The notes below the pieces were generated by a model. The model ran no database searches, had not been told where the DNA came from, and was given only the letters and a program-made list of their open reading frames with translations. From Cyclobacterium plantarum (GTDB lineage: Bacteria > Bacteroidota > Bacteroidia > Cytophagales > Cyclobacteriaceae): DNA of 64,000 bases. Location of the stretch: the NCBI RefSeq assembly GCF_011290685.1, contig NZ_JAANYN010000003.1, forward strand, positions 293,341 to 357,340. The letters run 5' to 3'. How positions within the stretch are numbered: the first letter of the stretch is position 1; the number at the start of each line of letters is the position of its first letter. Made by a program: the position numbers and the translations under genes. Below, in pieces: positions 1-64,000 of the stretch.

Positions 1-137
1 TTTTTTGTAGAACTTACATCGGTTTTTTCAGACCCGGTTGATACCTTCTCCTCCTTTTCATTTTTATGGCCTGTGGAGCAGGCAATAAAAGCAGGCAATA
101 AAAAAATAGATGCTATTTTAATAAGAAAACTAATCAT
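1..137 (-). CDS. Lipoprotein, partial (N-terminus only; runs off the window)
   Basis: Reading the minus strand from an ATG at 137-135 gives an open frame to the window edge. Its first 20 or so residues form a hydrophobic signal segment ending in a lipobox (PAFIAC, Cys 20), followed by a polar Lys/Glu/Ser/Thr-rich linker, the usual start of a Bacteroidota lipoprotein. The start codon overlaps the mnmD stop as ATGA (4 bases), which suggests translational coupling and membership in the mnmD operon. Nothing of the mature domain is visible, so no function can be given. Confidence 0.6.
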   Translation of the reverse strand, partial: MISFLIKIASIFLLPAFIACSTGHKNEKEEKVSTGSEKTDVSSTK

Positions 138-823
138 TCTTTTTTCCATGCCCGGGTCATTTCTTTTTTTCCGGGAGGGCCGGGAACCTCATCCAGCTCC
201 ATTTCCATTTTTAACAGATTTTTTTTGAGATGTCCTGCGGCACAGTAAGTGACAAATACGCCTTTTGGATTCATGCTTTCATGTATTTTTTTCAGCTGGA
301 TATCCTCCCACAATTCAGGTTGTTTTCTGGGAGAAAAAGCATCAAAATAGACGATATCGGAGGGATACAGCTTTACATCCTGTAAGCTGACTTTTTCTTT
401 CTTGATATTGAAATAATCGGATATCGGCTTGCCGGAATCCCATTCCATTTGATGTAACCGCTTAAAATATCCATTGTAATGCGTCAGGGTTTCATCCATC
501 CGGGTAAAATTGAGTGCATTGTAAATCTCAGCTGGTAGGGGAAAAGGCTCTATGGTATGGTAGAGAACGGGTACCTGATTTTGTTCTGCCCAAATAAGGG
601 TCAGCCAGGCGTTTAGTCCTGTCCCAAAGCCTACTTCAAAAATACGGATGGGAAATTTTCCGCGGTTTCTTGCATACCATGCTTCCAGCCCGTAAAGTAG
701 GAACACATGGATGGACTCCCTGTAGGCTCCATGAGAGGAGTGGTAGCTTTCATTAATTTCGGGTAGATATACAGAATGCGAGCCGTCTTCTGTGGTAATG
801 ATTTTGGGTGCTTTGTCAGTCAT
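134..823 (-). CDS. mnmD: tRNA 5-methylaminomethyl-2-thiouridine methyltransferase, MnmD-type
   Basis: This is the stand-alone version of the N-terminal methyltransferase half of E. coli MnmC. The family adds the last methyl group to the wobble uridine 34 of some tRNAs, using S-adenosylmethionine. The SAM-binding loop EVGFGTGLNA lies at residues 63-72 and the family motif YFDAFSPRKQPELW at about 159-172. The length, 229 residues, suits an enzyme lacking the FAD-dependent oxidase half of MnmC. It starts 10 bases after the ispF stop and overlaps the next lipoprotein start by 4 bases, so it is probably cotranscribed with both. The family call is firm; the exact tRNA substrates are inferred. Confidence 0.9.
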   Translation of the reverse strand: MTDKAPKIITTEDGSHSVYLPEINESYHSSHGAYRESIHVFLLYGLEAWYARNRGKFPIRIFEVGFGTGLNAWLTLIWAEQNQVPVLYHTIEPFPLPAEIYNALNFTRMDETLTHYNGYFKRLHQMEWDSGKPISDYFNIKKEKVSLQDVKLYPSDIVYFDAFSPRKQPELWEDIQLKKIHESMNPKGVFVTYCAAGHLKKNLLKMEMELDEVPGPPGKKEMTRAWKKE

Positions 824-833
824 TGTTCTTTAA

Positions 834-1313
834 TTAAGGATGGATCAATGCCACACAATAGGCGGAGACCCCTTCTTCCCTGCCTACAAACCCAAGCCTT
901 TCAGTCGTGGTGGCTTTGATGGATATCTGGCTTTCTGAAACATTCATGACTTCGGCCAAACAGGCTTTCATTTCCGGGATATAAGGATTGATTTTGGGTA
1001 ATTGGAGACAAAGTGTAACATCCAGGTTTCCCAGTTGATACCCGTTTTTTTTCAGCAAGTCCATGACCTGTTTCAATAACAATTTGCTGTCTATACCCTT
1101 GTATTGGGGGTCCTGGTCAGAAAAGTGATATCCAATATCTCTTAGATTGGCGGCACCAAGGAGGGCATCACATATCACATGAATCACCACATCAGCATCA
1201 GAATGCCCTGTAGCCCCTTTTTCATGCGATACTTGTATACCCCCCAACCAAAAAGCAGCTCCATCTTTTAGCTGATGGACATCATATCCGAATCCTACAC
1301 GGAAAGCACTCAT
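834..1313 (-). CDS. ispF: 2-C-methyl-D-erythritol 2,4-cyclodiphosphate synthase
   Basis: IspF makes the cyclic diphosphate intermediate of the methylerythritol phosphate pathway to isoprenoid precursors in the cytoplasm. Metal ligands are visible as D11-V-H13 in the N-terminal GYDVH motif and H45 in HSDADVVIH. The DIGYHF segment (59-64) and the C-terminal ATTTERLGFVGREEG (134-148) are the standard family signatures. At 159 residues it has the normal IspF length. It lies between an M16 peptidase gene (48 bases upstream) and mnmD (10 bases downstream) on the same strand. Isoprenoid users in this window are the carotenoid desaturase-family protein and the GGGP-synthase-family protein, both far away. 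Confidence 0.96.
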   Translation of the reverse strand: MSAFRVGFGYDVHQLKDGAAFWLGGIQVSHEKGATGHSDADVVIHVICDALLGAANLRDIGYHFSDQDPQYKGIDSKLLLKQVMDLLKKNGYQLGNLDVTLCLQLPKINPYIPEMKACLAEVMNVSESQISIKATTTERLGFVGREEGVSAYCVALIHP

Positions 1314-1361
1314 AGCTCAAGTTATTATAATTTCACATTTATTCATAGTGTCAGGTCAAAG

Positions 1362-2600
1362 CTACTCCTGGCATTTGTAATAAACCACAGCGGCGGAATT
1401 ATCATTGAGGTAGGTCTTGGCGGCCTCTTGAATTTTTTCTCCTGAAATCCCCATTTTTTTGTCATACTCCTCATTGATCAGGAAAGGATTTCCCAAATAG
1501 GCATAATACGCCAGCCGCATAGCCCTTCCCAATAAAGATACAGATTCATAGGTTTTCATGGCCTCAGTCTGGTTTTTGATTTTTTGCAATACCTGATCCG
1601 GGATGCCTTTACGTTTGAAATCATCCAAAACTTTTTCCAGCGCCATTTCACCCTGCTCCGCCGATACCCCATTTTCCAGTTTTCCGGTAACAACCAACAA
1701 TCCCGGATCAATGTTTCCCAGGACATAGGCCTGACAACTGGCAAAAACAGAACCACCCTTTACCAGTTTTTGCTCCAGTACTGCTGACCTGCCGAAACTC
1801 AAAGCATCTGTTATGAGGTCGCATGACAAGTAGCCATCCTGTAACCTTCCCGGAATGCGGTACACTTTATACAAGGCCTCAGTGGGTACCTTTCCAAAGA
1901 CTTCCTTGCTCTTTTTTCTCTGCTGCAGGGGCTCTGAGATCGGGGCAACCACAGACTGTTTTCCTGTGGGGATCTCCCCAAACCAATGTTCCACCCGCTC
2001 ACGCACCGCTTCAAATTTCACCTTTCCAGCGATGCAAAGAACAGCATTGTCTGGGGTATAGTGATTTTGATAAAATGCAAGCAGGTCATTTTTTTCAAAT
2101 TGCTCAATATCTTCAATTTTTTCTCCAATGGTCGGCCAGCGGTAGGCATGTTGTTCATAGGCCAGGCTGCGCAGGTGGTGCATGGCATTTCCGTAGGGTT
2201 GGTTCAGGTACCTTTGCTTAAACTCTTCAATGACCACCTGTTTTTGGGTATTGATATGCTTGTCTTTCAGACTCAGGTGCAGCATGCGGTCGGATTCCAG
2301 CCACAAAGCAGTTTCCAGATTGACTGCGGGTAACGTGATGTAATAGTTGGTGATGTCCGTATTGGTGAAGGCATTACTTGAACCACCTACCCTTTCCAGC
2401 GCACTGTCAAATGCCGGAATATTTTGAGACCCTGCAAACATAAGGTGCTCAAAATAATGGGCAAGTCCGGTTTTGCCCATCTTTTCATTTCTGGAACCTA
2501 CCTTGTACAGCAGGTTGACAACCGCCATTTCAGAGGAGGGGTCTTCATGAACCAGTACCTGCAGGCCATTGTCTAAAACAAATTCCTTATAGTCGATCAT
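1362..2600 (-). CDS. M16 family zinc metallopeptidase (pitrilysin/processing-peptidase type)
   Basis: The inverted zinc motif HYFEH is at residues 48-52, in the context GLAHYFEHLMFAGS, which defines peptidase family M16. The 412-residue length fits one pair of M16 domains, as in the mitochondrial processing peptidase beta type. No signal peptide is visible, so a cytoplasmic or leaderless form is likely. Its substrate cannot be read from the sequence. It is the first gene of the minus-strand run that continues with ispF and mnmD. A TAnnTTTG-like box (TACTTTTG, minus strand, 2618-2611) sits just upstream, though it would leave a very short leader. Confidence 0.92.
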   Translation of the reverse strand: MIDYKEFVLDNGLQVLVHEDPSSEMAVVNLLYKVGSRNEKMGKTGLAHYFEHLMFAGSQNIPAFDSALERVGGSSNAFTNTDITNYYITLPAVNLETALWLESDRMLHLSLKDKHINTQKQVVIEEFKQRYLNQPYGNAMHHLRSLAYEQHAYRWPTIGEKIEDIEQFEKNDLLAFYQNHYTPDNAVLCIAGKVKFEAVRERVEHWFGEIPTGKQSVVAPISEPLQQRKKSKEVFGKVPTEALYKVYRIPGRLQDGYLSCDLITDALSFGRSAVLEQKLVKGGSVFASCQAYVLGNIDPGLLVVTGKLENGVSAEQGEMALEKVLDDFKRKGIPDQVLQKIKNQTEAMKTYESVSLLGRAMRLAYYAYLGNPFLINEEYDKKMGISGEKIQEAAKTYLNDNSAAVVYYKCQE

Positions 2601-2647
2601 AATATGGGGTCAAAAGTAATCAATTCCCCTCCCCTTTTCCTATACAA

Positions 2648-2854
2648 TTAGATAGATTCTCCCTTATAACCGGATTTTTCAAGGGCCTTTTTTATGGTTT
2701 CAGTATCCACGTTACCCTGAACGGTGAGGATTCGATCCGGGGACTTTAAGTCCACTTCCCAGTGTTCAGCCGGTAGGCTGTCCATGGCTGGTTTGATGGT
2801 AGCCACACAAGCGGCACATTTGACGTTGGTTTTTAGTTTGATTGAATTTTCCAT
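2648..2854 (-). CDS. Small heavy-metal-associated domain protein (copper chaperone-like)
   Basis: A 68-residue single-domain protein with the beta-alpha-beta pattern of heavy-metal-associated domains. The metal-binding pair is C13-A-A-C16. It has no membrane segment and should be cytoplasmic. It starts 7 bases after the copA stop, so the two are very likely cotranscribed and the protein probably passes Cu(I) to, or buffers it for, CopA, as CopZ-type chaperones do. The usual G-M-T/S-C lead-in is replaced by N-V-K-C, so this is a divergent member. A role in metals other than copper cannot be excluded. Confidence 0.8.
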   Translation of the reverse strand: MENSIKLKTNVKCAACVATIKPAMDSLPAEHWEVDLKSPDRILTVQGNVDTETIKKALEKSGYKGESI

Positions 2855-2861
2855 AATCTAT

Positions 2862-5069
2862 TTATTGTGTTTGGTGTTTAAATTTTAATCTCAGGCTGTT
2901 GCTTACTACCGATACCGAACTCAAAGCCATGGCCGCACCAGCGATCATCGGATTGAGGAGAAATCCTGAAAAGGGATACAACAGGCCAGCTGCCAGGGGA
3001 ATGCCGATAATATTGTAAACAAAAGCCCAGAAAAGGTTTTGCCTGATAGTATTTACGGTATCCTTGCTTAAATGTAGGAGTTTTGGGATGTCCATCAAGC
3101 TGGAATGCATGAGTGTGGCTTTTGCGGTTTCCATGGCAATATCTGTACCTGTACCCATGGCAATGCCCAGGTCTGCCAAAACCAGTGCCTCACTGTCATT
3201 AATACCATCCCCCGCCATTGCAACGACATGGCCCTGACTTTTAAGTTCCTGTATGTATTTACCTTTATCCTCAGGGAGCATGCCACTTTTAAACTTTTTA
3301 ATGCCCACAGCACTTGCGACAGCTGCAGCAGTTTTTTCCTGGTCTCCGGTTAGCATATGTACCGTAATTCCCATCTTCTGAATGGCGGCAATGGCCTTTT
3401 GAGATTCTTCCTTGATCTGATCAGCTATTGCAACAATTCCTACCAGGTTATTGTCTACCGCCATATAAACCACAATATCCCCCATCTCCAACATTTGTTC
3501 TCCGTTCTGAATCAAGGACTTGTCCTTGGCTATACCGGCTGATGTCAGCCATTTTAAGGTTCCGATCCGGTAAATTTTACCTTCATGAACTGCCTGGACT
3601 CCCTTTCCTGTGGCGGATTGAAAATTCGTTAAAGGCAATTGGGTTTTTGGGGATTGGAAGTGTTGGGCGATGGCAGCTGCCAGGGGGTGCTCACTTTTGG
3701 ATTCCAGGGCTTGAAAAATCGGTTGATGCTTATTTTCCTCCCCTCCATTGCCCCAAATTACTTTATTTACTTTGGGTGTACCCCTGGTAATGGTTCCTGT
3801 TTTGTCTAGTATCAGTACATCTGTCTTTTTGCCGGTTTCCAGGCTTTCGGCATCTTTGATCAGAATGCCCATGGAAGCCGCTTTGCCAATACCTACCATG
3901 ATAGCCGTAGGTGTTGCCAGGCCCAAGGCACAGGGACAGGCAATGACCAGCACCGTAATGGCCGAAAGCATACCCCGAAGTGCGGCATCATCTATGCCAC
4001 TAAAAGTCCAGACAAGAAAGGTAATGAGCGCCACTACCAAAACCGTAGGTACAAAAACAGCAGTAACTTTATCTACCATTTTCTGTATCGGCGCTTTGCT
4101 TCCCTGAGCTTGTTTCACCCTCGAAATGATCGAAGCCAAAAGGGTGTCGGCGGCAGTTTTTGTTATTTTAAACTGCAAACTCCCCTTTTGATTGATGGTG
4201 CCGGCAAAAACAGCTTCTCCATCATGCTTTGCTACGGGAATGGGTTCTCCGGTAAGCATGCTTTCATCCACAAAGGATTCTCCCCCCGTTACCAGGCCAT
4301 CCAATGGGATTTTCTGCCCGGGTTTTACCAACACGATTTCTCCCATTCCTGCATCGCTTACCGGGGATAATATTTCTTTTCCATCTTTGATCAGGATCAA
4401 TTCTTTGGGTTGTAAACCGATCAATTTTTTTAAAGCTTCGGAGGTACCCGCTTTGGCACCGGATTCGAGCAGACGCCCCAATAAGATGAAAAAAACGATA
4501 ACTGCAGCCGTCTCAAAATAAACATGAGGTTCCAGCCCGCGGTTTTCCAGCCATTGGGGAAAGAAAGTGTTGAATGTGCTGTAAATGTAGGCTATTCCTG
4601 TGCTGAGAGCCACCAGGGTGTCCATATTGGCCTTTTTGGCCTTACTTTGCTTATAGGCATTGATGAAAAACGATTTTCCAAAAACGAATAGTACCGGCGT
4701 AGTCAGGGCCCACATGATCCAATTGCCGTAGGGCAGGCTCATCCAAAACATGCCGATGATAAAAACAGGGAAGGCAAGGATTCCCGCTGCTATGGTGTTT
4801 TTTCGGAGTTGCTTGTGAGCCATTTTTTGCAGTTCTTCCGCATGCTCCTTTTCCTGAAGCTCTATCAACAATTCATAGCCAATGTCCTGAACGTTTTTCC
4901 TAGCCTGGGATAGATCGGCACTGTCTTCATCCAGGACAAGGGTAGCTGCCTGGGTAGCGTAATTGACTGTGGCGGATTTTATTCCAGGACTTTGCTTTAG
5001 TGTGGACTCAATACTTAGTGCGCAGGCCGCACAGCTCATGCCCGATACGGGTACTTCTATGGTTTTCAT
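2862..5069 (-). CDS. copA: Copper-exporting P-type ATPase
   Basis: A P1B-type ATPase that would pump Cu(I) out of the cytoplasm. From the ATG at 5069 it has 735 residues: one N-terminal metal-binding domain (GMSCAAC, Cys 13 and 16), eight predicted membrane helices, the actuator-domain TGEP (273-276), the transmembrane CPC (378-380), the phosphorylated Asp in DKTGT (422) and the GDGINDS hinge near the C-terminus. CPC with a CxxC domain is the Cu(I)/Ag(I) signature. The frame stays open upstream to 5216, but that extension is poor in protein character and Met 5069 starts directly at the metal-binding domain, so I use it. It is followed by a small metal-binding protein and is divergent from bshC. 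Confidence 0.93.
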   Translation of the reverse strand: MKTIEVPVSGMSCAACALSIESTLKQSPGIKSATVNYATQAATLVLDEDSADLSQARKNVQDIGYELLIELQEKEHAEELQKMAHKQLRKNTIAAGILAFPVFIIGMFWMSLPYGNWIMWALTTPVLFVFGKSFFINAYKQSKAKKANMDTLVALSTGIAYIYSTFNTFFPQWLENRGLEPHVYFETAAVIVFFILLGRLLESGAKAGTSEALKKLIGLQPKELILIKDGKEILSPVSDAGMGEIVLVKPGQKIPLDGLVTGGESFVDESMLTGEPIPVAKHDGEAVFAGTINQKGSLQFKITKTAADTLLASIISRVKQAQGSKAPIQKMVDKVTAVFVPTVLVVALITFLVWTFSGIDDAALRGMLSAITVLVIACPCALGLATPTAIMVGIGKAASMGILIKDAESLETGKKTDVLILDKTGTITRGTPKVNKVIWGNGGEENKHQPIFQALESKSEHPLAAAIAQHFQSPKTQLPLTNFQSATGKGVQAVHEGKIYRIGTLKWLTSAGIAKDKSLIQNGEQMLEMGDIVVYMAVDNNLVGIVAIADQIKEESQKAIAAIQKMGITVHMLTGDQEKTAAAVASAVGIKKFKSGMLPEDKGKYIQELKSQGHVVAMAGDGINDSEALVLADLGIAMGTGTDIAMETAKATLMHSSLMDIPKLLHLSKDTVNTIRQNLFWAFVYNIIGIPLAAGLLYPFSGFLLNPMIAGAAMALSSVSVVSNSLRLKFKHQTQ

Positions 5070-5114
5070 CTTTGTGCTATCAGCTGGATTTAAGCCCAAA
5101 ATTACATGGAATTG

Positions 5115-5126
5115 ACAGGTACCTGT
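5115..5126. promoter_or_regulatory. Perfect 12-bp palindrome in the copA-bshC divergent region
   Basis: ACAGGTACCTGT reads identically on both strands and lies 45 bases upstream of the copA start, within the 185-base divergent spacer. Position and symmetry fit an operator for a dimeric regulator of the copper gene, but it does not match a CueR or CopY consensus I can name. No regulator gene is adjacent. Confidence 0.3.
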
Positions 5127-5254
5127 TATATAATTTTTAAAAAAATGTACAGGTCGGTTTCTGATAAATCGATAAAAATGTTGAACTTTAGCCTTATTAT
5201 TCAGGTTTTCGATCACTGAAAACTTTTAGAATAAAAGCTTAAATCTCTCTTTCC

Positions 5255-6844
5255 ATGTTAAAATCTACGGTAGACCCGGCCTGTACCGGTTTGTTTTCAA
5301 CTTTATTTTTAGACTACATTCAAAATAAAAAAGAGTTAAAGCAATTTTATCAGGAGTTCCCCGAGCTGAAGCATTTTAAAAAGACATTAGCAGATAAGAC
5401 TTTTGATCCCGAAAGAAGGGAAATCCTGGTGAGGGTTTTGAAAGAACAGTACACTGGCTTTGAAGCATCCCAGGTGAGCAGCAATATCGATAAGCTGAAG
5501 CAACCCAATACCTATACCGTGACCACCGGACACCAGCTGAACCTGATGACCGGCCCGGCCTTTTTTATTTATAAGATCGTTTCTACCCTTTTACTGGCAA
5601 GAAAGCTCCAAGAGAGCTACCCGGAATTCCATTTTGTTCCTGTATATTGGATGGCCAGTGAAGATCATGATTTTGAGGAAATAAACCATTTTCATTTTGA
5701 TGGGAAGGATTATCGCTGGGAATCAGAACAGCAGGGGCCTGTAGGTGAGTTCATTCTGGACAAGTCTATCAGGGACTTGATCCAACAATGGGATTTTTTG
5801 CCTGATTTTTTTAAGCAAGCCTATACCAATAGCCAATTCCTGAAAGAGGCGGTCAGAAAATACGTGCACCACTTATTTGCCGACCAGGGTTTGGTGATTT
5901 TGGATGCCAACGATACAGCGTTCAAAAGATCATTCCTGCCTATTATTAAGGATGATCTGTTTTCCCAAACGGCCAATGATTTGGTCAATGAACGCAACGC
6001 TGAATTGGAAGACGCAGGTTACAAAACACAGATATTTCCCAGGGAGATCAATTTTTTTTACATGGAACCGGGCAGAAGGGAGCGCTTGATTTATCAGGAT
6101 GGCATTTTCAGTACTCATGATGGCAAAAATAAATGGACTGAAAAAGAAATGAGGCAATTGTTGGAAGATAGCCCGGAAAAATTCAGCCCCAACGTCGTCA
6201 TGCGGCCCTTATATCAGGAAGTCATTTTGCCAAATCTGGCTTACCTGGGAGGACCGGCAGAAGTAGCTTACTGGTTTCAATTGAAAGGAGTTTTTGATCA
6301 CTATAAGGTTGATTTCCCCTTTCTTCTTCCCAGGAATTTTGCTTTGATCATTCCGAAGGAAGTCCAGCGAAAAATAAAAAAATTGGATCTCAAAGCTGAG
6401 GATCTTTTTCTATCCCTGGATAAGTTGAGAATTGACTATGTTTACAGGCATGCAGAAGCCGATTTGAGCTTGTTGCCCGAAAAGGAACAACTGGAGAAGC
6501 TGTTTTTGTCTATGGAGGAAAAAGCAGTCAGTTTGGACCCTACACTGGTAAATGCAGTGCGGGCAGCACTGATCAGAAGTGAAAAAATCATCGATCAGTT
6601 GGGGGTTAAATTCAGAAAAGCTTCCGAACGAAAGCAAGGGGATGCCATCAGGCAGATTTTTGAAATCAAAGATGCTTTATTTCCACTGGGCACCCTTCAG
6701 GAAAGGAAGGTGAATTTTCTTGAATTTTACCTGGGGGACAATCATTTTATTGACAAGCTTTACAAAACATTTGATCCTTTGGATTTTAATTTTATAATTT
6801 TGCAGGAGGATGGAAGTGAAGAAAGCGCTAAGGAAGGCTTTTAA
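5255..6844 (+). CDS. bshC: Bacillithiol biosynthesis cysteine-adding enzyme BshC
   Basis: BshC joins cysteine to glucosaminyl-malate in the last step of bacillithiol synthesis, giving the low-molecular-weight thiol of Firmicutes and many Bacteroidota. Family motifs are TTGHQLNLMTGP (90-101), PVYWMASEDHDFEE (129-142), and in the middle the RPLYQE and NLAYLGGPAEVAYW segments. Length, 529 residues, is normal for the family. The C-terminal third is predicted coiled coil. The 3' end overlaps the next gene by 35 bases. bshA and bshB are not in the window. Confidence 0.93.
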   Translation: MLKSTVDPACTGLFSTLFLDYIQNKKELKQFYQEFPELKHFKKTLADKTFDPERREILVRVLKEQYTGFEASQVSSNIDKLKQPNTYTVTTGHQLNLMTGPAFFIYKIVSTLLLARKLQESYPEFHFVPVYWMASEDHDFEEINHFHFDGKDYRWESEQQGPVGEFILDKSIRDLIQQWDFLPDFFKQAYTNSQFLKEAVRKYVHHLFADQGLVILDANDTAFKRSFLPIIKDDLFSQTANDLVNERNAELEDAGYKTQIFPREINFFYMEPGRRERLIYQDGIFSTHDGKNKWTEKEMRQLLEDSPEKFSPNVVMRPLYQEVILPNLAYLGGPAEVAYWFQLKGVFDHYKVDFPFLLPRNFALIIPKEVQRKIKKLDLKAEDLFLSLDKLRIDYVYRHAEADLSLLPEKEQLEKLFLSMEEKAVSLDPTLVNAVRAALIRSEKIIDQLGVKFRKASERKQGDAIRQIFEIKDALFPLGTLQERKVNFLEFYLGDNHFIDKLYKTFDPLDFNFIILQEDGSEESAKEGF

Positions 6845-7385
6845 GGCCAATAGAGAAGCATTGGGAGAAAAGGAGCGGGAATGGCGCTCTCAAAAAATCA
6901 CCATTCAGGCCGTGTCTTTTTTGAGCAATTTTCCGGAAGTGCAGCATGTGCATTTGTTTTTACCGATCAAAAGGCTGTATGAAATCAATACGGTATTATT
7001 ATTGCATAGGCTTTTTGATAAAGGGTACCAGGTGTATGGCTCCATAACGGACAGGTCGGCGCAAAGACTTGAAACGGTACGGTTTTCCACCAATACATTT
7101 TTCCGGGAAGATGAAATGGGCATACCGGTCCCTGAGCATCCTGAATATGTAAATGAGGAGTTGATAGATTTGGTATTTGTCCCTCTTTTAGGGGTGGATG
7201 ATAAAGGAAACAGAATTGGATATGGCCTGGGTTTTTATGACCGGTTCTTTTTGAATCTAAGGAAGGAAGTGTTGAAGGTCGGATTATCCTATTTCAGGCC
7301 CGAAGTCAGTTTGCCCAAAGATCCGCACGATATACCGCTAAATGCTTGCATATTTCCAGATGGTTATGAAATTTTTAATCAATAG
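6810..7385 (+). CDS. 5-formyltetrahydrofolate cyclo-ligase
   Basis: Converts 5-formyltetrahydrofolate to 5,10-methenyltetrahydrofolate with ATP, returning a storage folate to one-carbon metabolism in the cytoplasm. The signature RIGYGLGFYDRF is at residues 135-146, preceded by a basic N-terminus (MEVKKALRKAFKANRE) that contributes to the ATP site in this family. The 191-residue length is typical. There is no other in-frame Met before about residue 103, so the start at 6810 stands, giving an unusually long 35-base overlap with bshC in another frame. That suggests coupled translation. Confidence 0.92.
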   Translation: MEVKKALRKAFKANREALGEKEREWRSQKITIQAVSFLSNFPEVQHVHLFLPIKRLYEINTVLLLHRLFDKGYQVYGSITDRSAQRLETVRFSTNTFFREDEMGIPVPEHPEYVNEELIDLVFVPLLGVDDKGNRIGYGLGFYDRFFLNLRKEVLKVGLSYFRPEVSLPKDPHDIPLNACIFPDGYEIFNQ

Positions 7386-7404
7386 TTCTCTAAATGATAG
7401 TTTT

Positions 7405-7896
7405 ATGGTAAAAAAATCAATGATTGCAGTTTTTACCCTCCTTATCGGATTGTCTCTGATGAATGAGGGCAAGGCCCAGACCTATGCTACAGGTGTTGGC
7501 CTAAGGGCAGGCGTCAGCAATGGGTTGACGGTAAAGCATTTTATCCAAAGCGATGTTGCCCTGGAAGGCATCCTTCACACCCGCTGGAGAGGCCTGGTCA
7601 TTACCGGCTTATACGAGGTGCACAAAAACATCCGTGAAGTAAGGGGTTTGCGTTGGTTTTATGGTGGTGGAGCACACATTGGCAGTTGGAATAGTGGCAA
7701 CCCCCCTCCGCCATGGGCGGATTCTGGTTACAGAGGTTCCACGATTGTAGGAATTGATGGGATCATTGGTCTGGACTATAAGTTTGACGATGCGCCGATC
7801 AATTTATCCCTGGATTGGAAGCCCGCATTCAATATTATCAACGGAGGAGGTTTCTGGGGAGATGAGGTGGCTTTGTCCATACGGTTTACATTTTAA
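7405..7896 (+). CDS. Small secreted protein, probable outer-membrane beta-barrel
   Basis: From the ATG at 7405 the product is 163 residues with a clear signal peptide (hydrophobic stretch ending EGKAQ at about residue 24). The mature part has alternating hydrophobic/polar strands, many Gly and aromatic residues, and ends ALSIRFTF, an aromatic C-terminus typical of outer-membrane barrels. The frame is open upstream to 7342, but that would put unrelated residues in front of the signal peptide and overlap the previous gene. It follows the folate gene by 19 bases and ends at a strong terminator. Function unknown. Confidence 0.7.
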   Translation: MVKKSMIAVFTLLIGLSLMNEGKAQTYATGVGLRAGVSNGLTVKHFIQSDVALEGILHTRWRGLVITGLYEVHKNIREVRGLRWFYGGGAHIGSWNSGNPPPPWADSGYRGSTIVGIDGIIGLDYKFDDAPINLSLDWKPAFNIINGGGFWGDEVALSIRFTF

Positions 7897-7944
7897 AATC
7901 ATAAAAAAACCGCTGAAGAATATTCAGCGGTTTTTTTATGATTT
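7896..7944. terminator. Bidirectional rho-independent terminator
   Basis: A perfect 22-bp inverted repeat (arms 7896-7917 and 7923-7944, 5-base loop). The GC core ACCGCTGAA/TTCAGCGGT is flanked by A-runs and T-runs, so it can stop transcription from either side. It lies between the convergent small secreted protein gene and the sugar dehydrogenase gene, 3 bases from the latter's stop. Confidence 0.93.
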
Positions 7945-7946
7945 CT

Positions 7947-9098
7947 TTATTCCTGTGGGACCAATTTGATCAACAAACCAGTGCCCTCGGTGACAGCATA
8001 AATAAACCCCTCCGGGCTTTGTGCCACATGCCTTACCCGGCCAATGTCCTGCAACAATTTTTCCTCACCTGCATAGGTATCTCCATTCAGTTCAACCCTG
8101 GCAATATGCTGGCTTTTTAAGGCACCCACCAAAAAGTTTCCTTTCCACTCTGGATACCTGTCGGAGGTGACGATCATGGAACCGCAAGGCGCAATGGAAG
8201 GCCTCCAGAAATGAATGGGCTGCTCCATACCTGCTTTCACGGTGTCTTCTGTAATGATACTGTCGTCATAATCTATCCCATAGGTGATTTCAGGCCAGCC
8301 GTAATTGTTGCCTTTTTCAAGGATGTTGATCTCGTCTCCCCCTTTGGGCCCATGTTCAATTCCAAAAATCCGGTCATTGGCACTGTCATATACCAGTCCC
8401 TGAGGGTTTCTGTTGCCATAGGTCCAGATAGAAGCCACAGCATCCGTTTCATTTACAAATGGATTGTCTTCAGGAATCCGGCCATCATCATGTATGCGAT
8501 GAATTTTTCCATGTGAATTTTTCAAGGTCTGGGCATTTTCAGGATTGCTTCCTCTTTCACCATTACTGAAGTAAAGGTAATTGTCCTTATCAAAAATAAT
8601 TCTGCTCCCAAAGTGTCTACCCCCTTCTACAGCAGGAGCGGTAATGATGAGATCCTCTTTGTCTACCAGTGAATTGCCCTGAACCCTGGCTCTCATGATG
8701 GCTGTGGCGCCCCCACCTTCCACCGGCTTGGCATAGGAAATGTAAATCCAACCGTTATCTGCATGTTCAGGATGAGTTTGAATGTCTAGCAAACCAGCCT
8801 GGTTTACCTCATGTACTGCCGGCACTCCTGTTAATTTTTCTCCGGTATACTGATCTCCTTTGAATACAAGGATCTCCCCTTTTCTTTCCGTGATCAGCAT
8901 GGTACCATCAGAAAGCCAGGTCATTCCCCATGGGTTTTCCAATTCCTCGTAAAGGGTATCTACCTTGAAGGTGAGTTTCTCCGAGCTGATAGCAAAAGGA
9001 TCGGGAGCTGCCTTTTTTTCTTCCCCTGATTGACAGGCAGCCAACATGGAAACGGTAATTAAAATTAAGAGTGTCTTACCTATTGGATTTCTTTTCAT
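7947..9098 (-). CDS. PQQ-dependent sugar dehydrogenase family lipoprotein (GSDH fold)
   Basis: Matches the glucose/sorbosone dehydrogenase family, six-bladed beta-propellers that usually bind pyrroloquinoline quinone and oxidize aldoses in the periplasm (E. coli YliI is one example). Family signatures are ENPWGMTWLSDGTMLITER at about 54-72, the GGRHFGSR segment carrying the family catalytic His, the NGERG turn, and GNRNPQGL and EHGPKGGDEIN further on. The N-terminus is a lipoprotein signal (lipobox LAAC, Cys 22), so the enzyme should be membrane-anchored. Length 383 residues. Whether the host makes PQQ cannot be judged here. It is a single gene between a shared terminator and a 494-base AT-rich spacer. 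Confidence 0.88.
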   Translation of the reverse strand: MKRNPIGKTLLILITVSMLAACQSGEEKKAAPDPFAISSEKLTFKVDTLYEELENPWGMTWLSDGTMLITERKGEILVFKGDQYTGEKLTGVPAVHEVNQAGLLDIQTHPEHADNGWIYISYAKPVEGGGATAIMRARVQGNSLVDKEDLIITAPAVEGGRHFGSRIIFDKDNYLYFSNGERGSNPENAQTLKNSHGKIHRIHDDGRIPEDNPFVNETDAVASIWTYGNRNPQGLVYDSANDRIFGIEHGPKGGDEINILEKGNNYGWPEITYGIDYDDSIITEDTVKAGMEQPIHFWRPSIAPCGSMIVTSDRYPEWKGNFLVGALKSQHIARVELNGDTYAGEEKLLQDIGRVRHVAQSPEGFIYAVTEGTGLLIKLVPQE

Positions 9099-9592
9099 TA
9101 TTATTTGTTTTTGAAAAGGCGAATATACTTAATGATCAGTAATTTGTTCTGTTTTTTCGTCGAAGTTAAAAGCCAAAAGATGGGGAAAAGTTATTGTGAT
9201 TTGCCTTTTACCCGGCTTTTCTAAACTAAGTGCCCTCCCCATTGTTTTTCAGGACAGACAAAACACACAAAAAGTAGTTTTAACATCAAAATTTTTGTTA
9301 TGAATTTTTAATGATATAAAATATTGTAGTTTAAATAAATAAAAAAATTTTGTATTATTAAATTTGAATAATAATTAGTTTTATATTTTAGAGAGTTGTT
9401 ATTTTTTATACTTTTATGTCTGAAAACCAACGTATACCATAACATTAAACCTTACAAAATCTCAATTGACCTACTCAAAAGTAGTGTTCATCGAAAATTC
9501 TAATTCGACTTGATAATATTTCTGAATTTAGAGGTATCAAAGAACAGCAGCAATTGAAAATTTTAAGCAATAAGCTATTTAAAAAGACAAAA
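9099..9592. other. Intergenic spacer, divergent promoters expected
   Basis: This 494-base AT-rich spacer separates the divergent sugar dehydrogenase and LruC-associated lipoprotein genes and must hold promoters for both. I found no exact TAnnTTTG box in good position, no RNA gene and no credible short reading frame. Confidence 0.5.
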
Positions 9593-10027
9593 ATGAAAAA
9601 CAGCGAAAATTTTACCGGGATAAGGTTGATTATTTTTTTAGGATTGTCAATGGGCATTTTGGTGTCCTGTGTTGATCAACCCATAGAAGGGCCTGTAGGA
9701 ACAGGTAATTCCCAAGACATTGAGCATCTTCAAGCTTCCAGTTTTTTTGATTGGAAGACGACAGAACAGGTGACCGTATTGGTAAAGGGATTGTCAGCGG
9801 ATATAGATATTAGCCGGACCCTTACCTTTGAAACCGAAAACGGCAATGAGTTTTATGCCGGGGTACAGCAGATGGGAGCAGATTTTGAGATGACTTTTGA
9901 TTTGCCTGCTAATGTTAAGGAAGTCACCATGATATATGGTGCCATTGAAAAAAAGGAAGAGATTACCAATAAACAGGTTTCTTTTGACTTCATTATTGAC
10001 AGGGGTAATGATGACATTGAACCCTAA
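9593..10027 (+). CDS. Lipoprotein resembling the N-terminal region of LruC proteins
   Basis: From the ATG at 9593 it has 144 residues: a signal peptide with lipobox LVSC (Cys 26) and a mature domain with the segment FDWKTTEQVTVLVKG. A similar F-x-F-x-T-T-x-x-V motif precedes the LruC domain in many Bacteroides LruC proteins, as I recall them. Here that part is a separate lipoprotein directly upstream of the LruC-domain gene (56-base gap). I infer the two proteins act together at the cell surface. The frame opens earlier at 9554, but the Met at 9593 begins the signal peptide. No exact family name can be given. Confidence 0.7.
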   Translation: MKNSENFTGIRLIIFLGLSMGILVSCVDQPIEGPVGTGNSQDIEHLQASSFFDWKTTEQVTVLVKGLSADIDISRTLTFETENGNEFYAGVQQMGADFEMTFDLPANVKEVTMIYGAIEKKEEITNKQVSFDFIIDRGNDDIEP

Positions 10028-10083
10028 AGCAGGAATTTGATTCCTCTATGAGATTGTTTTAAATATTTTTAAAAATTCAGATC

Positions 10084-11640
10084 ATGAAAAAAACAGCAAT
10101 ATTAATTTATATAATGGGTTTGATTGCCCTCCCTTCATTGGCCCAGGAAAATACAGTAGAAATAGATGCAGAGTGGGGAGATAGGGATGAGTATTTCGCA
10201 GCCTGCTGGGGCATGGGAGCTGTAACTACAAGTGATAACGGTGGCACCCTGATTTCCGGGGATTACAGTTTAAGAACCAATCAGGTAACCAATGAGTCCA
10301 ATACCGCTACCTGGATTAAATCCCCCTGGCTGACACTTGAAGCAGGAAATATTACTTTTAAAACCAGGCTTGACGGCAATGCCGGAGGCAACAGAAGTAT
10401 CTTGATGCAGGTAATATCATTCGATGCCGAAAATGAAAGCACCGGAGAAGGCGATGTAGAAAAATTCGACTCTTTTGATTTTCCTAATCCCATTAACAAG
10501 CAAACGGAAATTCATGAAGTGACGGTAAAAGTTCCTGAGAAATATATCGGTGAAACGGTCAAGGTCTTTATCAGTTTTGTAGGGTCCGGAGGTAGTGCGA
10601 GAATAGGCCTGGATGAGCTGGTGATTCCAGGAAAATACGCTTCAGACCCTTCTGAAAGTTGTTTGCCGGTAAGTCAAAAAAAGGATACCGATGGAGATGG
10701 AGTTGCCGATGAGGAGGAAGTATATCCTGAAGATAAATACAAGGCTTTCAATAATTATTTTCCCGGGCCCGATTTTGGAACCCTGATGTTTGAAGACTTG
10801 TGGCCGGCAAGGGGAGATTATGATTTTAATGATCTGGTAGTGGATTACAGGATCAATAGAATTACGGATGCAAAAGGACATGTGGTAGAGGTTGTTGTGG
10901 AGCTTTTGACCAGGGCAGCCGGAGCCGGGTTCAGCAATGGGTTTGGTATTGAGTTTACCGGTTTGTCTCCCGAAAAGGTCATAAAAGTAGTTGGTACCAA
11001 AACCAAATCAGAAACCATCCATAAGTTTGCAGAAAATGGTTTGGAAGCGGACAATGAATTTGCGACCATCATTCCTTTTGATGATGTGGACCTGGTACTG
11101 ACACATCCCGGGCAAGGGGCATTGGGAATCAACACAGATCCTAAATTTGGTTTTCAGGAAGTAAAATTGCAAACCATCGTAATCACGCTTAAAGAAGAAG
11201 GTGAGACCCAAGGAGCAGGCCCTACCCGCCTTGCAGATTTGGGAATGGAAAATTTCAATCCATTTTTAATAGTCAATCAGAAAAGAGGAATTGAAGTGCA
11301 CTTGCCGGGCAAGAAGCCCACAAAGCATGTGGATGAATCCATTTTTGGCACCAAAGAGGACGGCAGTACCAATGGTTCTGACAGCTATTACCGAAATAAA
11401 GAAAACGGCTTGCCCTGGGCAATGAATGTGCCTGTAAGCATTCCTTACATGATCAATAAAGTTCCTATTACCAAAGGATATACCCGCTTCTTCGATTGGG
11501 TGGTATCCGGAGGAGAGTCTCATACGGATTGGTATCAGGATGGAAGGGAGAACCGGAATGATCAGTACATGCTAAATGCACAATTAGAGGAAAATATTGT
11601 TCTTGTTCCGACAAGGCCCCGGGGAAGGGTTCCGAGGTAA
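10084..11640 (+). CDS. LruC domain-containing secreted protein
   Basis: 518 residues. A signal peptide (cleavage near ALPSLAQ, residue 21) is followed by a beta-sandwich-like N-terminal domain (25-185), a calcium-binding thrombospondin-type stretch DTDGDGVADEEE (201-212), then the LruC domain (about 228-500) with the hallmark TLMFEDLWPARGDYDFNDLV (233-252) and the C-terminal aromatic/Gly motifs ending SGGESHTDWY. LruC proteins are common, poorly understood surface proteins of Bacteroidota. The Asp-rich DYDFND element suggests metal binding. It forms a two-gene unit with the lipoprotein before it and is followed by a terminator. Confidence 0.85.
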   Translation: MKKTAILIYIMGLIALPSLAQENTVEIDAEWGDRDEYFAACWGMGAVTTSDNGGTLISGDYSLRTNQVTNESNTATWIKSPWLTLEAGNITFKTRLDGNAGGNRSILMQVISFDAENESTGEGDVEKFDSFDFPNPINKQTEIHEVTVKVPEKYIGETVKVFISFVGSGGSARIGLDELVIPGKYASDPSESCLPVSQKKDTDGDGVADEEEVYPEDKYKAFNNYFPGPDFGTLMFEDLWPARGDYDFNDLVVDYRINRITDAKGHVVEVVVELLTRAAGAGFSNGFGIEFTGLSPEKVIKVVGTKTKSETIHKFAENGLEADNEFATIIPFDDVDLVLTHPGQGALGINTDPKFGFQEVKLQTIVITLKEEGETQGAGPTRLADLGMENFNPFLIVNQKRGIEVHLPGKKPTKHVDESIFGTKEDGSTNGSDSYYRNKENGLPWAMNVPVSIPYMINKVPITKGYTRFFDWVVSGGESHTDWYQDGRENRNDQYMLNAQLEENIVLVPTRPRGRVPR

Positions 11641-11661
11641 TGCGCTAAATTATTTTAGAAT

Positions 11662-11696
11662 AAAGGTCAGGTATCTCAAAGGATTACCTGATCTTT
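11662..11696 (+). terminator. Rho-independent terminator after the LruC gene
   Basis: Arms 11662-11673 and 11685-11696 pair over 12 bases with one G-U, loop of 11, followed by a T-rich tail. It sits 21 bases after the LruC stop codon. Confidence 0.75.
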
Positions 11697-11856
11697 ATTT
11701 CTAATTTATCTGAGATACTGGCTAATTGTGGTGCCATTTCTCAGAAGAGATTGAAATCGTTTTTTGTTGTTTAGTGATAAAAGAACTATTTTAGCACTAC
11801 GATTATTTATTTTGTTTATAGATTAGGAATAACAGCAGGTTTTTAATAGAATTTTC

Positions 11857-14772
11857 ATGGGATATTTAACTTTGGGCAGACAGCCTGTTTTTTTTAACAG
11901 GTTTCTGCCGATGATGACAATGGCTATTTTTATTGTTTTTTTCAGCCATGCTCAGGTTGTCAGGGTCACCGGGGAGGAAAACAATATCGAGATCCAGCAG
12001 GTAAACTACCTGATCGAAGGTGAGGAATTGATTCAAACTTCTCCGGAAGGCAACCAAAATCCCAGTCCGGAAGATGTGCCTGTTATAATAAGTGGGATTC
12101 AAATTGAAGGGGATAAGGTCATTTTTGCAACCACCAGAAACCCATCAGTGGCAAATCCCAACCCTGCTATTGGAAGCAATGAAATAAGACCAGATGCCAT
12201 TCAAATCGTTCGATCCGACAATGCCATTATTTCACACAGGGATCCGGAATTTTTTAGTAACCTGGAAGCTGTAGTTTCGACCCCTGATATCCGGTCCTAT
12301 TGGGATATCAATTCTCAACCCTCTATTCCCAGGGGCGATCAATTTGTGGATTTGATCTACAGCGACCCGGTAGTGACATCCGGTTTTCTGCTGTACACAG
12401 AGCGGAATGGGAATTCTCCAACAGATTTCATCGCTCTTGGCAGGGATGGAGAGCCAATTGAAGGTGCCAATACTATTGAGGTAAGGGGTTATCAATGGAC
12501 AACAGGCATTCACCATGTGAGCAATGTCCCGGATCAAAATCAGGAGATGGTCTTGTTCTCCCCATCGCTATTTGGGTCTAATGAGCCTATCTTTGGCATT
12601 CGTATTATTGCGGTTAATGAACCGGATGGCAAACTGGTATTCTTTGTCAATGCCATTTCGGCCACTCCTGATTTGGCAGAACGCGTAAATAGCGAGCTGG
12701 GAGGGGATGCCGTTCTGAATATTTATGACAATGATGAATTGAATGGAGCTGCACTAAACCCCATTGATGTACAAATGGAGGTTTTGGAAGACTTTCCCTC
12801 GGGTACTGCTGTTTTAAATCCCGATGGCACGGTGGATGTTCCTCCCAATACACCACCCGGCGTTTATACCCTAATCTATGAAATAAGCACGGGCAGCGAA
12901 TCGGACCAGGCAGAGGTGACGATTGAAGTCATAGAATATAAGCCTGAGGCATTTGACGATGCCGCTGAACTGGAAAATAGTTTTGCGCAGGACAGTTTGT
13001 TGAATGTGCTGGACAATGATATGTTGAATGGCCTTCCGGCATTGATTGAAAATGTAAATCTCAGTACCCTGAGTAATGAGGCTCCGGGTTTTATCATACT
13101 CACGGAAGATGGGTCAATAGATATTTCAGAAGGCATTCCTTCCGGATCCTATACCCTGGTGTATCAGATTTGTGATGCGGCAGATCCGGGCAAATGTGAC
13201 CAGGCCGAAGTCAGTATCAGTGTGGCCCCAACCCTTTTGATTGCGGTAGACGACAATTTTGGAAACGTGAACCTCAATCGTGGAGGGGTAATTGGTGATG
13301 TGATCGCCAATGACCTTTTGAACGGTGAACCCATAGAGGAGGGAAGAGTGGTTGTTGAATTATTGGATGCGGACGGGTTGACTGGTCTCAGTCTGACTGC
13401 TGCAGGAGAGTTATCTATTCCTGAAGGCCTGCCCAATGGAAACTATGAATTGCTGTATGAATTGAAGGAGACCATTAATCCGGGCAATTCAGACCAGGGT
13501 ACCATTATTTTTTCCCTGCTTGATATACAGTTGGAAGCCAATGACGATGCGGCAGTGACTAACCAAAATCAACCTGTTACTATCAATTTGCTGGAAAATG
13601 ATTTTATCAATACCGGCGAATTGCTGGTTGAAACCCTGGTGATTACAACAGATCCGGTTAATGGCAGTATCGTTCAGAATGCTGATGGTTCGGTCAGCTA
13701 TACCCCGGATGTCAACTTTTCCGGCTCGGATAGTTTCATGTACGAAATTTGTGAGAATACCGACCGGCAATTTTGTGACCAGGCTATGGTTAGCATTACC
13801 GTGAGGCCTATTCAACTGGAAGTTTCTAAAACTCCCGACGTTACAGAAGCGTCCATTGGAGGGATTGTGACCTATACCATTCAATTGACCAATAACTCTG
13901 ACTTTGACCTGGAAAATGTTCAGGTAACAGATATACTTCCTGAAGGTTTGATGTTTTTATCGGCAGTTCCTGAACCAACAGAAAATAACCTTTGGGTAAT
14001 TGAAAGCATAGCTTCGGGAGAGGCTTTCAATATCGATTTGGAAGTCATGGGTTCTAGCTTGGGTGAAGTGGTGAATATTGCTGAAATCAACGTAGGTGAT
14101 TATGAAGATGTGACTCAAGCCGTACCTGTATCCATATTGGCCCGGCCAGTGGATATCAGTATCCTAAAAACTTCTTTTGGAATAGCTATTTACCAGGGGA
14201 ATGAATTTGAGTATGAGATCAGGGTAACCAATAACGGAGATGGTCCGGGTGAAGGGATTACGGTTCTGGATGAATTGCCTTCAGATCTGGCATACCTCGG
14301 TTTTACGGGAGATGCAGATCCGGCAGTCTCAGGTAACACCATTAGCTGGACGATTTCCAGTATTGGAGCAGGTGAAGAAAAAGTTTATCGGATCAGGGTT
14401 CAGGCCACAAGCACTGGTACCATCACCAATAGGGTAACACTTCAGGTGCCGGAAAACCAGGAGAATGTTTCCCTTATTCAGGAATCTACCGATACCAATC
14501 AGGTTAATACATTCTTTATTCCCAATGTGATTACGCCAGGTACCCTGGACGGAAAGAATGATACATTCGAAATAAGGGGAATTGAAAGGTTTGCACAGAG
14601 CTCCCTGACCATTTTGAACAGGAATGGTGACCATGTATTTGCTTCCGAGAATTACCAAAATGATTGGGCTGCGCAGGGTTTAAATGCAGGTTCCTACTAC
14701 TATGTATTGATCATTACAGACAGTATGGGAGATGTCCAAACCTATAAGGGATGGGTTCAGGTAGTAAAGTAA
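11857..14772 (+). CDS. T9SS type B sorted surface adhesin with Ig-like and DUF11 repeats
   Basis: A 971-residue secreted protein: signal peptide (to about residue 33), an unclassified N-terminal region (80-270), four tandem beta-sandwich repeats (about 277-358, 364-456, 461-555, 559-649) sharing the core D-N-D-x-L-N-G and an L-x-Y-E-I strand, two DUF11 domains (about 652-760 and 763-876) with the TNNG/TNNS turn, and a gliding-motility-type C-terminal domain (885-971) starting NTFFIPNVITP. That last domain is the type B signal that sends cargo through the type IX secretion system to the cell surface. It leads an operon with a PorP/SprF-like and an OmpA protein, the usual company of such adhesins. 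Ligand unknown. Confidence 0.9.
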   Translation: MGYLTLGRQPVFFNRFLPMMTMAIFIVFFSHAQVVRVTGEENNIEIQQVNYLIEGEELIQTSPEGNQNPSPEDVPVIISGIQIEGDKVIFATTRNPSVANPNPAIGSNEIRPDAIQIVRSDNAIISHRDPEFFSNLEAVVSTPDIRSYWDINSQPSIPRGDQFVDLIYSDPVVTSGFLLYTERNGNSPTDFIALGRDGEPIEGANTIEVRGYQWTTGIHHVSNVPDQNQEMVLFSPSLFGSNEPIFGIRIIAVNEPDGKLVFFVNAISATPDLAERVNSELGGDAVLNIYDNDELNGAALNPIDVQMEVLEDFPSGTAVLNPDGTVDVPPNTPPGVYTLIYEISTGSESDQAEVTIEVIEYKPEAFDDAAELENSFAQDSLLNVLDNDMLNGLPALIENVNLSTLSNEAPGFIILTEDGSIDISEGIPSGSYTLVYQICDAADPGKCDQAEVSISVAPTLLIAVDDNFGNVNLNRGGVIGDVIANDLLNGEPIEEGRVVVELLDADGLTGLSLTAAGELSIPEGLPNGNYELLYELKETINPGNSDQGTIIFSLLDIQLEANDDAAVTNQNQPVTINLLENDFINTGELLVETLVITTDPVNGSIVQNADGSVSYTPDVNFSGSDSFMYEICENTDRQFCDQAMVSITVRPIQLEVSKTPDVTEASIGGIVTYTIQLTNNSDFDLENVQVTDILPEGLMFLSAVPEPTENNLWVIESIASGEAFNIDLEVMGSSLGEVVNIAEINVGDYEDVTQAVPVSILARPVDISILKTSFGIAIYQGNEFEYEIRVTNNGDGPGEGITVLDELPSDLAYLGFTGDADPAVSGNTISWTISSIGAGEEKVYRIRVQATSTGTITNRVTLQVPENQENVSLIQESTDTNQVNTFFIPNVITPGTLDGKNDTFEIRGIERFAQSSLTILNRNGDHVFASENYQNDWAAQGLNAGSYYYVLIITDSMGDVQTYKGWVQVVK

Positions 14773-14811
14773 TTATTTTGTGTTAATCGGGATCGTTTAA
14801 ATTGGAGATCA

Positions 14812-15786
14812 ATGAAAAATATTTTTAGAGTTTTTGGATTTTTGCTGGTGTTGAATGGCCTGGGATTTGGCTTAACAGAAGCCCAACAATTGCCTCAATT
14901 CAGTCAGTACATGTTCAATGGATTGCATATCAACCCTGCTTATGCAGGCTACAAGGGTGAGCATTACATTCAATCCACCTATCGAAGTCAGTGGGCAGGA
15001 TTACCGGGAGCCCCTACTACCTTTACGGTAACCGCTGACCTGAGTGCCAATGAGGGTTTGATGGGCTTTGGTGCTTCCATTCTTGCTGATGAGCAGGGCC
15101 CGGCCAAAACCAGTTCCGGTTTACTCACCTATGCCTACAGGATTCAAACAGGATCCGCTTCTTTTTTGGGATTTGGAATCAGTGGGGGTGTTACCGAATA
15201 TGCCATTGATGGTTCCATGTTTAATCCCAATGATTTTGACGACGGAGAAATTCCAGAAGGCAGAATCAACTTATTTACCCCAAATTTAAATACAGGAGTA
15301 TTTTTCCACAGTCCGGATTTTTACGCTGGTTTTAGTGCATATAACCTGATTGGGCGGAAATCACTCGAGGATGAGGCCGTAGCCCTCGCCTACCACAATG
15401 TGCATTATTACCTCACAGCAGGGGGATTGCTGCCCTTATCCGAACAGGTGCAGTTCAAACCTTCCTTTCTGCTAAGAAATGGTGGTAGTGGCCCGAGCAA
15501 CCTGGATTTAAATGGTATGTTTTTGTTTATGGACAGGATCTGGGCCGGAGCATCTTACCGTACCAACCTTAAAATAGGACAAAACGATTTGCCCGATGGT
15601 TTGTCCTCAAGAAATGCCGTGGCACTGATCCTTGAATTGTTCGCAACGGAAAAACTCAGGTTGGGTTATGCCTATGATGTGCAGACCAATGCTTTCAGTG
15701 GCTTAAGGAACAATTCACATGAAATTTCCCTTGGCTACTATATTTCTCCAAGAAAAGTGAATATGAACAACCCTAGATGGTTCTGA
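14812..15786 (+). CDS. PorP/SprF family type IX secretion membrane protein
   Basis: 324 residues with a signal peptide ending TEAQQ (about 25) and the family opening QFSQYMFNGLHINPAYAGYKG (the run begins near residue 29). PorP/SprF proteins are outer-membrane barrels. In Flavobacterium johnsoniae SprF is needed for surface export of the SprB adhesin, and paralogues sit next to other type-B-sorted adhesins. The position 39 bases after an adhesin with that sorting domain supports a dedicated export or anchoring partner. It ends 2 bases before the OmpA gene. Confidence 0.92.
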   Translation: MKNIFRVFGFLLVLNGLGFGLTEAQQLPQFSQYMFNGLHINPAYAGYKGEHYIQSTYRSQWAGLPGAPTTFTVTADLSANEGLMGFGASILADEQGPAKTSSGLLTYAYRIQTGSASFLGFGISGGVTEYAIDGSMFNPNDFDDGEIPEGRINLFTPNLNTGVFFHSPDFYAGFSAYNLIGRKSLEDEAVALAYHNVHYYLTAGGLLPLSEQVQFKPSFLLRNGGSGPSNLDLNGMFLFMDRIWAGASYRTNLKIGQNDLPDGLSSRNAVALILELFATEKLRLGYAYDVQTNAFSGLRNNSHEISLGYYISPRKVNMNNPRWF

Positions 15787-15788
15787 AT

Positions 15789-18164
15789 ATGAAGAAGATT
15801 TTTATTTATTTTATTCCGGTGTTTTTGTTTGGCCTGCTTTCAGGCAGCGCCACTGCCCAAAGTGGATTGTTGCGCTATGCTGACAGGAAGCTTGCAGAGG
15901 AAAACTATTTTGAAGCTGGCCAGGGATATGCCAATGCCTATGCCAAAAACCCTTCTTTTCAGGCAGCAAAAGGTGCTGCAATGGCTTTTGATGTATTAAG
16001 AGATTATCCCAAAGCTTACAACTGGTGGGAAAAGGCGGTCACTTTTGCGGAAGCGGACGACAAGGATTGGTTACAATATATTGCTGCTGCCAACAGGGCT
16101 GGTGAAAAGGATGCTGTTTTTATGGCATTGGACTCCCTGGACGAGGAGCAGAATGGTGCCATCAGAAACCTTCAATTGGATTCTTTAAAATATTGGTATG
16201 GTTCAGAAGGAAATGCCGGGCTCAAAAGACTGGACCGGATCAACAGTTCAAGTACCGAATTTGGTTGGGTAAAGGACCAGCAGGGAAGGATATATTTTAC
16301 CTCAGACAGAGGGGGTGAATCTGACCGGGAGAAAAAAGCTTTGCGGATTGACAAGAGCTATAAATACTACAACAAATCCTCAGATTGGACAGGAAGGGAT
16401 TTTTTAAGTATTTACCGCATGGATACCGCTGGAACGGTAACTCCCTTTGAGGTTCCGGTTCCCGGGGTATTTCATGCCTCAGATCCCTACGTTTTGCAAG
16501 AGCAGGATATTATTTTTTATACAGTCACCAGGGATATCAGGCGGTCCAAAAATTATGAAGTCCACTCGGAGCTGTATTTCAGCAGGCTGGATGCGGCAGG
16601 CAAGCCCGTTGACTTTAAAGGCCTGCCAATTAATGCTCCCCTGGAATACAGTATAAAAAGTCCTTTTGTTGACGAAAGCAATAAAAGATTATACTTTTCT
16701 TCAGATATGTCAGGTGGTCATGGAGGCTTTGATTTGTACTACATGACTTATGGAGAAAATTTTGAATTTCAGGAGCCAGTTAATCTGGGACCTGTAATTA
16801 ATTCTGCCGGCAACGAAATAGATCCCTTTATTCAGGATGGAAAATTTTATTTTGCCTCGGATGGGCATCCCGGGCTTGGGGGACTGGATATTTTTACTTC
16901 CGACAGGAACAACGACACCTTTGCCGGAGTAAAAAACATGGGGTTACCTTACAATTCACCGCAGGATGACTTTGGGTTTTTCGAAACGGCAGAAAACAGG
17001 GTTTTGATTTCCTCAAACCGACCAGAAAGCAGCGGATGGGATGATATTTTTGAATTGGAATCTTTGTATAAGGATTTCCAGGCATTGGTTTTAGCTTGTG
17101 ATGGAGAAAAGGTATCAGGTGCCTTAGAGGTTTCCTTAACGGAGGGCAATGATAAAATCAACATAGGTATTGATCAAATTGGGGATGGCATGCTGGAGGC
17201 TGAAATGGCTCCCGAACAAGACCATGAAATCCAGATCAAAAAGCAGGGTTATTTTGCTATTCAGGACAAGGATTTGAGTACCAGGGGACTGGCATCAGGG
17301 AGCCTGGAGAAGACCTATCAATTGGTTCGAATCCCTTATAACACGGCTGTGTATGTGGACCTGGTCTATTACAACCTGGATGAATCTGTCATAAGGACTG
17401 ATGCTCAGGCATCCTTAGATAAAGTGGCAGAGTTGTTGAAATATTATTCCTTTTTAAATATTGTAGTTAGGTCTCATACTGATGCCAGGGCAAGTGAAGC
17501 ATACAATGAAGCACTCAGTGAGAAAAGAGCAGACGCAGTAAGGGATTATTTGGGAAAATTCGGAGTGGCCAGATCCAGGATTGAAGCAGAATGGCTGGGA
17601 GAAACTGAATTGGCCAATGATTGTGGAGATGGGAATCCCTGTCCTGAAGATCTGCACCAATTAAACAGGAGGACCGAATTGCTGCTGCTGGCATTCCCGG
17701 AAGAAGGAAGGGCTTATACCATGCCCCCTGAATTGCAAGGTGTGGATTTATGCGATATCAGCAACATTCAATTGCCTGAAGAGTTGCCTACCATTTATTT
17801 TGGTTTTGATCAGGCGGAGCTTGATGTTGCCGACATGATGGCCCTGGAAAGAGTGGCATTGATGTTGAAAAACATGATCAACAGGAGATTGGCCATAATG
17901 GGACATACAGACAACAGGGGATCAGCCGAGTACAACGAAGCCTTGTCTAAAGAGAGGGCTTTGGTAGTAAAAAATTACCTGGAAGGCAAAGGCATTGCTT
18001 CCGATCGGTTGGTGTATGAGTTTTTTGGAAAAACAAAACCGGTGAACGATTGCGATGAACAGCCCTGCAGTCCTGAGATGCACCAACTAAACCGCCGAAC
18101 GGAGCTGATCCTGCCCAGCATTCCCACGCCAAAGAAAAATTGGTCCAGGAAAGAAGGTCAGTAA
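15789..18164 (+). CDS. Envelope protein with TPR-like, PD40 and two OmpA domains
   Basis: 791 residues from the ATG at 15789. After a signal peptide (to about SATAQ, residue 24) comes a TPR-like helical region (30-135), then WD40-like PD40 blades (about 160-420, with repeated YFTSDRGG, YFSSDMSGGHGG and FASDGHPGLGG), a carboxypeptidase-regulatory-like segment, and two OmpA peptidoglycan-binding domains (about 517-635 and 666-775). Both carry the HTD...A/SEAYNEALS core and an HQLNRRTEL end. OmpA/PD40 proteins of this type stand beside PorP/SprF genes in type IX adhesin loci and probably tether the complex to the cell wall. Two OmpA domains in one chain is less common. The frame opens 12 bases earlier, inside the previous gene; the later Met starts the signal peptide. 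Confidence 0.9.
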   Translation: MKKIFIYFIPVFLFGLLSGSATAQSGLLRYADRKLAEENYFEAGQGYANAYAKNPSFQAAKGAAMAFDVLRDYPKAYNWWEKAVTFAEADDKDWLQYIAAANRAGEKDAVFMALDSLDEEQNGAIRNLQLDSLKYWYGSEGNAGLKRLDRINSSSTEFGWVKDQQGRIYFTSDRGGESDREKKALRIDKSYKYYNKSSDWTGRDFLSIYRMDTAGTVTPFEVPVPGVFHASDPYVLQEQDIIFYTVTRDIRRSKNYEVHSELYFSRLDAAGKPVDFKGLPINAPLEYSIKSPFVDESNKRLYFSSDMSGGHGGFDLYYMTYGENFEFQEPVNLGPVINSAGNEIDPFIQDGKFYFASDGHPGLGGLDIFTSDRNNDTFAGVKNMGLPYNSPQDDFGFFETAENRVLISSNRPESSGWDDIFELESLYKDFQALVLACDGEKVSGALEVSLTEGNDKINIGIDQIGDGMLEAEMAPEQDHEIQIKKQGYFAIQDKDLSTRGLASGSLEKTYQLVRIPYNTAVYVDLVYYNLDESVIRTDAQASLDKVAELLKYYSFLNIVVRSHTDARASEAYNEALSEKRADAVRDYLGKFGVARSRIEAEWLGETELANDCGDGNPCPEDLHQLNRRTELLLLAFPEEGRAYTMPPELQGVDLCDISNIQLPEELPTIYFGFDQAELDVADMMALERVALMLKNMINRRLAIMGHTDNRGSAEYNEALSKERALVVKNYLEGKGIASDRLVYEFFGKTKPVNDCDEQPCSPEMHQLNRRTELILPSIPTPKKNWSRKEGQ

Positions 18165-18173
18165 TTGATCCAT

Positions 18174-18205
18174 AAAAAAGGAGCTTTTAAAGCTCCTTTT
18201 TTTTT
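18174..18205. terminator. Rho-independent terminator ending the adhesin operon
   Basis: Arms 18174-18187 and 18189-18202 (AAAAAAGGAGCTTT and its complement) followed by further T residues, 9 bases after the OmpA-protein stop. The symmetric A/T flanks would let it work on the minus strand as well. Confidence 0.88.
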
Positions 18206-18780
18206 GAGTTTTTTTAGCCAAAAAGGTTTTCATTAATTCCAGGCAAATTTGTTGTTGTTAATACCACTGAAAGAGTTCTGAATCCCATTTTTTCCAACTG
18301 CTAAAGCTTTTATACCTGTAACCTGTTTGGGTTTGTTTTTCACTTTTTTTAAAGCCCTCAACTACTTTTGATTTTTTTGCAGCCCTTTGCATTAAATACG
18401 AAGTTCGTTAATTTAACCATTTTCCCCATTTTAAGGACTTACACATCTTTTAACCTGTACTGAAAGATGCATTTATATTCTTCATGTAAGTATCGGTAGT
18501 GCTGAAGAAAATCAGTTAACAGATTATGGTTCACAGCTTTTACCCCCTACGAGCTGTTTCGTTTCCAGAACGTCTGGTCTTTTTTGTTAGTCCAAACCTT
18601 CCTGTTTTCCGGGTCAGGCTAAAGCAGAACTTAATACCAATCCCGAATTATCAAATTTGATTTGGAAATCATCAACCAGAAAAGTAAAGAGCGACAGTCT
18701 TGACAGACTCAGTGATTGTCAAAGAATTTGAATGAATGGGGAATGCTTTTTGAACGACTGATAAAGTTTAAATAGTTTTA
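18206..18780. other. Intergenic region, possible decayed minus-strand gene
   Basis: No convincing gene. On the minus strand there are short open stretches with protein-like composition in changing frames: 18534-18439 (GTG start, 31 codons), 18392-18258 (ATG start, 44 codons), and a third frame closing at 18233. They run toward a terminator that would also serve the minus strand. This could be the remains of a small gene or chance. An imperfect 23-base palindrome with TTGACA/TGTCAA ends is near 18697-18719. Confidence 0.3.
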
Positions 18781-19229
18781 TAAAAAATTTGATAGATGAA
18801 AGAATTGATAGTAAAAAACACAATGAGTTTTGGATAAGGAATAAAATTACAGTTAAAGTAAAAGATTAGAAATAAGAAATGGATTATATTTATAATTAAG
18901 AACACAATAAAAAAAAGGCTATTGTAGTTTAAAAAATACCCTAATAATAAGTTTAAAGATGAAAATTAATAAAAAGAGGTAAAAAAAATAACCTAAAAAA
19001 TTATAAATAGATCCATTTTGGAATAAATAGGCCCAATAAATATCCACTATAAAGTAAATATTAAAAAAAATCTATAAAAATAAAAATTAAATAAAATAAG
19101 TTTTAAATTAAATAATAAGTAAAAAAAAATAGGTTAAAATTAAATAAAATAATATAAAATTGTATATAAAAGCTATACTATAACAAATAATTACCTTTTA
19201 GTTTAAAAAAATAATAGATGGTTTATTTT
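18781..19229. other. A-rich, C-poor low-complexity tract upstream of the SusC gene
   Basis: About 450 bases of strongly A-biased + strand sequence. For example, 19081-19140 holds 38 A, 18 T, 4 G and no C. The 17-base direct repeat AAAATTAAATAAAATAA occurs at 19083-19099 and again at 19136-19152. It codes for nothing credible and ends right at a candidate SusC promoter, so it may act as curved or UP-element-like DNA. That role is inference. Confidence 0.5.
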
Positions 19230-19257
19230 TTTGTTTTCTTTCCTGCGTATATCTTTG
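19230..19257 (+). promoter_or_regulatory. Candidate Bacteroidota promoter for the SusC/amidase operon
   Basis: TTTG (19230-19233), 16-base spacer, TATCTTTG (19250-19257) match the Bacteroidota -33/-7 pattern TTTG and TAnnTTTG, the spacing being slightly short. Transcription would start near 19264, leaving a leader of about 209 bases before the SusC ATG at 19473. Confidence 0.5.
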
Positions 19258-19472
19258 ATCAAGAAGGACTTAGCAGCTGTCGAAATTTAAAGATTTAATT
19301 TGACTCAGACATTATAGTATTATTGTTTTTGTAGTCTGATTATATCGCCTTCTTATCGCCCAATTTTAGCCCCCCCAGAGTAATCTGTTCAAGCTTGAAC
19401 GCAGGATTTCCTGTGGTACTTCCGGTATATTCCGAAAGTGCAGTTTTATCACACATTAACCACTAACAAATT

Positions 19473-22400
19473 ATGAAAAATTTTACTAACTCAAAGGAAC
19501 GACGTTCCTGGGGAATAAGACCATTTATGGGGATGGTCGTTCTCATCGCCTGTTTCGCATTTCATTCGCTTCATGCGCAGGACAAGACTGTAACTGGAAA
19601 AGTTATTGACGAAAATGAAGAATCCATTCCGGGTGCCAGTGTGCTGGTCAAGGGTACAACAAAAGGTGTCGCTACAGACATCAATGGTGAATTCTCTTTG
19701 AATTTATCGGAATCAGAAAATGAATTGGAGGTATCCTTTATTGGCTACGATCAAAAGGTAGTCAAAGTAGGGAACCAAAGCAACCTGACAGTATCTTTAT
19801 CCTCTGAAGAAACGGCTTTATCCGAGGTGGTGGTTACCGCCTTGGGTGTAAAGCGAGATGAACGGGCGTTAGGATACACCGTTCAGCAAGTGGACACCAG
19901 AGGCCTGGATGAGGCCAAAGAGACCAACATCGTAAACTCCCTTACGGGAAAAATTGCGGGCGTCCAAATTTCCAATTCTTCGGGAAACATAGGGGGTTCA
20001 TCCCGTATCACCATCAGGGGAATTAACTCTATTTCTGGTAATAACCAACCATTATTTGTGGTGGATGGTACTCCTATTGACAACTCCAATTACAATTCTG
20101 ACGATCAGGTTTCTGGAAATGGGGGTAGAGATTATGGCAATGCCGCTCAAGACATTAACCCTGATGATATAGCGTCTATTTCAGTCCTCAAAGGACCCAG
20201 TGCATCGGCTCTATATGGATCCAGAGCCTCTAATGGTGTTATTTTGATCACTACAAAATCTGGTGAAAACACGAAAGGAATAGGTGTTAGTGTCAATTCA
20301 TCCACCATGTTTAGCAACGTATTTTTGTTGCCAGAAATGCAGAATGAGTATGGGGGTGGTTTTGCCCTCACCTTCGATGAGGCGGTAGATCCACTGGATG
20401 GCCAGACGTATAAGGTGGTCAACACCAATGCGAATAACAGCTGGGGACCCAGGTTTGATGGTACTTTGGTAAGGCATTGGGACAGCATGTACCCGGGAGA
20501 ACCCAATTATGGGGAAGTACGCCCATGGGTGGCAACACCCAATAACGTTAGGGACTTCTTCGAAACCGGGGTGACCCTTTCAAACAATGTTTCCATTAGC
20601 GGTGGGGATGATAAGAGCTCTTTCAGGCTTTCTTACACCAATTTGGACCAGACCGGGACTATGCCCAATAGTTCGCTGAACCGAAACACCATTGCTGTAA
20701 GTGCCAATACACAGCTTTCTGATAAGTTTTCAGCGGGTGCTAAAATCAACTACATTCGGACGGAGGCTATAGGAAGACCAGCAACGGGAGATTGGTCTCC
20801 GGAGCGGCCGGTAAATGTGTTGACTTACTGGTATGCCTGGACACAGCGGCAGATTGATCCTGCAAGAATGAGAGATTATAAATCAGACAGGTATTACCAC
20901 ATGACCTGGAATACCCAGGGTTTGGGACGTCATTTGGAACAAAGTTATAACAACAATCCATACTTCACCCTGTATGAAAGTTATAATAATGATTTGAAAG
21001 ACAGGGTTTTTGGTAATATCAATATTTCTTACCAGATCCTGCCGGAATTATCTTTGACGCTATATGCCAGGACAGATTTTTATAATGATGTAAGAGAGGA
21101 CAGGGCCTCAATAGGGGGTTATCTTCAAAACGCTTACGAAAAAGACCTCTACAATTTTAGAGAAGATAACCTGGAATTGCTGGGTCAGTACAATACAGAA
21201 TTTGGGGATGATTTTAGTTTGGGGGTTACTTTCGGTGGAAACATTCGGAAAAATACCTTTAAAAATAACTATACAAGAACCCAGGGTGGTTTAAGTGTGC
21301 CAAATTTTTACAATTTGATGGCATCCCTTCAGCGTCCTGAGATAAGAGACTTTACTTCTGAAAGGGAAGTTCACAGTATCTACGCCAGTGGAAACATTGG
21401 GTATAAAGACTACCTCTTTTTCGAGGCTTCTTTGCGAAATGACTGGTCTTCCACTTTGCCTGTGAATAACAATTCTTATTTGTATCCAGCAGTATCCAGC
21501 AGTTTTGTTTTTTCCAATTTGATGACCGGTGCTGATTTCTTCTCATTTGGAAAAATGAGAATTGGTTGGGCACAGGTGGGAAATGATACTGATCCGTATC
21601 GTTTGATCAATACCTATGCTAATGGAGATCCCTATGGAAACACCTCTGTATTTACTGTAGATGATGTTTTGAAAAACAGTAACCTGAAACCCGAGATTGT
21701 TTCCAATCTGGAGGCTGGTCTGGATTTGAGGTTTTTGGAAAACAGAATCGGTTTGGATTTTACCGTATATAAAGTAAATACTTTTGATCAAATTTTAGCA
21801 CTTCCGGTCTCCTCTACCACAGGTTTTCAATCTCTTATAGTCAATGCGGGAGAAATGGAGAATAAAGGCATTGAAGTCATGCTTAGCGGTACTCCGGTAG
21901 AAACAAGTAATTTTTCCTGGGACGTTAATTTTAATATTGCCAGGAATAGGAATAAGGTGCTGGAACTGGCCGAGGGGCAGGACAATTTTGAACTTGGATC
22001 AAGGGAAACAAATTCGATCAATGCAACCGTAGGACAGCCCTACGGCACCATTATCACGCCAAATGTAATCTACCATGAAGAGACTGGTAAACCAATTGTC
22101 GGAAGTAATGGGTTTTATTTGCGTAACCCTGGTGAAGTAGTAGGAAATATTATGCCTGATTTAACGGGCGGACTATCCAATACCTTTACCTACCGGGGAA
22201 TTAGTTTAAGTGCTTTGATTGATTTTCAGTCTGGAGGGAGCTTTTGGTCAGAAACCGTACAAAATGGCATAGCTAATGGGCAGTTTATTGAATCTGTGGG
22301 CGACAATGACAGAGGGGTTCCCATGAGAAACCCCGTTGCCGAAGGAGGAGGAATCAGAGGAGATGCCGTTTTTGAAAATGGAGAACCTAATACGGTTTAT

Positions 22401-22706
22401 TTAGAAGCACAGAATTATTTAAAGCAATATTATAATTTGGATGGATTGCATGTTTACGATGCCTCCTACATCAAGTTACGTGAGATCAGGCTGGGTTACA
22501 GCCTACCTGCCAGAATGTTAAGCAATTTATTTGTTAGAGGAGTCAGACTTTCTGTTTTTTCCAGGAACGTGGCATTGCTCCACAGTAATGTGCCTCATAT
22601 TGATCCCTCAGAAATTGCTTATGGGTCAAGTAATGTTCAAGGATTAGAAGGTGCTTCTCTGCCTGCGCCAAGGGTGGTTGGTTTTAATATCAACCTCAAG
22701 CTGTAA
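19473..22706 (+). CDS. SusC/RagA-family TonB-dependent outer-membrane transporter (amidase locus)
   Basis: 1077 residues. Signal peptide (to HAQ, residue 36), carboxypeptidase-regulatory-like beta domain (about 40-112), SEVVVTALG linker (117-125), plug domain with the SusC signature ITIRGINSISGNNQPLFVVD (the run begins near residue 185) and VLKGPSASALYGSRASNGVI, then a 22-strand barrel ending VGFNINLKL. SusC proteins import substrates held by their SusD partner, powered by TonB. Here the partner follows after 77 bases and seven amide-hydrolase-type genes come next on the same strand, so the cargo is probably an amide- or peptide-like compound instead of a glycan. No sigma or anti-sigma gene is adjacent. 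The substrate is inferred from context only. Confidence 0.95.
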   Translation: MKNFTNSKERRSWGIRPFMGMVVLIACFAFHSLHAQDKTVTGKVIDENEESIPGASVLVKGTTKGVATDINGEFSLNLSESENELEVSFIGYDQKVVKVGNQSNLTVSLSSEETALSEVVVTALGVKRDERALGYTVQQVDTRGLDEAKETNIVNSLTGKIAGVQISNSSGNIGGSSRITIRGINSISGNNQPLFVVDGTPIDNSNYNSDDQVSGNGGRDYGNAAQDINPDDIASISVLKGPSASALYGSRASNGVILITTKSGENTKGIGVSVNSSTMFSNVFLLPEMQNEYGGGFALTFDEAVDPLDGQTYKVVNTNANNSWGPRFDGTLVRHWDSMYPGEPNYGEVRPWVATPNNVRDFFETGVTLSNNVSISGGDDKSSFRLSYTNLDQTGTMPNSSLNRNTIAVSANTQLSDKFSAGAKINYIRTEAIGRPATGDWSPERPVNVLTYWYAWTQRQIDPARMRDYKSDRYYHMTWNTQGLGRHLEQSYNNNPYFTLYESYNNDLKDRVFGNINISYQILPELSLTLYARTDFYNDVREDRASIGGYLQNAYEKDLYNFREDNLELLGQYNTEFGDDFSLGVTFGGNIRKNTFKNNYTRTQGGLSVPNFYNLMASLQRPEIRDFTSEREVHSIYASGNIGYKDYLFFEASLRNDWSSTLPVNNNSYLYPAVSSSFVFSNLMTGADFFSFGKMRIGWAQVGNDTDPYRLINTYANGDPYGNTSVFTVDDVLKNSNLKPEIVSNLEAGLDLRFLENRIGLDFTVYKVNTFDQILALPVSSTTGFQSLIVNAGEMENKGIEVMLSGTPVETSNFSWDVNFNIARNRNKVLELAEGQDNFELGSRETNSINATVGQPYGTIITPNVIYHEETGKPIVGSNGFYLRNPGEVVGNIMPDLTGGLSNTFTYRGISLSALIDFQSGGSFWSETVQNGIANGQFIESVGDNDRGVPMRNPVAEGGGIRGDAVFENGEPNTVYLEAQNYLKQYYNLDGLHVYDASYIKLREIRLGYSLPARMLSNLFVRGVRLSVFSRNVALLHSNVPHIDPSEIAYGSSNVQGLEGASLPAPRVVGFNINLKL

Positions 22707-22783
22707 AATCCATAGTAAATATTACACAGTGATTGAGGCTAAAATCTCTTACAACTAATGTTTAAAATCAAAGAGTTATCAAA

Positions 22784-24265
22784 ATGAAAAATAACATAAA
22801 TAAAAGTTTGATTATGCTGGCAACAGGCTTTTTGCTTCTCTTGTCGGCTTGTACGGAAGGCTTTGAAGATTTAAATATTGATCCAAATCAGCCTTTGGAA
22901 GTGCCAACTTCAAGTCTATTGACTGGTGCACAACGGGAGTTGGTTGCAAATATATTCGGGAATCATAGTCAGCTTGATGGAATTGGTCTACCGGGTATGA
23001 TTTACGCTCAGCAAATGGCTAGTTTGAGGGGTGGGGCCACCGATACATATGCGACCGTAGAGGCAGATTTTTCCGCTTTTTACACCAGTGGACTCAGGGA
23101 TTTGGAGGAAATCATTCTTCTGAACACCAATCCGGAAACCATGGTCAATGCAGCCCTTTCAGGACCAAATCAAAATCAAATTGCTGTAGCCCGAATTCTT
23201 AAAGCATGGGCCTATCAAAATATAACGGATGTATGGGGGGATATTCCCTATGAAGAGGCACTCCAGGGGAATAATTTTCCGCTTCCTGCCTACACTACCC
23301 AGGAGTTCATTTATATGGATTTGCTCAAGGAACTTTCTGAAGCAGCTGAAATGATTGATATTGCAGGGGGGGGTATAGCCGGAGATATCATTTTTGATGG
23401 TAACATGGACAAATGGTACAGGTTTGCGAATAGCCTGAGGATGAGGGTTGCCCTTCGCTTGTCCAATGTCGCCCCGGAAGTAGCTGAAAATCACATTTCC
23501 GAAGCGTTTACAGCAGGACCAATGGTTTCGGTAGACGACAATGCTTACTACAAATTTTTAGAATCCCAGCCAAACAACAATCCATGGTTTTTCCGATTTG
23601 AATTAAGTGTCCCCAACTACGGTGTAGGTAGCACTTTGGTGGATATGCTCAAATCATTAAATGATCCAAGGCTTGAAAAGTATGCAGATGTTGCTTTCAA
23701 TCAGGATTTGGGAGGAGGATATATCGGGCAGCCTGTGGGGCTTGACGTAGCTTCTGGAAGTGCTATAAGTGACTTTGCAGTATCCTGGCCAAATGCTGAA
23801 AATATCCTACAACCCACCTCAACTTTTACCATCATGTCTTATGCCGAGGTAAATTTCATTTTGGCTGAAGCGGCTGAAAGGGGTTGGATTTCTGGCAATG
23901 CCTCGGATTATTACAATTCGGCAATTTCGGCTTCTATGGAACAATGGGGTATTTCGGATCCCTCAGCTATAGAAAGTTATTTGTCTCAGGATGATGTAAG
24001 GTATGACAGTACAGATCCATTCAAGTCAATTGGAAATCAGAAGTGGATATCTCTTTACATGCAGGGTGTGCAGTCCTGGAGTGAATGGCGCAGATTACAA
24101 TATCCAGAGCTGGATGTTGCTAAAGATGCAGTCATTGAGGCGATCCCGAGACGAAGGGGCTATCCGCCAAGTGAAATCAATTTGAATAAATCAAACTATG
24201 AGGAGGCCCTGGCCAGACAAGGTTCGGATGATCTGCTAACCAGGGTATGGTGGGACAGACAATAA
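22784..24265 (+). CDS. SusD/RagB-family substrate-binding lipoprotein (amidase locus)
   Basis: 493 residues with a lipoprotein signal (lipobox LSAC, Cys 23) and the SusD opening CTEGFEDLNIDPNQP, as in the SusD-like-2 subgroup. Typical features are the helical tetratricopeptide-like core with AWAYQNITDVWGDIPYEEAL (the run begins near residue 141) and the C-terminal YPPSEINLNKSNYEEALAR segment. The protein would cap the SusC barrel and bind the substrate at the cell surface. It lies between the SusC gene and the first amidase gene, 27 bases before the latter, with no terminator visible. Confidence 0.94.
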   Translation: MKNNINKSLIMLATGFLLLLSACTEGFEDLNIDPNQPLEVPTSSLLTGAQRELVANIFGNHSQLDGIGLPGMIYAQQMASLRGGATDTYATVEADFSAFYTSGLRDLEEIILLNTNPETMVNAALSGPNQNQIAVARILKAWAYQNITDVWGDIPYEEALQGNNFPLPAYTTQEFIYMDLLKELSEAAEMIDIAGGGIAGDIIFDGNMDKWYRFANSLRMRVALRLSNVAPEVAENHISEAFTAGPMVSVDDNAYYKFLESQPNNNPWFFRFELSVPNYGVGSTLVDMLKSLNDPRLEKYADVAFNQDLGGGYIGQPVGLDVASGSAISDFAVSWPNAENILQPTSTFTIMSYAEVNFILAEAAERGWISGNASDYYNSAISASMEQWGISDPSAIESYLSQDDVRYDSTDPFKSIGNQKWISLYMQGVQSWSEWRRLQYPELDVAKDAVIEAIPRRRGYPPSEINLNKSNYEEALARQGSDDLLTRVWWDRQ

Positions 24266-24292
24266 AGAACATTTGAACTAAAAAATAGTGTT

Positions 24293-25840
24293 ATGATTTT
24301 CAAAAAGAAAAATAGCAGAAGAGATTTCATAAGTTCATCTTTCATGTTGTTTGGTAAGGGGGGGCTTGGCCTGATGGCTCCCCCTGTTTTTAGCGCAGCC
24401 AACAGCATCAATTCCTCCCATTTCTATCAATCCAAATACCATTCACAAGACGTTAAGTCTGCCTCTGTTGTGCAGATGGCGCAAATGATCAGGGATAAAG
24501 AAATTTCCTCCGTGGAATTGGTTAACATCATGTACAGTCGGATAGAGGAGGTAAATCCCCAGATCAACGCAGTGGTTTTGACTTGTAAAGAAAGGGCCCT
24601 TATGGAAGCTCAAAAGGCTGATGAGATGCTGGGGAAAGGTGATTTGATGGGCGCTCTACATGGAGTACCCATGACCATCAAGGACTCTCTGGATACAGCG
24701 GGAGTACTCAGTACAGGGGGTACTTTGGGCCGAAAAGATCATATCCCTTCGCAAGATGCCACCATAGTGGCCAGACTTCGTTCTCAGGGAGCCATTCTTT
24801 TGGGTAAAACCAACACTCCAGAATTTACCTTGTCAGGTACTACCGCTAATTTGATATATGGTATGACAAGCAATCCATATAAAGAAGGGTATAGTCCCGG
24901 AGGAAGCAGTGGTGGGGCAGCCGCTATTGTTGCCACTGGTGGTTCACCATTTGATATTGGGTCAGATTTTGGCGGGAGCATCAGAGGACCAGCTCATTTC
25001 AATGGTATTGCCGGAATGAAACCTACTACCGGATTGGTACCGCGTACCGGCCATATTGTTGATTACGGAGGACTATTTGATGCCTATCAGGTACTTGGGC
25101 CTATGGCCAGATATGTGGAGGACTTGAAACTCATCCTTCCAATCATCATGGGACCGGATCAAATAGATGCAGCCATTCACCCGGTTCCCTGGACAGATCC
25201 TGACACCGTCCAAATAAAAGATTTGAAATATGCCTGGTTTGTGGCGCATGGAAGCACGAAGGATTGCTCAATGGAAACTGTAGCAGCCATTACCCGAGCT
25301 GTGGCATCCTTGGAAACTGCTGGTATTCAAGTTAAAGAAGATGCACCGATTAAGGATTTCCAGGAAGCTGAAGAAGTTCGTTATCAGCTATCTAGTGCTG
25401 ATGGCAGAGCTTGGGTCGGTAGGCTCACAGAAAAATATGGAACCAAACAAACGCATCCCCTTCTGAGGTTGCCTGATCCATCGACTGCTATTCCTTCAGT
25501 CGATTTTACCGAGATGGTGGAAAAATTAGATGCTTGCAGAAGTAAGTTATTACAATGGATGCATAACTATGACATTGTCATTTGTCCTGTCCATTTTGAT
25601 GGTGCAGCGCCAAATCCTACGGTGTTCGAAAGATCCTCAAGGTCTGCGGATGACTATGGATACATGGGAATTTTTAATCTCACGGGTTGGCCTGCTGCAG
25701 TTGTAAGAGCAGGAACGAGTAAAGAAGGTTTGCCAATAGGCGTTCAGATAGTGGGACAGCCTTTTCAGGATCACAAGGTATTGGCCGTTGCCCAGTTTTT
25801 GGAAAAAGAGCTGGGAGGCTGGCAGGCACCTCCAATTTAA
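24293..25840 (+). CDS. Tat-exported amidase-signature enzyme, subtype A (first copy)
   Basis: 515 residues. A twin-arginine signal (NSRRDFI, residues 7-13) predicts export folded to the periplasm. The amidase-signature triad is visible: K130 (MTIKDS), cis-Ser S205 (GGSSGG) and nucleophile S229 (GGSIR), with the same 24-residue Ser-Ser spacing as in fatty-acid amide hydrolase. This family hydrolyses carboxamides to acid plus ammonia or amine. It shares an S-A-D-G motif in the C-terminal half and the GPDQ-x-D-A linker with the third amidase of the locus, which marks subtype A. Context: first enzyme after SusC/SusD. Substrate unknown; GatA-type transamidation is unlikely given the export signal. 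Confidence 0.9.
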   Translation: MIFKKKNSRRDFISSSFMLFGKGGLGLMAPPVFSAANSINSSHFYQSKYHSQDVKSASVVQMAQMIRDKEISSVELVNIMYSRIEEVNPQINAVVLTCKERALMEAQKADEMLGKGDLMGALHGVPMTIKDSLDTAGVLSTGGTLGRKDHIPSQDATIVARLRSQGAILLGKTNTPEFTLSGTTANLIYGMTSNPYKEGYSPGGSSGGAAAIVATGGSPFDIGSDFGGSIRGPAHFNGIAGMKPTTGLVPRTGHIVDYGGLFDAYQVLGPMARYVEDLKLILPIIMGPDQIDAAIHPVPWTDPDTVQIKDLKYAWFVAHGSTKDCSMETVAAITRAVASLETAGIQVKEDAPIKDFQEAEEVRYQLSSADGRAWVGRLTEKYGTKQTHPLLRLPDPSTAIPSVDFTEMVEKLDACRSKLLQWMHNYDIVICPVHFDGAAPNPTVFERSSRSADDYGYMGIFNLTGWPAAVVRAGTSKEGLPIGVQIVGQPFQDHKVLAVAQFLEKELGGWQAPPI

Positions 25841-25877
25841 TCTTGATATGATAATTGACCACTTAACAACTAAATAA

Positions 25878-27470
25878 ATGAACAACCTGAAAAAACAATT
25901 ATTAAAAAAAGATATTAAGGGAAATACCAGAAGGGCTTTCATTGCCAGGTTTTCGGCTGGTGCTTTAGTGACGGCATGCTTGCCATACATTGCCAATGGG
26001 AGTGATAAACGTTTGCTTATCAGGGAATTTGATCCTGCTGCAGAACCTGCTGAGATTCATTATAAATCTGTGACCTCCATAGCTGAAATGATTCGCAAAA
26101 AAGAAGTGTCAGCATTGGAAGTGGTTCAGGCACATATTGATAGAATCGATGACATAAATTACCAGCTGAATGCAGTGGTAATGGAATGCTTCGACAGAGC
26201 TCTTGAAGAAGCAAAAAGGGCAGATCAATTCATGGCGAAAGGAAGTTCCACTGGTTTGTTACATGGTGTACCCATGACGATCAAAGACTCTTTTATGACT
26301 AAAGGAGTGGTGAGCACTGGTGGCACTATTGGTAAAATGAACCATGTCCCTGAGGAAGACGCGACAGTTGTAGCCCGGGTGAGAGAAGCAGGAGGCATAT
26401 TATTGGGCAAAACCAATACTCCGGAGTTCACGCTCATTGGAGGTGTTTTGGGAGTCAACTCTACCAATAACATCATCTATGGCATCAGTAAAAACCCTTA
26501 TGATTTTAACAAAAGTACATCTGGAAGTAGCGGAGGTGCCGGCGCCATAGTGGCATCTGGTGGAGCTTCATTTGATGTGGGTACTGATTGGGGAGGAAGT
26601 GTGAGAGGGCCTTCCTGTACCAATGGAATAGCTGGTTTAAAGCCAACATCGGTTAGGTTGCCCCGTACTGGACATATTGTAGATTATGGTGGGCTTTTTG
26701 ATCCCTGGCAGCAGCCCGGACCCATGGCCAGATATGTGAAGGACCTGGATTTACTTACCCCTATCATGGCTAGCCCTGATTTTAGAGATGCGGCAGTTGT
26801 GCCTATGCCCTGGCCGGACTATAAAGAAGTAGATTTAGGTAAACTAAAAGTGGCATTTTTTCCAGAAAACGGAATAGCCAATACAGACCTGGCTACCATT
26901 GAAACAGTTAAAATAGCGGCAAAATGGATGGATGAGGTAGCTATGGAAGTCAAAGAGGATTGTCCCAAAGACCTACTGGTTGAGTTGGGAACCATCAGGC
27001 GGGAATTGATAATCGGGGATGGCTGGCAATGGCTTAAAAGAGCTACCGAGCGGGCAGGCTCTAAGACTTATGGAGCCTCTCTGAGAGAAAGACTTGCAGA
27101 ACAGGGGAATGTAATTAGCACGGCTGAATACACCAAGCTATTGGAAATGCAGGATGCCAACAGGAGCAAAATGCTCCAATGGTTTGCCCAATATGATGTG
27201 ATCATTTGCCCCGCAACTAATTCTGCAGCCGGAGACATTAATAGTGGATTTAATGAATCATCAAGGTATATGGATAATCCCGGGGAGAGTTACACCAAGC
27301 CTTTTAACACCTGTGGATGGCCTGGAGCAGTGGTCAGGTGTGGACAAAATAAAGATGGCTTGCCTATAGGCGTGCAGGTAGTGGCTCAGCCCTGGAGAGA
27401 GGATGTGGCCCTGGCAGTAGCCAGTTACCTTGAGTTAAAGTCAGGTGGTTGGAAAAAGCCTCCCATCTAA
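25878..27470 (+). CDS. Tat-exported amidase-signature enzyme, subtype B (first copy)
   Basis: 530 residues with a twin-arginine motif (NTRRAFI, residues 16-22). Triad K136, S217 and S241 in MTIKDS, SGSSGG and GGSVR, all present. Compared with subtype A it has an insertion of about ten residues after TPEFTL (GGVLGVNSTNN), the segment PTSVRLPRTGHIVDYGG, the linker DAAVVPMPWPD and a GDGW motif in the C-terminal half. These are shared with the fourth amidase. It starts 37 bases after the previous stop, so cotranscription is likely. It should act in the periplasm on an amide. The substrate pocket probably differs from subtype A, but that is inferred only from the sequence differences. Confidence 0.9.
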   Translation: MNNLKKQLLKKDIKGNTRRAFIARFSAGALVTACLPYIANGSDKRLLIREFDPAAEPAEIHYKSVTSIAEMIRKKEVSALEVVQAHIDRIDDINYQLNAVVMECFDRALEEAKRADQFMAKGSSTGLLHGVPMTIKDSFMTKGVVSTGGTIGKMNHVPEEDATVVARVREAGGILLGKTNTPEFTLIGGVLGVNSTNNIIYGISKNPYDFNKSTSGSSGGAGAIVASGGASFDVGTDWGGSVRGPSCTNGIAGLKPTSVRLPRTGHIVDYGGLFDPWQQPGPMARYVKDLDLLTPIMASPDFRDAAVVPMPWPDYKEVDLGKLKVAFFPENGIANTDLATIETVKIAAKWMDEVAMEVKEDCPKDLLVELGTIRRELIIGDGWQWLKRATERAGSKTYGASLRERLAEQGNVISTAEYTKLLEMQDANRSKMLQWFAQYDVIICPATNSAAGDINSGFNESSRYMDNPGESYTKPFNTCGWPGAVVRCGQNKDGLPIGVQVVAQPWREDVALAVASYLELKSGGWKKPPI

Positions 27471-27609
27471 ATAATTTCATTTCAAAAATACTTCTACTGA
27501 TAATTGAAATTACCACAGCATTTTAATCAAACCTAATGGATCACCATCAATAAGTTGAAACAGGAAGGTGTAAAAATAATTATTCCAACCAATACTAATC
27601 CAAAACCAA

Positions 27610-29124
27610 ATGAAAAAGCAAACCACCAACAACCGAAGGAAATTTATTACAACGCTGGGAATGGGATCCCTGGGCTCAATGTTGCCTGCCTATGGTCAGC
27701 TGCTTCCGGAGGGAGTAGTGCTACCTCAGCAACAATTTGTTTCCTTGGATGAAACAGATGAACTTTTATACATGTCAGCTACAAAAGTGGCTGAAATGAT
27801 CAGGAATAAAGAAATAAGCAGCCAGGAAGTTGTGGAGAGCTGTCTGGCAAGAATAGATGAGGTTAATCCCCAAATCAATGCCGTCGTACAGCTAGCCCGG
27901 GAACGAGCGCTTTTGGAAGCCAAGGCGGCAGATGAAGCGGTTATGGCAGGCAAAACATTGGGTCTGCTCCATGGTGTGCCTATGACGATAAAAGATTCGT
28001 TTGACACGGCTGGAATTATTTCAACTGCCGGTACCTTGGGGCGCAAGGATTATATGCCAGGCAAAGACGCTACGGTAGTTGCCAGACTGCGGGAGGAGGG
28101 GGCCATATTGCTGGGCAAGACCAATACCCCCGAATTCACCATGTCATATCTTACCTCTAATCTTATATACGGTCAAACACTAAATCCTTACGACCTCACC
28201 CGTCACCCATCAGGGAGCAGTGGCGGAGCAGCTGCTATTCTTGCATCTGGCGGTTCTTATTTTGACATAGGAACAGATTCCGGTGGTAGTGTACGGGCTC
28301 CTGCCCACGTCTGTGGTTTGGCCAGTATCAAGCCTACCAGCGGAAGGATACCTCAGACAGGCCATTTACCTGGTTATGGTGATCGCTATGGTTGTTATCA
28401 ACAACCAGGTCCAATGGCCAGGAGAGTGGAAGATTTGTATTTGTTGTTATCCATACTTTCAGGTCCTGATCAAATGGATGCGAGCATAAGCCCGGTGCCA
28501 CTTTATGACCCTGCCGAGGTGGATTTTTCAAAACTGAGAATAGCTTATTACACTACAAACGATGTGGCAGAGCCTATTCCTGAAATCAAAAAAATGGTGG
28601 TTGATTGCGCCAACCAACTCAGACCATCGGTTAGCAGCGTAGACGAAGCAAGACCACCTGTTCTTCAAGAACTTTCCGAGAAAAGGAGTGAGCTAAACAG
28701 CGCAGATGGTAAAGCTCACATCAAGCGACTTATTAAGGCTTGCGGTACTACCGTAATTTCACCCAATCTCAATATTTCTGGTGAAGTAGTTTCTGGCTCA
28801 CAATACACCAAACTGGTGGAGGAGATAGATGCCCTTAAAAGTAAAATGCTTCATTTTATGGATGACTTTGATATACTGCTTTGTCCGGTTACCTCCACAG
28901 CAGCCATGAAATTGGATGCCGAAAGAATACCGGGCCACTGGTATACATCAGAATATAATGCCACCGGATGGCCAGCCGCGGTGGTACGTGCAGGCACTTC
29001 AAATGAGGGTTTACCGCTTGGAATACAAATTGTCGGAAAGCCCTGGACGGAAGATAAAGTGCTGGCGGTAGCTGCTGATTTGGAGCGGAAATTTGGAGGG
29101 TACTCCAAGCCAGAAAATATATAA
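27610..29124 (+). CDS. Tat-exported amidase-signature enzyme, subtype A (second copy)
   Basis: 504 residues, twin-arginine signal NNRRKFITTLG (7-17). Triad K128 (MTIKDS), S203 (SGSSGG) and S227 (GGSVR). It resembles the first amidase of the locus in lacking the insertion after TPEFT, in the SADG motif (NSADGKAHIKRL against SSADGRAWVGRL) and in the GPDQMDASISPVP linker, so I call it subtype A. A 139-base gap without a terminator separates it from the amidase before it. An upstream Met at 27555 is in a different frame and has no support. Periplasmic carboxamide hydrolysis is expected; substrate unknown. Confidence 0.9.
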   Translation: MKKQTTNNRRKFITTLGMGSLGSMLPAYGQLLPEGVVLPQQQFVSLDETDELLYMSATKVAEMIRNKEISSQEVVESCLARIDEVNPQINAVVQLARERALLEAKAADEAVMAGKTLGLLHGVPMTIKDSFDTAGIISTAGTLGRKDYMPGKDATVVARLREEGAILLGKTNTPEFTMSYLTSNLIYGQTLNPYDLTRHPSGSSGGAAAILASGGSYFDIGTDSGGSVRAPAHVCGLASIKPTSGRIPQTGHLPGYGDRYGCYQQPGPMARRVEDLYLLLSILSGPDQMDASISPVPLYDPAEVDFSKLRIAYYTTNDVAEPIPEIKKMVVDCANQLRPSVSSVDEARPPVLQELSEKRSELNSADGKAHIKRLIKACGTTVISPNLNISGEVVSGSQYTKLVEEIDALKSKMLHFMDDFDILLCPVTSTAAMKLDAERIPGHWYTSEYNATGWPAAVVRAGTSNEGLPLGIQIVGKPWTEDKVLAVAADLERKFGGYSKPENI

Positions 29125-29364
29125 TAACATTACTTTACTGATGGGTCTGAATAGCCGTATTGCCAATTCGATTTTATAAATCAACCCGATCAATCCACAG
29201 GTTAATACAGGAATTTGATCATTCCGTTTATCAACCAGAGGATGAGTGGAACATCTTATTTTATGCGCAATTCGGCATTTGTACTTAAAAAAAAGTAAAG
29301 GTGAATTTTCAAGATCTACTTCATTAGAATTCAATAGATTATAAAATATTAAAAACGTCACCAA
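29125..29364. other. Spacer between amidase genes three and four
   Basis: 240 bases, AT-rich toward the 3' end. No terminator hairpin, TAnnTTTG box or short gene is visible. It is the longest gap inside the amidase run and is where an internal promoter would have to be. Confidence 0.4.
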
Positions 29365-30948
29365 ATGAAAAAGAATATATTAAAGCAAGCCGGAAGTATT
29401 CAGTCAAGGAGAAAATTTTTGTCATTGATTGGTGCTGGCAGCGCCACGGCAATGACTTTTTCAACTTCTAACCTAACGGCCGCCAGCTTAAAGCCCTCTT
29501 CTACTCAATATCTTGCTTCAAAAGACAAGACAGATGATTTAATCTATATGTCAGCGGTAAAGCTTTCAGAGATGATCAGGACCAAAAAAGTTTCATCAGT
29601 GGAACTGACACAAGCCTATATCGATCGCATTGAAGATGTTAATTATCACCTCAATGCAGTAGTGATGCAGTGTTTTGACCGGGCCATGGATGAAGCCAAA
29701 GCAGCCGACGCCGCATTAAAGAAAAAACAATTAATGGGGCCACTCCACGGTGTTCCCATGACCCTTAAAGACTCTTTCGAAGCTGAGGGTGTAATCAGTA
29801 CAGGTGGCACACTTGGCAGAATCGATTACGTTGGTAAAAAAGATGCTACTGTGCTCGCCAGAATGAGAAACAATGGGGCCATATTGATAGGAAAAACCAA
29901 TACACCGGAATTTACCCTTGCAGGAGGTGGTATGCGAGGGGTACGTACCACGGGTAATATTATTTACGGACTTAGTAAAAACCCGTACGACCTTACAAGA
30001 GGTACATCTGGAAGTAGCGGAGGAGCGGGTTCTATTGTAGCTGCAGGCGGCTCGGGTTTTGACATTGGAACAGACTGGGGAGGTAGTGTTAGGTTGCCTT
30101 CCAGCACAAATGGAATAGCCGGACTCAAACCTACAAGCGTGAGATGTCCCCGCACCGGTCATATTGTAGATTATGGAGGAGTATTTGATTCCTGGCAACA
30201 GCCTGGCCCTATGGCTCGCAGGGTCGAAGACCTGATTATGCTTACGCCACTGATGAGTGGTCCGGACGGTATGGACGCAGCTGTAGTACCCATGCCCTGG
30301 CCCGATCCTGCGCTAATTGATATCAAAAAGCTTAAAGTCGCCTTTTATCCCTCCAACCTTATTGCGGATACTGCGGAGGAGACCCAAAATACCATCAGGC
30401 AAGCAGCCAAATGGATGGAAGAAGCTGGAGCAGAAGTCAACGAGGATATGCCATTGGAAATTTTTACCGAGCTTGGTGAAATCAGAAGAGAGTTGGTTGC
30501 CGGAGATGGTTGGGCATTTCTTAAAAGGGCTGGTGATTTGCATGGAAGCAAAACCCTTAGTGAATCCATTCAAAATAGACTAGACAATGGAAATCCAATC
30601 TCAGCAGATCGCTATTCGGAACTTTTAACGCTTCAGGATAAAAATAGATCAAGGATGCTTCAGTGGTTTCAAAAATATGATGTGATTCTTTGTCCTACTA
30701 CTGCCACTCCAGCAGAAGAGATCGACCAGGGTATTGGCAGTGAATGGACCAGTAGCAAACCTGGGGCAAGCTACTGTGGACCTTACAATACGACAGGATG
30801 GCCTGTAACCGTGGTAAGGGCAGATTCAAACGGGGCTTTACCCGTAGGAGTACAATGTGTGGCTCATCCGTGGAGAGAGGATGTTTCATTGGCAGTTGCC
30901 CAATATCTCGAAAGCAGATCCGGAGGCTGGAGAAAACCAATGATTTAA
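29365..30948 (+). CDS. Tat-exported amidase-signature enzyme, subtype B (second copy)
   Basis: 527 residues, twin-arginine signal QSRRKFLSLIG (13-23). Triad K135 (MTLKDS), S217 (SGSSGG) and S241 (GGSVR). It carries the subtype B insertion (GGGMRGVRTTGN), PTSVRCPRTGHIVDYGG, DAAVVPMPWPDP, GDGW and the C-terminus PWREDVSLAVAQYLESRSGG, all close to the second amidase of the locus. The gene order A-B-A-B therefore points to duplication of a two-gene block. All catalytic residues are intact, so both B copies are probably active. Substrate unknown. Confidence 0.9.
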   Translation: MKKNILKQAGSIQSRRKFLSLIGAGSATAMTFSTSNLTAASLKPSSTQYLASKDKTDDLIYMSAVKLSEMIRTKKVSSVELTQAYIDRIEDVNYHLNAVVMQCFDRAMDEAKAADAALKKKQLMGPLHGVPMTLKDSFEAEGVISTGGTLGRIDYVGKKDATVLARMRNNGAILIGKTNTPEFTLAGGGMRGVRTTGNIIYGLSKNPYDLTRGTSGSSGGAGSIVAAGGSGFDIGTDWGGSVRLPSSTNGIAGLKPTSVRCPRTGHIVDYGGVFDSWQQPGPMARRVEDLIMLTPLMSGPDGMDAAVVPMPWPDPALIDIKKLKVAFYPSNLIADTAEETQNTIRQAAKWMEEAGAEVNEDMPLEIFTELGEIRRELVAGDGWAFLKRAGDLHGSKTLSESIQNRLDNGNPISADRYSELLTLQDKNRSRMLQWFQKYDVILCPTTATPAEEIDQGIGSEWTSSKPGASYCGPYNTTGWPVTVVRADSNGALPVGVQCVAHPWREDVSLAVAQYLESRSGGWRKPMI

Positions 30949-31143
30949 AAGCTTTTCTGTCCAGGCTTATCAAAATAAAAATCGGCTGAAATACCACTTA
31001 AAAAAAATCGACCATAGTTCTTTCCTGGGGAAAAGAATTATTCCACTAGGAATAGGATGATGCTATTACCGGTTTGACCTAAGGGGCTTCAGGCCTTTTG
31101 ATAAATTTCATTTACCCGACAAGCAAATAAAAAATAATATCAT

Positions 31144-32298
31144 ATGGAAATTAAAAAGAATTCAAGAAGAGGGTTTTTAGAAAAATCGCTCTACGGTGGT
31201 GCTCTTGCCCTTACCGGATTACCAGGTATGGTACTGGGCAAAGACCTTGCAGACTCACCAGTTAAAAATGGTGTCAATACCTTAAAGAAAATCAAACCGG
31301 ATAAGGTCCTTCGTTCATTTCCTGAAAATATGGTCTGGGGTTATTTTGGGGCTGATGTTCCGGCGAAAATCTCCGTAAAAGAAGGTGAAATCGTAGAGAT
31401 CCATTCGATTAGTACCTCTGGAGTTTCGAGGGAAGACCCGGAAGCTTTTTTCAAAGAAAATAACCTGCCTTTAGATGACCATGCAAAAGAGCTTATTGAT
31501 ATCATAAATAATGTCCCCCCAGAGCCCTCCGGAATTAGGGGGCATATGCTCACCGGGCCTGTTTATATTGAAGGCGCAATGCCCGGTGATAGTATTGAGA
31601 TCCGCATTCATGATGTACGGCTGAGAAGTGACTATGGGGTAAATCACGTAAGGCCTGGCAGCAGAGATGATGTTCCCTTGGAAATCAAAAACCAGGAAAG
31701 CTTTGTTTATAAATACAATAAAAAAAGAACCAGTGCAGAATTTCTTCCCGGGGTAGAAATTCCATTGAAACCGTTTATGGGAGTAATGGCGCTTTCGCCT
31801 CCACCTGAAACGGGACGCGTAAGCTCTATTCCACCCGATTTTTTTGGAGGCAACCTGGATTTGAAGCATTTGGTCAAAGGCACCTCACTCACCTTGCCGG
31901 TGTCTGTAGAAGGCGGACTTTTCACTACCGGAGATGCTCATGGAGCACAAGGAAATGGAGAGGTGAGTGGTACGGCCATAGAAACGTCTATGATATTGGT
32001 GGCCGAGTTCATTATTCACAAAAAGTCCATCCAGATGCCTGTAGCCGAAACGCCGGATCATTTCATTGTTTTTGGGCTAAACCCTGATTTGGACGAGGCA
32101 ATGAAGCAGGCACTTCAGCAATCCGTAGTCTTCATTCATGAAAAACTCGGCTTCACCTATGAGGAAGCAATGTCAATATCCAGTACCGCAGTTGATTTCG
32201 AGGTTACGCAAGTCGTTGATCGCACTGAGGGAGTACACGGAATGATACCTAAGTCCATCTTCACCAACAAAAAATTTGATTATTGGTACTCCTCTTAA
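31144..32298 (+). CDS. Tat-exported acetamidase/formamidase family protein
   Basis: 384 residues with a twin-arginine signal (NSRRGFLEKSL, residues 6-16) and hydrophobic stretch to about 32. The body fits the FmdA/AmdA family, hydrolases of short amides unrelated to the amidase-signature fold: TGPVYIEGAMPGDSIEIRI (137-155) and the hallmark TTGDAHGAQGNGEVSGTAIE (261-280). Most characterized members are cytoplasmic; an exported one inside an amidase locus suggests it handles a small amide released by the other enzymes. A 195-base gap precedes it; the next gene starts 14 bases after its stop. Confidence 0.88.
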   Translation: MEIKKNSRRGFLEKSLYGGALALTGLPGMVLGKDLADSPVKNGVNTLKKIKPDKVLRSFPENMVWGYFGADVPAKISVKEGEIVEIHSISTSGVSREDPEAFFKENNLPLDDHAKELIDIINNVPPEPSGIRGHMLTGPVYIEGAMPGDSIEIRIHDVRLRSDYGVNHVRPGSRDDVPLEIKNQESFVYKYNKKRTSAEFLPGVEIPLKPFMGVMALSPPPETGRVSSIPPDFFGGNLDLKHLVKGTSLTLPVSVEGGLFTTGDAHGAQGNGEVSGTAIETSMILVAEFIIHKKSIQMPVAETPDHFIVFGLNPDLDEAMKQALQQSVVFIHEKLGFTYEEAMSISSTAVDFEVTQVVDRTEGVHGMIPKSIFTNKKFDYWYSS

Positions 32299-32312
32299 AA
32301 CGCACTTATAAT

Positions 32313-34067
32313 ATGACAACCACCAACCAATTTCCGATTTCACCTAAATTCGTTTTCTTTCTTCTTTTGGTGTTTTCTTTCAAGGTAGGCAATGCCCAGG
32401 AAAAGCCTCGTATAGCTATTTTTTCAGGCCCTACTGCAACGATTCAAAATAGTCATCCACTAATCACCAGTAATAAAGCCAGAGAGCAGAACGAACTATC
32501 ATTATTGACAAACGATGAGGGCGAAACGATGCCTTTTGATCGATTGTACTATCAAAAGATAGCAGCTCCCGTAACCTTATACATTGAGATGTTTACCGCC
32601 CATCCCCTGGAAAGCGACGTCAAGGAATTGTATGGGGAGCCTGACGGCTATGTTGATGAAAATGGGAAATTCCGGAAAACCAGGAAATCTCCCTCGGACA
32701 AACCCGTCTTAAAGGTTGAATTAAGGCCAGAAGATGGTCTATACCCCTTGCCGTACATGGCAGTTCAGGCCGACGGCAAACCCTGGGATGCCACGGCTGC
32801 GTATCCAGGAGCACCGTTTTCAGCGTCCAGACAAACATTCTACCCCAATGCCTCCAGAATTTTCGAAGAGATTGAGCGAAACGGCGGTAATATTTATGGG
32901 GTTGCCGACTATGACTTCTACAGACCGGCTCCGGCAGGGGGATATACCAAAGGTTTGCCAGCTGAAGATCGAACCGATACTGGTGATGGGGATATTCCAC
33001 CTGAAACGTTGGGTAAGGACTTTTTCACTTATGGCCCCTACGGTGCCTCTCAAAACCGGATGCAATTGGCAAAAGCTACCAACATGGTGCAGGAGGTAAT
33101 GGCTTCAGGTGAGTACGATGGCTCTATCTGGCTTGAGGGAAGCCCCAGTATTGAAAATACTTCCTATTGGATGGGTTTACTTATCGATTCGAAAGCCCCA
33201 CTGGTATTTAATGCTGCGCAACGGATGCGTGGACTGGTGAGTGCCGATGGAGATCAGAACATTATCGACGGTATCAATTACATTTCTTCCGGAGTATGGG
33301 CGGATGAAAACGGGATAACCCGGGTCGGTTCAGTGATGATCCAGGATCAAATAATATTTTCTTCCCGGGAAGTACAAAAGGGAGATGCAAGGCCAGGAGG
33401 ATATGTGACCACAGGAGGTTATGGCGGTATTATAGGATCCATGGGCTATGGACCTAAATTGACATTTCTTCCTTTGAGGAAGCATACTCACCTTTCGGAA
33501 GTAAACTTCACTAGAATTCCCAAAACTGTTCCAGGTATATCGGTTTCAGAAGCAGGTTCCATTGCAAATGTTGAGGTTGCGGTAAAAGATGCCGGGGGCA
33601 AGCTGATTCCTGAGTCCATGCCGATGGTTTCGATCTTCAAAAGTGCCCGTTGGAAAACGGAAGATGATGGCAGTGATGACCCCTCTGGTGAAATAGATAT
33701 TCTTGCCAGAATAAACGACAATCTAAAAAAATATCCGCTAGCTGGTTTTGTTGGAGAGGGAATGGCCCCTTATGGCTCCATGATAGCACCAATGGATGCA
33801 GCCTTAGAATTAGCTGCACTGCATGGATATCCAGTACTTAAAGCAGCTAGAGGTAATGCAGATGGGTTTATGAATACTGATCCCGATAATTTGTTTATCG
33901 AGGGCCACAATACCACATCCACCAAAGGCAGAGTCCTTTTAATGGCTTGTATCCTTCGATATGGAACTTATCCACCTGCAAAGGATCCGTTAAATCCAAC
34001 GGCGAAAGAATTGGAGGCCATCAAAGCCAAGATCAAATTGTATCAGGAAGTTTTTCACACCCACTAA
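32313..34067 (+). CDS. Secreted asparaginase-fold protein with altered catalytic motif
   Basis: 584 residues from the ATG at 32313, with a Sec signal peptide ending VGNAQ (about 29). The middle and end match the type II L-asparaginase layout: LEGSPSIENTSYW (274-286) where asparaginases have HGTDTMEETAYF, then PLVFNAAQRMRGLVSADGDQN (the run begins near 296) for the GAMRP...SADG segment, a conserved Lys at 356 in VQKGDARPGGYVTTGGYG, and AALHGYPVLKAARGNADG for the C-terminal domain. The first Thr loop may be SGPTATIQ (38-45). The second catalytic Thr-Asp is replaced by Ser-Pro, and about 150 extra residues separate the two loops, so activity on asparagine is doubtful. Fold assignment is moderately sure; function unknown. 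The frame opens at 32283, overlapping the previous gene; the later Met suits the signal peptide. Confidence 0.7.
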   Translation: MTTTNQFPISPKFVFFLLLVFSFKVGNAQEKPRIAIFSGPTATIQNSHPLITSNKAREQNELSLLTNDEGETMPFDRLYYQKIAAPVTLYIEMFTAHPLESDVKELYGEPDGYVDENGKFRKTRKSPSDKPVLKVELRPEDGLYPLPYMAVQADGKPWDATAAYPGAPFSASRQTFYPNASRIFEEIERNGGNIYGVADYDFYRPAPAGGYTKGLPAEDRTDTGDGDIPPETLGKDFFTYGPYGASQNRMQLAKATNMVQEVMASGEYDGSIWLEGSPSIENTSYWMGLLIDSKAPLVFNAAQRMRGLVSADGDQNIIDGINYISSGVWADENGITRVGSVMIQDQIIFSSREVQKGDARPGGYVTTGGYGGIIGSMGYGPKLTFLPLRKHTHLSEVNFTRIPKTVPGISVSEAGSIANVEVAVKDAGGKLIPESMPMVSIFKSARWKTEDDGSDDPSGEIDILARINDNLKKYPLAGFVGEGMAPYGSMIAPMDAALELAALHGYPVLKAARGNADGFMNTDPDNLFIEGHNTTSTKGRVLLMACILRYGTYPPAKDPLNPTAKELEAIKAKIKLYQEVFHTH

Positions 34068-34074
34068 GAAGATA

Positions 34075-35643
34075 ATGCTACTTACAAAAAAGACAATACA
34101 GATTTCATTGATTGGAATGCTGGTTCTGAATGCTTGTGCTTCACAGGAAGAAAAATCTGCTGATTTTCCTCTTGTAGAGGCCACAATAGCCGGTATTCAT
34201 GAAGCTATGGAAAATGGAGGTCTTACCGCAGCATATTTGGTCCAGGGATATCTGGACAGAATTGAAGCTTACGATAAACAAGGGCCCTCTATCAACTCCA
34301 TCATTATAATCAATCCTGAGGCAATGGCTACAGCAAGGTACCTGGACAGTATCTACGCCGAAAGTGGAATGGTAGGTCCTCTACATGGTATTCCCATCAT
34401 CGTCAAAGATAACTACGACTATTTTGGAATGCCTACCAGTAATGGTACACTGGCTCTCAAGGATTCTTATCCTCCGGATGATGCATTTCAAATCAAAAAA
34501 TTAAGGGAGGCTGGTGCCATCATCATAGCCAAGTCAAATTTGGCCGAATTTGCTTCTAGTGGGGAGTTTTCGGTGAGTTCAGTGTTGCCTGGATATTCAC
34601 GTAATCCCTATGATACCCGTAGAACAACTGCAGGATCCAGTGGTGGTACCGCTGCCTCCATAGCTGCAAGTCTGGCAGTCGTGGGTTTGGGGACGGATAC
34701 CGGCAGTTCTATTAGAGGTCCTTCGGCGCATCAGGCATTGGTTGGGATAAGGTCCACTATGGGGTTAACCAGCAGAGATGGAATAGTTCCACTTGCCCTT
34801 ACCAATGATGTGGGCGGTCCAATGGCCAGAACCGTAGAAGATGCAGTAAGGGTATTCAACGTCATTGCGGGATATGACGAAGCTGATCCCGTCACAGAGG
34901 CCAGTATAGTATCCAGGGAGGAATCCTATATCTCCTTTCTTGATCCTGATGCCCTAAAGGGAAAAAGAATTGGTGTGCTGCATCAACTCTTCCCCGAAAA
35001 CGATTCTGATAGCAGTGTTTATGCGCTTATGTTGAAGGCCCTGGAAGATTTAAACCAGGGAGGTGCTATTTTAATCGATAGTGTGAAGATTGATGATCTA
35101 GACTCTTTAAATGAGTCGGGCACCCGTATCCGCCAGCTCAAACGAGACTATAATGCCTATCTTGCCAGCCTGGGGGATAGTTCCAGGTTTAAAACGCTCC
35201 AGGATATCATTGATTCTGAGGAATACCATCCCTATTTGGAAAAGAGGTTACTTGATGCACAGGGGGATGTGGATGTACCGGAAGACCATCCCGATTGGGA
35301 TAAAAATATGGCACTAAGACAAACCCTTCGGGATCGGATTTTGGCAGTTATGGACAGTTTAAATCTGGATGCACTTATATATCCTTCTTTCACTTATCCT
35401 CCCAGGTTGATTGGAGATCTCAATGGTCCCAGGGGGGATACCAGTGGCAAACTTTCGCCACCAACTGGATTTCCGGCTATTGCAGTACCTATGGGATATT
35501 CCTATGATAAATATCCGGCAGGGTTTCAACTTCTGGGTAGGCCATATAGCGAAGGATTGCTTTTTGGTATCGCGTATGGTTATGAGCAGCAAACCAACCA
35601 CCGTAGAGCACCTGAGGGTTTCGATGAATTAACTTCAAAGTAA
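34075..35643 (+). CDS. Amidase-signature lipoprotein
   Basis: 522 residues. A lipoprotein signal with lipobox LNAC (Cys 21) replaces the twin-arginine signal of the other four amidases. Triad K111 (IIVKDN), S188 (AGSSGG) and S212 (GSSIR), with the usual 24-residue Ser spacing. Its sequence is distant from subtypes A and B and closer to the GatA-like, plant and bacterial exported amidases with LHGIPIIVKDN and GTDTGSSIRGPSA. It starts 7 bases after the asparaginase-fold gene and is the last gene of the run, followed by a bidirectional terminator. It is probably anchored in the periplasmic face of a membrane or at the surface, and so could act before or after import. Substrate unknown. Confidence 0.9.
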   Translation: MLLTKKTIQISLIGMLVLNACASQEEKSADFPLVEATIAGIHEAMENGGLTAAYLVQGYLDRIEAYDKQGPSINSIIIINPEAMATARYLDSIYAESGMVGPLHGIPIIVKDNYDYFGMPTSNGTLALKDSYPPDDAFQIKKLREAGAIIIAKSNLAEFASSGEFSVSSVLPGYSRNPYDTRRTTAGSSGGTAASIAASLAVVGLGTDTGSSIRGPSAHQALVGIRSTMGLTSRDGIVPLALTNDVGGPMARTVEDAVRVFNVIAGYDEADPVTEASIVSREESYISFLDPDALKGKRIGVLHQLFPENDSDSSVYALMLKALEDLNQGGAILIDSVKIDDLDSLNESGTRIRQLKRDYNAYLASLGDSSRFKTLQDIIDSEEYHPYLEKRLLDAQGDVDVPEDHPDWDKNMALRQTLRDRILAVMDSLNLDALIYPSFTYPPRLIGDLNGPRGDTSGKLSPPTGFPAIAVPMGYSYDKYPAGFQLLGRPYSEGLLFGIAYGYEQQTNHRRAPEGFDELTSK

Positions 35644-35687
35644 GATACCTTACTTCTGGATTGCTTAAAAAATAATATATATCAAAA

Positions 35688-35716
35688 AAACCAGCCCAAA
35701 TTTCTTGGGCTGGTTT
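35688..35716. terminator. Bidirectional terminator between the amidase locus and the second SusCD locus
   Basis: Arms AAACCAGCCCAA (35688-35699) and TTGGGCTGGTTT (35705-35716) are perfectly complementary with a 5-base loop and A/T flanks. It lies between convergent genes, 44 bases after the amidase stop and 40 before the lipoprotein stop. Confidence 0.92.
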
Positions 35717-35756
35717 TGTGGTTTTAGCATTTTAAAGAGTTGTGAATTTTCTTTTT

Positions 35757-36329
35757 CTACTCCTCATTCGGATTTTGTGGATTCGGTGGCCTTACATCCA
35801 AGACCAGGGTGCCAAAGCCCGGTAAATTGGTGTAATATTGGGCATACCGTCCGGTAAAACGCCCATCCAGAGAAGGATTATAATTGTAATATTGTCCATA
35901 TTCGGAAAAGGTTTCTCCCTCACTTGTGGTGATTTCATAGGTAATCCGAAATTCATCTCTGGAAATACCTGATGCCATAATGGTGGCGGGGGTCTCCCCG
36001 AAATAGGCATAGGCTTCTTCCCCGGTCATGGTAATGGTGGAAGGAAAGTCGGTATAGGTTCCCAAAGAAACCTGGCCGGAGCCCCTGCTAAGAAATAATT
36101 CGATGGAAGAAGCAGTGTGTACGTCAAAACCTTCGTAGCTGAGGTCAAAGGATACCTCAGAACTGGCCAGATCATTGATGTTAAACCAGTATTTTCCAGG
36201 CGCAATGCTGGCCCTGGCAATGATGCCCACTTCATAATCGGGCTCCTTGATGGAATCTTCTTCGATGCAACCGGTAAACAATAGGACAAGGGTTGCGGAT
36301 AGTATTAAGGTATATGATTTAATATTCAT
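35757..36329 (-). CDS. SusCD-associated lipoprotein of unknown function
   Basis: 190 residues from the ATG at 36329: lipoprotein signal with lipobox FTGC (Cys 21 or so) and a mature part rich in beta strands, Tyr and Ser, ending in a Pro/Asn-rich tail (RPPNPQNPNEE). Two motifs with ITYEITTSEGETFSEYGQYY character suggest an immunoglobulin-like fold. It is the third gene after SusC and SusD on the minus strand, the place where SusE/SusF-type accessory surface-binding lipoproteins are found, though I see no specific similarity to those. The longer frame from 36386 runs into the SusD gene and lacks a signal at its start. Confidence 0.65.
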   Translation of the reverse strand: MNIKSYTLILSATLVLLFTGCIEEDSIKEPDYEVGIIARASIAPGKYWFNINDLASSEVSFDLSYEGFDVHTASSIELFLSRGSGQVSLGTYTDFPSTITMTGEEAYAYFGETPATIMASGISRDEFRITYEITTSEGETFSEYGQYYNYNPSLDGRFTGRYAQYYTNLPGFGTLVLDVRPPNPQNPNEE

Positions 36330-36357
36330 TTTGCTTTGAATTTTAGTGGATAGACAA

Positions 36358-37986
36358 TCAGGGCTGGCTCCAGAATACCGGCTCAAATGGATCTGGGGAA
36401 TAATCGGATAGGGCAGGGTTGGTTTCCAGCTCAGAAACGGGTATAATAAACCTTTGCGGATAGGGAGGATTTCCCATTACCGGAGAGGTCTCTGCAAAAT
36501 CCGGAAAGCCTGTGCGCCTGTAATTGTTATAGGCTTCTATTCCGTTGCCCCAAAGGGCCAACTGATATTCCGTTATAATGATATTCAGCTTTTCCGACTC
36601 GGTTTCTGCTGCCTCGTATTGGGCGGATACATCTGCAATATATGCTGCTATGGCCTCATCTGTCATTTCATAGTCACTTCCCGAGATGGCTGGCATTTCT
36701 GTTGCACCAAAATTCCTTACTTTTTCCATGGACTGCGTAATCCCTTCTCTTAACAGGGTCAGGGGATCCCCTTCAACCGAGGTGGTCAGGGCCATCTCCG
36801 CATGCAAAAACTTGATCATAAAAGAGGTAAGCATGGGGAAAATCCCTCGCCCACTACCATCAGAAGCGGATACAGTTTTGGGTTGATCTGTATCCACAAG
36901 GCCGGCTATGGGATACACACCAAAAGTTGCGATAAGGGCTCCTTCATTGGAAAAAGCCGAAGGATCACCTGCATCTCGTCCCAGGTAACCGTTTCCAATT
37001 AAGCCGATAGGACAACCTCCCCCCGCACAAGTAACCACGGATCCTCCCCCATCACCGGGTACCTGACGGAAAATGTAATACCTCAATCTGGGATCCTGCA
37101 CATTCCGGTAAGAAACCCTTTGCCCGGTTACCGCACTGATGGTGCCATCATTCAACAGGTTTGCCATGGTCCAGTTGTCCATCCAATAGGCAGTAGCCTG
37201 GTTGTAATGGTTTACATGAAGGGGATGCCGGTTTTGGTTTGGGGTTTGCTCAGATCCATACTTCAATTGAAAATCATCTGCCAATCCGTTAATCAATTCA
37301 CTATTCAGCATCTGGGTAAATCCTTGCACTGAATTTATGGAGTTTTCTTTTCTGGTTTGGGCATACATTTTCAATTTTAGGGAATTACCCATTTTGATCC
37401 ATTTATCTTTGTCGCCTCCATAAATCATATCTCCCTGAATCATTTCTGAAGACGCATTGAGTTCCTGTATGGCCTGATCTACCTGCAGGAAAAGATCTGC
37501 GTAAATTTCCTCTCCCTGATCTATTTCCGGAAAGGTAATTTCTGGGTTCAAGGCCTCAAAATAGGGCACGTCACCATATAGATCTACCAATAAACTGAAA
37601 GTATAGGCTTTCAGCAGCCGGGCGATTCCCTTATACCCGGACTCATCCTCCTGGGCACCATCCAAAATGGCCTGCAGGTTAGCCAAAGGTCTGGAGTACA
37701 GGTTCACCCATGAATTGCTGTAAGTGCCCTGGTTTTGTTCGTAGTTCCTGATTGCAGTGGTATACCACATCCTGCTGAAGGAACCTGCATTGGTATTGGG
37801 ATCATCCAGAAGGTTGGACACAAGTGATACCTGGGCAAAGGCCAGCGTGTTTGGCAAGGCCAGTTGAGTGGATGTATTGGGGTCCTGATTGATGTCCAGC
37901 AGATCCTCACTGCAGGAATTCAGCAGCAGGCTGCTACCAATTATCAGGGAAAGGACGATATTGTATTTAAAATTTAATTTCAACAT
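36358..37986 (-). CDS. SusD/RagB-family lipoprotein (second pair)
   Basis: 542 residues; lipobox LNSC (Cys 25) followed by SEDLLDINQDPNTSTQ, the SusD-like-2 subgroup opening. The helical core includes LKAYTFSLLVDLYGDVPYFEAL and KWIKMGNSLKLKMYAQTRK, both typical. An unusual CAGGGCPIG cysteine cluster lies near residue 320 in a loop. It starts 12 bases after the stop of its SusC partner and precedes the small lipoprotein by 28 bases. It would bind an unknown ligand at the surface. Confidence 0.93.
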   Translation of the reverse strand: MLKLNFKYNIVLSLIIGSSLLLNSCSEDLLDINQDPNTSTQLALPNTLAFAQVSLVSNLLDDPNTNAGSFSRMWYTTAIRNYEQNQGTYSNSWVNLYSRPLANLQAILDGAQEDESGYKGIARLLKAYTFSLLVDLYGDVPYFEALNPEITFPEIDQGEEIYADLFLQVDQAIQELNASSEMIQGDMIYGGDKDKWIKMGNSLKLKMYAQTRKENSINSVQGFTQMLNSELINGLADDFQLKYGSEQTPNQNRHPLHVNHYNQATAYWMDNWTMANLLNDGTISAVTGQRVSYRNVQDPRLRYYIFRQVPGDGGGSVVTCAGGGCPIGLIGNGYLGRDAGDPSAFSNEGALIATFGVYPIAGLVDTDQPKTVSASDGSGRGIFPMLTSFMIKFLHAEMALTTSVEGDPLTLLREGITQSMEKVRNFGATEMPAISGSDYEMTDEAIAAYIADVSAQYEAAETESEKLNIIITEYQLALWGNGIEAYNNYRRTGFPDFAETSPVMGNPPYPQRFIIPVSELETNPALSDYSPDPFEPVFWSQP

Positions 37987-37998
37987 TTTCAGGGAATT

Positions 37999-40900
37999 TT
38001 AAAAGGTGAAGGATAAGTTCATGCTGTATCTCCGTGCCGAGGGAACACCAATAAAGTCAATACCTCTCAGGCCTGGGAATGAACTGGTCTCAGGGTCAAG
38101 ATTTAAGCCCTCATGCATATTGGGGGTGATAAACCACAGGTTTCTTCCGGATACGCCCACCCTGGCTGTGCCAAAGGGAGTTTTTTCCAGCCATCTGGAT
38201 GGGAAGTTATAATTTAGGGCTACTTCCCTTAATCGGAGAACGGTGGCATCAAAGGTGTGAAATTCCTCTGCAGCATTCCATCCAAAGCCTCCCCTGTCGT
38301 ACCACCAGTTGAAATTGGTGATGTTGATTTTATTTCTGATTTTATTTCCGTTGGCATCTACCGCTGCCTGGTAATTGCCATTTTCATCCCTGACCAGACT
38401 GCCATCCTCGTTTCTTGCCGCTATGTAACCAGGCATTATTCTGGAAACCATACGGTCACCGGAGTCATGGGTCAGGCCCCTACCTACGATCTCCCGGTTG
38501 GATTTGGAGTAAAGATCTCCTCCCTGTACCCAATCCAGTACCACAGCTAAGGACAAACCTTTGTAAGAGAAATCATTGGTGATGCCTACCACAAAGTCGG
38601 GATTCGGATCTCCGATGATCTGTGGTTCCGGGTTGTCTAAGTATTTGCCGTATGTAGTTCCGGGAAGACCATCGATCAGCAAATTACCTTCAGCGTCCCG
38701 GATGGCTTTTCTCCCGATCAAAACACCAAAGGGTTGACCATTACGGTGGGCAATCTGGACAATCTCGCTGCTACCTGCATTGCTGGTCAACACGATTTGG
38801 TCTACCCCTTCCTGTAGTTCAAGTACCTCATTTCTGTTTCGGGTAAAGGCAGTAAAAATATTCCAGTTTAACCCATTGGGTCTTTCCAGAACTTTCAGGT
38901 TAAGGCCGATTTCTATCCCCCTGTTCCTTACTTTACCGATATTGACCACCTGTGTTGCGGATCCGCTTGAGGGGGGCACATCGATGGCGGTGATACCGTT
39001 TTCTGTGGTTCTGTTGTAATACGTAAGGTCCAGGCCTATGCGTTGTTTCAGGAAAAGGAGTTCGGCACCCACTTCTGTTTCTGTAGTAAGTTCAGGTTTC
39101 AAAATGGGATTTCCCCGGTTACTGTTGATTGCAGAGCCGTTAATGGTTCCAAATTGATTGTTGAATGGAAACTGGGTGGCTCCTCCGGACCCGTTTACTG
39201 GTTGGTTCAAAAGAAAATTATTGGTGGTCAGGTAGGGATCTGCATCATTACCCACCTGCCCGACTCCTGCCCGGATTTTGGCATAATCCAGAAAGTTGCT
39301 ATTCAGCGACAGGGCATCACTTAAAATGATGGATGTGCTGATTCCGGGATAGAAGTAGCTCCTGCTGTCTTCCGGTAGAGTGGAAGACCAGTCATTTCTG
39401 GCTGTCACATTAACAAACGCCCACTCCTGATAGGCCAGGGAAATATCCGTGAACAAACCTGCAAAACGCCTTCTGACAAACCGGTCTTCAATGATAAATT
39501 GTGACGATGTATTGGAAAAGGACTGGATTCCCCTTTCAATGATTCCATTTCCGCCAAACTGGCTGGTGGTATTGGTTCTTTGGTTGATATTCCAGCCGGT
39601 TATGGTGCGCAAATAGAAACCATCATTCAGGGCCTTATTGATATTGATCAGTAAGTTTCCATCCAATTCTGCATTGTAATAGGTGGAGCGGCGCATGAAG
39701 CCGGATTGTTCTATGGCGGATCCGAAGCCACCGGGCTCCATCATGAAAAACCTCCTATCCGTGTAGGCATTGAATCCCAGTTGATAACCAATATTCATCC
39801 AATCGGTAATATCGTATCCTAGCTTGATATTGCCGAAATACCGATCCACATTGCTTTCATTCATTGAATTGTCGGCTACCCAATAGGGGTTGTTCGCAGT
39901 TCGGTAATACATGGCTCCTCCATCTTCGTCTCTTTGATAAGGATAGCCATCCAAATCAAAACTGGTTGGTGCCCACAAGACTAACTGCGAAGCCGACTGG
40001 TTGAATCCTCCGAAATTCCCACTACCCAGGGCTGGGTTAGTTTGTACCGTGCTGACGTAATTCAGTCCTGCACTCAATTTCAACCCGTTGTCCAATGTTG
40101 CATTTCCGCCTACATTGGCAGATATCCTGTTCACAGATGAATTGGGAATGATACCCGTGTTATCCATCCATGATAAACCTGCGGAGAGATTTGTTTTCTC
40201 TCCTCCGGATTGAACCGAAATGGCATGTTCCTGTAATTTGCCGTTGTTGAAAAAATTACGGTATTTGTCGGTAAATGGCTGGTAAAGTACATTGTCTCCT
40301 CTGGTAGCTACGTTTTGGTAAGAAGGAGAGTTTAAATATGGTCCCAGTGCAGGGTTGGTATAAGGGTGGGGGACCGAATCATAGGCCGTGTAGGGTGCTC
40401 CGAAAGAACCAAAATAATTCTCAATATAGACATTTCCATTACCCCCTTGTCCATACTCATTTTGGTAATCAGGAAGTTTGGCAACCTCTTCTATGCCAAA
40501 AGAAGTACTGTAATTTACTTCCATGCCTTTTTTGGAAGCACCGCTACCGCTTTTGGTAGTGATAATGACAACTCCGTTTTGAGCTCTGGACCCATACAAA
40601 GCTGCCGCCGCAGCACCCTTCAAGACGGTCATGGAGGCTACGTTATTGGGGTCGATATCAAATGCCCGGTTGGCAACGCTGTTTCCACCCTGGTCCGTAT
40701 AGCCCTGAGTTGAATTGTCAAAAGGAATTCCATCCACTACAAAAAGAGGTTGGTTGTTACCGGTCAGGGAGGAACTACCCCTTATGGTGATATTGGTATT
40801 TCCCCCGGTGACTCCGCCGGAACCCTGGATCAACACACCTGCCACTTTTCCGCTTAGTGCACGGATTACATCAGGTTCTGATCTTTGGGTAATTTCGTCG

Positions 40901-41283
40901 GAGTCCACTTCCGAAACCGCATAACCTAAAGCTTTCTTTTCCCGCTCTATTCCTATGGCGGTTACGACCACTTCATTCAGCGCATTTACATTTGGGGACA
41001 TTGATAAATCAATGACAGACCTGCCACCGATGTTGATTTCACTGGTAGCCATTCCGATAAAGGAGAAGACCAGGGTTCCGTTTCCCTGTGGTACGTCTAA
41101 AGCGTACTTTCCGTCCAAATCAGTAACGGTACCGATATTGGCACCTTTGACCAATATGCTAACCCCGGGGATTGGGGCATTGTCTTCTGCGGAAACCACC
41201 GTTCCGCTAATCTCCTGGGTCTGTGCAAAAGAAAATTGCACAAAAAGACCCAATAATAAAATTATTGGTAAATTCTTTCTCAT
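37999..41283 (-). CDS. SusC/RagA-family TonB-dependent transporter (second pair)
   Basis: 1094 residues. Signal peptide to A20, regulatory beta domain (about 24-98), NEVVVTAIG linker (103-111), plug with ITIRGSSSLTGNNQPLFVVD and VLKGAAAAALYGSRAQNGVV, and the barrel ending RRYSMNLSFTF. It forms a three-gene unit with SusD and a lipoprotein. No catabolic enzyme accompanies it, so its cargo cannot be guessed. It is only moderately similar by eye to the SusC at 19.5 kb (different N-terminus, linker and barrel), so a recent duplication is unlikely. Confidence 0.95.
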   Translation of the reverse strand: MRKNLPIILLLGLFVQFSFAQTQEISGTVVSAEDNAPIPGVSILVKGANIGTVTDLDGKYALDVPQGNGTLVFSFIGMATSEINIGGRSVIDLSMSPNVNALNEVVVTAIGIEREKKALGYAVSEVDSDEITQRSEPDVIRALSGKVAGVLIQGSGGVTGGNTNITIRGSSSLTGNNQPLFVVDGIPFDNSTQGYTDQGGNSVANRAFDIDPNNVASMTVLKGAAAAALYGSRAQNGVVIITTKSGSGASKKGMEVNYSTSFGIEEVAKLPDYQNEYGQGGNGNVYIENYFGSFGAPYTAYDSVPHPYTNPALGPYLNSPSYQNVATRGDNVLYQPFTDKYRNFFNNGKLQEHAISVQSGGEKTNLSAGLSWMDNTGIIPNSSVNRISANVGGNATLDNGLKLSAGLNYVSTVQTNPALGSGNFGGFNQSASQLVLWAPTSFDLDGYPYQRDEDGGAMYYRTANNPYWVADNSMNESNVDRYFGNIKLGYDITDWMNIGYQLGFNAYTDRRFFMMEPGGFGSAIEQSGFMRRSTYYNAELDGNLLININKALNDGFYLRTITGWNINQRTNTTSQFGGNGIIERGIQSFSNTSSQFIIEDRFVRRRFAGLFTDISLAYQEWAFVNVTARNDWSSTLPEDSRSYFYPGISTSIILSDALSLNSNFLDYAKIRAGVGQVGNDADPYLTTNNFLLNQPVNGSGGATQFPFNNQFGTINGSAINSNRGNPILKPELTTETEVGAELLFLKQRIGLDLTYYNRTTENGITAIDVPPSSGSATQVVNIGKVRNRGIEIGLNLKVLERPNGLNWNIFTAFTRNRNEVLELQEGVDQIVLTSNAGSSEIVQIAHRNGQPFGVLIGRKAIRDAEGNLLIDGLPGTTYGKYLDNPEPQIIGDPNPDFVVGITNDFSYKGLSLAVVLDWVQGGDLYSKSNREIVGRGLTHDSGDRMVSRIMPGYIAARNEDGSLVRDENGNYQAAVDANGNKIRNKINITNFNWWYDRGGFGWNAAEEFHTFDATVLRLREVALNYNFPSRWLEKTPFGTARVGVSGRNLWFITPNMHEGLNLDPETSSFPGLRGIDFIGVPSARRYSMNLSFTF

Positions 41284-41818
41284 GTTTTAGTTGTTAGTGG
41301 AAATTGAAATTTACCTAATGTTAAAAAATATCAATCATATTAGGATGCAATCTGAAGCAAATGAATGAATAATGGTTATAAATATATGATAAACAGGTAT
41401 TTACAAATTTAGCCATTAAATAGCCTTTCAATACATGCTAAATGTCATTATCAGCTTTACTGCCCGAATAAAAAATTATGATTATTAATTTTTGAAGATT
41501 AATAGAATGAAAATGATAAAAAAATAAAATAAAAAAGAATAATCCTGTACGCACCCCCATGTTGTCGCCTGGGAAACCTTTGTTTTTTAGGAAGTAGAAA
41601 AACCCATCCAACAGCTTAAATTATGGTTAGAATAAAATAGATGTTAAGTCAATATTTACGAAATAATTATAAAAAATGGGGTTGAATTCAAAAATTAGCA
41701 ATAATGGAATTTAATTCAATAAAAAACGTAAAAATAATGTCACATGATAATGAAAAAGTTAAAAATAAGGCTTCTCCAATAATTAACTCAAAAATGGTTG
41801 AAGATAGCATTATTATAA
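41284..41818. other. Intergenic spacer upstream of the second SusC gene
   Basis: About 535 AT-rich bases without a credible gene. The part nearer the SusC gene holds a candidate minus-strand promoter. 41500-41540 is A-rich low-complexity sequence, similar in character to, but much shorter than, the tract before the first SusC. Confidence 0.5.
41404..41431 (-). promoter_or_regulatory. Candidate promoter for the second SusC operon
   Basis: On the minus strand TTG (41431-41429), 17-base spacer, TAAATTTG (41411-41404) fit the Bacteroidota TTTG / TAnnTTTG pattern. Transcription would begin near 41397, giving a leader of about 114 bases. Confidence 0.45.
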
Positions 41819-41846
41819 AAAAGTGGTCTTAAATTAGACCACTTTT
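41819..41846 (-). terminator. Terminator of the M23 peptidase gene
   Basis: Arms AAAAGTGGTCT (41819-41829) and AGACCACTTTT (41836-41846) are perfectly complementary with a 6-base loop, 2 bases past the peptidase stop codon on the minus strand. Confidence 0.88.
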
Positions 41847-41848
41847 AA

Positions 41849-43126
41849 TTAATCATCCAAGCTTGTGAGTAATTCCACGTTTTCTGAATAAGAGACGCTA
41901 TCCAGCTGTGCCAATTTTTCCATTTTCACCTTTTCAAATGCTGTCAGGTTTTCCTTCGCAATAGGTTCGGCGGGGGGGATGTCCTCTCTTAGCCAATCAA
42001 CTTGTTTGCCGTGCTTCCAGAATCTGAAACAAAGGTGAGGTCCGGTGGCCAGTCCGGTGCTTCCCACATATCCGATTACCTGTCCTTGTTTCACCCGGGT
42101 GCCTCTTTTGATGCCTTTGCCGATTTTTGACATGTGCAGGTATTGGGTAGAGTAGGTGCCGTTGTGTTTGATTTTAACATAATTGCCGTTGCCTCCGCTA
42201 TAGCCAGCTTCCAACACGGTGCCATCACCCACGGATCGGATCTCTGTACCTCTTGGAGCAGCATAATCTGTACCCAGATGAGCCTTGTACCTTTTTTGTA
42301 CCGGGTGAAAACGGCTTAAACTATACCTGGAACTGATTCTGGTAAACTTCAGCGGATCCCTGAGAAATGCTTTTTTCAAACTATTGCCTTCCTGATCAAA
42401 ATATGAAACAATCCCGTTTTGCTCAAAAGGTATGGCATGGTATCCCTGTCCCATATGTTCGAAATAAGCAGCCTCAATATCCTCTATGCCTACTGTTTGG
42501 TTTTCCACCAACTGTTCCTTGAATACTACTTTGAATTTATCCCCTTTTTGGAGTCGCTGAAAATCAACTACCCAACCGTACAAATCCGCAAACTGGTCAA
42601 TTAAATCAGGGGTAAGGCCCAGGCCGACCATGTTGACATACAGTGAAGAAGTGATGGTGCCACCGATTTCCCTGTCCTTGATCTCCATTGGCTTACTTTC
42701 CTTGTAAATTTCTGGTTGATCCAGTTTGAAAACTACGAATTCGGTTTGATTGGGCTCATAAATAAAAAACTGGGCTTTTAAAGAATCTTTAGGAGTGAGC
42801 ACCGTGTATTTTTTGTTGAAAGCAATCTTTCGCACATCAAAAATCTCGGATGATTTTTTGGCAATTTCATCGATGATTTGATAAGGCACATTGAAAGGTG
42901 CCAATATAGCGGACAAGGTTTGATTTCTTTTGACTATCCCTTCTGTAATATCCAGTTCATCCACGTTGATGCCATAAAGTAAATTCTCTTCAACGGGAAT
43001 AACCTCTTCAACAATTGCCAGCTCGGGCTCTTCTTTTTCTACTGGTGAATTTTCTTTCCTTTCAACTACCCAAAATACCATCCCGATAATCAAGAGGATT
43101 CCACTGTATGTCCAAAATTTTTTCAT
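41849..43126 (-). CDS. M23 family murein endopeptidase
   Basis: 425 residues. An uncleaved-type N-terminal membrane anchor (about 5-21) is followed by an acidic linker, an OapA/LysM-like middle region (about 55-215) and a C-terminal LytM domain (about 275-375). Zinc ligands and catalytic His are visible: H283 and D287 (HLGTD), H331 (YLHMS) and H364 (GPHLCF). All are present, so the domain should be an active peptidase and not an EnvC-like activator. Such MepM-like enzymes cut peptidoglycan cross-links during growth. It is a single gene with its own terminator. Confidence 0.92.
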   Translation of the reverse strand: MKKFWTYSGILLIIGMVFWVVERKENSPVEKEEPELAIVEEVIPVEENLLYGINVDELDITEGIVKRNQTLSAILAPFNVPYQIIDEIAKKSSEIFDVRKIAFNKKYTVLTPKDSLKAQFFIYEPNQTEFVVFKLDQPEIYKESKPMEIKDREIGGTITSSLYVNMVGLGLTPDLIDQFADLYGWVVDFQRLQKGDKFKVVFKEQLVENQTVGIEDIEAAYFEHMGQGYHAIPFEQNGIVSYFDQEGNSLKKAFLRDPLKFTRISSRYSLSRFHPVQKRYKAHLGTDYAAPRGTEIRSVGDGTVLEAGYSGGNGNYVKIKHNGTYSTQYLHMSKIGKGIKRGTRVKQGQVIGYVGSTGLATGPHLCFRFWKHGKQVDWLREDIPPAEPIAKENLTAFEKVKMEKLAQLDSVSYSENVELLTSLDD

Positions 43127-43322
43127 AAAATCAAGTTTAAATAATAAATGTTATGCAAAATAAGTCAATTTTCCAGATAAATTACAATTGAAATTTACTT
43201 TTCTTCCTAAAGATACGCTTTTTGGATAAACATACATGAAGCATGTGCATGTTTCAACGGATAAAAAGTCCTGTCTATTGCTTTATCTTCAAGCTAAAAT
43301 AGCAATCTCTCTTTTGAATGAT

Positions 43323-43330
43323 TATCTTTG
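43323..43330 (+). promoter_or_regulatory. Candidate -7 element for aspS
   Basis: TATCTTTG matches TAnnTTTG and would give a leader of about 24 bases before the aspS ATG at 43361. No clear TTTG at -33 is present. Confidence 0.35.
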
Positions 43331-43360
43331 GCGATTAATTGCAAACAAACATTAAATTTT

Positions 43361-45121
43361 ATGCATAGAACACATACTTGTGGAGAGCTGCGTCTGGAGG
43401 ATTTAAATAAAACAGTAACCCTGGCCGGATGGGTCCAAAGGGTAAGAAATAAAGGGGGGCTTGTTTGGGTAGATTTGAGAGATAGGTATGGCATCACCCA
43501 ATTGATATTTGAAGAGGGGGAAGTGGCTGCTCCCTTGCTCAAAGAGGCGGGTTCACTAGGCAGGGAGTTTGTGGTGCAGGCAGAAGGTACTGTAATTGAA
43601 CGTACAGCCAAGAATGACAGGATCCCAACAGGAGATATAGAGATACGGGTTAATGGTTTGAAAGTATTGAATAAGGCAAAGGTGCCTCCTTTTATTATCG
43701 AAGACGATACAGATGGTGGGGAAGATTTGCGGATGAAGTACAGGTATTTGGATTTGAGGAGAAATGTGATCCGCGAAAAATTGCACCTGAGGCATAAAAT
43801 GATGCAGGAAACCCGGAAATACATGGATGCAAAGAACTTCATGGAGGTGGAAACACCTGTATTGATCAAATCTACGCCTGAAGGTGCCCGGGACTTCGTA
43901 GTGCCCAGCAGGATTCATTCCGGTGAATTTTATGCCCTGCCACAATCACCACAAACTTTCAAGCAACTGTTGATGGTCAGTGGTTTTGACCGTTATTTTC
44001 AGATTGTCAAATGTTTCAGGGATGAAGATCTCAGGGCAGACCGCCAACCTGAATTTACACAGATAGATTGTGAGATGTCCTTTGTGGAGCAGGAGGATAT
44101 TTTGGAAATTTTTGAAGGAATGATCAGGCATTTGTTTCGGGAAGTAAAAGGAGTGGAATTGGAAGAAGTTCCCCGCATGACCTATGCGGATGCGATGAGG
44201 CTGTATGGCAACGATAAACCTGATGTAAGATTCGGCATGCCCTTTTTTGAATTGACGGATCTGGCACAGGGAAAAGGATTCAATGTTTTTGACAATGCCG
44301 AATTGGTGGTGGGCATTTGTGCCACTGGTGCTGCTGGATACACCAGAAAACAAATTGACGCCTTAACGGATTGGGTAAAAAGACCTCAGATTGGTGCCAG
44401 GGGTTTGGTATATGTAAAGTGCAATGAAGATGGTACTTTTAAATCCTCGGTGGATAAATTTTATACCCAGGAGGACCTGAAAGCCTGGGCGGATAAAGCA
44501 GGGGCCGCAGCAGGGGACTTGATTTTGGTTTTGTCCGGAGAGCTGAATGCTACCAGGAAACAACTTTCCGAACTCCGGCTGAAGATGGGAGAAGACCTGG
44601 GTTTGAGAGACAGATTCACCTACAAGCCACTTTGGGTATTGGATTTTCCACTGCTGGAGTGGGATGAAGAAACTGCCAGGTTTCATGCCATGCACCATCC
44701 TTTTACCTCCCCGAAAAAGGAGGACATTCCCTTGCTGGATGCCGATCCCGGAAAAGTTAGGGCCAATGCATACGACCTGGTAATCAACGGAGTAGAAATA
44801 GGCGGAGGCTCTATTCGTATCCACGATAAGGCAACCCAACAACTAATGTTCAGACATTTGGGCTTTACCGAAGCTGAAGCTCAGTCCCAATTTGGTTTTC
44901 TGATGGAGGCCTTTGAATATGGAGCACCGCCTCATGGTGGTATTGCCTTTGGTTTTGACAGGCTCTGCGCCATATTTGGAGGTAGTGATTCTATCAGGGA
45001 TTACATCGCTTTTCCAAAAAATAATGCAGGAAGAGATGTAATGATCAATTCCCCAAGCCCGGTTTCCGAAAGCCAACTGGAAGAGCTGTCCATAGCCATC
45101 AGGGAGAAGAAAGAACTGTAA
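43361..45121 (+). CDS. aspS: Aspartyl-tRNA synthetase
   Basis: Charges tRNA-Asp with aspartate. From the ATG at 43361 it has 586 residues, the normal bacterial length: N-terminal OB-fold anticodon domain ([20 protein letters not shown]), class II catalytic core with motif 2 [18 protein letters not shown] and motif 3 [11 protein letters not shown], and the bacterial insertion (GAD) domain in between. The frame opens 33 bases earlier, but the standard start [10 protein letters not shown] supports the later Met. Whether it is discriminating or also charges tRNA-Asn cannot be read directly. Confidence 0.97.
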
Positions 45122-45138
45122 ATAAAAACTTATTAAGC

Positions 45139-45286
45139 ATTAGGAATCCTAATTGCCTGTCGGGACTACAGGAAAAGCTGAAACTTCAGCAAAATCAGTC
45201 CCTGGGCTTCCCGATTTCAAGATCGGGAAGCTTAGGGACTGATTGTAAAACAGTTTTACTTCGTAATACCTGTGCGCGGTGGCGCA
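45139..45286. repeat. Cluster of six inverted repeats between convergent genes
   Basis: In 148 bases after aspS there are six hairpins: 45139-45145/45147-45153 (perfect 7 bp), 45156-45160/45168-45172 (5 bp), 45177-45182/45185-45190 (6 bp), 45193-45215/45222-45244 (23 bp with two G-U pairs as RNA), 45245-45251/45253-45259 (7 bp) and 45273-45277/45282-45286 (5 bp, GC-rich). The long one can act as a terminator stem but has no T-run. The density suggests a palindromic intergenic repeat element or structured RNA. Confidence 0.65.
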
Positions 45287-45324
45287 GTTAGGCGATGCAT
45301 ATTTCATTTAACCTACCTGGAAGG

Positions 45325-46014
45325 TCATTTAAATTGTAGCAAATGGCTTCTGATGCCCATGACAATTAATAGTTGGGCGAGGACATATGATCCCATGATC
45401 AATATTTTCCCATCAGGTATAGGGAAAAAAAACTTGTCCATGGCCTGAAGGCCGTTGGATATAAAAAAGAGGGAAGCCCCCAAAAACACTTGCCAAAAAC
45501 TGGAATTATTGGTTCTGCCATATCTTTCTCTGGCAATGGTAAGCATCATGACTATGGCCAATAGATAAATCACCACAGGAATTTTCAAATCAAAAAGTTG
45601 TTTTTGTATCAAAAAGTAGACAAAGGCTGCAAGAATGTAGATGGGCAAGTTGTATAAAAACATTTTGATGAAATTTACTTTCAACGGATTGAAAGTATGG
45701 TTTTGGGTAAGCTTAAATGCAACAATATAGCAGATGTGTGTCATAAAAAAAGCTCCTAAACCATACAGGAATAAATGTGGGTATAAAAGTAAAATATCGC
45801 CTACAATGGATGAAAATAAGGCCACAGCCACACTTATTCTTAAAAGACTTCCTTTGATAAGTTTCGTAGAATAAAGGAAATAGCCCAGCAGGGCCGCCAC
45901 TATCAATGGTTTGGAAAATATCCTGTAATTGGGCACTGCATGGATGATCAAAGCCATGTCTGCCAAAGCAGATAGTAAGAATAGATACAACCAGACAATT
46001 CCTTTTTTGTACAT
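45325..46014 (-). CDS. YhhN/TMEM86 family membrane protein (lysoplasmalogenase-like)
   Basis: 229 residues with about eight hydrophobic helices and almost no soluble loops. The YhhN pattern is visible: SKPLIVAALLGYFLY near residue 34, FSSIVGDILLL (67-77), and FFMTHICYIVAF (about 89-100). Animal TMEM86 and a Legionella member hydrolyse the vinyl-ether bond of lysoplasmalogens. The bacterial role in aerobic Bacteroidota, which generally lack plasmalogens, is unclear, so activity is inferred only from family. It is a single gene, convergent with aspS. Confidence 0.8.
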   Translation of the reverse strand: MYKKGIVWLYLFLLSALADMALIIHAVPNYRIFSKPLIVAALLGYFLYSTKLIKGSLLRISVAVALFSSIVGDILLLYPHLFLYGLGAFFMTHICYIVAFKLTQNHTFNPLKVNFIKMFLYNLPIYILAAFVYFLIQKQLFDLKIPVVIYLLAIVMMLTIARERYGRTNNSSFWQVFLGASLFFISNGLQAMDKFFFPIPDGKILIMGSYVLAQLLIVMGIRSHLLQFK

Positions 46015-46435
46015 TTTATTCGTTTTCGATGGGGATTTTTTTTGAATCCATAAGATAAAGACTTTAACAGTAAAAATTCAAATCAATGATTGGTTGCATG
46101 ATTTTTTTTGCCCTGCCAATTTTAAGAAAATCTTTCCGGGAATGAATTTGACAAATAAGGGAAGACAGATCATGAAAAAAGCGGATTTAGAACATTTGTA
46201 GCGTGTTTTTTTAAATCTCAGTATAAAAAGACTTTTTAAGGATGTATTTGTAGCCCTTTAAAAAATTTACTTCTAATTTCTAAAATTAAGAATTTGTTAA
46301 CTATTTTTACGGTATAAATTGAAAACATAACAATTCGTCAAAAAAATAGTCTCCATATAGGCTTACCTTTGTACCTGCCCAGATAACCTTATACCTAAAT
46401 TAAAGTTATTTAATTCTACCAATTAATTGTTAAAA
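46015..46435. other. Divergent intergenic region with candidate -7 element
   Basis: 421 AT-rich bases between the YhhN gene and a TonB-dependent receptor. TACCTTTG (46364-46371) matches TAnnTTTG and would give a receptor leader of about 58 bases. No convincing TTTG is found at the expected upstream distance. No short gene seen. Confidence 0.35.
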
Positions 46436-49400
46436 ATGAGGCAAATACTACAAAAATTTCTATTGGTTACCCTGTTATTCGTATTTGCGGTGGGAGCTGT
46501 CCAATCGCAGGTGACAACGAGTTTCCTTCAGGGTATCGTCACTGACGGAGAGGGCGAAACGCTTCCCGGAGCAAATGTTGTAGCGGTGCATGAGCCATCA
46601 GGTACCCGCTACGGAACAGTTACAAATATTGAGGGCAGGTTTACTTTACCTAACCTACGAACCGGCGGACCCTATTCCGTTCAAATTAGTTTTGTGGGTT
46701 TCAGGTCTCAGTCTTATACGGACATCACCTTGAGATTAGGTGAGCCTTATGCCCTGAATGTTGTCCTTATGGACGAAAGTGCAGATCTGTCAGAGGTGGT
46801 GGTTACAGCCATAAGGTCCAGTGATTTCAGTTCTTCCCGGACTGGTGCAGCTACCAATATAAGTAATGAACAGGTTAACTCGCTTCCGACCATCCAAAGA
46901 AGTTTAACTGACTTTACCCGGCTGACTCCCCAATCCAATGGGAACAGTTTTGCAGGTAGAGATGGCAGGTATAACAATGTTCAGATAGATGGAGCGAATT
47001 TCAATAATGGATTTGGTCTTAGTGATGGGTTGCTTCCCGGTGGGAGGTCCCAACCCATTTCCCTGGATGCCATTGAAGAAATTACGGTAAATATTGCTCC
47101 GTTTGACGTGAGACAAAGTGGATTTACCGGAGCAGGGGTGAATGCGATCACCCGAAGTGGTACCAATACATTCAAAGGCTCGGCATTCGGGTTTTTCAGG
47201 AACCAGGATTTTAATGGCAGGAGAGTTGGTGATCTCGAATTAGATGAACAAGACCAGGCTTCCACCCGCATTCTTGGTTTTCGACTTGGGGGACCAATTA
47301 TTGAAAACAAGCTTTTCTTTTTTGTAAATGCCGAGCAAACCAGAAATGAAGGAACCAACCCCAATGCGGTCAATTTGTGGAGGCCTTCTCAAGATGGGAT
47401 AGCTGTTCCGGATCAAAATATTTCCAGAACCAGGGAATCGGATTTGATTGCTGTAAGACAGCATTTGATTGACCAATGGGGTTACGATCCGGGAAGGTAC
47501 CAGGGTTATGCCAATGATGCCGGAGATGAGAGCCTTTCCTTATTTGCCAGATTGGATTGGAATATCAACGATAAACATAAATTATCCGCCAGGTTCAGTA
47601 ATGTACGTGGTAGCAGATCCTCATTGGTCAATGGATCCTCTGGCCCCAGACCCAGGTCGGCTACCAACAGGGTCAGTGACCAGTCCATTGCTTTTGAATC
47701 CACTCAGTATGGATTTGACGATATAGTAGATTCCTATGCAGTCGAATTGAGCAGTTACTTTTCACCAAGGCTATCCAATCAGTTTATCGGATCCTATTCA
47801 AAAATTCAGACCACCCGATCTTCATTCAGTGACAGGGTGTTTCCTACAATTGATATCTGGTCTGGTGTAGGGACCAATCCGAATACCGGCTTACCAGACG
47901 GTGGAAGCAATTATATCACTGCAGGTTATGATCCCTTCACCTTTGGCAATGATGTTATTAACAATAATTTCAATTTTGTCAATAACCTTACCTACATCGC
48001 TGGAAAACACGAAATTACGGCTGGTGCAGCATTTGAATCCCAAAATTTTGGCAACCAGTTTTTGAGGATCGGCGCATCTTATTATAGGTATGCATCCGTT
48101 GAGGATTTTTTGAGTACCGGGACTCCCAATGAAGTTTCTCCCATAATGTTCGGTATAACGTACCCTTATGAAGGTGCAGACACTTATGGTGGTATTACCT
48201 TGGGAACTGGAGGGCTTTACATTCAGGATAAAATAAATGTCAACCAGAAACTGGATTTGACGGTTGGATTGCGGGGAGAACTACCTTTATTTTTAAACGA
48301 TCTGACTACCAATCCCGAGATAGATGCGTTGGAATTCCGGTCTATAGATGGAGGGAGTAAAAATTATACTTCCGGGGAGTGGCCCAAGTCCAGGCTTAAC
48401 CTCAGCCCTAGAGTGGGCTTCAATTACGATATTACAGGAGATGGCATGCTCAAGCTCCGCGGTGGTACGGGTATATTTTTTGGAAACATCCCATTTGTTT
48501 GGTTTACCAATATGCCTTCTGGAGCAGGTGGATACCAAAACAATGTGGAACCCAATGGCTATGACCAGGTAGAAGGCTGGATCGATGGTATCACCTTTAA
48601 TCCCGACCAATATTATTGGCCAAACAATCCTCCTGCCGGAGCAGAGGATGTGTTTCTGACCAGTGCTGAAGGCGGAGTGCCTGGTACTATTGCCCTGGTG
48701 GATGACGAATTCAAAATGCCAAGTGTTTGGAGAACCAGTCTTGGCCTGGATTATGAAATGCCAACCTTGCCCATTACCCTGACAACAGATTTGATGTATA
48801 CCAGAGACGTGAATGCGGTTTACCAGTTTCTTGCCAATAGGGCTGAAGCAACTGAGTTCATGAACAATGGTAACGACAACAGGGAATTTTACCCTGATGG
48901 TGCTCCCCGGTTCAACCCTGCTGTAGGTGCCAATAATGTATTTATCCTTTCCAATACGGAAGAAAAGGGAAATATTTTCAACGCCACCTTTAGTGCGAAT
49001 GTAAATGCGGGAAATGGGTTCTTTGGTTCCCTTGCATATACCTATACCTATGCAGATGAAGTGTCCAGTAATCCAGGGTCTTCCGCAAATTCTGCCTTTG
49101 CAGGACCAAATATCAATAATCCGAATCAGCAGTTGTTGTACCCTTCATTTTTCGCGGTGCCACACAGGGTTGTAGGTAGTTTGTCATACCAGTTTACTTA
49201 CTTGAACCATGCATCCACTACCTTGTCCTTGTTCTACAGTGGTTCTCACCAGGGTAGATTTAGTTACAGGTACCTGAATGATATCAATAACGATGGCATC
49301 AATTCTGATTTATTATATGTTCCTGCCAACAATAACGAAATAAATTTCACGGATATCGTCGACGATAACGGAGTTGTCCAATTTACTGCGGCAGAGCAGT

Positions 49401-49807
49401 TGGCAGCTTTCAATCAATACGTGGATAATGATTCCCACTTAAGCTCAAAAAGAGGAGACTACGCTGATAGGAATGCCAACCTACTTCCCTGGCTCAGCAG
49501 GATGGACGTTCGTATACTTCAGGATTTGTTTACAGATTTGGGGAATAGGAAAAACACCCTTCAAATCAGTTTGGATGTGTTGAACGTGGGAAATTTATTG
49601 AATTCTGATTGGGGGCTGGCCAAGACGCTCAATAATGCCCAGAATTTGTTGGTTCCTGTTGATGTGCAACAAGATGGTCCTTCTACTTTTAGGATGAATA
49701 CGGTTACTGAAAATGGAGAAACCATCCTGCCCACCACTCCCTTCAGAAACATCACCACTACAAGTACTACCTGGAGCATGCAGGTAGGATTGAGATACAT
49801 ATTCTAA
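46436..49807 (+). CDS. Large TonB-dependent receptor with regulatory beta domain (Oar-like)
   Basis: 1123 residues from the ATG at 46436 (a TTG three codons earlier is also in frame). Signal peptide to about residue 24, carboxypeptidase-regulatory-like domain (about 26-110), SEVVVTAIR linker, plug with RYNNVQIDGANFNNGFG and GVNAITRSGTNTFKGSAFGF, and a barrel ending SMQVGLRYIF. The plug wording and absence of a SusD gene set it apart from SusC; it resembles Oar-type receptors. In Bacteroidota such proteins import large or protein-derived ligands or take part in secretion. Ligand unknown. Single gene with its own terminator. Confidence 0.9.
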   Translation: MRQILQKFLLVTLLFVFAVGAVQSQVTTSFLQGIVTDGEGETLPGANVVAVHEPSGTRYGTVTNIEGRFTLPNLRTGGPYSVQISFVGFRSQSYTDITLRLGEPYALNVVLMDESADLSEVVVTAIRSSDFSSSRTGAATNISNEQVNSLPTIQRSLTDFTRLTPQSNGNSFAGRDGRYNNVQIDGANFNNGFGLSDGLLPGGRSQPISLDAIEEITVNIAPFDVRQSGFTGAGVNAITRSGTNTFKGSAFGFFRNQDFNGRRVGDLELDEQDQASTRILGFRLGGPIIENKLFFFVNAEQTRNEGTNPNAVNLWRPSQDGIAVPDQNISRTRESDLIAVRQHLIDQWGYDPGRYQGYANDAGDESLSLFARLDWNINDKHKLSARFSNVRGSRSSLVNGSSGPRPRSATNRVSDQSIAFESTQYGFDDIVDSYAVELSSYFSPRLSNQFIGSYSKIQTTRSSFSDRVFPTIDIWSGVGTNPNTGLPDGGSNYITAGYDPFTFGNDVINNNFNFVNNLTYIAGKHEITAGAAFESQNFGNQFLRIGASYYRYASVEDFLSTGTPNEVSPIMFGITYPYEGADTYGGITLGTGGLYIQDKINVNQKLDLTVGLRGELPLFLNDLTTNPEIDALEFRSIDGGSKNYTSGEWPKSRLNLSPRVGFNYDITGDGMLKLRGGTGIFFGNIPFVWFTNMPSGAGGYQNNVEPNGYDQVEGWIDGITFNPDQYYWPNNPPAGAEDVFLTSAEGGVPGTIALVDDEFKMPSVWRTSLGLDYEMPTLPITLTTDLMYTRDVNAVYQFLANRAEATEFMNNGNDNREFYPDGAPRFNPAVGANNVFILSNTEEKGNIFNATFSANVNAGNGFFGSLAYTYTYADEVSSNPGSSANSAFAGPNINNPNQQLLYPSFFAVPHRVVGSLSYQFTYLNHASTTLSLFYSGSHQGRFSYRYLNDINNDGINSDLLYVPANNNEINFTDIVDDNGVVQFTAAEQLAAFNQYVDNDSHLSSKRGDYADRNANLLPWLSRMDVRILQDLFTDLGNRKNTLQISLDVLNVGNLLNSDWGLAKTLNNAQNLLVPVDVQQDGPSTFRMNTVTENGETILPTTPFRNITTTSTTWSMQVGLRYIF

Positions 49808-49826
49808 TTATAGAAATCGAACTACT

Positions 49827-49860
49827 AAAGCCATCCTTTCCCGAAGGGTGGCTTTTTTTT
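49827..49860 (+). terminator. Rho-independent terminator after the TonB-dependent receptor
   Basis: Arms 49827-49838 (AAAGCCATCCTT) and 49844-49855 pair with one G-U, then a T-run to 49860, starting 20 bases after the stop. Confidence 0.9.
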
Positions 49861-50187
49861 ATTGCGCTAAAAAAATGCATATGATTGATGATTTTTATTT
49901 TAATTTTAAAAAATCAGGTTTCAAATCAACCAGAAATCTCTTTTTTTTATCATGAATATGCCATTGGTGGCTGGGTATCACCTTTTATATTTTATTGTTT
50001 CCTTTCTTTAAAAAACATGATTTATTTTGTTACAAATGGATTTAAAACCCGGACGTATTTGTTTATTTGTAAGTCAAAAAGAACTTTTTAAAATTAAATT
50101 AAAAAACATTTCAAGTGAAAGCCACTTATTTAATATAGCGATCCGGAATTGCTGGATTTTGGGAATTATTTACGTATTGAGACAGGA
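49861..50187. other. Intergenic spacer before the efflux operon
   Basis: AT-rich. A frame at 49885-50091 has no signal, domain or start support and I do not count it. A promoter for the efflux operon must lie here, but no exact TAnnTTTG box is seen. Position 50184-50187 just before the start codon has AGGA-like bases (ACAGGAATG). Confidence 0.4.
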
Positions 50188-51264
50188 ATGAAAAAACAGA
50201 CCAAAATTATTTTGATACTTATCATCGTGTTGGTGATAAGTGTTATATTTTTTTACCCCAGGATGGATATTTTAACTGGTGGGGAGGAAAAAGCCACCAC
50301 TTCACAAAATGGGGGAGCCCAACCCAGTTTGCCCGTGAATGTGGTGGAACTCAAACAAGAAAAGTTAGAAAATAACCTCAACATCACAGGCTCTTTGATT
50401 CCAAATGAAATTGTTACCCTAAGGCCCGAAGTAGCCGGATTGGTGGAAAAAGTTGCTTTCGATGAAGGTCAGTTTGTGAGAAAAGGAACACCATTGCTCT
50501 ACCTCAATGATGAGGAATTGGATGCCCAGCGGGAAAGACTGACTTTTACCAAAAAATTGTACGAGAGCCAGGAGAACAGACAAAAGGAATTGTTGGCCAG
50601 AGAAGCCATCAGTCAGGAAGAATACGACATAGTCCTAAATCAATACAATACCAATCTTGCCGACCTGAGGCTGATAGAGGCACAACTTGACAAAATGGTC
50701 ATTCGTGCGCCATTTGATGGGGAACTGGGATTCAGGCAGGTTTCCGAAGGAAGTGTTATCGGTACTTCTGATGTTATTGCCAGTATAGTTAATGTTGACC
50801 CCATTAAGATCGAATTTTCTATTCCGGAAAGGTACGCAAATGAAATCAAAGAAGGTTCTATCATTCATTTTAGAGCAAATAACAGCATTGAGGAGGCAGA
50901 AGGAAAGGTTTATGCGATTGAGCCCAATGTGGATGCGGCCACCAGAACCCTTAAAATAAGGGCAATGAGTCCGAATAAGGAAAAGAAATTTTTGCCAGGA
51001 ATGTTTGTAAGGGTAAGGTTGGTGCTAAACGAAATAGACAATGCCATACTGATCCCTTCGGAATCCCTGATCCCCGAACTAGAGGGATACAAGGTATATG
51101 TAGCCAAAGAAGGAAAAATAGAATCCAGAAAGGTGACAATTGGTCAACGTTCGGACACCAGGGTTCAAATCATAGATGGTCTGGCTCCGGGAGAGCTGGT
51201 TTTAACTACCGGAGTATTGCAAGCCCGGGAAGGTATGCCTGTAAACGTCAACCAAATTAATTGA
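50188..51264 (+). CDS. RND efflux periplasmic adaptor (membrane fusion protein)
   Basis: 358 residues from the ATG at 50188. N-terminal membrane anchor (about 5-23), lipoyl half-motifs (IVTLRPEVAGLVEKVAFDEGQ and VIRAPFDGELGFRQVSEGS, each cited by their start near residues 72 and 170), a short coiled-coil hairpin between them and a beta-barrel plus membrane-proximal domain. It links the inner-membrane pump to the outer-membrane channel. The next two genes supply those parts, the pump starting 6 bases later. The frame is open 39 bases upstream, but the anchor begins at this Met. Confidence 0.93.
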   Translation: MKKQTKIILILIIVLVISVIFFYPRMDILTGGEEKATTSQNGGAQPSLPVNVVELKQEKLENNLNITGSLIPNEIVTLRPEVAGLVEKVAFDEGQFVRKGTPLLYLNDEELDAQRERLTFTKKLYESQENRQKELLAREAISQEEYDIVLNQYNTNLADLRLIEAQLDKMVIRAPFDGELGFRQVSEGSVIGTSDVIASIVNVDPIKIEFSIPERYANEIKEGSIIHFRANNSIEEAEGKVYAIEPNVDAATRTLKIRAMSPNKEKKFLPGMFVRVRLVLNEIDNAILIPSESLIPELEGYKVYVAKEGKIESRKVTIGQRSDTRVQIIDGLAPGELVLTTGVLQAREGMPVNVNQIN

Positions 51265-51270
51265 TCATTC

Positions 51271-54200
51271 ATGTCCAGTTTATCCACCATCAGTATCCGA
51301 AGGCCGGTATTGTCCATAGTAATGTCCCTGACCATCATGATCTTCGGGATCATCGGGATATCTTTTCTGGGCATAAGGGAATTCCCAAGCGTGGACCCTC
51401 CGGTGGTCAATGTCAGAACCACTTATGTAGGTGCGAATGCAGATGTAATAGAAGCACAGATAACCGAACCCCTTGAAGAAGGGATCAACGGCATATCGGG
51501 AATCAAATCCCTGACGTCCATCTCTAACGATGGGGGTAGCAGTATTACAGTGGAATTTGAAGTTGGGGCTGATATGGAGGCTGCAGCCAATGATGTCAGG
51601 GACAGGGTGTCCAGGGCTCAGCGGAACCTTCCCATAGATGCTGAACCTCCCATAGTTACCAAACAAGATGCCGATACCCAGCCCATAGTTTTTCTTAACG
51701 TTCAAAGTGAACAGCGCAGTCTGCTCGATTTATCCGATATTGCCACGAATATTTTTAAGGAGCGGCTTCAAACCATAGACGGTGTAAGTGAGATCCGGAT
51801 TTGGGGAGAAAAAGAGTATGCCATCAGGTTGAGAATGGATCCCTTGAGGATGGCATCTTATGGTATTACTCCCCTCGATGTGCTTACAAGGGTGCAAAGT
51901 GAAAATGTAGAACTGCCTACAGGGAGCATTGAAGGACAATCCATAGAACTTTCTGTCAGGACCAGAAGCAGGATGAGTACTCCGGATGAATTCAACAGGC
52001 TCATCATAAAGGAAGAGTCCAACAATGTGGTCCGGTTTCAGGACATTGGCAATGCTGAACTTGCTCCATTAAACGAGAAAACGGTATTGAAAAGAGATGG
52101 TGTCCCCATGGTAGGGGTGGCGCTGGTTCCGCTGCCAGGCTCCAATAGCATCGAAATTATGGATGAATTTTACCGGAGGTTGGATTTTATTCAAAAGGAT
52201 TTGCCGCCGGATATTGAGTTGGGAATAGGTTTTGATACGACCAAATATATCAGAAGTTCCATCAGTGAGGTACAGGAAACCATTCTGCTTGCGTTTGTCC
52301 TGGTGGTCTTGATCATCTTCCTCTTTTTGCGGGATTGGAGAACTACTTTTATCCCTGTGCTTACCATTCCCATCAGTTTGATCGGGGTTTTCTTTATCAT
52401 GTACTTTGCCGGCTTTTCCATCAATGTACTTACTTTGCTGGGCATAGTTTTGTCCATTGGATTGGTGGTGGATGATGCCATTGTGGTATTGGAAAACATT
52501 TATACCAAAATAGAAGGGGGAGAAGATCCAGACAAGGCTGCTGAAAAGGGAGCTGAAGAAATTTTTTTCGCGGTGATTGCTACCACGGTGGCATTGGCAG
52601 CGGTATTCTTGCCAGTAATATTCCTTACGGGCACCACAGGTAGGTTATTCAGAGAATTTGGCGTGGTAGTAGCCGGGGCTGTAATCATTTCCTCATTTGT
52701 GGCACTTACCATGACTCCCATGCTCAGTTCCAAATTGCTGAAAAAAAGGGAAAAGAAAAATTGGCTCTACACCAAAACCGAACCTTTCTTTTTATGGTTG
52801 AATGACCTGTATGCTGGGGCCTTATCCAGTTTTATGAAAGTAAAATGGGTTTCATTTGTTCTATTGGCCATTATGGGCATGGGCACCTATTACCTGTTCA
52901 ATGACATTCCATCCGAATTGGCACCTCTTGAGGACAGGGGACAAATTAGAATAAACCTGGCAGGACCTGAAGGAGCAACCTTTGGTTATATGGATAGGGT
53001 CATAGACGAAATGACCGAGGATCTGATGAAACTGGTACCCGATGCGGAAAGAGCCGGGTTGATTTCTGTAACTTCCCCTGGTTTTGGCAGTGCCAGTACC
53101 AATTCAGGTTTCGTGAGGGTGATTCTCAAAGATGCTTCAGAAAGGGAGAGGTCACAGCAAATGATTTTTGATGATGTTTCTGAATACCTGAAAACCAAAA
53201 CAGCGGTCAGGGCATTTGGAGCCCAGGAACCTTCTATAGGGGACAGGAGAGCCGGATTACCCATTCAATATGTTATTCAGGCACAGACACTGGAAAAATT
53301 GAAGGAAATAATACCTGTCTTTATGGAAAGGGTAGGTCAAAATCCTGCCTTTAGTTTTTCGGATGTCAACCTGAAATTCACCAAGCCTGAAATTGAAGTA
53401 GAGATTGACAGAGAAAAAGCGCGAAATATTGGTGTTTCGGTTCAGGAAATAGCCAGAACCCTTCAGTTGAGTTATTCCGGACAGCGATTTGATTATTTTA
53501 TCATGAATGGAAAACAATATCAGGTGGTTGGGGAAATGCGATTAGAGGACAGAAATGAACCCATTAACCTGAGAATGCTTTATGTGAGGGGAGAGGATGG
53601 TCAGTTGGTCCAAATGGATAATCTGGTCCGAATCTCTGAAAGGAGTACACCGCCACAACTTTACAGGTTCAATCGTTTTGTAAGTGCTACCGTGCAGGCT
53701 CAGTTGGCGGCAGGAGAAACAGTGGGTACAGGTCTGGAAGAAATGGACAAAATAGCAGCCGAAGTTTTGGATGAAACCTATTCTACTGATGTGGCAGGGT
53801 TGTCCAAGGAATACCGGGACAGCTCGAGTAGTTTGGTTTTTGCCTTCATTTTTGCATTGGTATTGATTTATCTGGTACTTTCAGCACAGTTTGAAAGCTT
53901 TATGGATCCCCTTACCATAATGTTTACGGTTCCTTTGGCCATATTCGGGGCATTATTTTCTCTGTGGTTGTTTGATTTTACACTCAATGTTTTCAGCCAG
54001 ATCGGAATCATCATGCTCATAGGTTTGGTCACGAAAAACGGTATTCTGATAGTTGAGTTTGCCAACCAGAGGAAAGCCACCGGGATGAGTATTTCCGAAG
54101 CTATTGAAGGCGCTGCCGCAGCCCGTTTCAGGCCGATTCTGATGACCAGCTTATCTACAATCCTGGGTATACTGCCCATTGCCCTGGCTTTGGGAGCCGG

Positions 54201-54333
54201 GTCCGAGGGAAGGGTGCCCATGGGTGTGGCCGTTATCGGAGGCCTGCTTTTGGCTACCATCCTCACGCTGTTTGTCATCCCTGGAATTTATTCTTATTTG
54301 ACATCTAAAAAAGGCAGATTGACAAGAGTCTAA
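51271..54333 (+). CDS. RND family inner-membrane efflux pump (HAE1/AcrB type)
   Basis: 1020 residues, twelve membrane helices in the 1+5 / 1+5 arrangement with two large periplasmic loops. Helix 4 has GLVVDDAIVVLENIY with the paired proton-relay Asp residues, and the second half has LIGLVTKNGILIVEFANQRK with the relay Lys. This is the drug/proton antiporter (HAE1) pattern, not the heavy-metal type. The operon has adaptor, pump and channel but no repressor gene beside it, so regulation is not visible. Substrates cannot be predicted. Confidence 0.95.
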   Translation: MSSLSTISIRRPVLSIVMSLTIMIFGIIGISFLGIREFPSVDPPVVNVRTTYVGANADVIEAQITEPLEEGINGISGIKSLTSISNDGGSSITVEFEVGADMEAAANDVRDRVSRAQRNLPIDAEPPIVTKQDADTQPIVFLNVQSEQRSLLDLSDIATNIFKERLQTIDGVSEIRIWGEKEYAIRLRMDPLRMASYGITPLDVLTRVQSENVELPTGSIEGQSIELSVRTRSRMSTPDEFNRLIIKEESNNVVRFQDIGNAELAPLNEKTVLKRDGVPMVGVALVPLPGSNSIEIMDEFYRRLDFIQKDLPPDIELGIGFDTTKYIRSSISEVQETILLAFVLVVLIIFLFLRDWRTTFIPVLTIPISLIGVFFIMYFAGFSINVLTLLGIVLSIGLVVDDAIVVLENIYTKIEGGEDPDKAAEKGAEEIFFAVIATTVALAAVFLPVIFLTGTTGRLFREFGVVVAGAVIISSFVALTMTPMLSSKLLKKREKKNWLYTKTEPFFLWLNDLYAGALSSFMKVKWVSFVLLAIMGMGTYYLFNDIPSELAPLEDRGQIRINLAGPEGATFGYMDRVIDEMTEDLMKLVPDAERAGLISVTSPGFGSASTNSGFVRVILKDASERERSQQMIFDDVSEYLKTKTAVRAFGAQEPSIGDRRAGLPIQYVIQAQTLEKLKEIIPVFMERVGQNPAFSFSDVNLKFTKPEIEVEIDREKARNIGVSVQEIARTLQLSYSGQRFDYFIMNGKQYQVVGEMRLEDRNEPINLRMLYVRGEDGQLVQMDNLVRISERSTPPQLYRFNRFVSATVQAQLAAGETVGTGLEEMDKIAAEVLDETYSTDVAGLSKEYRDSSSSLVFAFIFALVLIYLVLSAQFESFMDPLTIMFTVPLAIFGALFSLWLFDFTLNVFSQIGIIMLIGLVTKNGILIVEFANQRKATGMSISEAIEGAAAARFRPILMTSLSTILGILPIALALGAGSEGRVPMGVAVIGGLLLATILTLFVIPGIYSYLTSKKGRLTRV

Positions 54334-54335
54334 TT

Positions 54336-55655
54336 ATGAAGAAATTTTTATTATTACACGTATTGATTGTCTTTTCTTTCCCCCTTTTTGCGCAGGAAGA
54401 GGAAATATTGACTTTTCAAAAAGCGGTTGAAATTGGATTGGAGAATAACCTGGATGTTAAAATAGCTACCAATCAGGTCCTTTTGACGGAAAATGACCGA
54501 AAATTAGGCACCAGCCTATTGATGCCTACCATTGACCTAAACAATACCAGGGGTTATCGCAGAGAAGATACTGAGCAGGCATTCGTCAGTGATCCGGAAA
54601 ATCCCAGGATCATTCCAGGTGCGCAGACAAGAACGAATAATTACAGCCTCGTGGCCATTTATGGCTTTAGTGCCGATGCTGTGGTAGCTTTGCAAAGGTT
54701 AGGGAAACTGACAGAGGTCAGTGAGCTTGAAGCCAAAGTGGTCATTGAAAATACAGTAGCGGCGATAGCTACTGCCTATTACAGATTGGTCCTGGAGCAA
54801 CAGCGGTATGATGTGTTGAACAATACACTGGAGCTGTCTGATGAAAGGTTGGAAATTGCAAAAGCGCAATATGAATTTGGCAGGGCCTCCAAACGAGATT
54901 TTTTAGCGGCTCAGGTGGATTACAATGCAGACCTTACCGCTCTGGTAACCCAGGAACAGGTTATTCAAAATTCAAGAGTCAATCTCAATGAATTGCTGGC
55001 ACTGGGCCTGGACGATAATTTCGCAGTAAGGGATACCATTATCATAGAAGAAAACCTCTCCATGGAGGAGCTGCGGGAAAATGCCTACAGCCAGAACAAG
55101 ATGTTTTTGGTGACACAACGCATGGAAAATGTAGCCTACCTTCAACTCAAGGAATTGAGGGCACAGCGACTTCCAACGATTACGCTTAATGGTTCTTACA
55201 ATGACAATACCCTCAACTCGGATGCAGGATTCCTTTTAAGTAACCAGCAACAGGGAATTAATCTTGGTGCCACAATCAGTTTGAACCTATTTAGCGGACT
55301 TTCCCTTAACCGCCAAATCCAAGGGGCCAAAATTCAAATCAACAACCAGCGGCATTTGATGGAGCAGTATGAAAACCAAATGCAGGCTGATTTACAGCGG
55401 ACCTACAATACCTATCAAAACAGCAAACGCTTGTTGGAAATAGAACGCAAGAATTATGAAGTGGCTGTAGAAAACGCTGATATAGCCCTGGACAGGTTTC
55501 GCCTGGGTATTGCCAATTACCTGGAGTTTAGGGATGCCCAGGTAAACCGCCTGCAGGCAGAAAGCAGATTGATAGAATCCTTGTATACCATTAAGGAAAA
55601 CGAAATAGAATTGATGAGGATTTCAGGAAAAATATATTTCCCGCAGGATATATAA
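54336..55655 (+). CDS. TolC family outer-membrane efflux channel
   Basis: 439 residues: signal peptide ending LFAQ (about 20) and two repeats of the TolC outer-membrane-factor domain, each with long alpha-helical hairpins (for example the Q-x-N-R-L-Q-A-E-S-R-L stretch near the end) and the F-x-x-A-V-E-I-G-L-E-N-N-L opening. It starts 2 bases after the pump stop and ends at a strong terminator, completing the tripartite efflux system. Confidence 0.94.
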   Translation: MKKFLLLHVLIVFSFPLFAQEEEILTFQKAVEIGLENNLDVKIATNQVLLTENDRKLGTSLLMPTIDLNNTRGYRREDTEQAFVSDPENPRIIPGAQTRTNNYSLVAIYGFSADAVVALQRLGKLTEVSELEAKVVIENTVAAIATAYYRLVLEQQRYDVLNNTLELSDERLEIAKAQYEFGRASKRDFLAAQVDYNADLTALVTQEQVIQNSRVNLNELLALGLDDNFAVRDTIIIEENLSMEELRENAYSQNKMFLVTQRMENVAYLQLKELRAQRLPTITLNGSYNDNTLNSDAGFLLSNQQQGINLGATISLNLFSGLSLNRQIQGAKIQINNQRHLMEQYENQMQADLQRTYNTYQNSKRLLEIERKNYEVAVENADIALDRFRLGIANYLEFRDAQVNRLQAESRLIESLYTIKENEIELMRISGKIYFPQDI

Positions 55656-55687
55656 AACATTATTTTCCCTAAATGGGAAATCTGTAG

Positions 55688-55716
55688 AAGCCCGGTAGAT
55701 AATACCGGGCTTTTTT
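55688..55716 (+). terminator. Rho-independent terminator of the efflux operon
   Basis: Perfect arms AAGCCCGGTA (55688-55697) and TACCGGGCTT (55703-55712), 5-base loop, followed by a T-run. Confidence 0.93.
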
Positions 55717-55779
55717 GGTTAATTGAGGATAATGGGCTATAATTGATTTGACCAACGCCCCAACAGGGAGCTATAAAGT

Positions 55780-57180
55780 ATGAGAAAGACTTGGTTTTTT
55801 TTTCTTCAGATCATTTTTTTGCTGCCATTTTTGGATGCATGCCAGTCAGCAGATGTAGAAGAATCAAAGCCTGATTTTTGGGAGTTTCCGGCAGAGCTTG
55901 ATTTTGATGCCATCCAGAACAGGGGATTTATCAGGGCCATCGTGGATAATTCTTCCGCCAGCTATTACATCTATCGGGGAAGAACAATGGGCTACGAGTT
56001 TGAGCTGCTAAGAAACCTTGCCAATAGACTGGGAGTAGGTTTGCGCTTGATTGTCAGGCATGATATAGAGGATGCCTTCAGGTTATTAAACGAAGGAAAG
56101 GCCGATATTGTGGCCATTAATTTTGAGGTAAATGAGGAAAGGAAAAAATATGCCGCTTTTACCCAACCTGTTGGCAGGATGAAAACAGTGGTCGTTCAAA
56201 GAAAAGACAGGACCCATATTGATAGCCTTGCTGAACTGGACCAGAAGAAGATCTATATCAAGAAAGGAACGATATACAAGGACCGTCTGCTTTCTCTTCA
56301 GGATTCCCTGAAGTTGAACTTTACTTTGGAAGAAGAAAATACCGGCCTGGAGAATCTAATCAATAAAGTGGTACAAGAAGAAATTGATTATACGGTTGTG
56401 GATGATGATGTGGCTCTGGTCAATGCGACTTATTATGACAATCTTGATGTTAGCCTTATGGTTAGTCAGGCAAACCCGGTTTCATGGGCAGTAAGAAAAA
56501 ATGCTCCTGATTTACTAAACCGGATCGATGAGTGGATTGCCCGGATAGACCGGACCGGATATAAAGCCATCCTCTATCACAAGTATTTTTTGAACAAGAA
56601 AAACAGTTATTACCGTACCTCTTCTGCCTTTTCTTCCGTTTCGGGCGGGAGAATTTCCAAATACGATGAAATCATAAAGGATGGTGCGGATCAGCTTGGC
56701 TGGGATTGGCGCTTGCTTGCTGCGCTGGTTTACAAAGAAAGCCGTTTCAATAATTCAGCCGTTTCCTATGCCGGTGCCGTAGGTTTGCTTCAACTGATGC
56801 CCGTCACCTTACAAAGGTTCGGTGTCAATGATCCCAATAACCCCAATGAGAGCTTAAGGGGTGGTGTAAGTTACCTCAAATACCTGGATGGATTCTGGAT
56901 GGAAAGGGTACCGGACAACACCGAAAGGATTAAATTTATTCTTGCCTCCTACAATGTAGGGCACGGGCATGTGCAGGATGCCTGGAGACTGGCTTATAAA
57001 TACGGAAAAGATACCCGCCGATGGCAAAATGTTGCCTATTACCTGGAAAGGAAATCCCAACCCGAAATTTACAGAGATCCCTGGGTAAAAAGTGGCTATG
57101 CCAAAGGGCATGTCACGGTAAGGTATGTTCGGGAGGTGTATGGTTTGTATGAGTCTTACAAGGTATTGGTGGAATCTTAG
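55780..57180 (+). CDS. MltF-like membrane-bound lytic transglycosylase lipoprotein
   Basis: 466 residues. Lipobox LDAC (Cys 21), then a periplasmic-binding-protein-like domain (about 45-270, with GYEFELLRNLANRLGV and KADIVAINFEVNEERK), then a C-terminal SLT domain (about 295-440) with the catalytic Glu 320 in YKESRFN and the GAVGLLQLMP motif (332-341). This is the MltF layout: the N-terminal domain senses muropeptides and regulates cleavage of glycan strands in peptidoglycan. Its stop overlaps the stop of the convergent desaturase gene by 4 bases, so there is no terminator between them. Confidence 0.93.
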   Translation: MRKTWFFFLQIIFLLPFLDACQSADVEESKPDFWEFPAELDFDAIQNRGFIRAIVDNSSASYYIYRGRTMGYEFELLRNLANRLGVGLRLIVRHDIEDAFRLLNEGKADIVAINFEVNEERKKYAAFTQPVGRMKTVVVQRKDRTHIDSLAELDQKKIYIKKGTIYKDRLLSLQDSLKLNFTLEEENTGLENLINKVVQEEIDYTVVDDDVALVNATYYDNLDVSLMVSQANPVSWAVRKNAPDLLNRIDEWIARIDRTGYKAILYHKYFLNKKNSYYRTSSAFSSVSGGRISKYDEIIKDGADQLGWDWRLLAALVYKESRFNNSAVSYAGAVGLLQLMPVTLQRFGVNDPNNPNESLRGGVSYLKYLDGFWMERVPDNTERIKFILASYNVGHGHVQDAWRLAYKYGKDTRRWQNVAYYLERKSQPEIYRDPWVKSGYAKGHVTVRYVREVYGLYESYKVLVES

Positions 57181-58646
57181 GCTTTGGGAATCAGGTCGCA
57201 CATGATCCTGGCAGAAAGCAGACACAAGGGTATCCCCCCTCCTGGGTGCACACTTCCCCCACAGAAATAAAGTCCTTTTATACTTGAAGAAAAATTGGCA
57301 TGCCGCAAAAATGCAGCGTACCTGTTGTTTGAACTGTTCCCATAAAGTGCCCCATTTGCAGAAGACGTTTTAGACTCTATGGTAATGGGATCGAGTATTT
57401 CTTCTACCGCAATCAGGGGTTCAATATCTGTATGGAGCGTGCGGTTGATTTTATGGATGATGGACGCTCTGGCCCTGGCCTTTAACAGTTCCCAGTTTTG
57501 CCCCTGGTTATTGGGTACATTGATCATGGTAAACCAATTCATGCAGTTTTCCGGGGCATCGTCTTTTTTATGAACTGAAGTGATGTTGATGTAAACGGTA
57601 GGATCTTCAGAAATGCTTTTTTTGTGGAAAATATGGTCAAATTCCCCTGCATAATCTTCACTAAACAAGATATTGTGGAGGTCCAGTTCAGGAAATTCTT
57701 TCCTGATTCCCCAGTAAAATATCAATGCAGAACTGGATTTGGGCTGTTGCAAAAACCTGGTTGGCTGATCCTGGTCTTTGAGAATGGTCTTATAGGCGTT
57801 TACCATATCCATATTATTGACTACCAGGTCTGAAGCCTGAAACCTGCCCTGAACCACCACGCCTTTGGTCACTTGCTTTTCAACCACAATTTTATCCACA
57901 GGTTTGTTAAATGAAAAACTTACTCCCAGATCAGTGGCAAGCGTATACAGGCTTTGGGTGATGGCATGCATTCCTTTTTCAGGAAAATAGGCTCCCCTAT
58001 TAAATTCAAGATGGGGAATGATGTTCAGGGTAGCGGGTGTTTGGTAGGGATTGGAGCCATTGTAGGTGGCATATCTGTTAAAAAGTTGCACCAGCTTTTC
58101 ATTGTCAAAATGATTTTTGTTGGCCTGGTTCATGGTATTGAACAAGCCCAATTTGCCCAATCTCAGGTAAGCCTTTAAGGCTTTTTTGTTTATCCAGGTG
58201 CTCCACTTGTGCAGGGACCTGTGCATGAAAAGCGGAGCGAGGTAATTGTAAATGTATGCGGATTTGTCAAGTGCCTTTTTGATATTTTCAGGGTTTTCCC
58301 CCAAGTTTATTTGTACTTCATTTGCAAACGCCTCCCTGTCGGCAAAAGTCCGGAGACGGGTGCCATCCTCCCAAAAATAATGGCAATTCACTTCTAGCCG
58401 CTTATAGTGAAAATGGTCTCGGGCAGTTTTACCTGAAAGAGCGAACAGTTCATCTACCTGTTCGGGTAAGGTGAAAAGGGATGGGCCCATATCAAAGCGA
58501 TAGCCCTGGATCGAAATTTCAGAAAGCTTCCCTCCCGGGTAGGCATTGGACTCAAAAACCTGTACCTGATACCCCTTATTGGCCAGCCTGATACTTGCTG
58601 CCAGTCCTGCAATTCCCGAGCCGACTACAATTGCTTTTTTTCCCAT
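57177..58646 (-). CDS. CrtI/CrtD-family carotenoid desaturase
   Basis: 489 residues. N-terminal FAD-binding Rossmann motif VVGSGIAGLAASIRLANKG (7-25) with YPGGKLSE, GYRFDMGPSLFTLP, and the C-terminal signature GLYFCGGSVHPGGGIPLCLLSA (the run begins near 462), which bind the flavin. CrtI-like enzymes desaturate phytoene; CrtD-like ones introduce a 3,4 double bond in hydroxylated carotenoids. In Bacteroidota crtI usually sits next to crtB, and no crtB or other carotenoid gene is near, so CrtD-type is slightly favoured. Which one it is cannot be settled by eye. Start is 35 bases after the upstream FrnE-like gene's stop, so the two may share a transcript. Confidence 0.85.
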   Translation of the reverse strand: MGKKAIVVGSGIAGLAASIRLANKGYQVQVFESNAYPGGKLSEISIQGYRFDMGPSLFTLPEQVDELFALSGKTARDHFHYKRLEVNCHYFWEDGTRLRTFADREAFANEVQINLGENPENIKKALDKSAYIYNYLAPLFMHRSLHKWSTWINKKALKAYLRLGKLGLFNTMNQANKNHFDNEKLVQLFNRYATYNGSNPYQTPATLNIIPHLEFNRGAYFPEKGMHAITQSLYTLATDLGVSFSFNKPVDKIVVEKQVTKGVVVQGRFQASDLVVNNMDMVNAYKTILKDQDQPTRFLQQPKSSSALIFYWGIRKEFPELDLHNILFSEDYAGEFDHIFHKKSISEDPTVYINITSVHKKDDAPENCMNWFTMINVPNNQGQNWELLKARARASIIHKINRTLHTDIEPLIAVEEILDPITIESKTSSANGALYGNSSNNRYAAFLRHANFSSSIKGLYFCGGSVHPGGGIPLCLLSARIMCDLIPKA

Positions 58647-58681
58647 ATTTGTAAAACTAAAAGGAAATGGAAGAGTTCAGG

Positions 58682-59329
58682 TTAAATCAGGGATTCCGTT
58701 TTCCATTCCTTGAATGCCTGTGATAGGGTGTTCTGAAATACTTCAGCTTCCTGAGCACCGCTAACGGCATATTTCCTGTCAAAAACAAAAAATGGAACTC
58801 CTTTAATCCCCAATTGCCGGGCTTCCAGGATATCCTTTTTTACCTCAGCAGCATATTGGTCTCCGGCCAGTATTTTATCCGCTTCTTTCAATCCGATTTC
58901 TTCCGACAAATGAATCAGGGTCTCTTTGTCATCAATATTTTCCTCCTCGGTAAAATAGGCTTTTAAAAATCGCTCCTTCGCCTGTTGCTGAAGGTTCTGG
59001 CCCCTGGCATGATGCAACAACCTGTGGGCCTGAAAGGTGTTGGCAACAATGGCTTTTTCCAATTGATAATCCAACCCGACAGCAGTTGCCTGCCTTGCGA
59101 CATGTGCGTTCATTTCCCCGACCTGCTCCAGGGTCATGCCTTTTTCCCTGGCCAAAAAATCGTTGACGGACCTATCAGGATCGGTTTGCATGTCGGGCAT
59201 TAACTGGAAACTCCTGTAAATTATCTGCAGTTCATCAGACAGCTCAAAAGTCTGCAAGGCTTTTTCAAATTTACGTTTGCCTATGTAGCAAAAGGGGCAA
59301 ACAATATCACTCCAAATTTCTATTTGCAT
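58682..59329 (-). CDS. DsbA family (FrnE-like) oxidoreductase
   Basis: 215 residues from the ATG at 59329. Thioredoxin fold with active-site CPFC (Cys 11 and 14) right at the N-terminus, the long helical insertion and C-terminal GVPFFVFDRKYAVSGAQ with the cis-Pro. There is no signal peptide, so unlike DsbA it is cytoplasmic, as FrnE-type proteins are; these act in oxidative-stress tolerance or polyketide tailoring. The frame runs open to 59386, but the family starts with M-x-I-E-I-W-S-D, which matches the chosen Met. Confidence 0.9.
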   Translation of the reverse strand: MQIEIWSDIVCPFCYIGKRKFEKALQTFELSDELQIIYRSFQLMPDMQTDPDRSVNDFLAREKGMTLEQVGEMNAHVARQATAVGLDYQLEKAIVANTFQAHRLLHHARGQNLQQQAKERFLKAYFTEEENIDDKETLIHLSEEIGLKEADKILAGDQYAAEVKKDILEARQLGIKGVPFFVFDRKYAVSGAQEAEVFQNTLSQAFKEWKTESLI

Positions 59330-59594
59330 GTCAGTACTTAATTTTAGGGCGAATAACATCGAACCGCGAATCCACAGAACAAACAATTGATAGGCGGGCT
59401 TCGGTTCAGTCTATGCGGATTATTTAAGAAACCATAAAAGGGTAATAGTAACTTGTGGAGTACAGGTTTTGATATTTTAGCCACAGATTTTCACGAAATG
59501 GAGGTACAAATCACCTTCAGCAAGGTTTTTGATATAAAATACACTAACTTGATCAACCGAATAGCATTTTATTTCCATATAATATTGATGTAGT

Positions 59595-59936
59595 ATGACA
59601 GAGATCATTACCACCATTAAAAAATTGATAGAAGTAAGGTTTAAAATCTTAAAATCTGAAATCCTGGATGAGATTAGTAGCATTGCCGCGAGGGTAGGCA
59701 TCTTATTGCTAATGGTTTTGGCGGGGTCTTTTATCCTGTTGTTTGGCAGTATATCGCTTGCTTTTTATTTTAGCGAACTTCATGGAAGCACTTCCGTGGG
59801 GTTTTTATTATTGACGGGAATTTACTTTTTGTTATTCATCATCTTATACCTGGTAAGGAATGCCAATTTTGTTCAAAAAGGGCTTAAAAATTCACTTTCC
59901 CGGTACGTGTTTTTATTCAAGAGTAAAAAAGATTGA
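59595..59936 (+). CDS. Holin-like membrane protein (phage holin superfamily, chromosomal type)
   Basis: 113 residues: an amphipathic N-terminal helix (about 1-30), two membrane helices (about 33-55 and 68-90) and a basic tail. This is the layout of the chromosomal phage-holin-3-6 type proteins, which are widespread in Bacteroidota and Proteobacteria and not part of prophages. No phage gene is nearby. It is followed 2 bases later by a small basic protein gene and then the GGGP-synthase-family gene. Function unknown; an envelope role is inferred. Confidence 0.75.
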   Translation: MTEIITTIKKLIEVRFKILKSEILDEISSIAARVGILLLMVLAGSFILLFGSISLAFYFSELHGSTSVGFLLLTGIYFLLFIILYLVRNANFVQKGLKNSLSRYVFLFKSKKD

Positions 59937-59938
59937 TC

Positions 59939-60271
59939 ATGGATGAAGCATTAAAAAGACAATCTGAGGAATTGGAACAAACCCTTCAGAAACAGCTGGA
60001 GTTGTTGAAGCAGGATTCCAGGGTGTATATCAAAGTAGGAGGTATAGCCTTGTTGGGAGGGTTATTGGCTGTGGGTACCACCAGGTTATTTTCCGGGAGC
60101 GGCAAAAAAACGCAGGCGATAAAAAGGAGCAAAGGAAAACAAAAAAAGAAATTCAGCATACTGCGAAATATCAGAAACAGGTTTTTTTGGATGGCCCTTG
60201 ATTATGGTAAGTCAAGGCTTTTGGAGCAGTTGGTAGCAAAAGCTAGTGAAGAGAATGAACAAGGGAAGTGA
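59939..60271 (+). CDS. Small membrane-associated protein of unknown function
   Basis: 110 residues. An N-terminal coiled-coil helix (E/Q/L-rich, about 3-30), one membrane helix (about 36-52) and a very basic Lys/Arg stretch (about 56-80), then another helix. I recognise no family; proteins of this layout often follow holin-like genes in Bacteroidota. The frame also has a TTG at 59933, but the ATG at 59939 follows the preceding stop by 2 bases. Its 3' end overlaps the next gene. Confidence 0.65.
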   Translation: MDEALKRQSEELEQTLQKQLELLKQDSRVYIKVGGIALLGGLLAVGTTRLFSGSGKKTQAIKRSKGKQKKKFSILRNIRNRFFWMALDYGKSRLLEQLVAKASEENEQGK

Positions 60272-61034
60272 ACTGAGAGACCTTCTTCTCCAAAGAAAAA
60301 AGGAAGGGTCCAAAAGCCTGGCCCTTTTGATAGATCCTGAAAAAATGGATCAACAAACTTCTTTCGATGAACTGATCCAAAGTTCTTCTGACTTTGCCAT
60401 CGACTTTTTCTTTGTGGGTGGAAGTCTGGTAAACCGGGATAAACTGACCGCCTGTCTTCAACGGATAAAAAGACTTGCTGCTGGAAGCGTTCCCATCATC
60501 CTTTTTCCGGGAAGCGCCATGCAGCTTTCAGAAGAGGCAGATGGTATTTTATTTCTATCCCTTATATCCGGTAGAAATCCGGAATTGCTGATAGGACAAC
60601 ATGTACTTGCAGCGCCAAGTTTGGCCAAAAGTGCTTTGGAGATCATCCCTACGGGATACATGCTGGTCAATGGGGGAAATGCGACCAGTGTGGAATATAT
60701 CAGTCAAACCATCCCGATTCCCCATGACAAACCCGATTTGGCAGTGGCCACTGCGCTGGCCGGAAAATACCTTGGCTTATCGGTGTTTTATTTGGATGCC
60801 GGGAGTGGGGCAGAGCTACCGGTTTCTTCTGAAATGATCCATGCAGTAAATCGACATACAGGGTACCCATTGATTGTAGGGGGAGGGATTAATTCTTTGG
60901 CCAGGGCAAAGCAGGCCTGGAAGGCTGGTGCTGATGTGCTGGTCATTGGCAATGGGGCAGAAAAAAACCCCAGCCTGATAGCCGAGGTCCTTCACTATGC
61001 CAAATGTTATAATGCCTCACTGAACGTTAATTAA
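60255..61034 (+). CDS. Geranylgeranylglyceryl phosphate synthase family protein (PcrB/GGGPS group)
   Basis: 259 residues from the ATG at 60255 (a GTG at 60246 is also possible). TIM-barrel prenyltransferase: LLIDPEKMD binds glycerol-1-phosphate with Mg, FFVGGS follows, and YLDAGSGAELPV and GGGINS (phosphate-binding) are the family signatures. Archaea use it to make ether lipids; Bacteroidota carry group II members and the Flavobacterium johnsoniae enzyme has been reported to make GGGP from G1P and geranylgeranyl diphosphate, while Bacillus PcrB uses heptaprenyl diphosphate. The end product in Bacteroidota is unclear. It overlaps the previous gene by 17 bases and the convergent AraC gene by 18. 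Confidence 0.9.
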   Translation: MNKGSELRDLLLQRKKEGSKSLALLIDPEKMDQQTSFDELIQSSSDFAIDFFFVGGSLVNRDKLTACLQRIKRLAAGSVPIILFPGSAMQLSEEADGILFLSLISGRNPELLIGQHVLAAPSLAKSALEIIPTGYMLVNGGNATSVEYISQTIPIPHDKPDLAVATALAGKYLGLSVFYLDAGSGAELPVSSEMIHAVNRHTGYPLIVGGGINSLARAKQAWKAGADVLVIGNGAEKNPSLIAEVLHYAKCYNASLNVN

Positions 61035-61946
61035 AGATTCTCTTCTTCTCATTTTACCGGCAGGTAGTCCATACATCATTTTAAATCTTCTGCAAAAGTA
61101 GGCTGTATCTTTATAACCTACTTCCTTGCCTATATCGCGGATACTTTTTTTAGTGGTTCTGAGTAATTCTACGGCAGCTTCCATCCTTTGGTATTCGATA
61201 TAATCCTGTGGGTTGATCCCTGTAAGCATTTTGAAATACTGGCCAACATAGTCTTCCGAGACATTGGCCACTTTTGCAAGAACCTTGTTAGACAGGTCTC
61301 CCCCAATGTTCTTTTTAATGTAATTAAACATGTCAATAAGCCTGGGATCTTTGAAGTAGGTACTATTGGTGGACAATTCCTCAACAAAAAGCCTGTTTTT
61401 TAAGATATGCCTGACAAGTTCTACTACCAGTAGTTCGGTATATAACTTGATCACCCTTTCCTTACCTGGGGTAGCTTGTTCGGATTCTTTTACCACATCT
61501 TCAATGATAGATGCGATCCTGTCATTGAAACGAATTACAAATGCGGGAATCCCGAGAGAATTAAAAAAATTAACCACATCGAAAACCTTTGCTTCAAAGG
61601 AAAGTGAGGTGATGCAGTCATTTTCCTCATTTTTAATGTCTTTAAAACTTATGGTTTGGAGGTACTTCTTTTTGTTCTCCAAAAAACTTTCATTGTTTGT
61701 TTCGTTCCTTTTGGTGACCGTACCAAAAGAAACCTTCGTAGACCTGGCAGCAGGAATAAAAAGTATTTCTCCCTCATTTACAGACTCTTGGTCCTCTCCA
61801 AAATTTAAAGAACCCCTGTGAAGAAGGATGGCTGTGTTTTCAGAATCTGAATAATCGGTGATGGTAACGGGCCGTTCTATTTTAAAGTTGTTTCCTTTAA
61901 CGTACCTAACTCCAACCGACTCGATCACCTTATTGTAATATTCCAT
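61017..61946 (-). CDS. AraC family transcriptional regulator
   Basis: 309 residues. N-terminal cupin-like sensing region (about 20-110, GEILFIPAARSTKVSFG), a linker helix segment, and a C-terminal double helix-turn-helix of AraC type (about 205-305) with LAKVANVSEDYVGQYFKMLTG and the second-motif signature IRDIGKEVGYKDTAYFCRRFK. It should bind DNA as a dimer in response to an unknown ligand. It is the only clear transcription factor in the window. Targets cannot be inferred. Convergent with, and overlapping by 18 bases, the GGGP-synthase-family gene. Confidence 0.93.
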   Translation of the reverse strand: MEYYNKVIESVGVRYVKGNNFKIERPVTITDYSDSENTAILLHRGSLNFGEDQESVNEGEILFIPAARSTKVSFGTVTKRNETNNESFLENKKKYLQTISFKDIKNEENDCITSLSFEAKVFDVVNFFNSLGIPAFVIRFNDRIASIIEDVVKESEQATPGKERVIKLYTELLVVELVRHILKNRLFVEELSTNSTYFKDPRLIDMFNYIKKNIGGDLSNKVLAKVANVSEDYVGQYFKMLTGINPQDYIEYQRMEAAVELLRTTKKSIRDIGKEVGYKDTAYFCRRFKMMYGLPAGKMRRRESLINVQ

Positions 61947-61972
61947 GATTAGTGCCTTTAGGTTTACTTAAG

Positions 61973-62007
61973 CAAAAGTATATTATTTTTTTGATTTGTT
62001 AGGACAA
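61973..62007 (-). promoter_or_regulatory. Candidate promoter of the AraC-type regulator gene
   Basis: Minus strand TTG (62007-62005), 24-base spacer, TACTTTTG (61980-61973), matching TAnnTTTG; the spacer is somewhat long. The leader would be about 20 bases. Confidence 0.4.
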
Positions 62008-62086
62008 TTATAGATAAAAAATTAGAATAAACTAAATTTCGATATGAAAATTAATATATTTTTTTAAAAATCCATAGCTTATGCAA

Positions 62087-63226
62087 TTATCTTAAAAGGC
62101 TTCGGGATATAACTATTTTTTGAATCTCTGAAGTGCCTTCATAAATCTGCGTGATTTTGGCATCACGCATCATGCGTTCTACATGGTATTCCCTAACATA
62201 ACCATAACCCCCATGGATCTGTACCGCCTCTGTTGTGGTTTCCATGGCAACTTTTGAGGCATACAATTTGGCCATGGCACTGAGTTTGGAATAATCTTTA
62301 CCCATATCTTTGGTTTTTGCAGCTTTCATGCAAATCAGTCTTGCTATTTCAATTTCCATATCCATATCAGCCAGTTTGAACTGGATGGCCTGATGTTCTG
62401 AGATGGGTTTTCCAAAGGTGTATCTTTCCCTGGCGTATTGCAATGACCTTTCAAAGGCCCCTGAAGCGAGTCCCAAAGCTTGAGCCGCTATGCCGATCCT
62501 ACCTCCGTTCAGGGTCTCCATGGCAAATTTAAACCCAAATCCCAGGTCCCCTATCCGGTTTTCTTTGGGTATTTTTACATCCGAGAACATCAGTGAATGA
62601 GTGTCTGATGCCCTTATACCCATTTTATCCTCTTTTTTGCCAATTTCAAAGCCAGGCCAGCCTTTCTCCACGATAAAAACAGAAATACCATGATGGCCTT
62701 TTGTGCTGTCCGTTTGGGCAATTACCAGGTAAATGTCTGCGGTATTCCCGTTGGTTATCCAATTTTTGGTACCATTGAGCAAATAATGGTCTCCCATGTG
62801 AGTGGCAGTGGTCTTCTGAGAGGTGGCATCTGATCCGGCTTCTGGTTCTGATAATGCAAAAGCTCCCAATGATTTTCCGGAGGCCAGCGGTATTAAATAT
62901 TGTTGTTTTTGCTGGTCATTGCCGTATTTTTCCAAGCCCCAGCAAACCAGGGAATTGTTGACAGACATGATGACAGCAGCAGAGGCATCGATTTTGGAAA
63001 TTTCCTCCATGGCCAAAACATAAGAAATGGTATCCATGCCCCCTCCTCCGTATTCCGGACTGCTCATCATGCCCAAAAACCCCATTTCTCCCATTTGGAG
63101 AATAAGCTCCTTCGGGAAGGTTGCTGCAATGTCTCTTTCAATGACACCAGGTAACAATTGGGTACTGGCAAAATCTCTGGCAGCTTCCCGGACAGCCAGT
63201 TGCTCTTGGGTATATTCGAAATCCAT
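62087..63226 (-). CDS. Acyl-CoA dehydrogenase (short-chain/butyryl type)
   Basis: FAD enzyme that introduces the alpha-beta double bond of acyl-CoA in beta-oxidation, passing electrons to ETF. The 379 residues have the normal family layout: helical N-domain, beta middle domain with FALSEPEAGSDA and NGTKNWITNG, helical C-domain. Catalytic Glu 363 is in IYEGTSEIQ. Full length and position of Glu favour the short-chain/butyryl group over long-chain or isovaleryl. Possible substrates beyond that are inferred. Single gene between the AraC gene and a terminator serving the upstream peptidase gene. Confidence 0.93.
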   Translation of the reverse strand: MDFEYTQEQLAVREAARDFASTQLLPGVIERDIAATFPKELILQMGEMGFLGMMSSPEYGGGGMDTISYVLAMEEISKIDASAAVIMSVNNSLVCWGLEKYGNDQQKQQYLIPLASGKSLGAFALSEPEAGSDATSQKTTATHMGDHYLLNGTKNWITNGNTADIYLVIAQTDSTKGHHGISVFIVEKGWPGFEIGKKEDKMGIRASDTHSLMFSDVKIPKENRIGDLGFGFKFAMETLNGGRIGIAAQALGLASGAFERSLQYARERYTFGKPISEHQAIQFKLADMDMEIEIARLICMKAAKTKDMGKDYSKLSAMAKLYASKVAMETTTEAVQIHGGYGYVREYHVERMMRDAKITQIYEGTSEIQKIVISRSLLR

Positions 63227-63276
63227 GTCTGGTCAGTTAAAAGTCAAAACCTGAATAATATACGCTAAAAAATAAA

Positions 63277-63299
63277 AAAGGGGCAATTTATGCCCCTTT
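63277..63299 (-). terminator. Terminator of the membrane zinc peptidase gene
   Basis: Arms AAAGGGGCA (63277-63285) and TGCCCCTTT (63291-63299), 5-base loop. On the minus strand the stem is followed by a T-run. It lies 23 bases past the peptidase stop. Confidence 0.88.
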
Positions 63300-63322
63300 A
63301 ATTCATATATTTTCGAATTGGG

Positions 63323-64000
63323 TTATTCTCTGCCACCAAAGAAAATAAAGAAATAATACGCCAAAGTGGCCATGGAAGCAATTGCTGCCACCACATAGGT
63401 CATCGCGGCCCATTTCAATGCATCTTTTGACATGCCATATTCCTCAGGGGTGACAATATTACGTTCCTGCACCCAGGCGAGAGCTCTTTTACTGGCATCA
63501 AATTCAACGGGTAAGGTTACCAGACTAAAAAGGGTCAGCATACTGTAGGCCCCTACGACGACGACTCCCACTGCCTCATAAGGAAGCCCGAACAGGGCAA
63601 TTCCTCCAAATAAAGAGGCAATCAGCACAAAATTCAGAATTTTACCACTGACGTTTTGAATTGGCACCAGGGTAGACCTCAATTGAAGCCAAGTGTAGGA
63701 CCGGGCGTGTTGTACCGCATGTCCGCACTCATGAGCTGATACGGCTGTTGCCGCAGCATTTCGGCCATAGTAGACATCAGGACTAAGATTTACCGTTTTG
63801 TTCATCGGATTGTAATGGTCAGACAACTGGCCTTCCACGCAGTTAACTCTTACATTATGGATACCATGATCTGCCAACATCAATTCTGCGATTTCTTTTC
63901 CGGAAAGATTGGCCTTTAAGGCGGTCTGAGAATATTTCCTGAATTTATTCTTGAGCTTATTGCTCACCACATAACCAATGATCCCAAATACAACTACAAT
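63323..64000 (-). CDS. Membrane zinc metallopeptidase (YugP family), 5' end cut by window
   Basis: The frame has no stop up to the window end: at least ten codons (IVVVFGIIGY in front of VVSNKLKNKF) lie upstream of the GTG at 63970, and they form the first membrane helix, so the true start is beyond 64000. Visible part 225 residues: the zinc motif HECGH in SAHECGHAVQHARSY, helices in the middle and C-terminal part, ending FIFFGG. This is the YugP-type Zn-peptidase-2 family, usually about 225-235 residues, of unknown substrate and probably facing the cytoplasm or membrane. Confidence 0.88.
   Translation of the reverse strand: MVVVFGIIGYVVSNKLKNKFRKYSQTALKANLSGKEIAELMLADHGIHNVRVNCVEGQLSDHYNPMNKTVNLSPDVYYGRNAAATAVSAHECGHAVQHARSYTWLQLRSTLVPIQNVSGKILNFVLIASLFGGIALFGLPYEAVGVVVVGAYSMLTLFSLVTLPVEFDASKRALAWVQERNIVTPEEYGMSKDALKWAAMTYVVAAIASMATLAYYFFIFFGGRE

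Follow-up and report, generated by a model that had tools for sequence, protein, structure and literature searches.

SusCD and TonB-linked utilization loci are mostly known for glycans. In the polysaccharide utilization loci (PULs) of Bacteroidota, a SusC/SusD pair stands at the head, exported hydrolases lie behind it, and presence or absence is cassette-wise. Peptides are handled by related pairs: RagA/RagB of Porphyromonas gingivalis is a SusCD-type oligopeptide importer, and BT_2264/BT_2263 of Bacteroides thetaiotaomicron is a peptide-binding SusCD. The locus described here lies in the window, the 64,000-nucleotide stretch of Cyclobacterium DNA that was analysed. It shares the PUL arrangement but differs in its enzymes: all seven belong to amide-hydrolase families, and it has neither glycan enzymes nor an adjacent regulator. 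A marine-type bacterium thus carries an outer-membrane importer pair joined to seven amide-hydrolase-type enzymes. The reading preferred here, with a probability of roughly 0.6, is that this cassette is a mobile, PUL-like amide-utilization locus for the import of amide-rich material and its amide hydrolysis in the periplasm.

Layout of the nine-gene cassette

The content, order and plus-strand orientation of the nine genes (SusC, SusD, A1, B1, A2, B2, Fmd, AsnL, AmdF; 19473-35643) had been claimed from the letters of the sequence, and the ORF list together with Pfam and NCBIfam profile searches confirmed every gene in its place (Table 1). The intergenic gaps measure, in gene order, 77, 27, 37, 139, 240, 195, 14 and 7 bp. 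For AsnL, the ORF listing gives a TTG start at 32283; the ATG 14 bp past the Fmd gene was used. Seven PF01425 genes occur genome-wide, five of them in the cassette, and random placement brought 5 of 7 within 11.4 kb in 0 of 200,000 trials; this test ignores tandem duplication, making conservation the better test.

Table 1. Features of the cassette and its borders, in window coordinates
Feature	Position	Strand	Evidence
Promoter-like block, conserved, upstream of SusC	19248..19279	+	TAnnTTTG then TTAGCAGCTG
SusC-type TonB-dependent outer-membrane transporter	19473..22706	+	TIGR04056 656 bits (cut-off 368); closest solved chain BT_2264 (5fq6)
SusD-type lipoprotein	22784..24265	+	PF12771 370 bits; lipobox LLSAC by eye; closest solved chain 5j5u
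A1, Tat-type AS amidase	24293..25840	+	PF01425 323 bits; RRDF near N-terminus; Lys/Ser/Ser motifs
B1, Tat-type AS amidase	25878..27470	+	PF01425 295 bits; RRAF; Lys/Ser/Ser motifs
A2, Tat-type AS amidase	27610..29124	+	PF01425 333 bits; RRKF; Lys/Ser/Ser motifs
B2, Tat-type AS amidase	29365..30948	+	PF01425 291 bits; RRKF; Lys/Ser/Ser motifs; 57% identity to B1
Fmd, Tat-type FmdA/AmdA-family protein	31144..32298	+	PF03069 108 bits (cut-off 27); RRGF at N-terminus
AsnL, secreted asparaginase-fold relative, altered catalytic positions	32313..34067	+	PF00710 only 31.7 bits (cut-off 22.5); alignments
AmdF, lipoprotein AS amidase, peptide-amidase-like	34075..35643	+	PF01425 288 bits; lipobox LNAC by eye
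Terminator-like hairpin ending cassette	35687..35717	both strands	terminator scan

Upstream of SusC, TATATnTTTG followed by TTAGCAGCTG aligns across six Cyclobacterium upstream regions and is not found in G103, a bearer from another genus. The TAnnTTTG within it is presumably the Bacteroidota -7 element; the strict -33/-7 Bacteroidota pattern misses this block and returns 4 sites vs 3.3 expected, which is no excess. At the other end, the sequence-only reading had placed no terminator before 35688. A strong terminator-like hairpin is indeed present only after AmdF, but on the plus strand weaker candidates were also picked up within the cassette; the longest of them (11 pairs, 3 of them G-C) falls at 29222-29251, between A2 and B2. 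In total, the scan gave 24 terminator-like sites against 19.5 expected. Internal promoters could lie in the gaps of 139, 240 and 195 bp; the corresponding spacings in G103 are 31-65 bp.

Pfam detects neither a peptidase nor a glycosidase nor a regulator among the nine genes, an unusual lack for a locus that would handle peptides or glycans. The upstream interval 18164-19473 contains no ORF of at least 100 aa that could encode an adjacent regulator, and no inner-membrane transporter is present in the cassette.

The importer and its cargo

SusC also carries the signature TIGR04057 (61 bits vs a cut-off of 46). Of the solved SusC chains, BT_2264 is the closest to it by a wide margin (453 bits, next best 182 bits), and its similarity to RagA (135 bits) is lower than to BT_2264. 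SusD, in contrast, is closer to other solved SusDs (5j5u, 195 bits) than to the BT_2264 partner BT_2263 (only 101 bits), and several PDB relatives of this SusD bear names of glycan-binding proteins. These names, the fact that SusCD pairs mostly import glycans, and the putative acetamidase in the FmdA family would all fit a cargo of N-acylated glycans, or of amide nitrogen in another high-molecular-weight form, with the hydrolases taking acyl groups off amino sugars. This is very unlikely, as none of the nine genes matches a glycoside hydrolase, lyase or sulfatase in Pfam. The glycan-active enzymes of a strictly defined polysaccharide utilization locus are therefore missing from the nine genes, whereas the core of a SusCD-led utilization locus is present: SusC/RagA, an adjoining SusD and, as part of one unit with them, degradative enzymes with export signals.

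A peptide-like substrate is proposed tentatively, at somewhat under even odds. The pointers are the position of SusC nearest BT_2264, that of AmdF nearest a peptide amidase, the type II asparaginases present in sister loci, and the oligopeptide-type ABC importer that stands beside a Fmd-AsnL pair on a Rhizobium tumorigenes plasmid. In the preferred reading of an amide-utilization locus, SusC/SusD would bind a scarce, amide-rich, probably oligopeptide-like compound and import it through the outer membrane. The four Tat-exported AS amidases, Fmd and AsnL would, judging from their families and signals, cleave different amide bonds in the periplasm, and the AmdF lipoprotein, on the same grounds, would join amide hydrolysis at a membrane. 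Ammonia or amines, together with carboxylates, would then enter via general transporters. That import and amide hydrolysis serve nutrition is likely.

Seven amide-hydrolase-type enzymes

The five AS genes match PF01425 at 288-333 bits (Pfam), and all have Lys-Ser-Ser triad motifs. Alignment shows the same residues in all 53 AS proteins checked from the G1074, G1188 and L010 loci. Read by eye, an export signal (RR.F motif, lipobox or Sec-like leader) is present in each of the seven enzymes, and 45 of 47 extracted A/B sequences have the RR.F motif. The solved chains closest to AmdF are those of peptide amidase 1m21/5ac3 (267 bits); 1m21/1m22 is presumably the Pam peptide amidase of Stenotrophomonas. 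Pam is known as a lone enzyme, whereas AmdF is part of an importer-linked array. AS enzymes are also able to cleave esters, carbamates and hydrazides.

One alternative is that synthetic or natural polyamide or urethane oligomers are degraded here by NylA- or urethanase-like AS enzymes. When the A1 model is compared by fold, the urethanases UMG-SP2/3 come first and NylA ranks in the top ten, and sequence searches list both; the pLDDT of that model, however, is only 64. GatA scores highest by sequence, and ClbL and FAAH are listed too, so the resemblance of A1 to urethanases and NylA is generic to the AS fold. In addition, the A1 proteins of Bacteroidota and Verrucomicrobia form one group in the tree (98/98), and the Bacteroidota B1/B2 proteins fall together with some of the Verrucomicrobial B proteins (98/95). 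The division into A1 and B therefore seems to predate the point at which the copies of the two phyla parted. This argues against enzymes that evolved recently on plastics and leaves this alternative highly improbable.

By profile, Fmd belongs to the acetamidase/formamidase family (PF03069), of which Halorubrum lacusprofundi amd3 is given as a member in PMC5052560. It differs in having a Tat motif and in falling far under the cut-off of the formamidase FmdA equivalog NF045496 (52.6 vs 500 bits). Its closest solved relatives are 3b9t, a Tat-signal protein, and 2f4l, an acetamidase. Fmd was rejected as a cassette marker: 38 of 395 Bacteroidota match at 1e-30, and its closest outside relatives, in three genomes (56-63%), stand without further cassette genes in the stretches examined.

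AsnL had been called an asparaginase-fold protein, and the PF00710 match upholds this, but its kinship with ordinary asparaginases is distant. The likeness to type II L-asparaginases lies mainly over residues 254-411, and the TIGR00520 score is 43.4 vs a cut-off of 314.3 bits. The second catalytic motif of the type II enzymes, HGT-x-T, is replaced by EGSPS/EGSPT or QGSPx in 6 of 6 aligned sequences, and the presumably catalytic Lys of the TFKS stretch is replaced as well. The predicted model of AsnL (seven sequences) has a pLDDT of 39; therefore, the reading of the active site rests on sequence alignment. AsnL is probably not an ordinary, canonical asparaginase, and may be non-catalytic.

The neighbourhoods of Fmd and AsnL elsewhere bear on another proposal, in which the substrates are amide or ureide rings and small N-rich molecules instead of peptides. 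Ureide-type intermediates would be opened or trimmed by Fmd-AsnL, leaving the AS enzymes to complete the conversion to ammonia or urea. On the R. tumorigenes plasmid, the Fmd-AsnL pair is followed by a urease operon, and the same 32 kb includes two cysteine hydrolases; R. rhododendri has the same pair, and in A. vitis and Neorhizobium AsnL adjoins RutA-like flavin monooxygenases. These monooxygenases, however, score 260 and 282 bits, below the RutA cut-off of 498, and the rhizobial amidases near AsnL are only ~30% identical to those of the cassette. The cassette itself has no oxygenase or urease (Pfam, nine genes), and SusCD should be unnecessary for small solutes. Ureide breakdown is thus rather unlikely. 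A correspondence between the seven hydrolases and the seven side-chain amides of corrinoids was rejected as numerology with no supporting evidence.

Distribution in Bacteroidota and Verrucomicrobia

Six of 12 Cyclobacterium genomes keep the nine-gene order, as does G103 between different flanks; cultured bearers in the genus include C. salsum, C. roseum and C. jeungdonense. In two further Cyclobacterium genomes, G195 and G067, exactly these nine genes are absent between matching flanks. Because of this kept order and joint absence, the nine genes are one unit. The neighbourhood search that the sequence-only reading had set as its refuting test therefore came out favourably. That the importer and the amidases are chance neighbours acting separately is favoured only by the general frequency of SusCD pairs in Bacteroidota and by a second pair next door. 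Given the order shared by six Cyclobacterium genomes and one other genus, the joint absence, and the pairing of these enzyme types with TonB receptors in a second phylum, this is scarcely credible. The second SusC/SusD pair (35757-41283, convergent) is outside the system, because it is kept in the cassette-less G195 and G067, and only part of a small protein was found at its place in the cassette-bearing G174.

Across samples of some hundreds of species per phylum, the A/B enzymes occur in 1 of 296 sampled Bacteroidota, the genome studied here, and AsnL is rare too. In one genome an A2-like gene (39%) stands alone, and the 20 kb read there shows no cluster. A plasmid search with B2 gave no match at 1e-60, and a phage search with B1 gave 11 records of generic AS proteins, all below 60% identity (the ten listed have 26.5-29.3%).

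In Verrucomicrobia the A/B enzyme types and AsnL occur again, next to related TonB receptors and in arrays that comprise up to 30 amide hydrolases. By Pfam, such receptors adjoin the arrays of G1074, G1188, G1129 and G1219, and ExbB, ExbD and TonB genes lie near the first three; the receptors of the four loci are 44-58% identical to each other (one G1074 receptor taken). At 1e-5, BLAST finds no similarity between the Verrucomicrobial receptors and the cassette SusC; conservation across phyla thus does not extend to the importer. The loci also differ in their enzymes: in the stretches read, 4 of 6 Verrucomicrobial loci (G1188, G1129, G1219, G1214) lack AsnL, and G1188, G1129 and G1214 lack Fmd. 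The array ORFs were annotated mainly by comparison with window genes, and glycan enzymes may be present there. Import of an amide compound followed by periplasmic hydrolysis, as first suggested from the sequence, is well supported as an inference by the conserved neighbourhood and these TonB-linked hydrolases.

SusCD/TonB utilization loci are already known; none built as an amide-hydrolase array was found in the open-licence full-text literature (titles and abstract starts, with subscription journals and preprints beyond the scope). At slightly less than an even chance, amide-utilization loci form an unrecognised class of TonB-powered nutrient systems in Bacteroidota, Verrucomicrobia and a Gammaproteobacterium. 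In this class, outer-membrane receptors, some with their own ExbB-ExbD-TonB, would feed arrays of 6 to 30 amide hydrolases with export signals; jointly these would release nitrogen from complex, amide-rich organic matter, much as sugars are freed from glycans by PULs. Bacterial use of amide nitrogen in dissolved organic matter is an open question in aquatic nitrogen cycling, and a recurring locus type would give genetic handles on it; Cyclobacterium species with and without the cassette make the reading testable. The loci also offer dozens of diverse amidases with intact triads, and two Verrucomicrobial loci hold 16 and 18 AmdF-type paralogs with a median identity of 40-42%.

Composition and unity of the cassette

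The Cyclobacterium plantarum genome (6.17 Mb in 37 contigs) carries, in the order SusC, SusD, A1, B1, A2, B2, Fmd, AsnL and AmdF, nine genes whose presence confirms the sequence-only reading of a SusC/SusD importer followed by seven amide-hydrolase-type genes. The amidase-signature (AS) enzymes A1, B1, A2 and B2 (A/B enzymes) are about 46-57% identical to one another and about 27% identical to AmdF, a peptide-amidase-like lipoprotein. Export signals, predicted by eye from the protein starts, comprise an RR-x-F twin-arginine motif in A1, B1, A2, B2 and the FmdA/AmdA-family protein Fmd, a Sec-like leader in the asparaginase-fold protein AsnL, and a lipobox in AmdF and SusD. This anatomy fits a system in which SusC/SusD would import a compound whose amide bonds would then be hydrolysed in the periplasm. 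The same reading had inferred such a pathway; as an inference it was right, and gene neighbourhoods back it more strongly than had been expected. A structural model of A1 (pLDDT 64, pTM 0.75) matches AS enzymes of many substrates and does not tell the substrate; some observations point to a peptide-like compound, others to ureides. The nine genes include no inner-membrane transporter, peptidase, glycosidase or regulator; such functions must therefore come from other loci. Having no glycosidase, the cassette is classed as a variant of the SusCD/TonB utilization locus and not as a polysaccharide utilization locus in the strict sense.

The nine genes are one unit. Their order was verified in the window, Cyclobacterium MAG Bin_11, C. 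salsum, C. roseum, C. jeungdonense and a further Cyclobacterium genome, G587. It recurs in G103, from another genus, with AmdF on a neighbouring piece; there the flanks are unlike those of the window, and the within-cassette gaps are 100, 20, 22, 31, 59, 65 and -5 bp (80, 30, 40, 142, 243, 198 and 17 bp in the window by the same measure). In two Cyclobacterium genomes without the cassette, G195 and G067, the OmpA-family gene that lies upstream of the cassette in the window directly precedes the set found downstream of the window's cassette: a small protein (sm2), SusD2, SusC2, an M23 peptidase gene and an aspartyl-type tRNA synthetase gene. Only 76 bp (G195) and 133 bp (G067) separate the end of the aligned OmpA-family part from this set, indicating that exactly the cassette is absent. 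At the cassette's place in G582, G583, G584 and G586 there is neither cassette nor SusC2/SusD2, and 3-9 kb of other DNA intervenes. The second SusC/SusD pair is independent of the cassette, since it is present in G195 and G067 and was not found beside the cassette in G174.

Six of 12 Cyclobacterium genomes, among them the window's own, have four A1-like enzymes apiece; in the other six none was found at 1e-40. AsnL matches in C. salsum, C. roseum, C. jeungdonense and Bin_11 are 85-97% identical. The G+C content of the cassette, 44.4% versus 43.1% for the window, does not point to recent arrival. Upstream of SusC, a block of TAnnTTTG and TTAGCAGCTG is conserved in six Cyclobacterium sequences and not in G103.

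Coordinates of the cassette and of associated features
Feature	Location	Strand	Observation
Cassette	window 19473-35643	+	nine genes, SusC to AmdF
Upstream block	window 19248-19279		palindrome CAGCTG inside TTAGCAGCTG, just past promoter-like element, kept in six Cyclobacterium sequences
Second SusC/SusD pair (Pfam)	window 35757-41283	-	with small protein lacking a Pfam match; convergent to cassette
Efflux genes	window 51271-55655		RND and outer-membrane efflux, 15 kb downstream
RND efflux (Pfam)	G1074 C1 3175746-3180077		near or beside hydrolases
RND efflux (Pfam)	G1219 C112 37408-41612		adjoins Fmd, same strand
RND efflux (Pfam)	G589 C5 523788-528076		adjoins an AmdF piece
NMT1-type binding protein, LysR regulator	G1074 C1 3248512-3250523		divergent; adjoin ExbB end of array
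Rhizobium plasmids, plant tumours	L088 14048-21729; L087 14078-21729		Fmd adjoins AsnL, then urease genes; amidases and oligopeptide-type ABC importer, by annotation in L088 and by similar ORFs in L087
RutA-like flavin monooxygenases	L086 12207-16698; L089 10771-13583		adjoin AsnL (in two pieces in L089)

AsnL and its rhizobial relatives

AsnL relatives from Verrucomicrobia, from Cellvibrionaceae and on three Rhizobiaceae plasmids are 50-57% identical to it, and a match on a fourth plasmid 42%. Where secreted asparaginases have HGT-x-T, the six aligned AsnL proteins have EGSPS, EGSPT or QGSPx; another residue takes the place of the Lys in the TFKS stretch. The apparent first catalytic motif, placed by eye, keeps its Thr or once has Asn (GPT or GPN); the alignment did not put it at that position. 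AsnL would be an enzyme whose chemistry has changed, or else a binding protein.

The pairing of Fmd with AsnL recurs in R. tumorigenes, where the surroundings are annotated with amidases, urease and a peptide-type ABC importer, and in R. rhododendri, which has like ORFs. In A. vitis and Neorhizobium the search gave no Fmd match, and AsnL has RutA-like monooxygenases as neighbours.

Arrays in Verrucomicrobia and a Cellvibrionaceae genome

Verrucomicrobial genomes contain arrays of 6 to 30 amide hydrolases, with gene counts taken from merged tblastn matches at 1e-15.

Composition of the Verrucomicrobial arrays
Array	Amide hydrolases	TonB receptors
G1074 (about 55 kb)	30: 16 AmdF-type, 6 asparaginases, 6 A/B, 1 Fmd, 1 AsnL	two
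G1188	30: 18 AmdF-type, 6 asparaginases, 6 A/B	one
G1129	10	one
G1219	8	one
L010	9	one; both counts up to contig end
G1214 (smallest)	6: 4 AmdF-type, 2 A/B	not found in 40 kb read (query, L010 receptor)

Among these six loci, AsnL occurs only in G1074 and L010, the other four giving at most weak asparaginase-type matches; Fmd occurs in G1074 and G1219. Pfam confirmed the receptor domains in G1074, G1188, G1129 and G1219, whose receptors (one of the two in G1074) share 44-58% identity. The L010 receptor ORF has no Pfam match, yet shares 44% identity with one G1074 receptor. G1074, G1188 and G1129 each have confirmed TonB, ExbD and ExbB genes near the array, and LysR regulators were confirmed in G1074 and G1129. 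The NMT1-type/LysR pair of G1074 is possibly a nitrogen-linked regulator.

The Lys-Ser-Ser triad is present in every AS protein of G1074 (22/22), G1188 (24/24) and L010 (7/7), and both G1074 asparaginases tested, of six, passed the type II cut-off. The AmdF-type paralogs are diverse (median identity 40-42%), which suggests that array paralogs differ in specificity rather than being kept for dosage.

In the Cellvibrionaceae MAG G589, A/B, AmdF-type, asparaginase and AsnL genes lie at two places, several in pieces, which may reflect decay of the system in this genome or assembly errors. Immediately upstream of one of these places are two ORFs similar to the two parts of the Verrucomicrobial receptors; the first of them has a plug domain. 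The other contig has ExbB, ExbD and TonB genes, but at 25-30 kb from AsnL they are too distant to count as part of the system. Loci L105, L110 and L011 (G589) hold several amidase genes and a receptor in pieces.

Rarity and descent

The cassette-type system is rare and recurs outside Bacteroidota. AsnL was present in 5 of 196 genomes of the window's family (its own included), in 2 of 194 sampled from Verrucomicrobia (G1074 and the seed G588, a MAG of isolate ErkenSummer carrying L010) and in 1 of 398 from Pseudomonadota (the seed G589, carrying L011). At E 1e-110 or better, A/B enzymes were found in 1 of 296 Bacteroidota (the window's own genome), 5 of 120 genomes in the family of G1074 (itself included) and 2 of 299 Pseudomonadota (G589 and a weaker lone gene in G832), the last sample yielding no new cluster.

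The tree of 47 rows has a very long outgroup branch, which leaves its root unsure. It unites the A1 proteins of Bacteroidota with five A1 proteins of Verrucomicrobia (98/98), and places Bacteroidota B1 and B2 with three B proteins of Verrucomicrobia (98/95). Apparently the enzyme types were already distinct before these copies ended up in separate phyla, and they probably moved together. Three more Verrucomicrobial B-like proteins fall outside the B1 and B2 group, and the split of B1 from B2 lies inside the Bacteroidota line.
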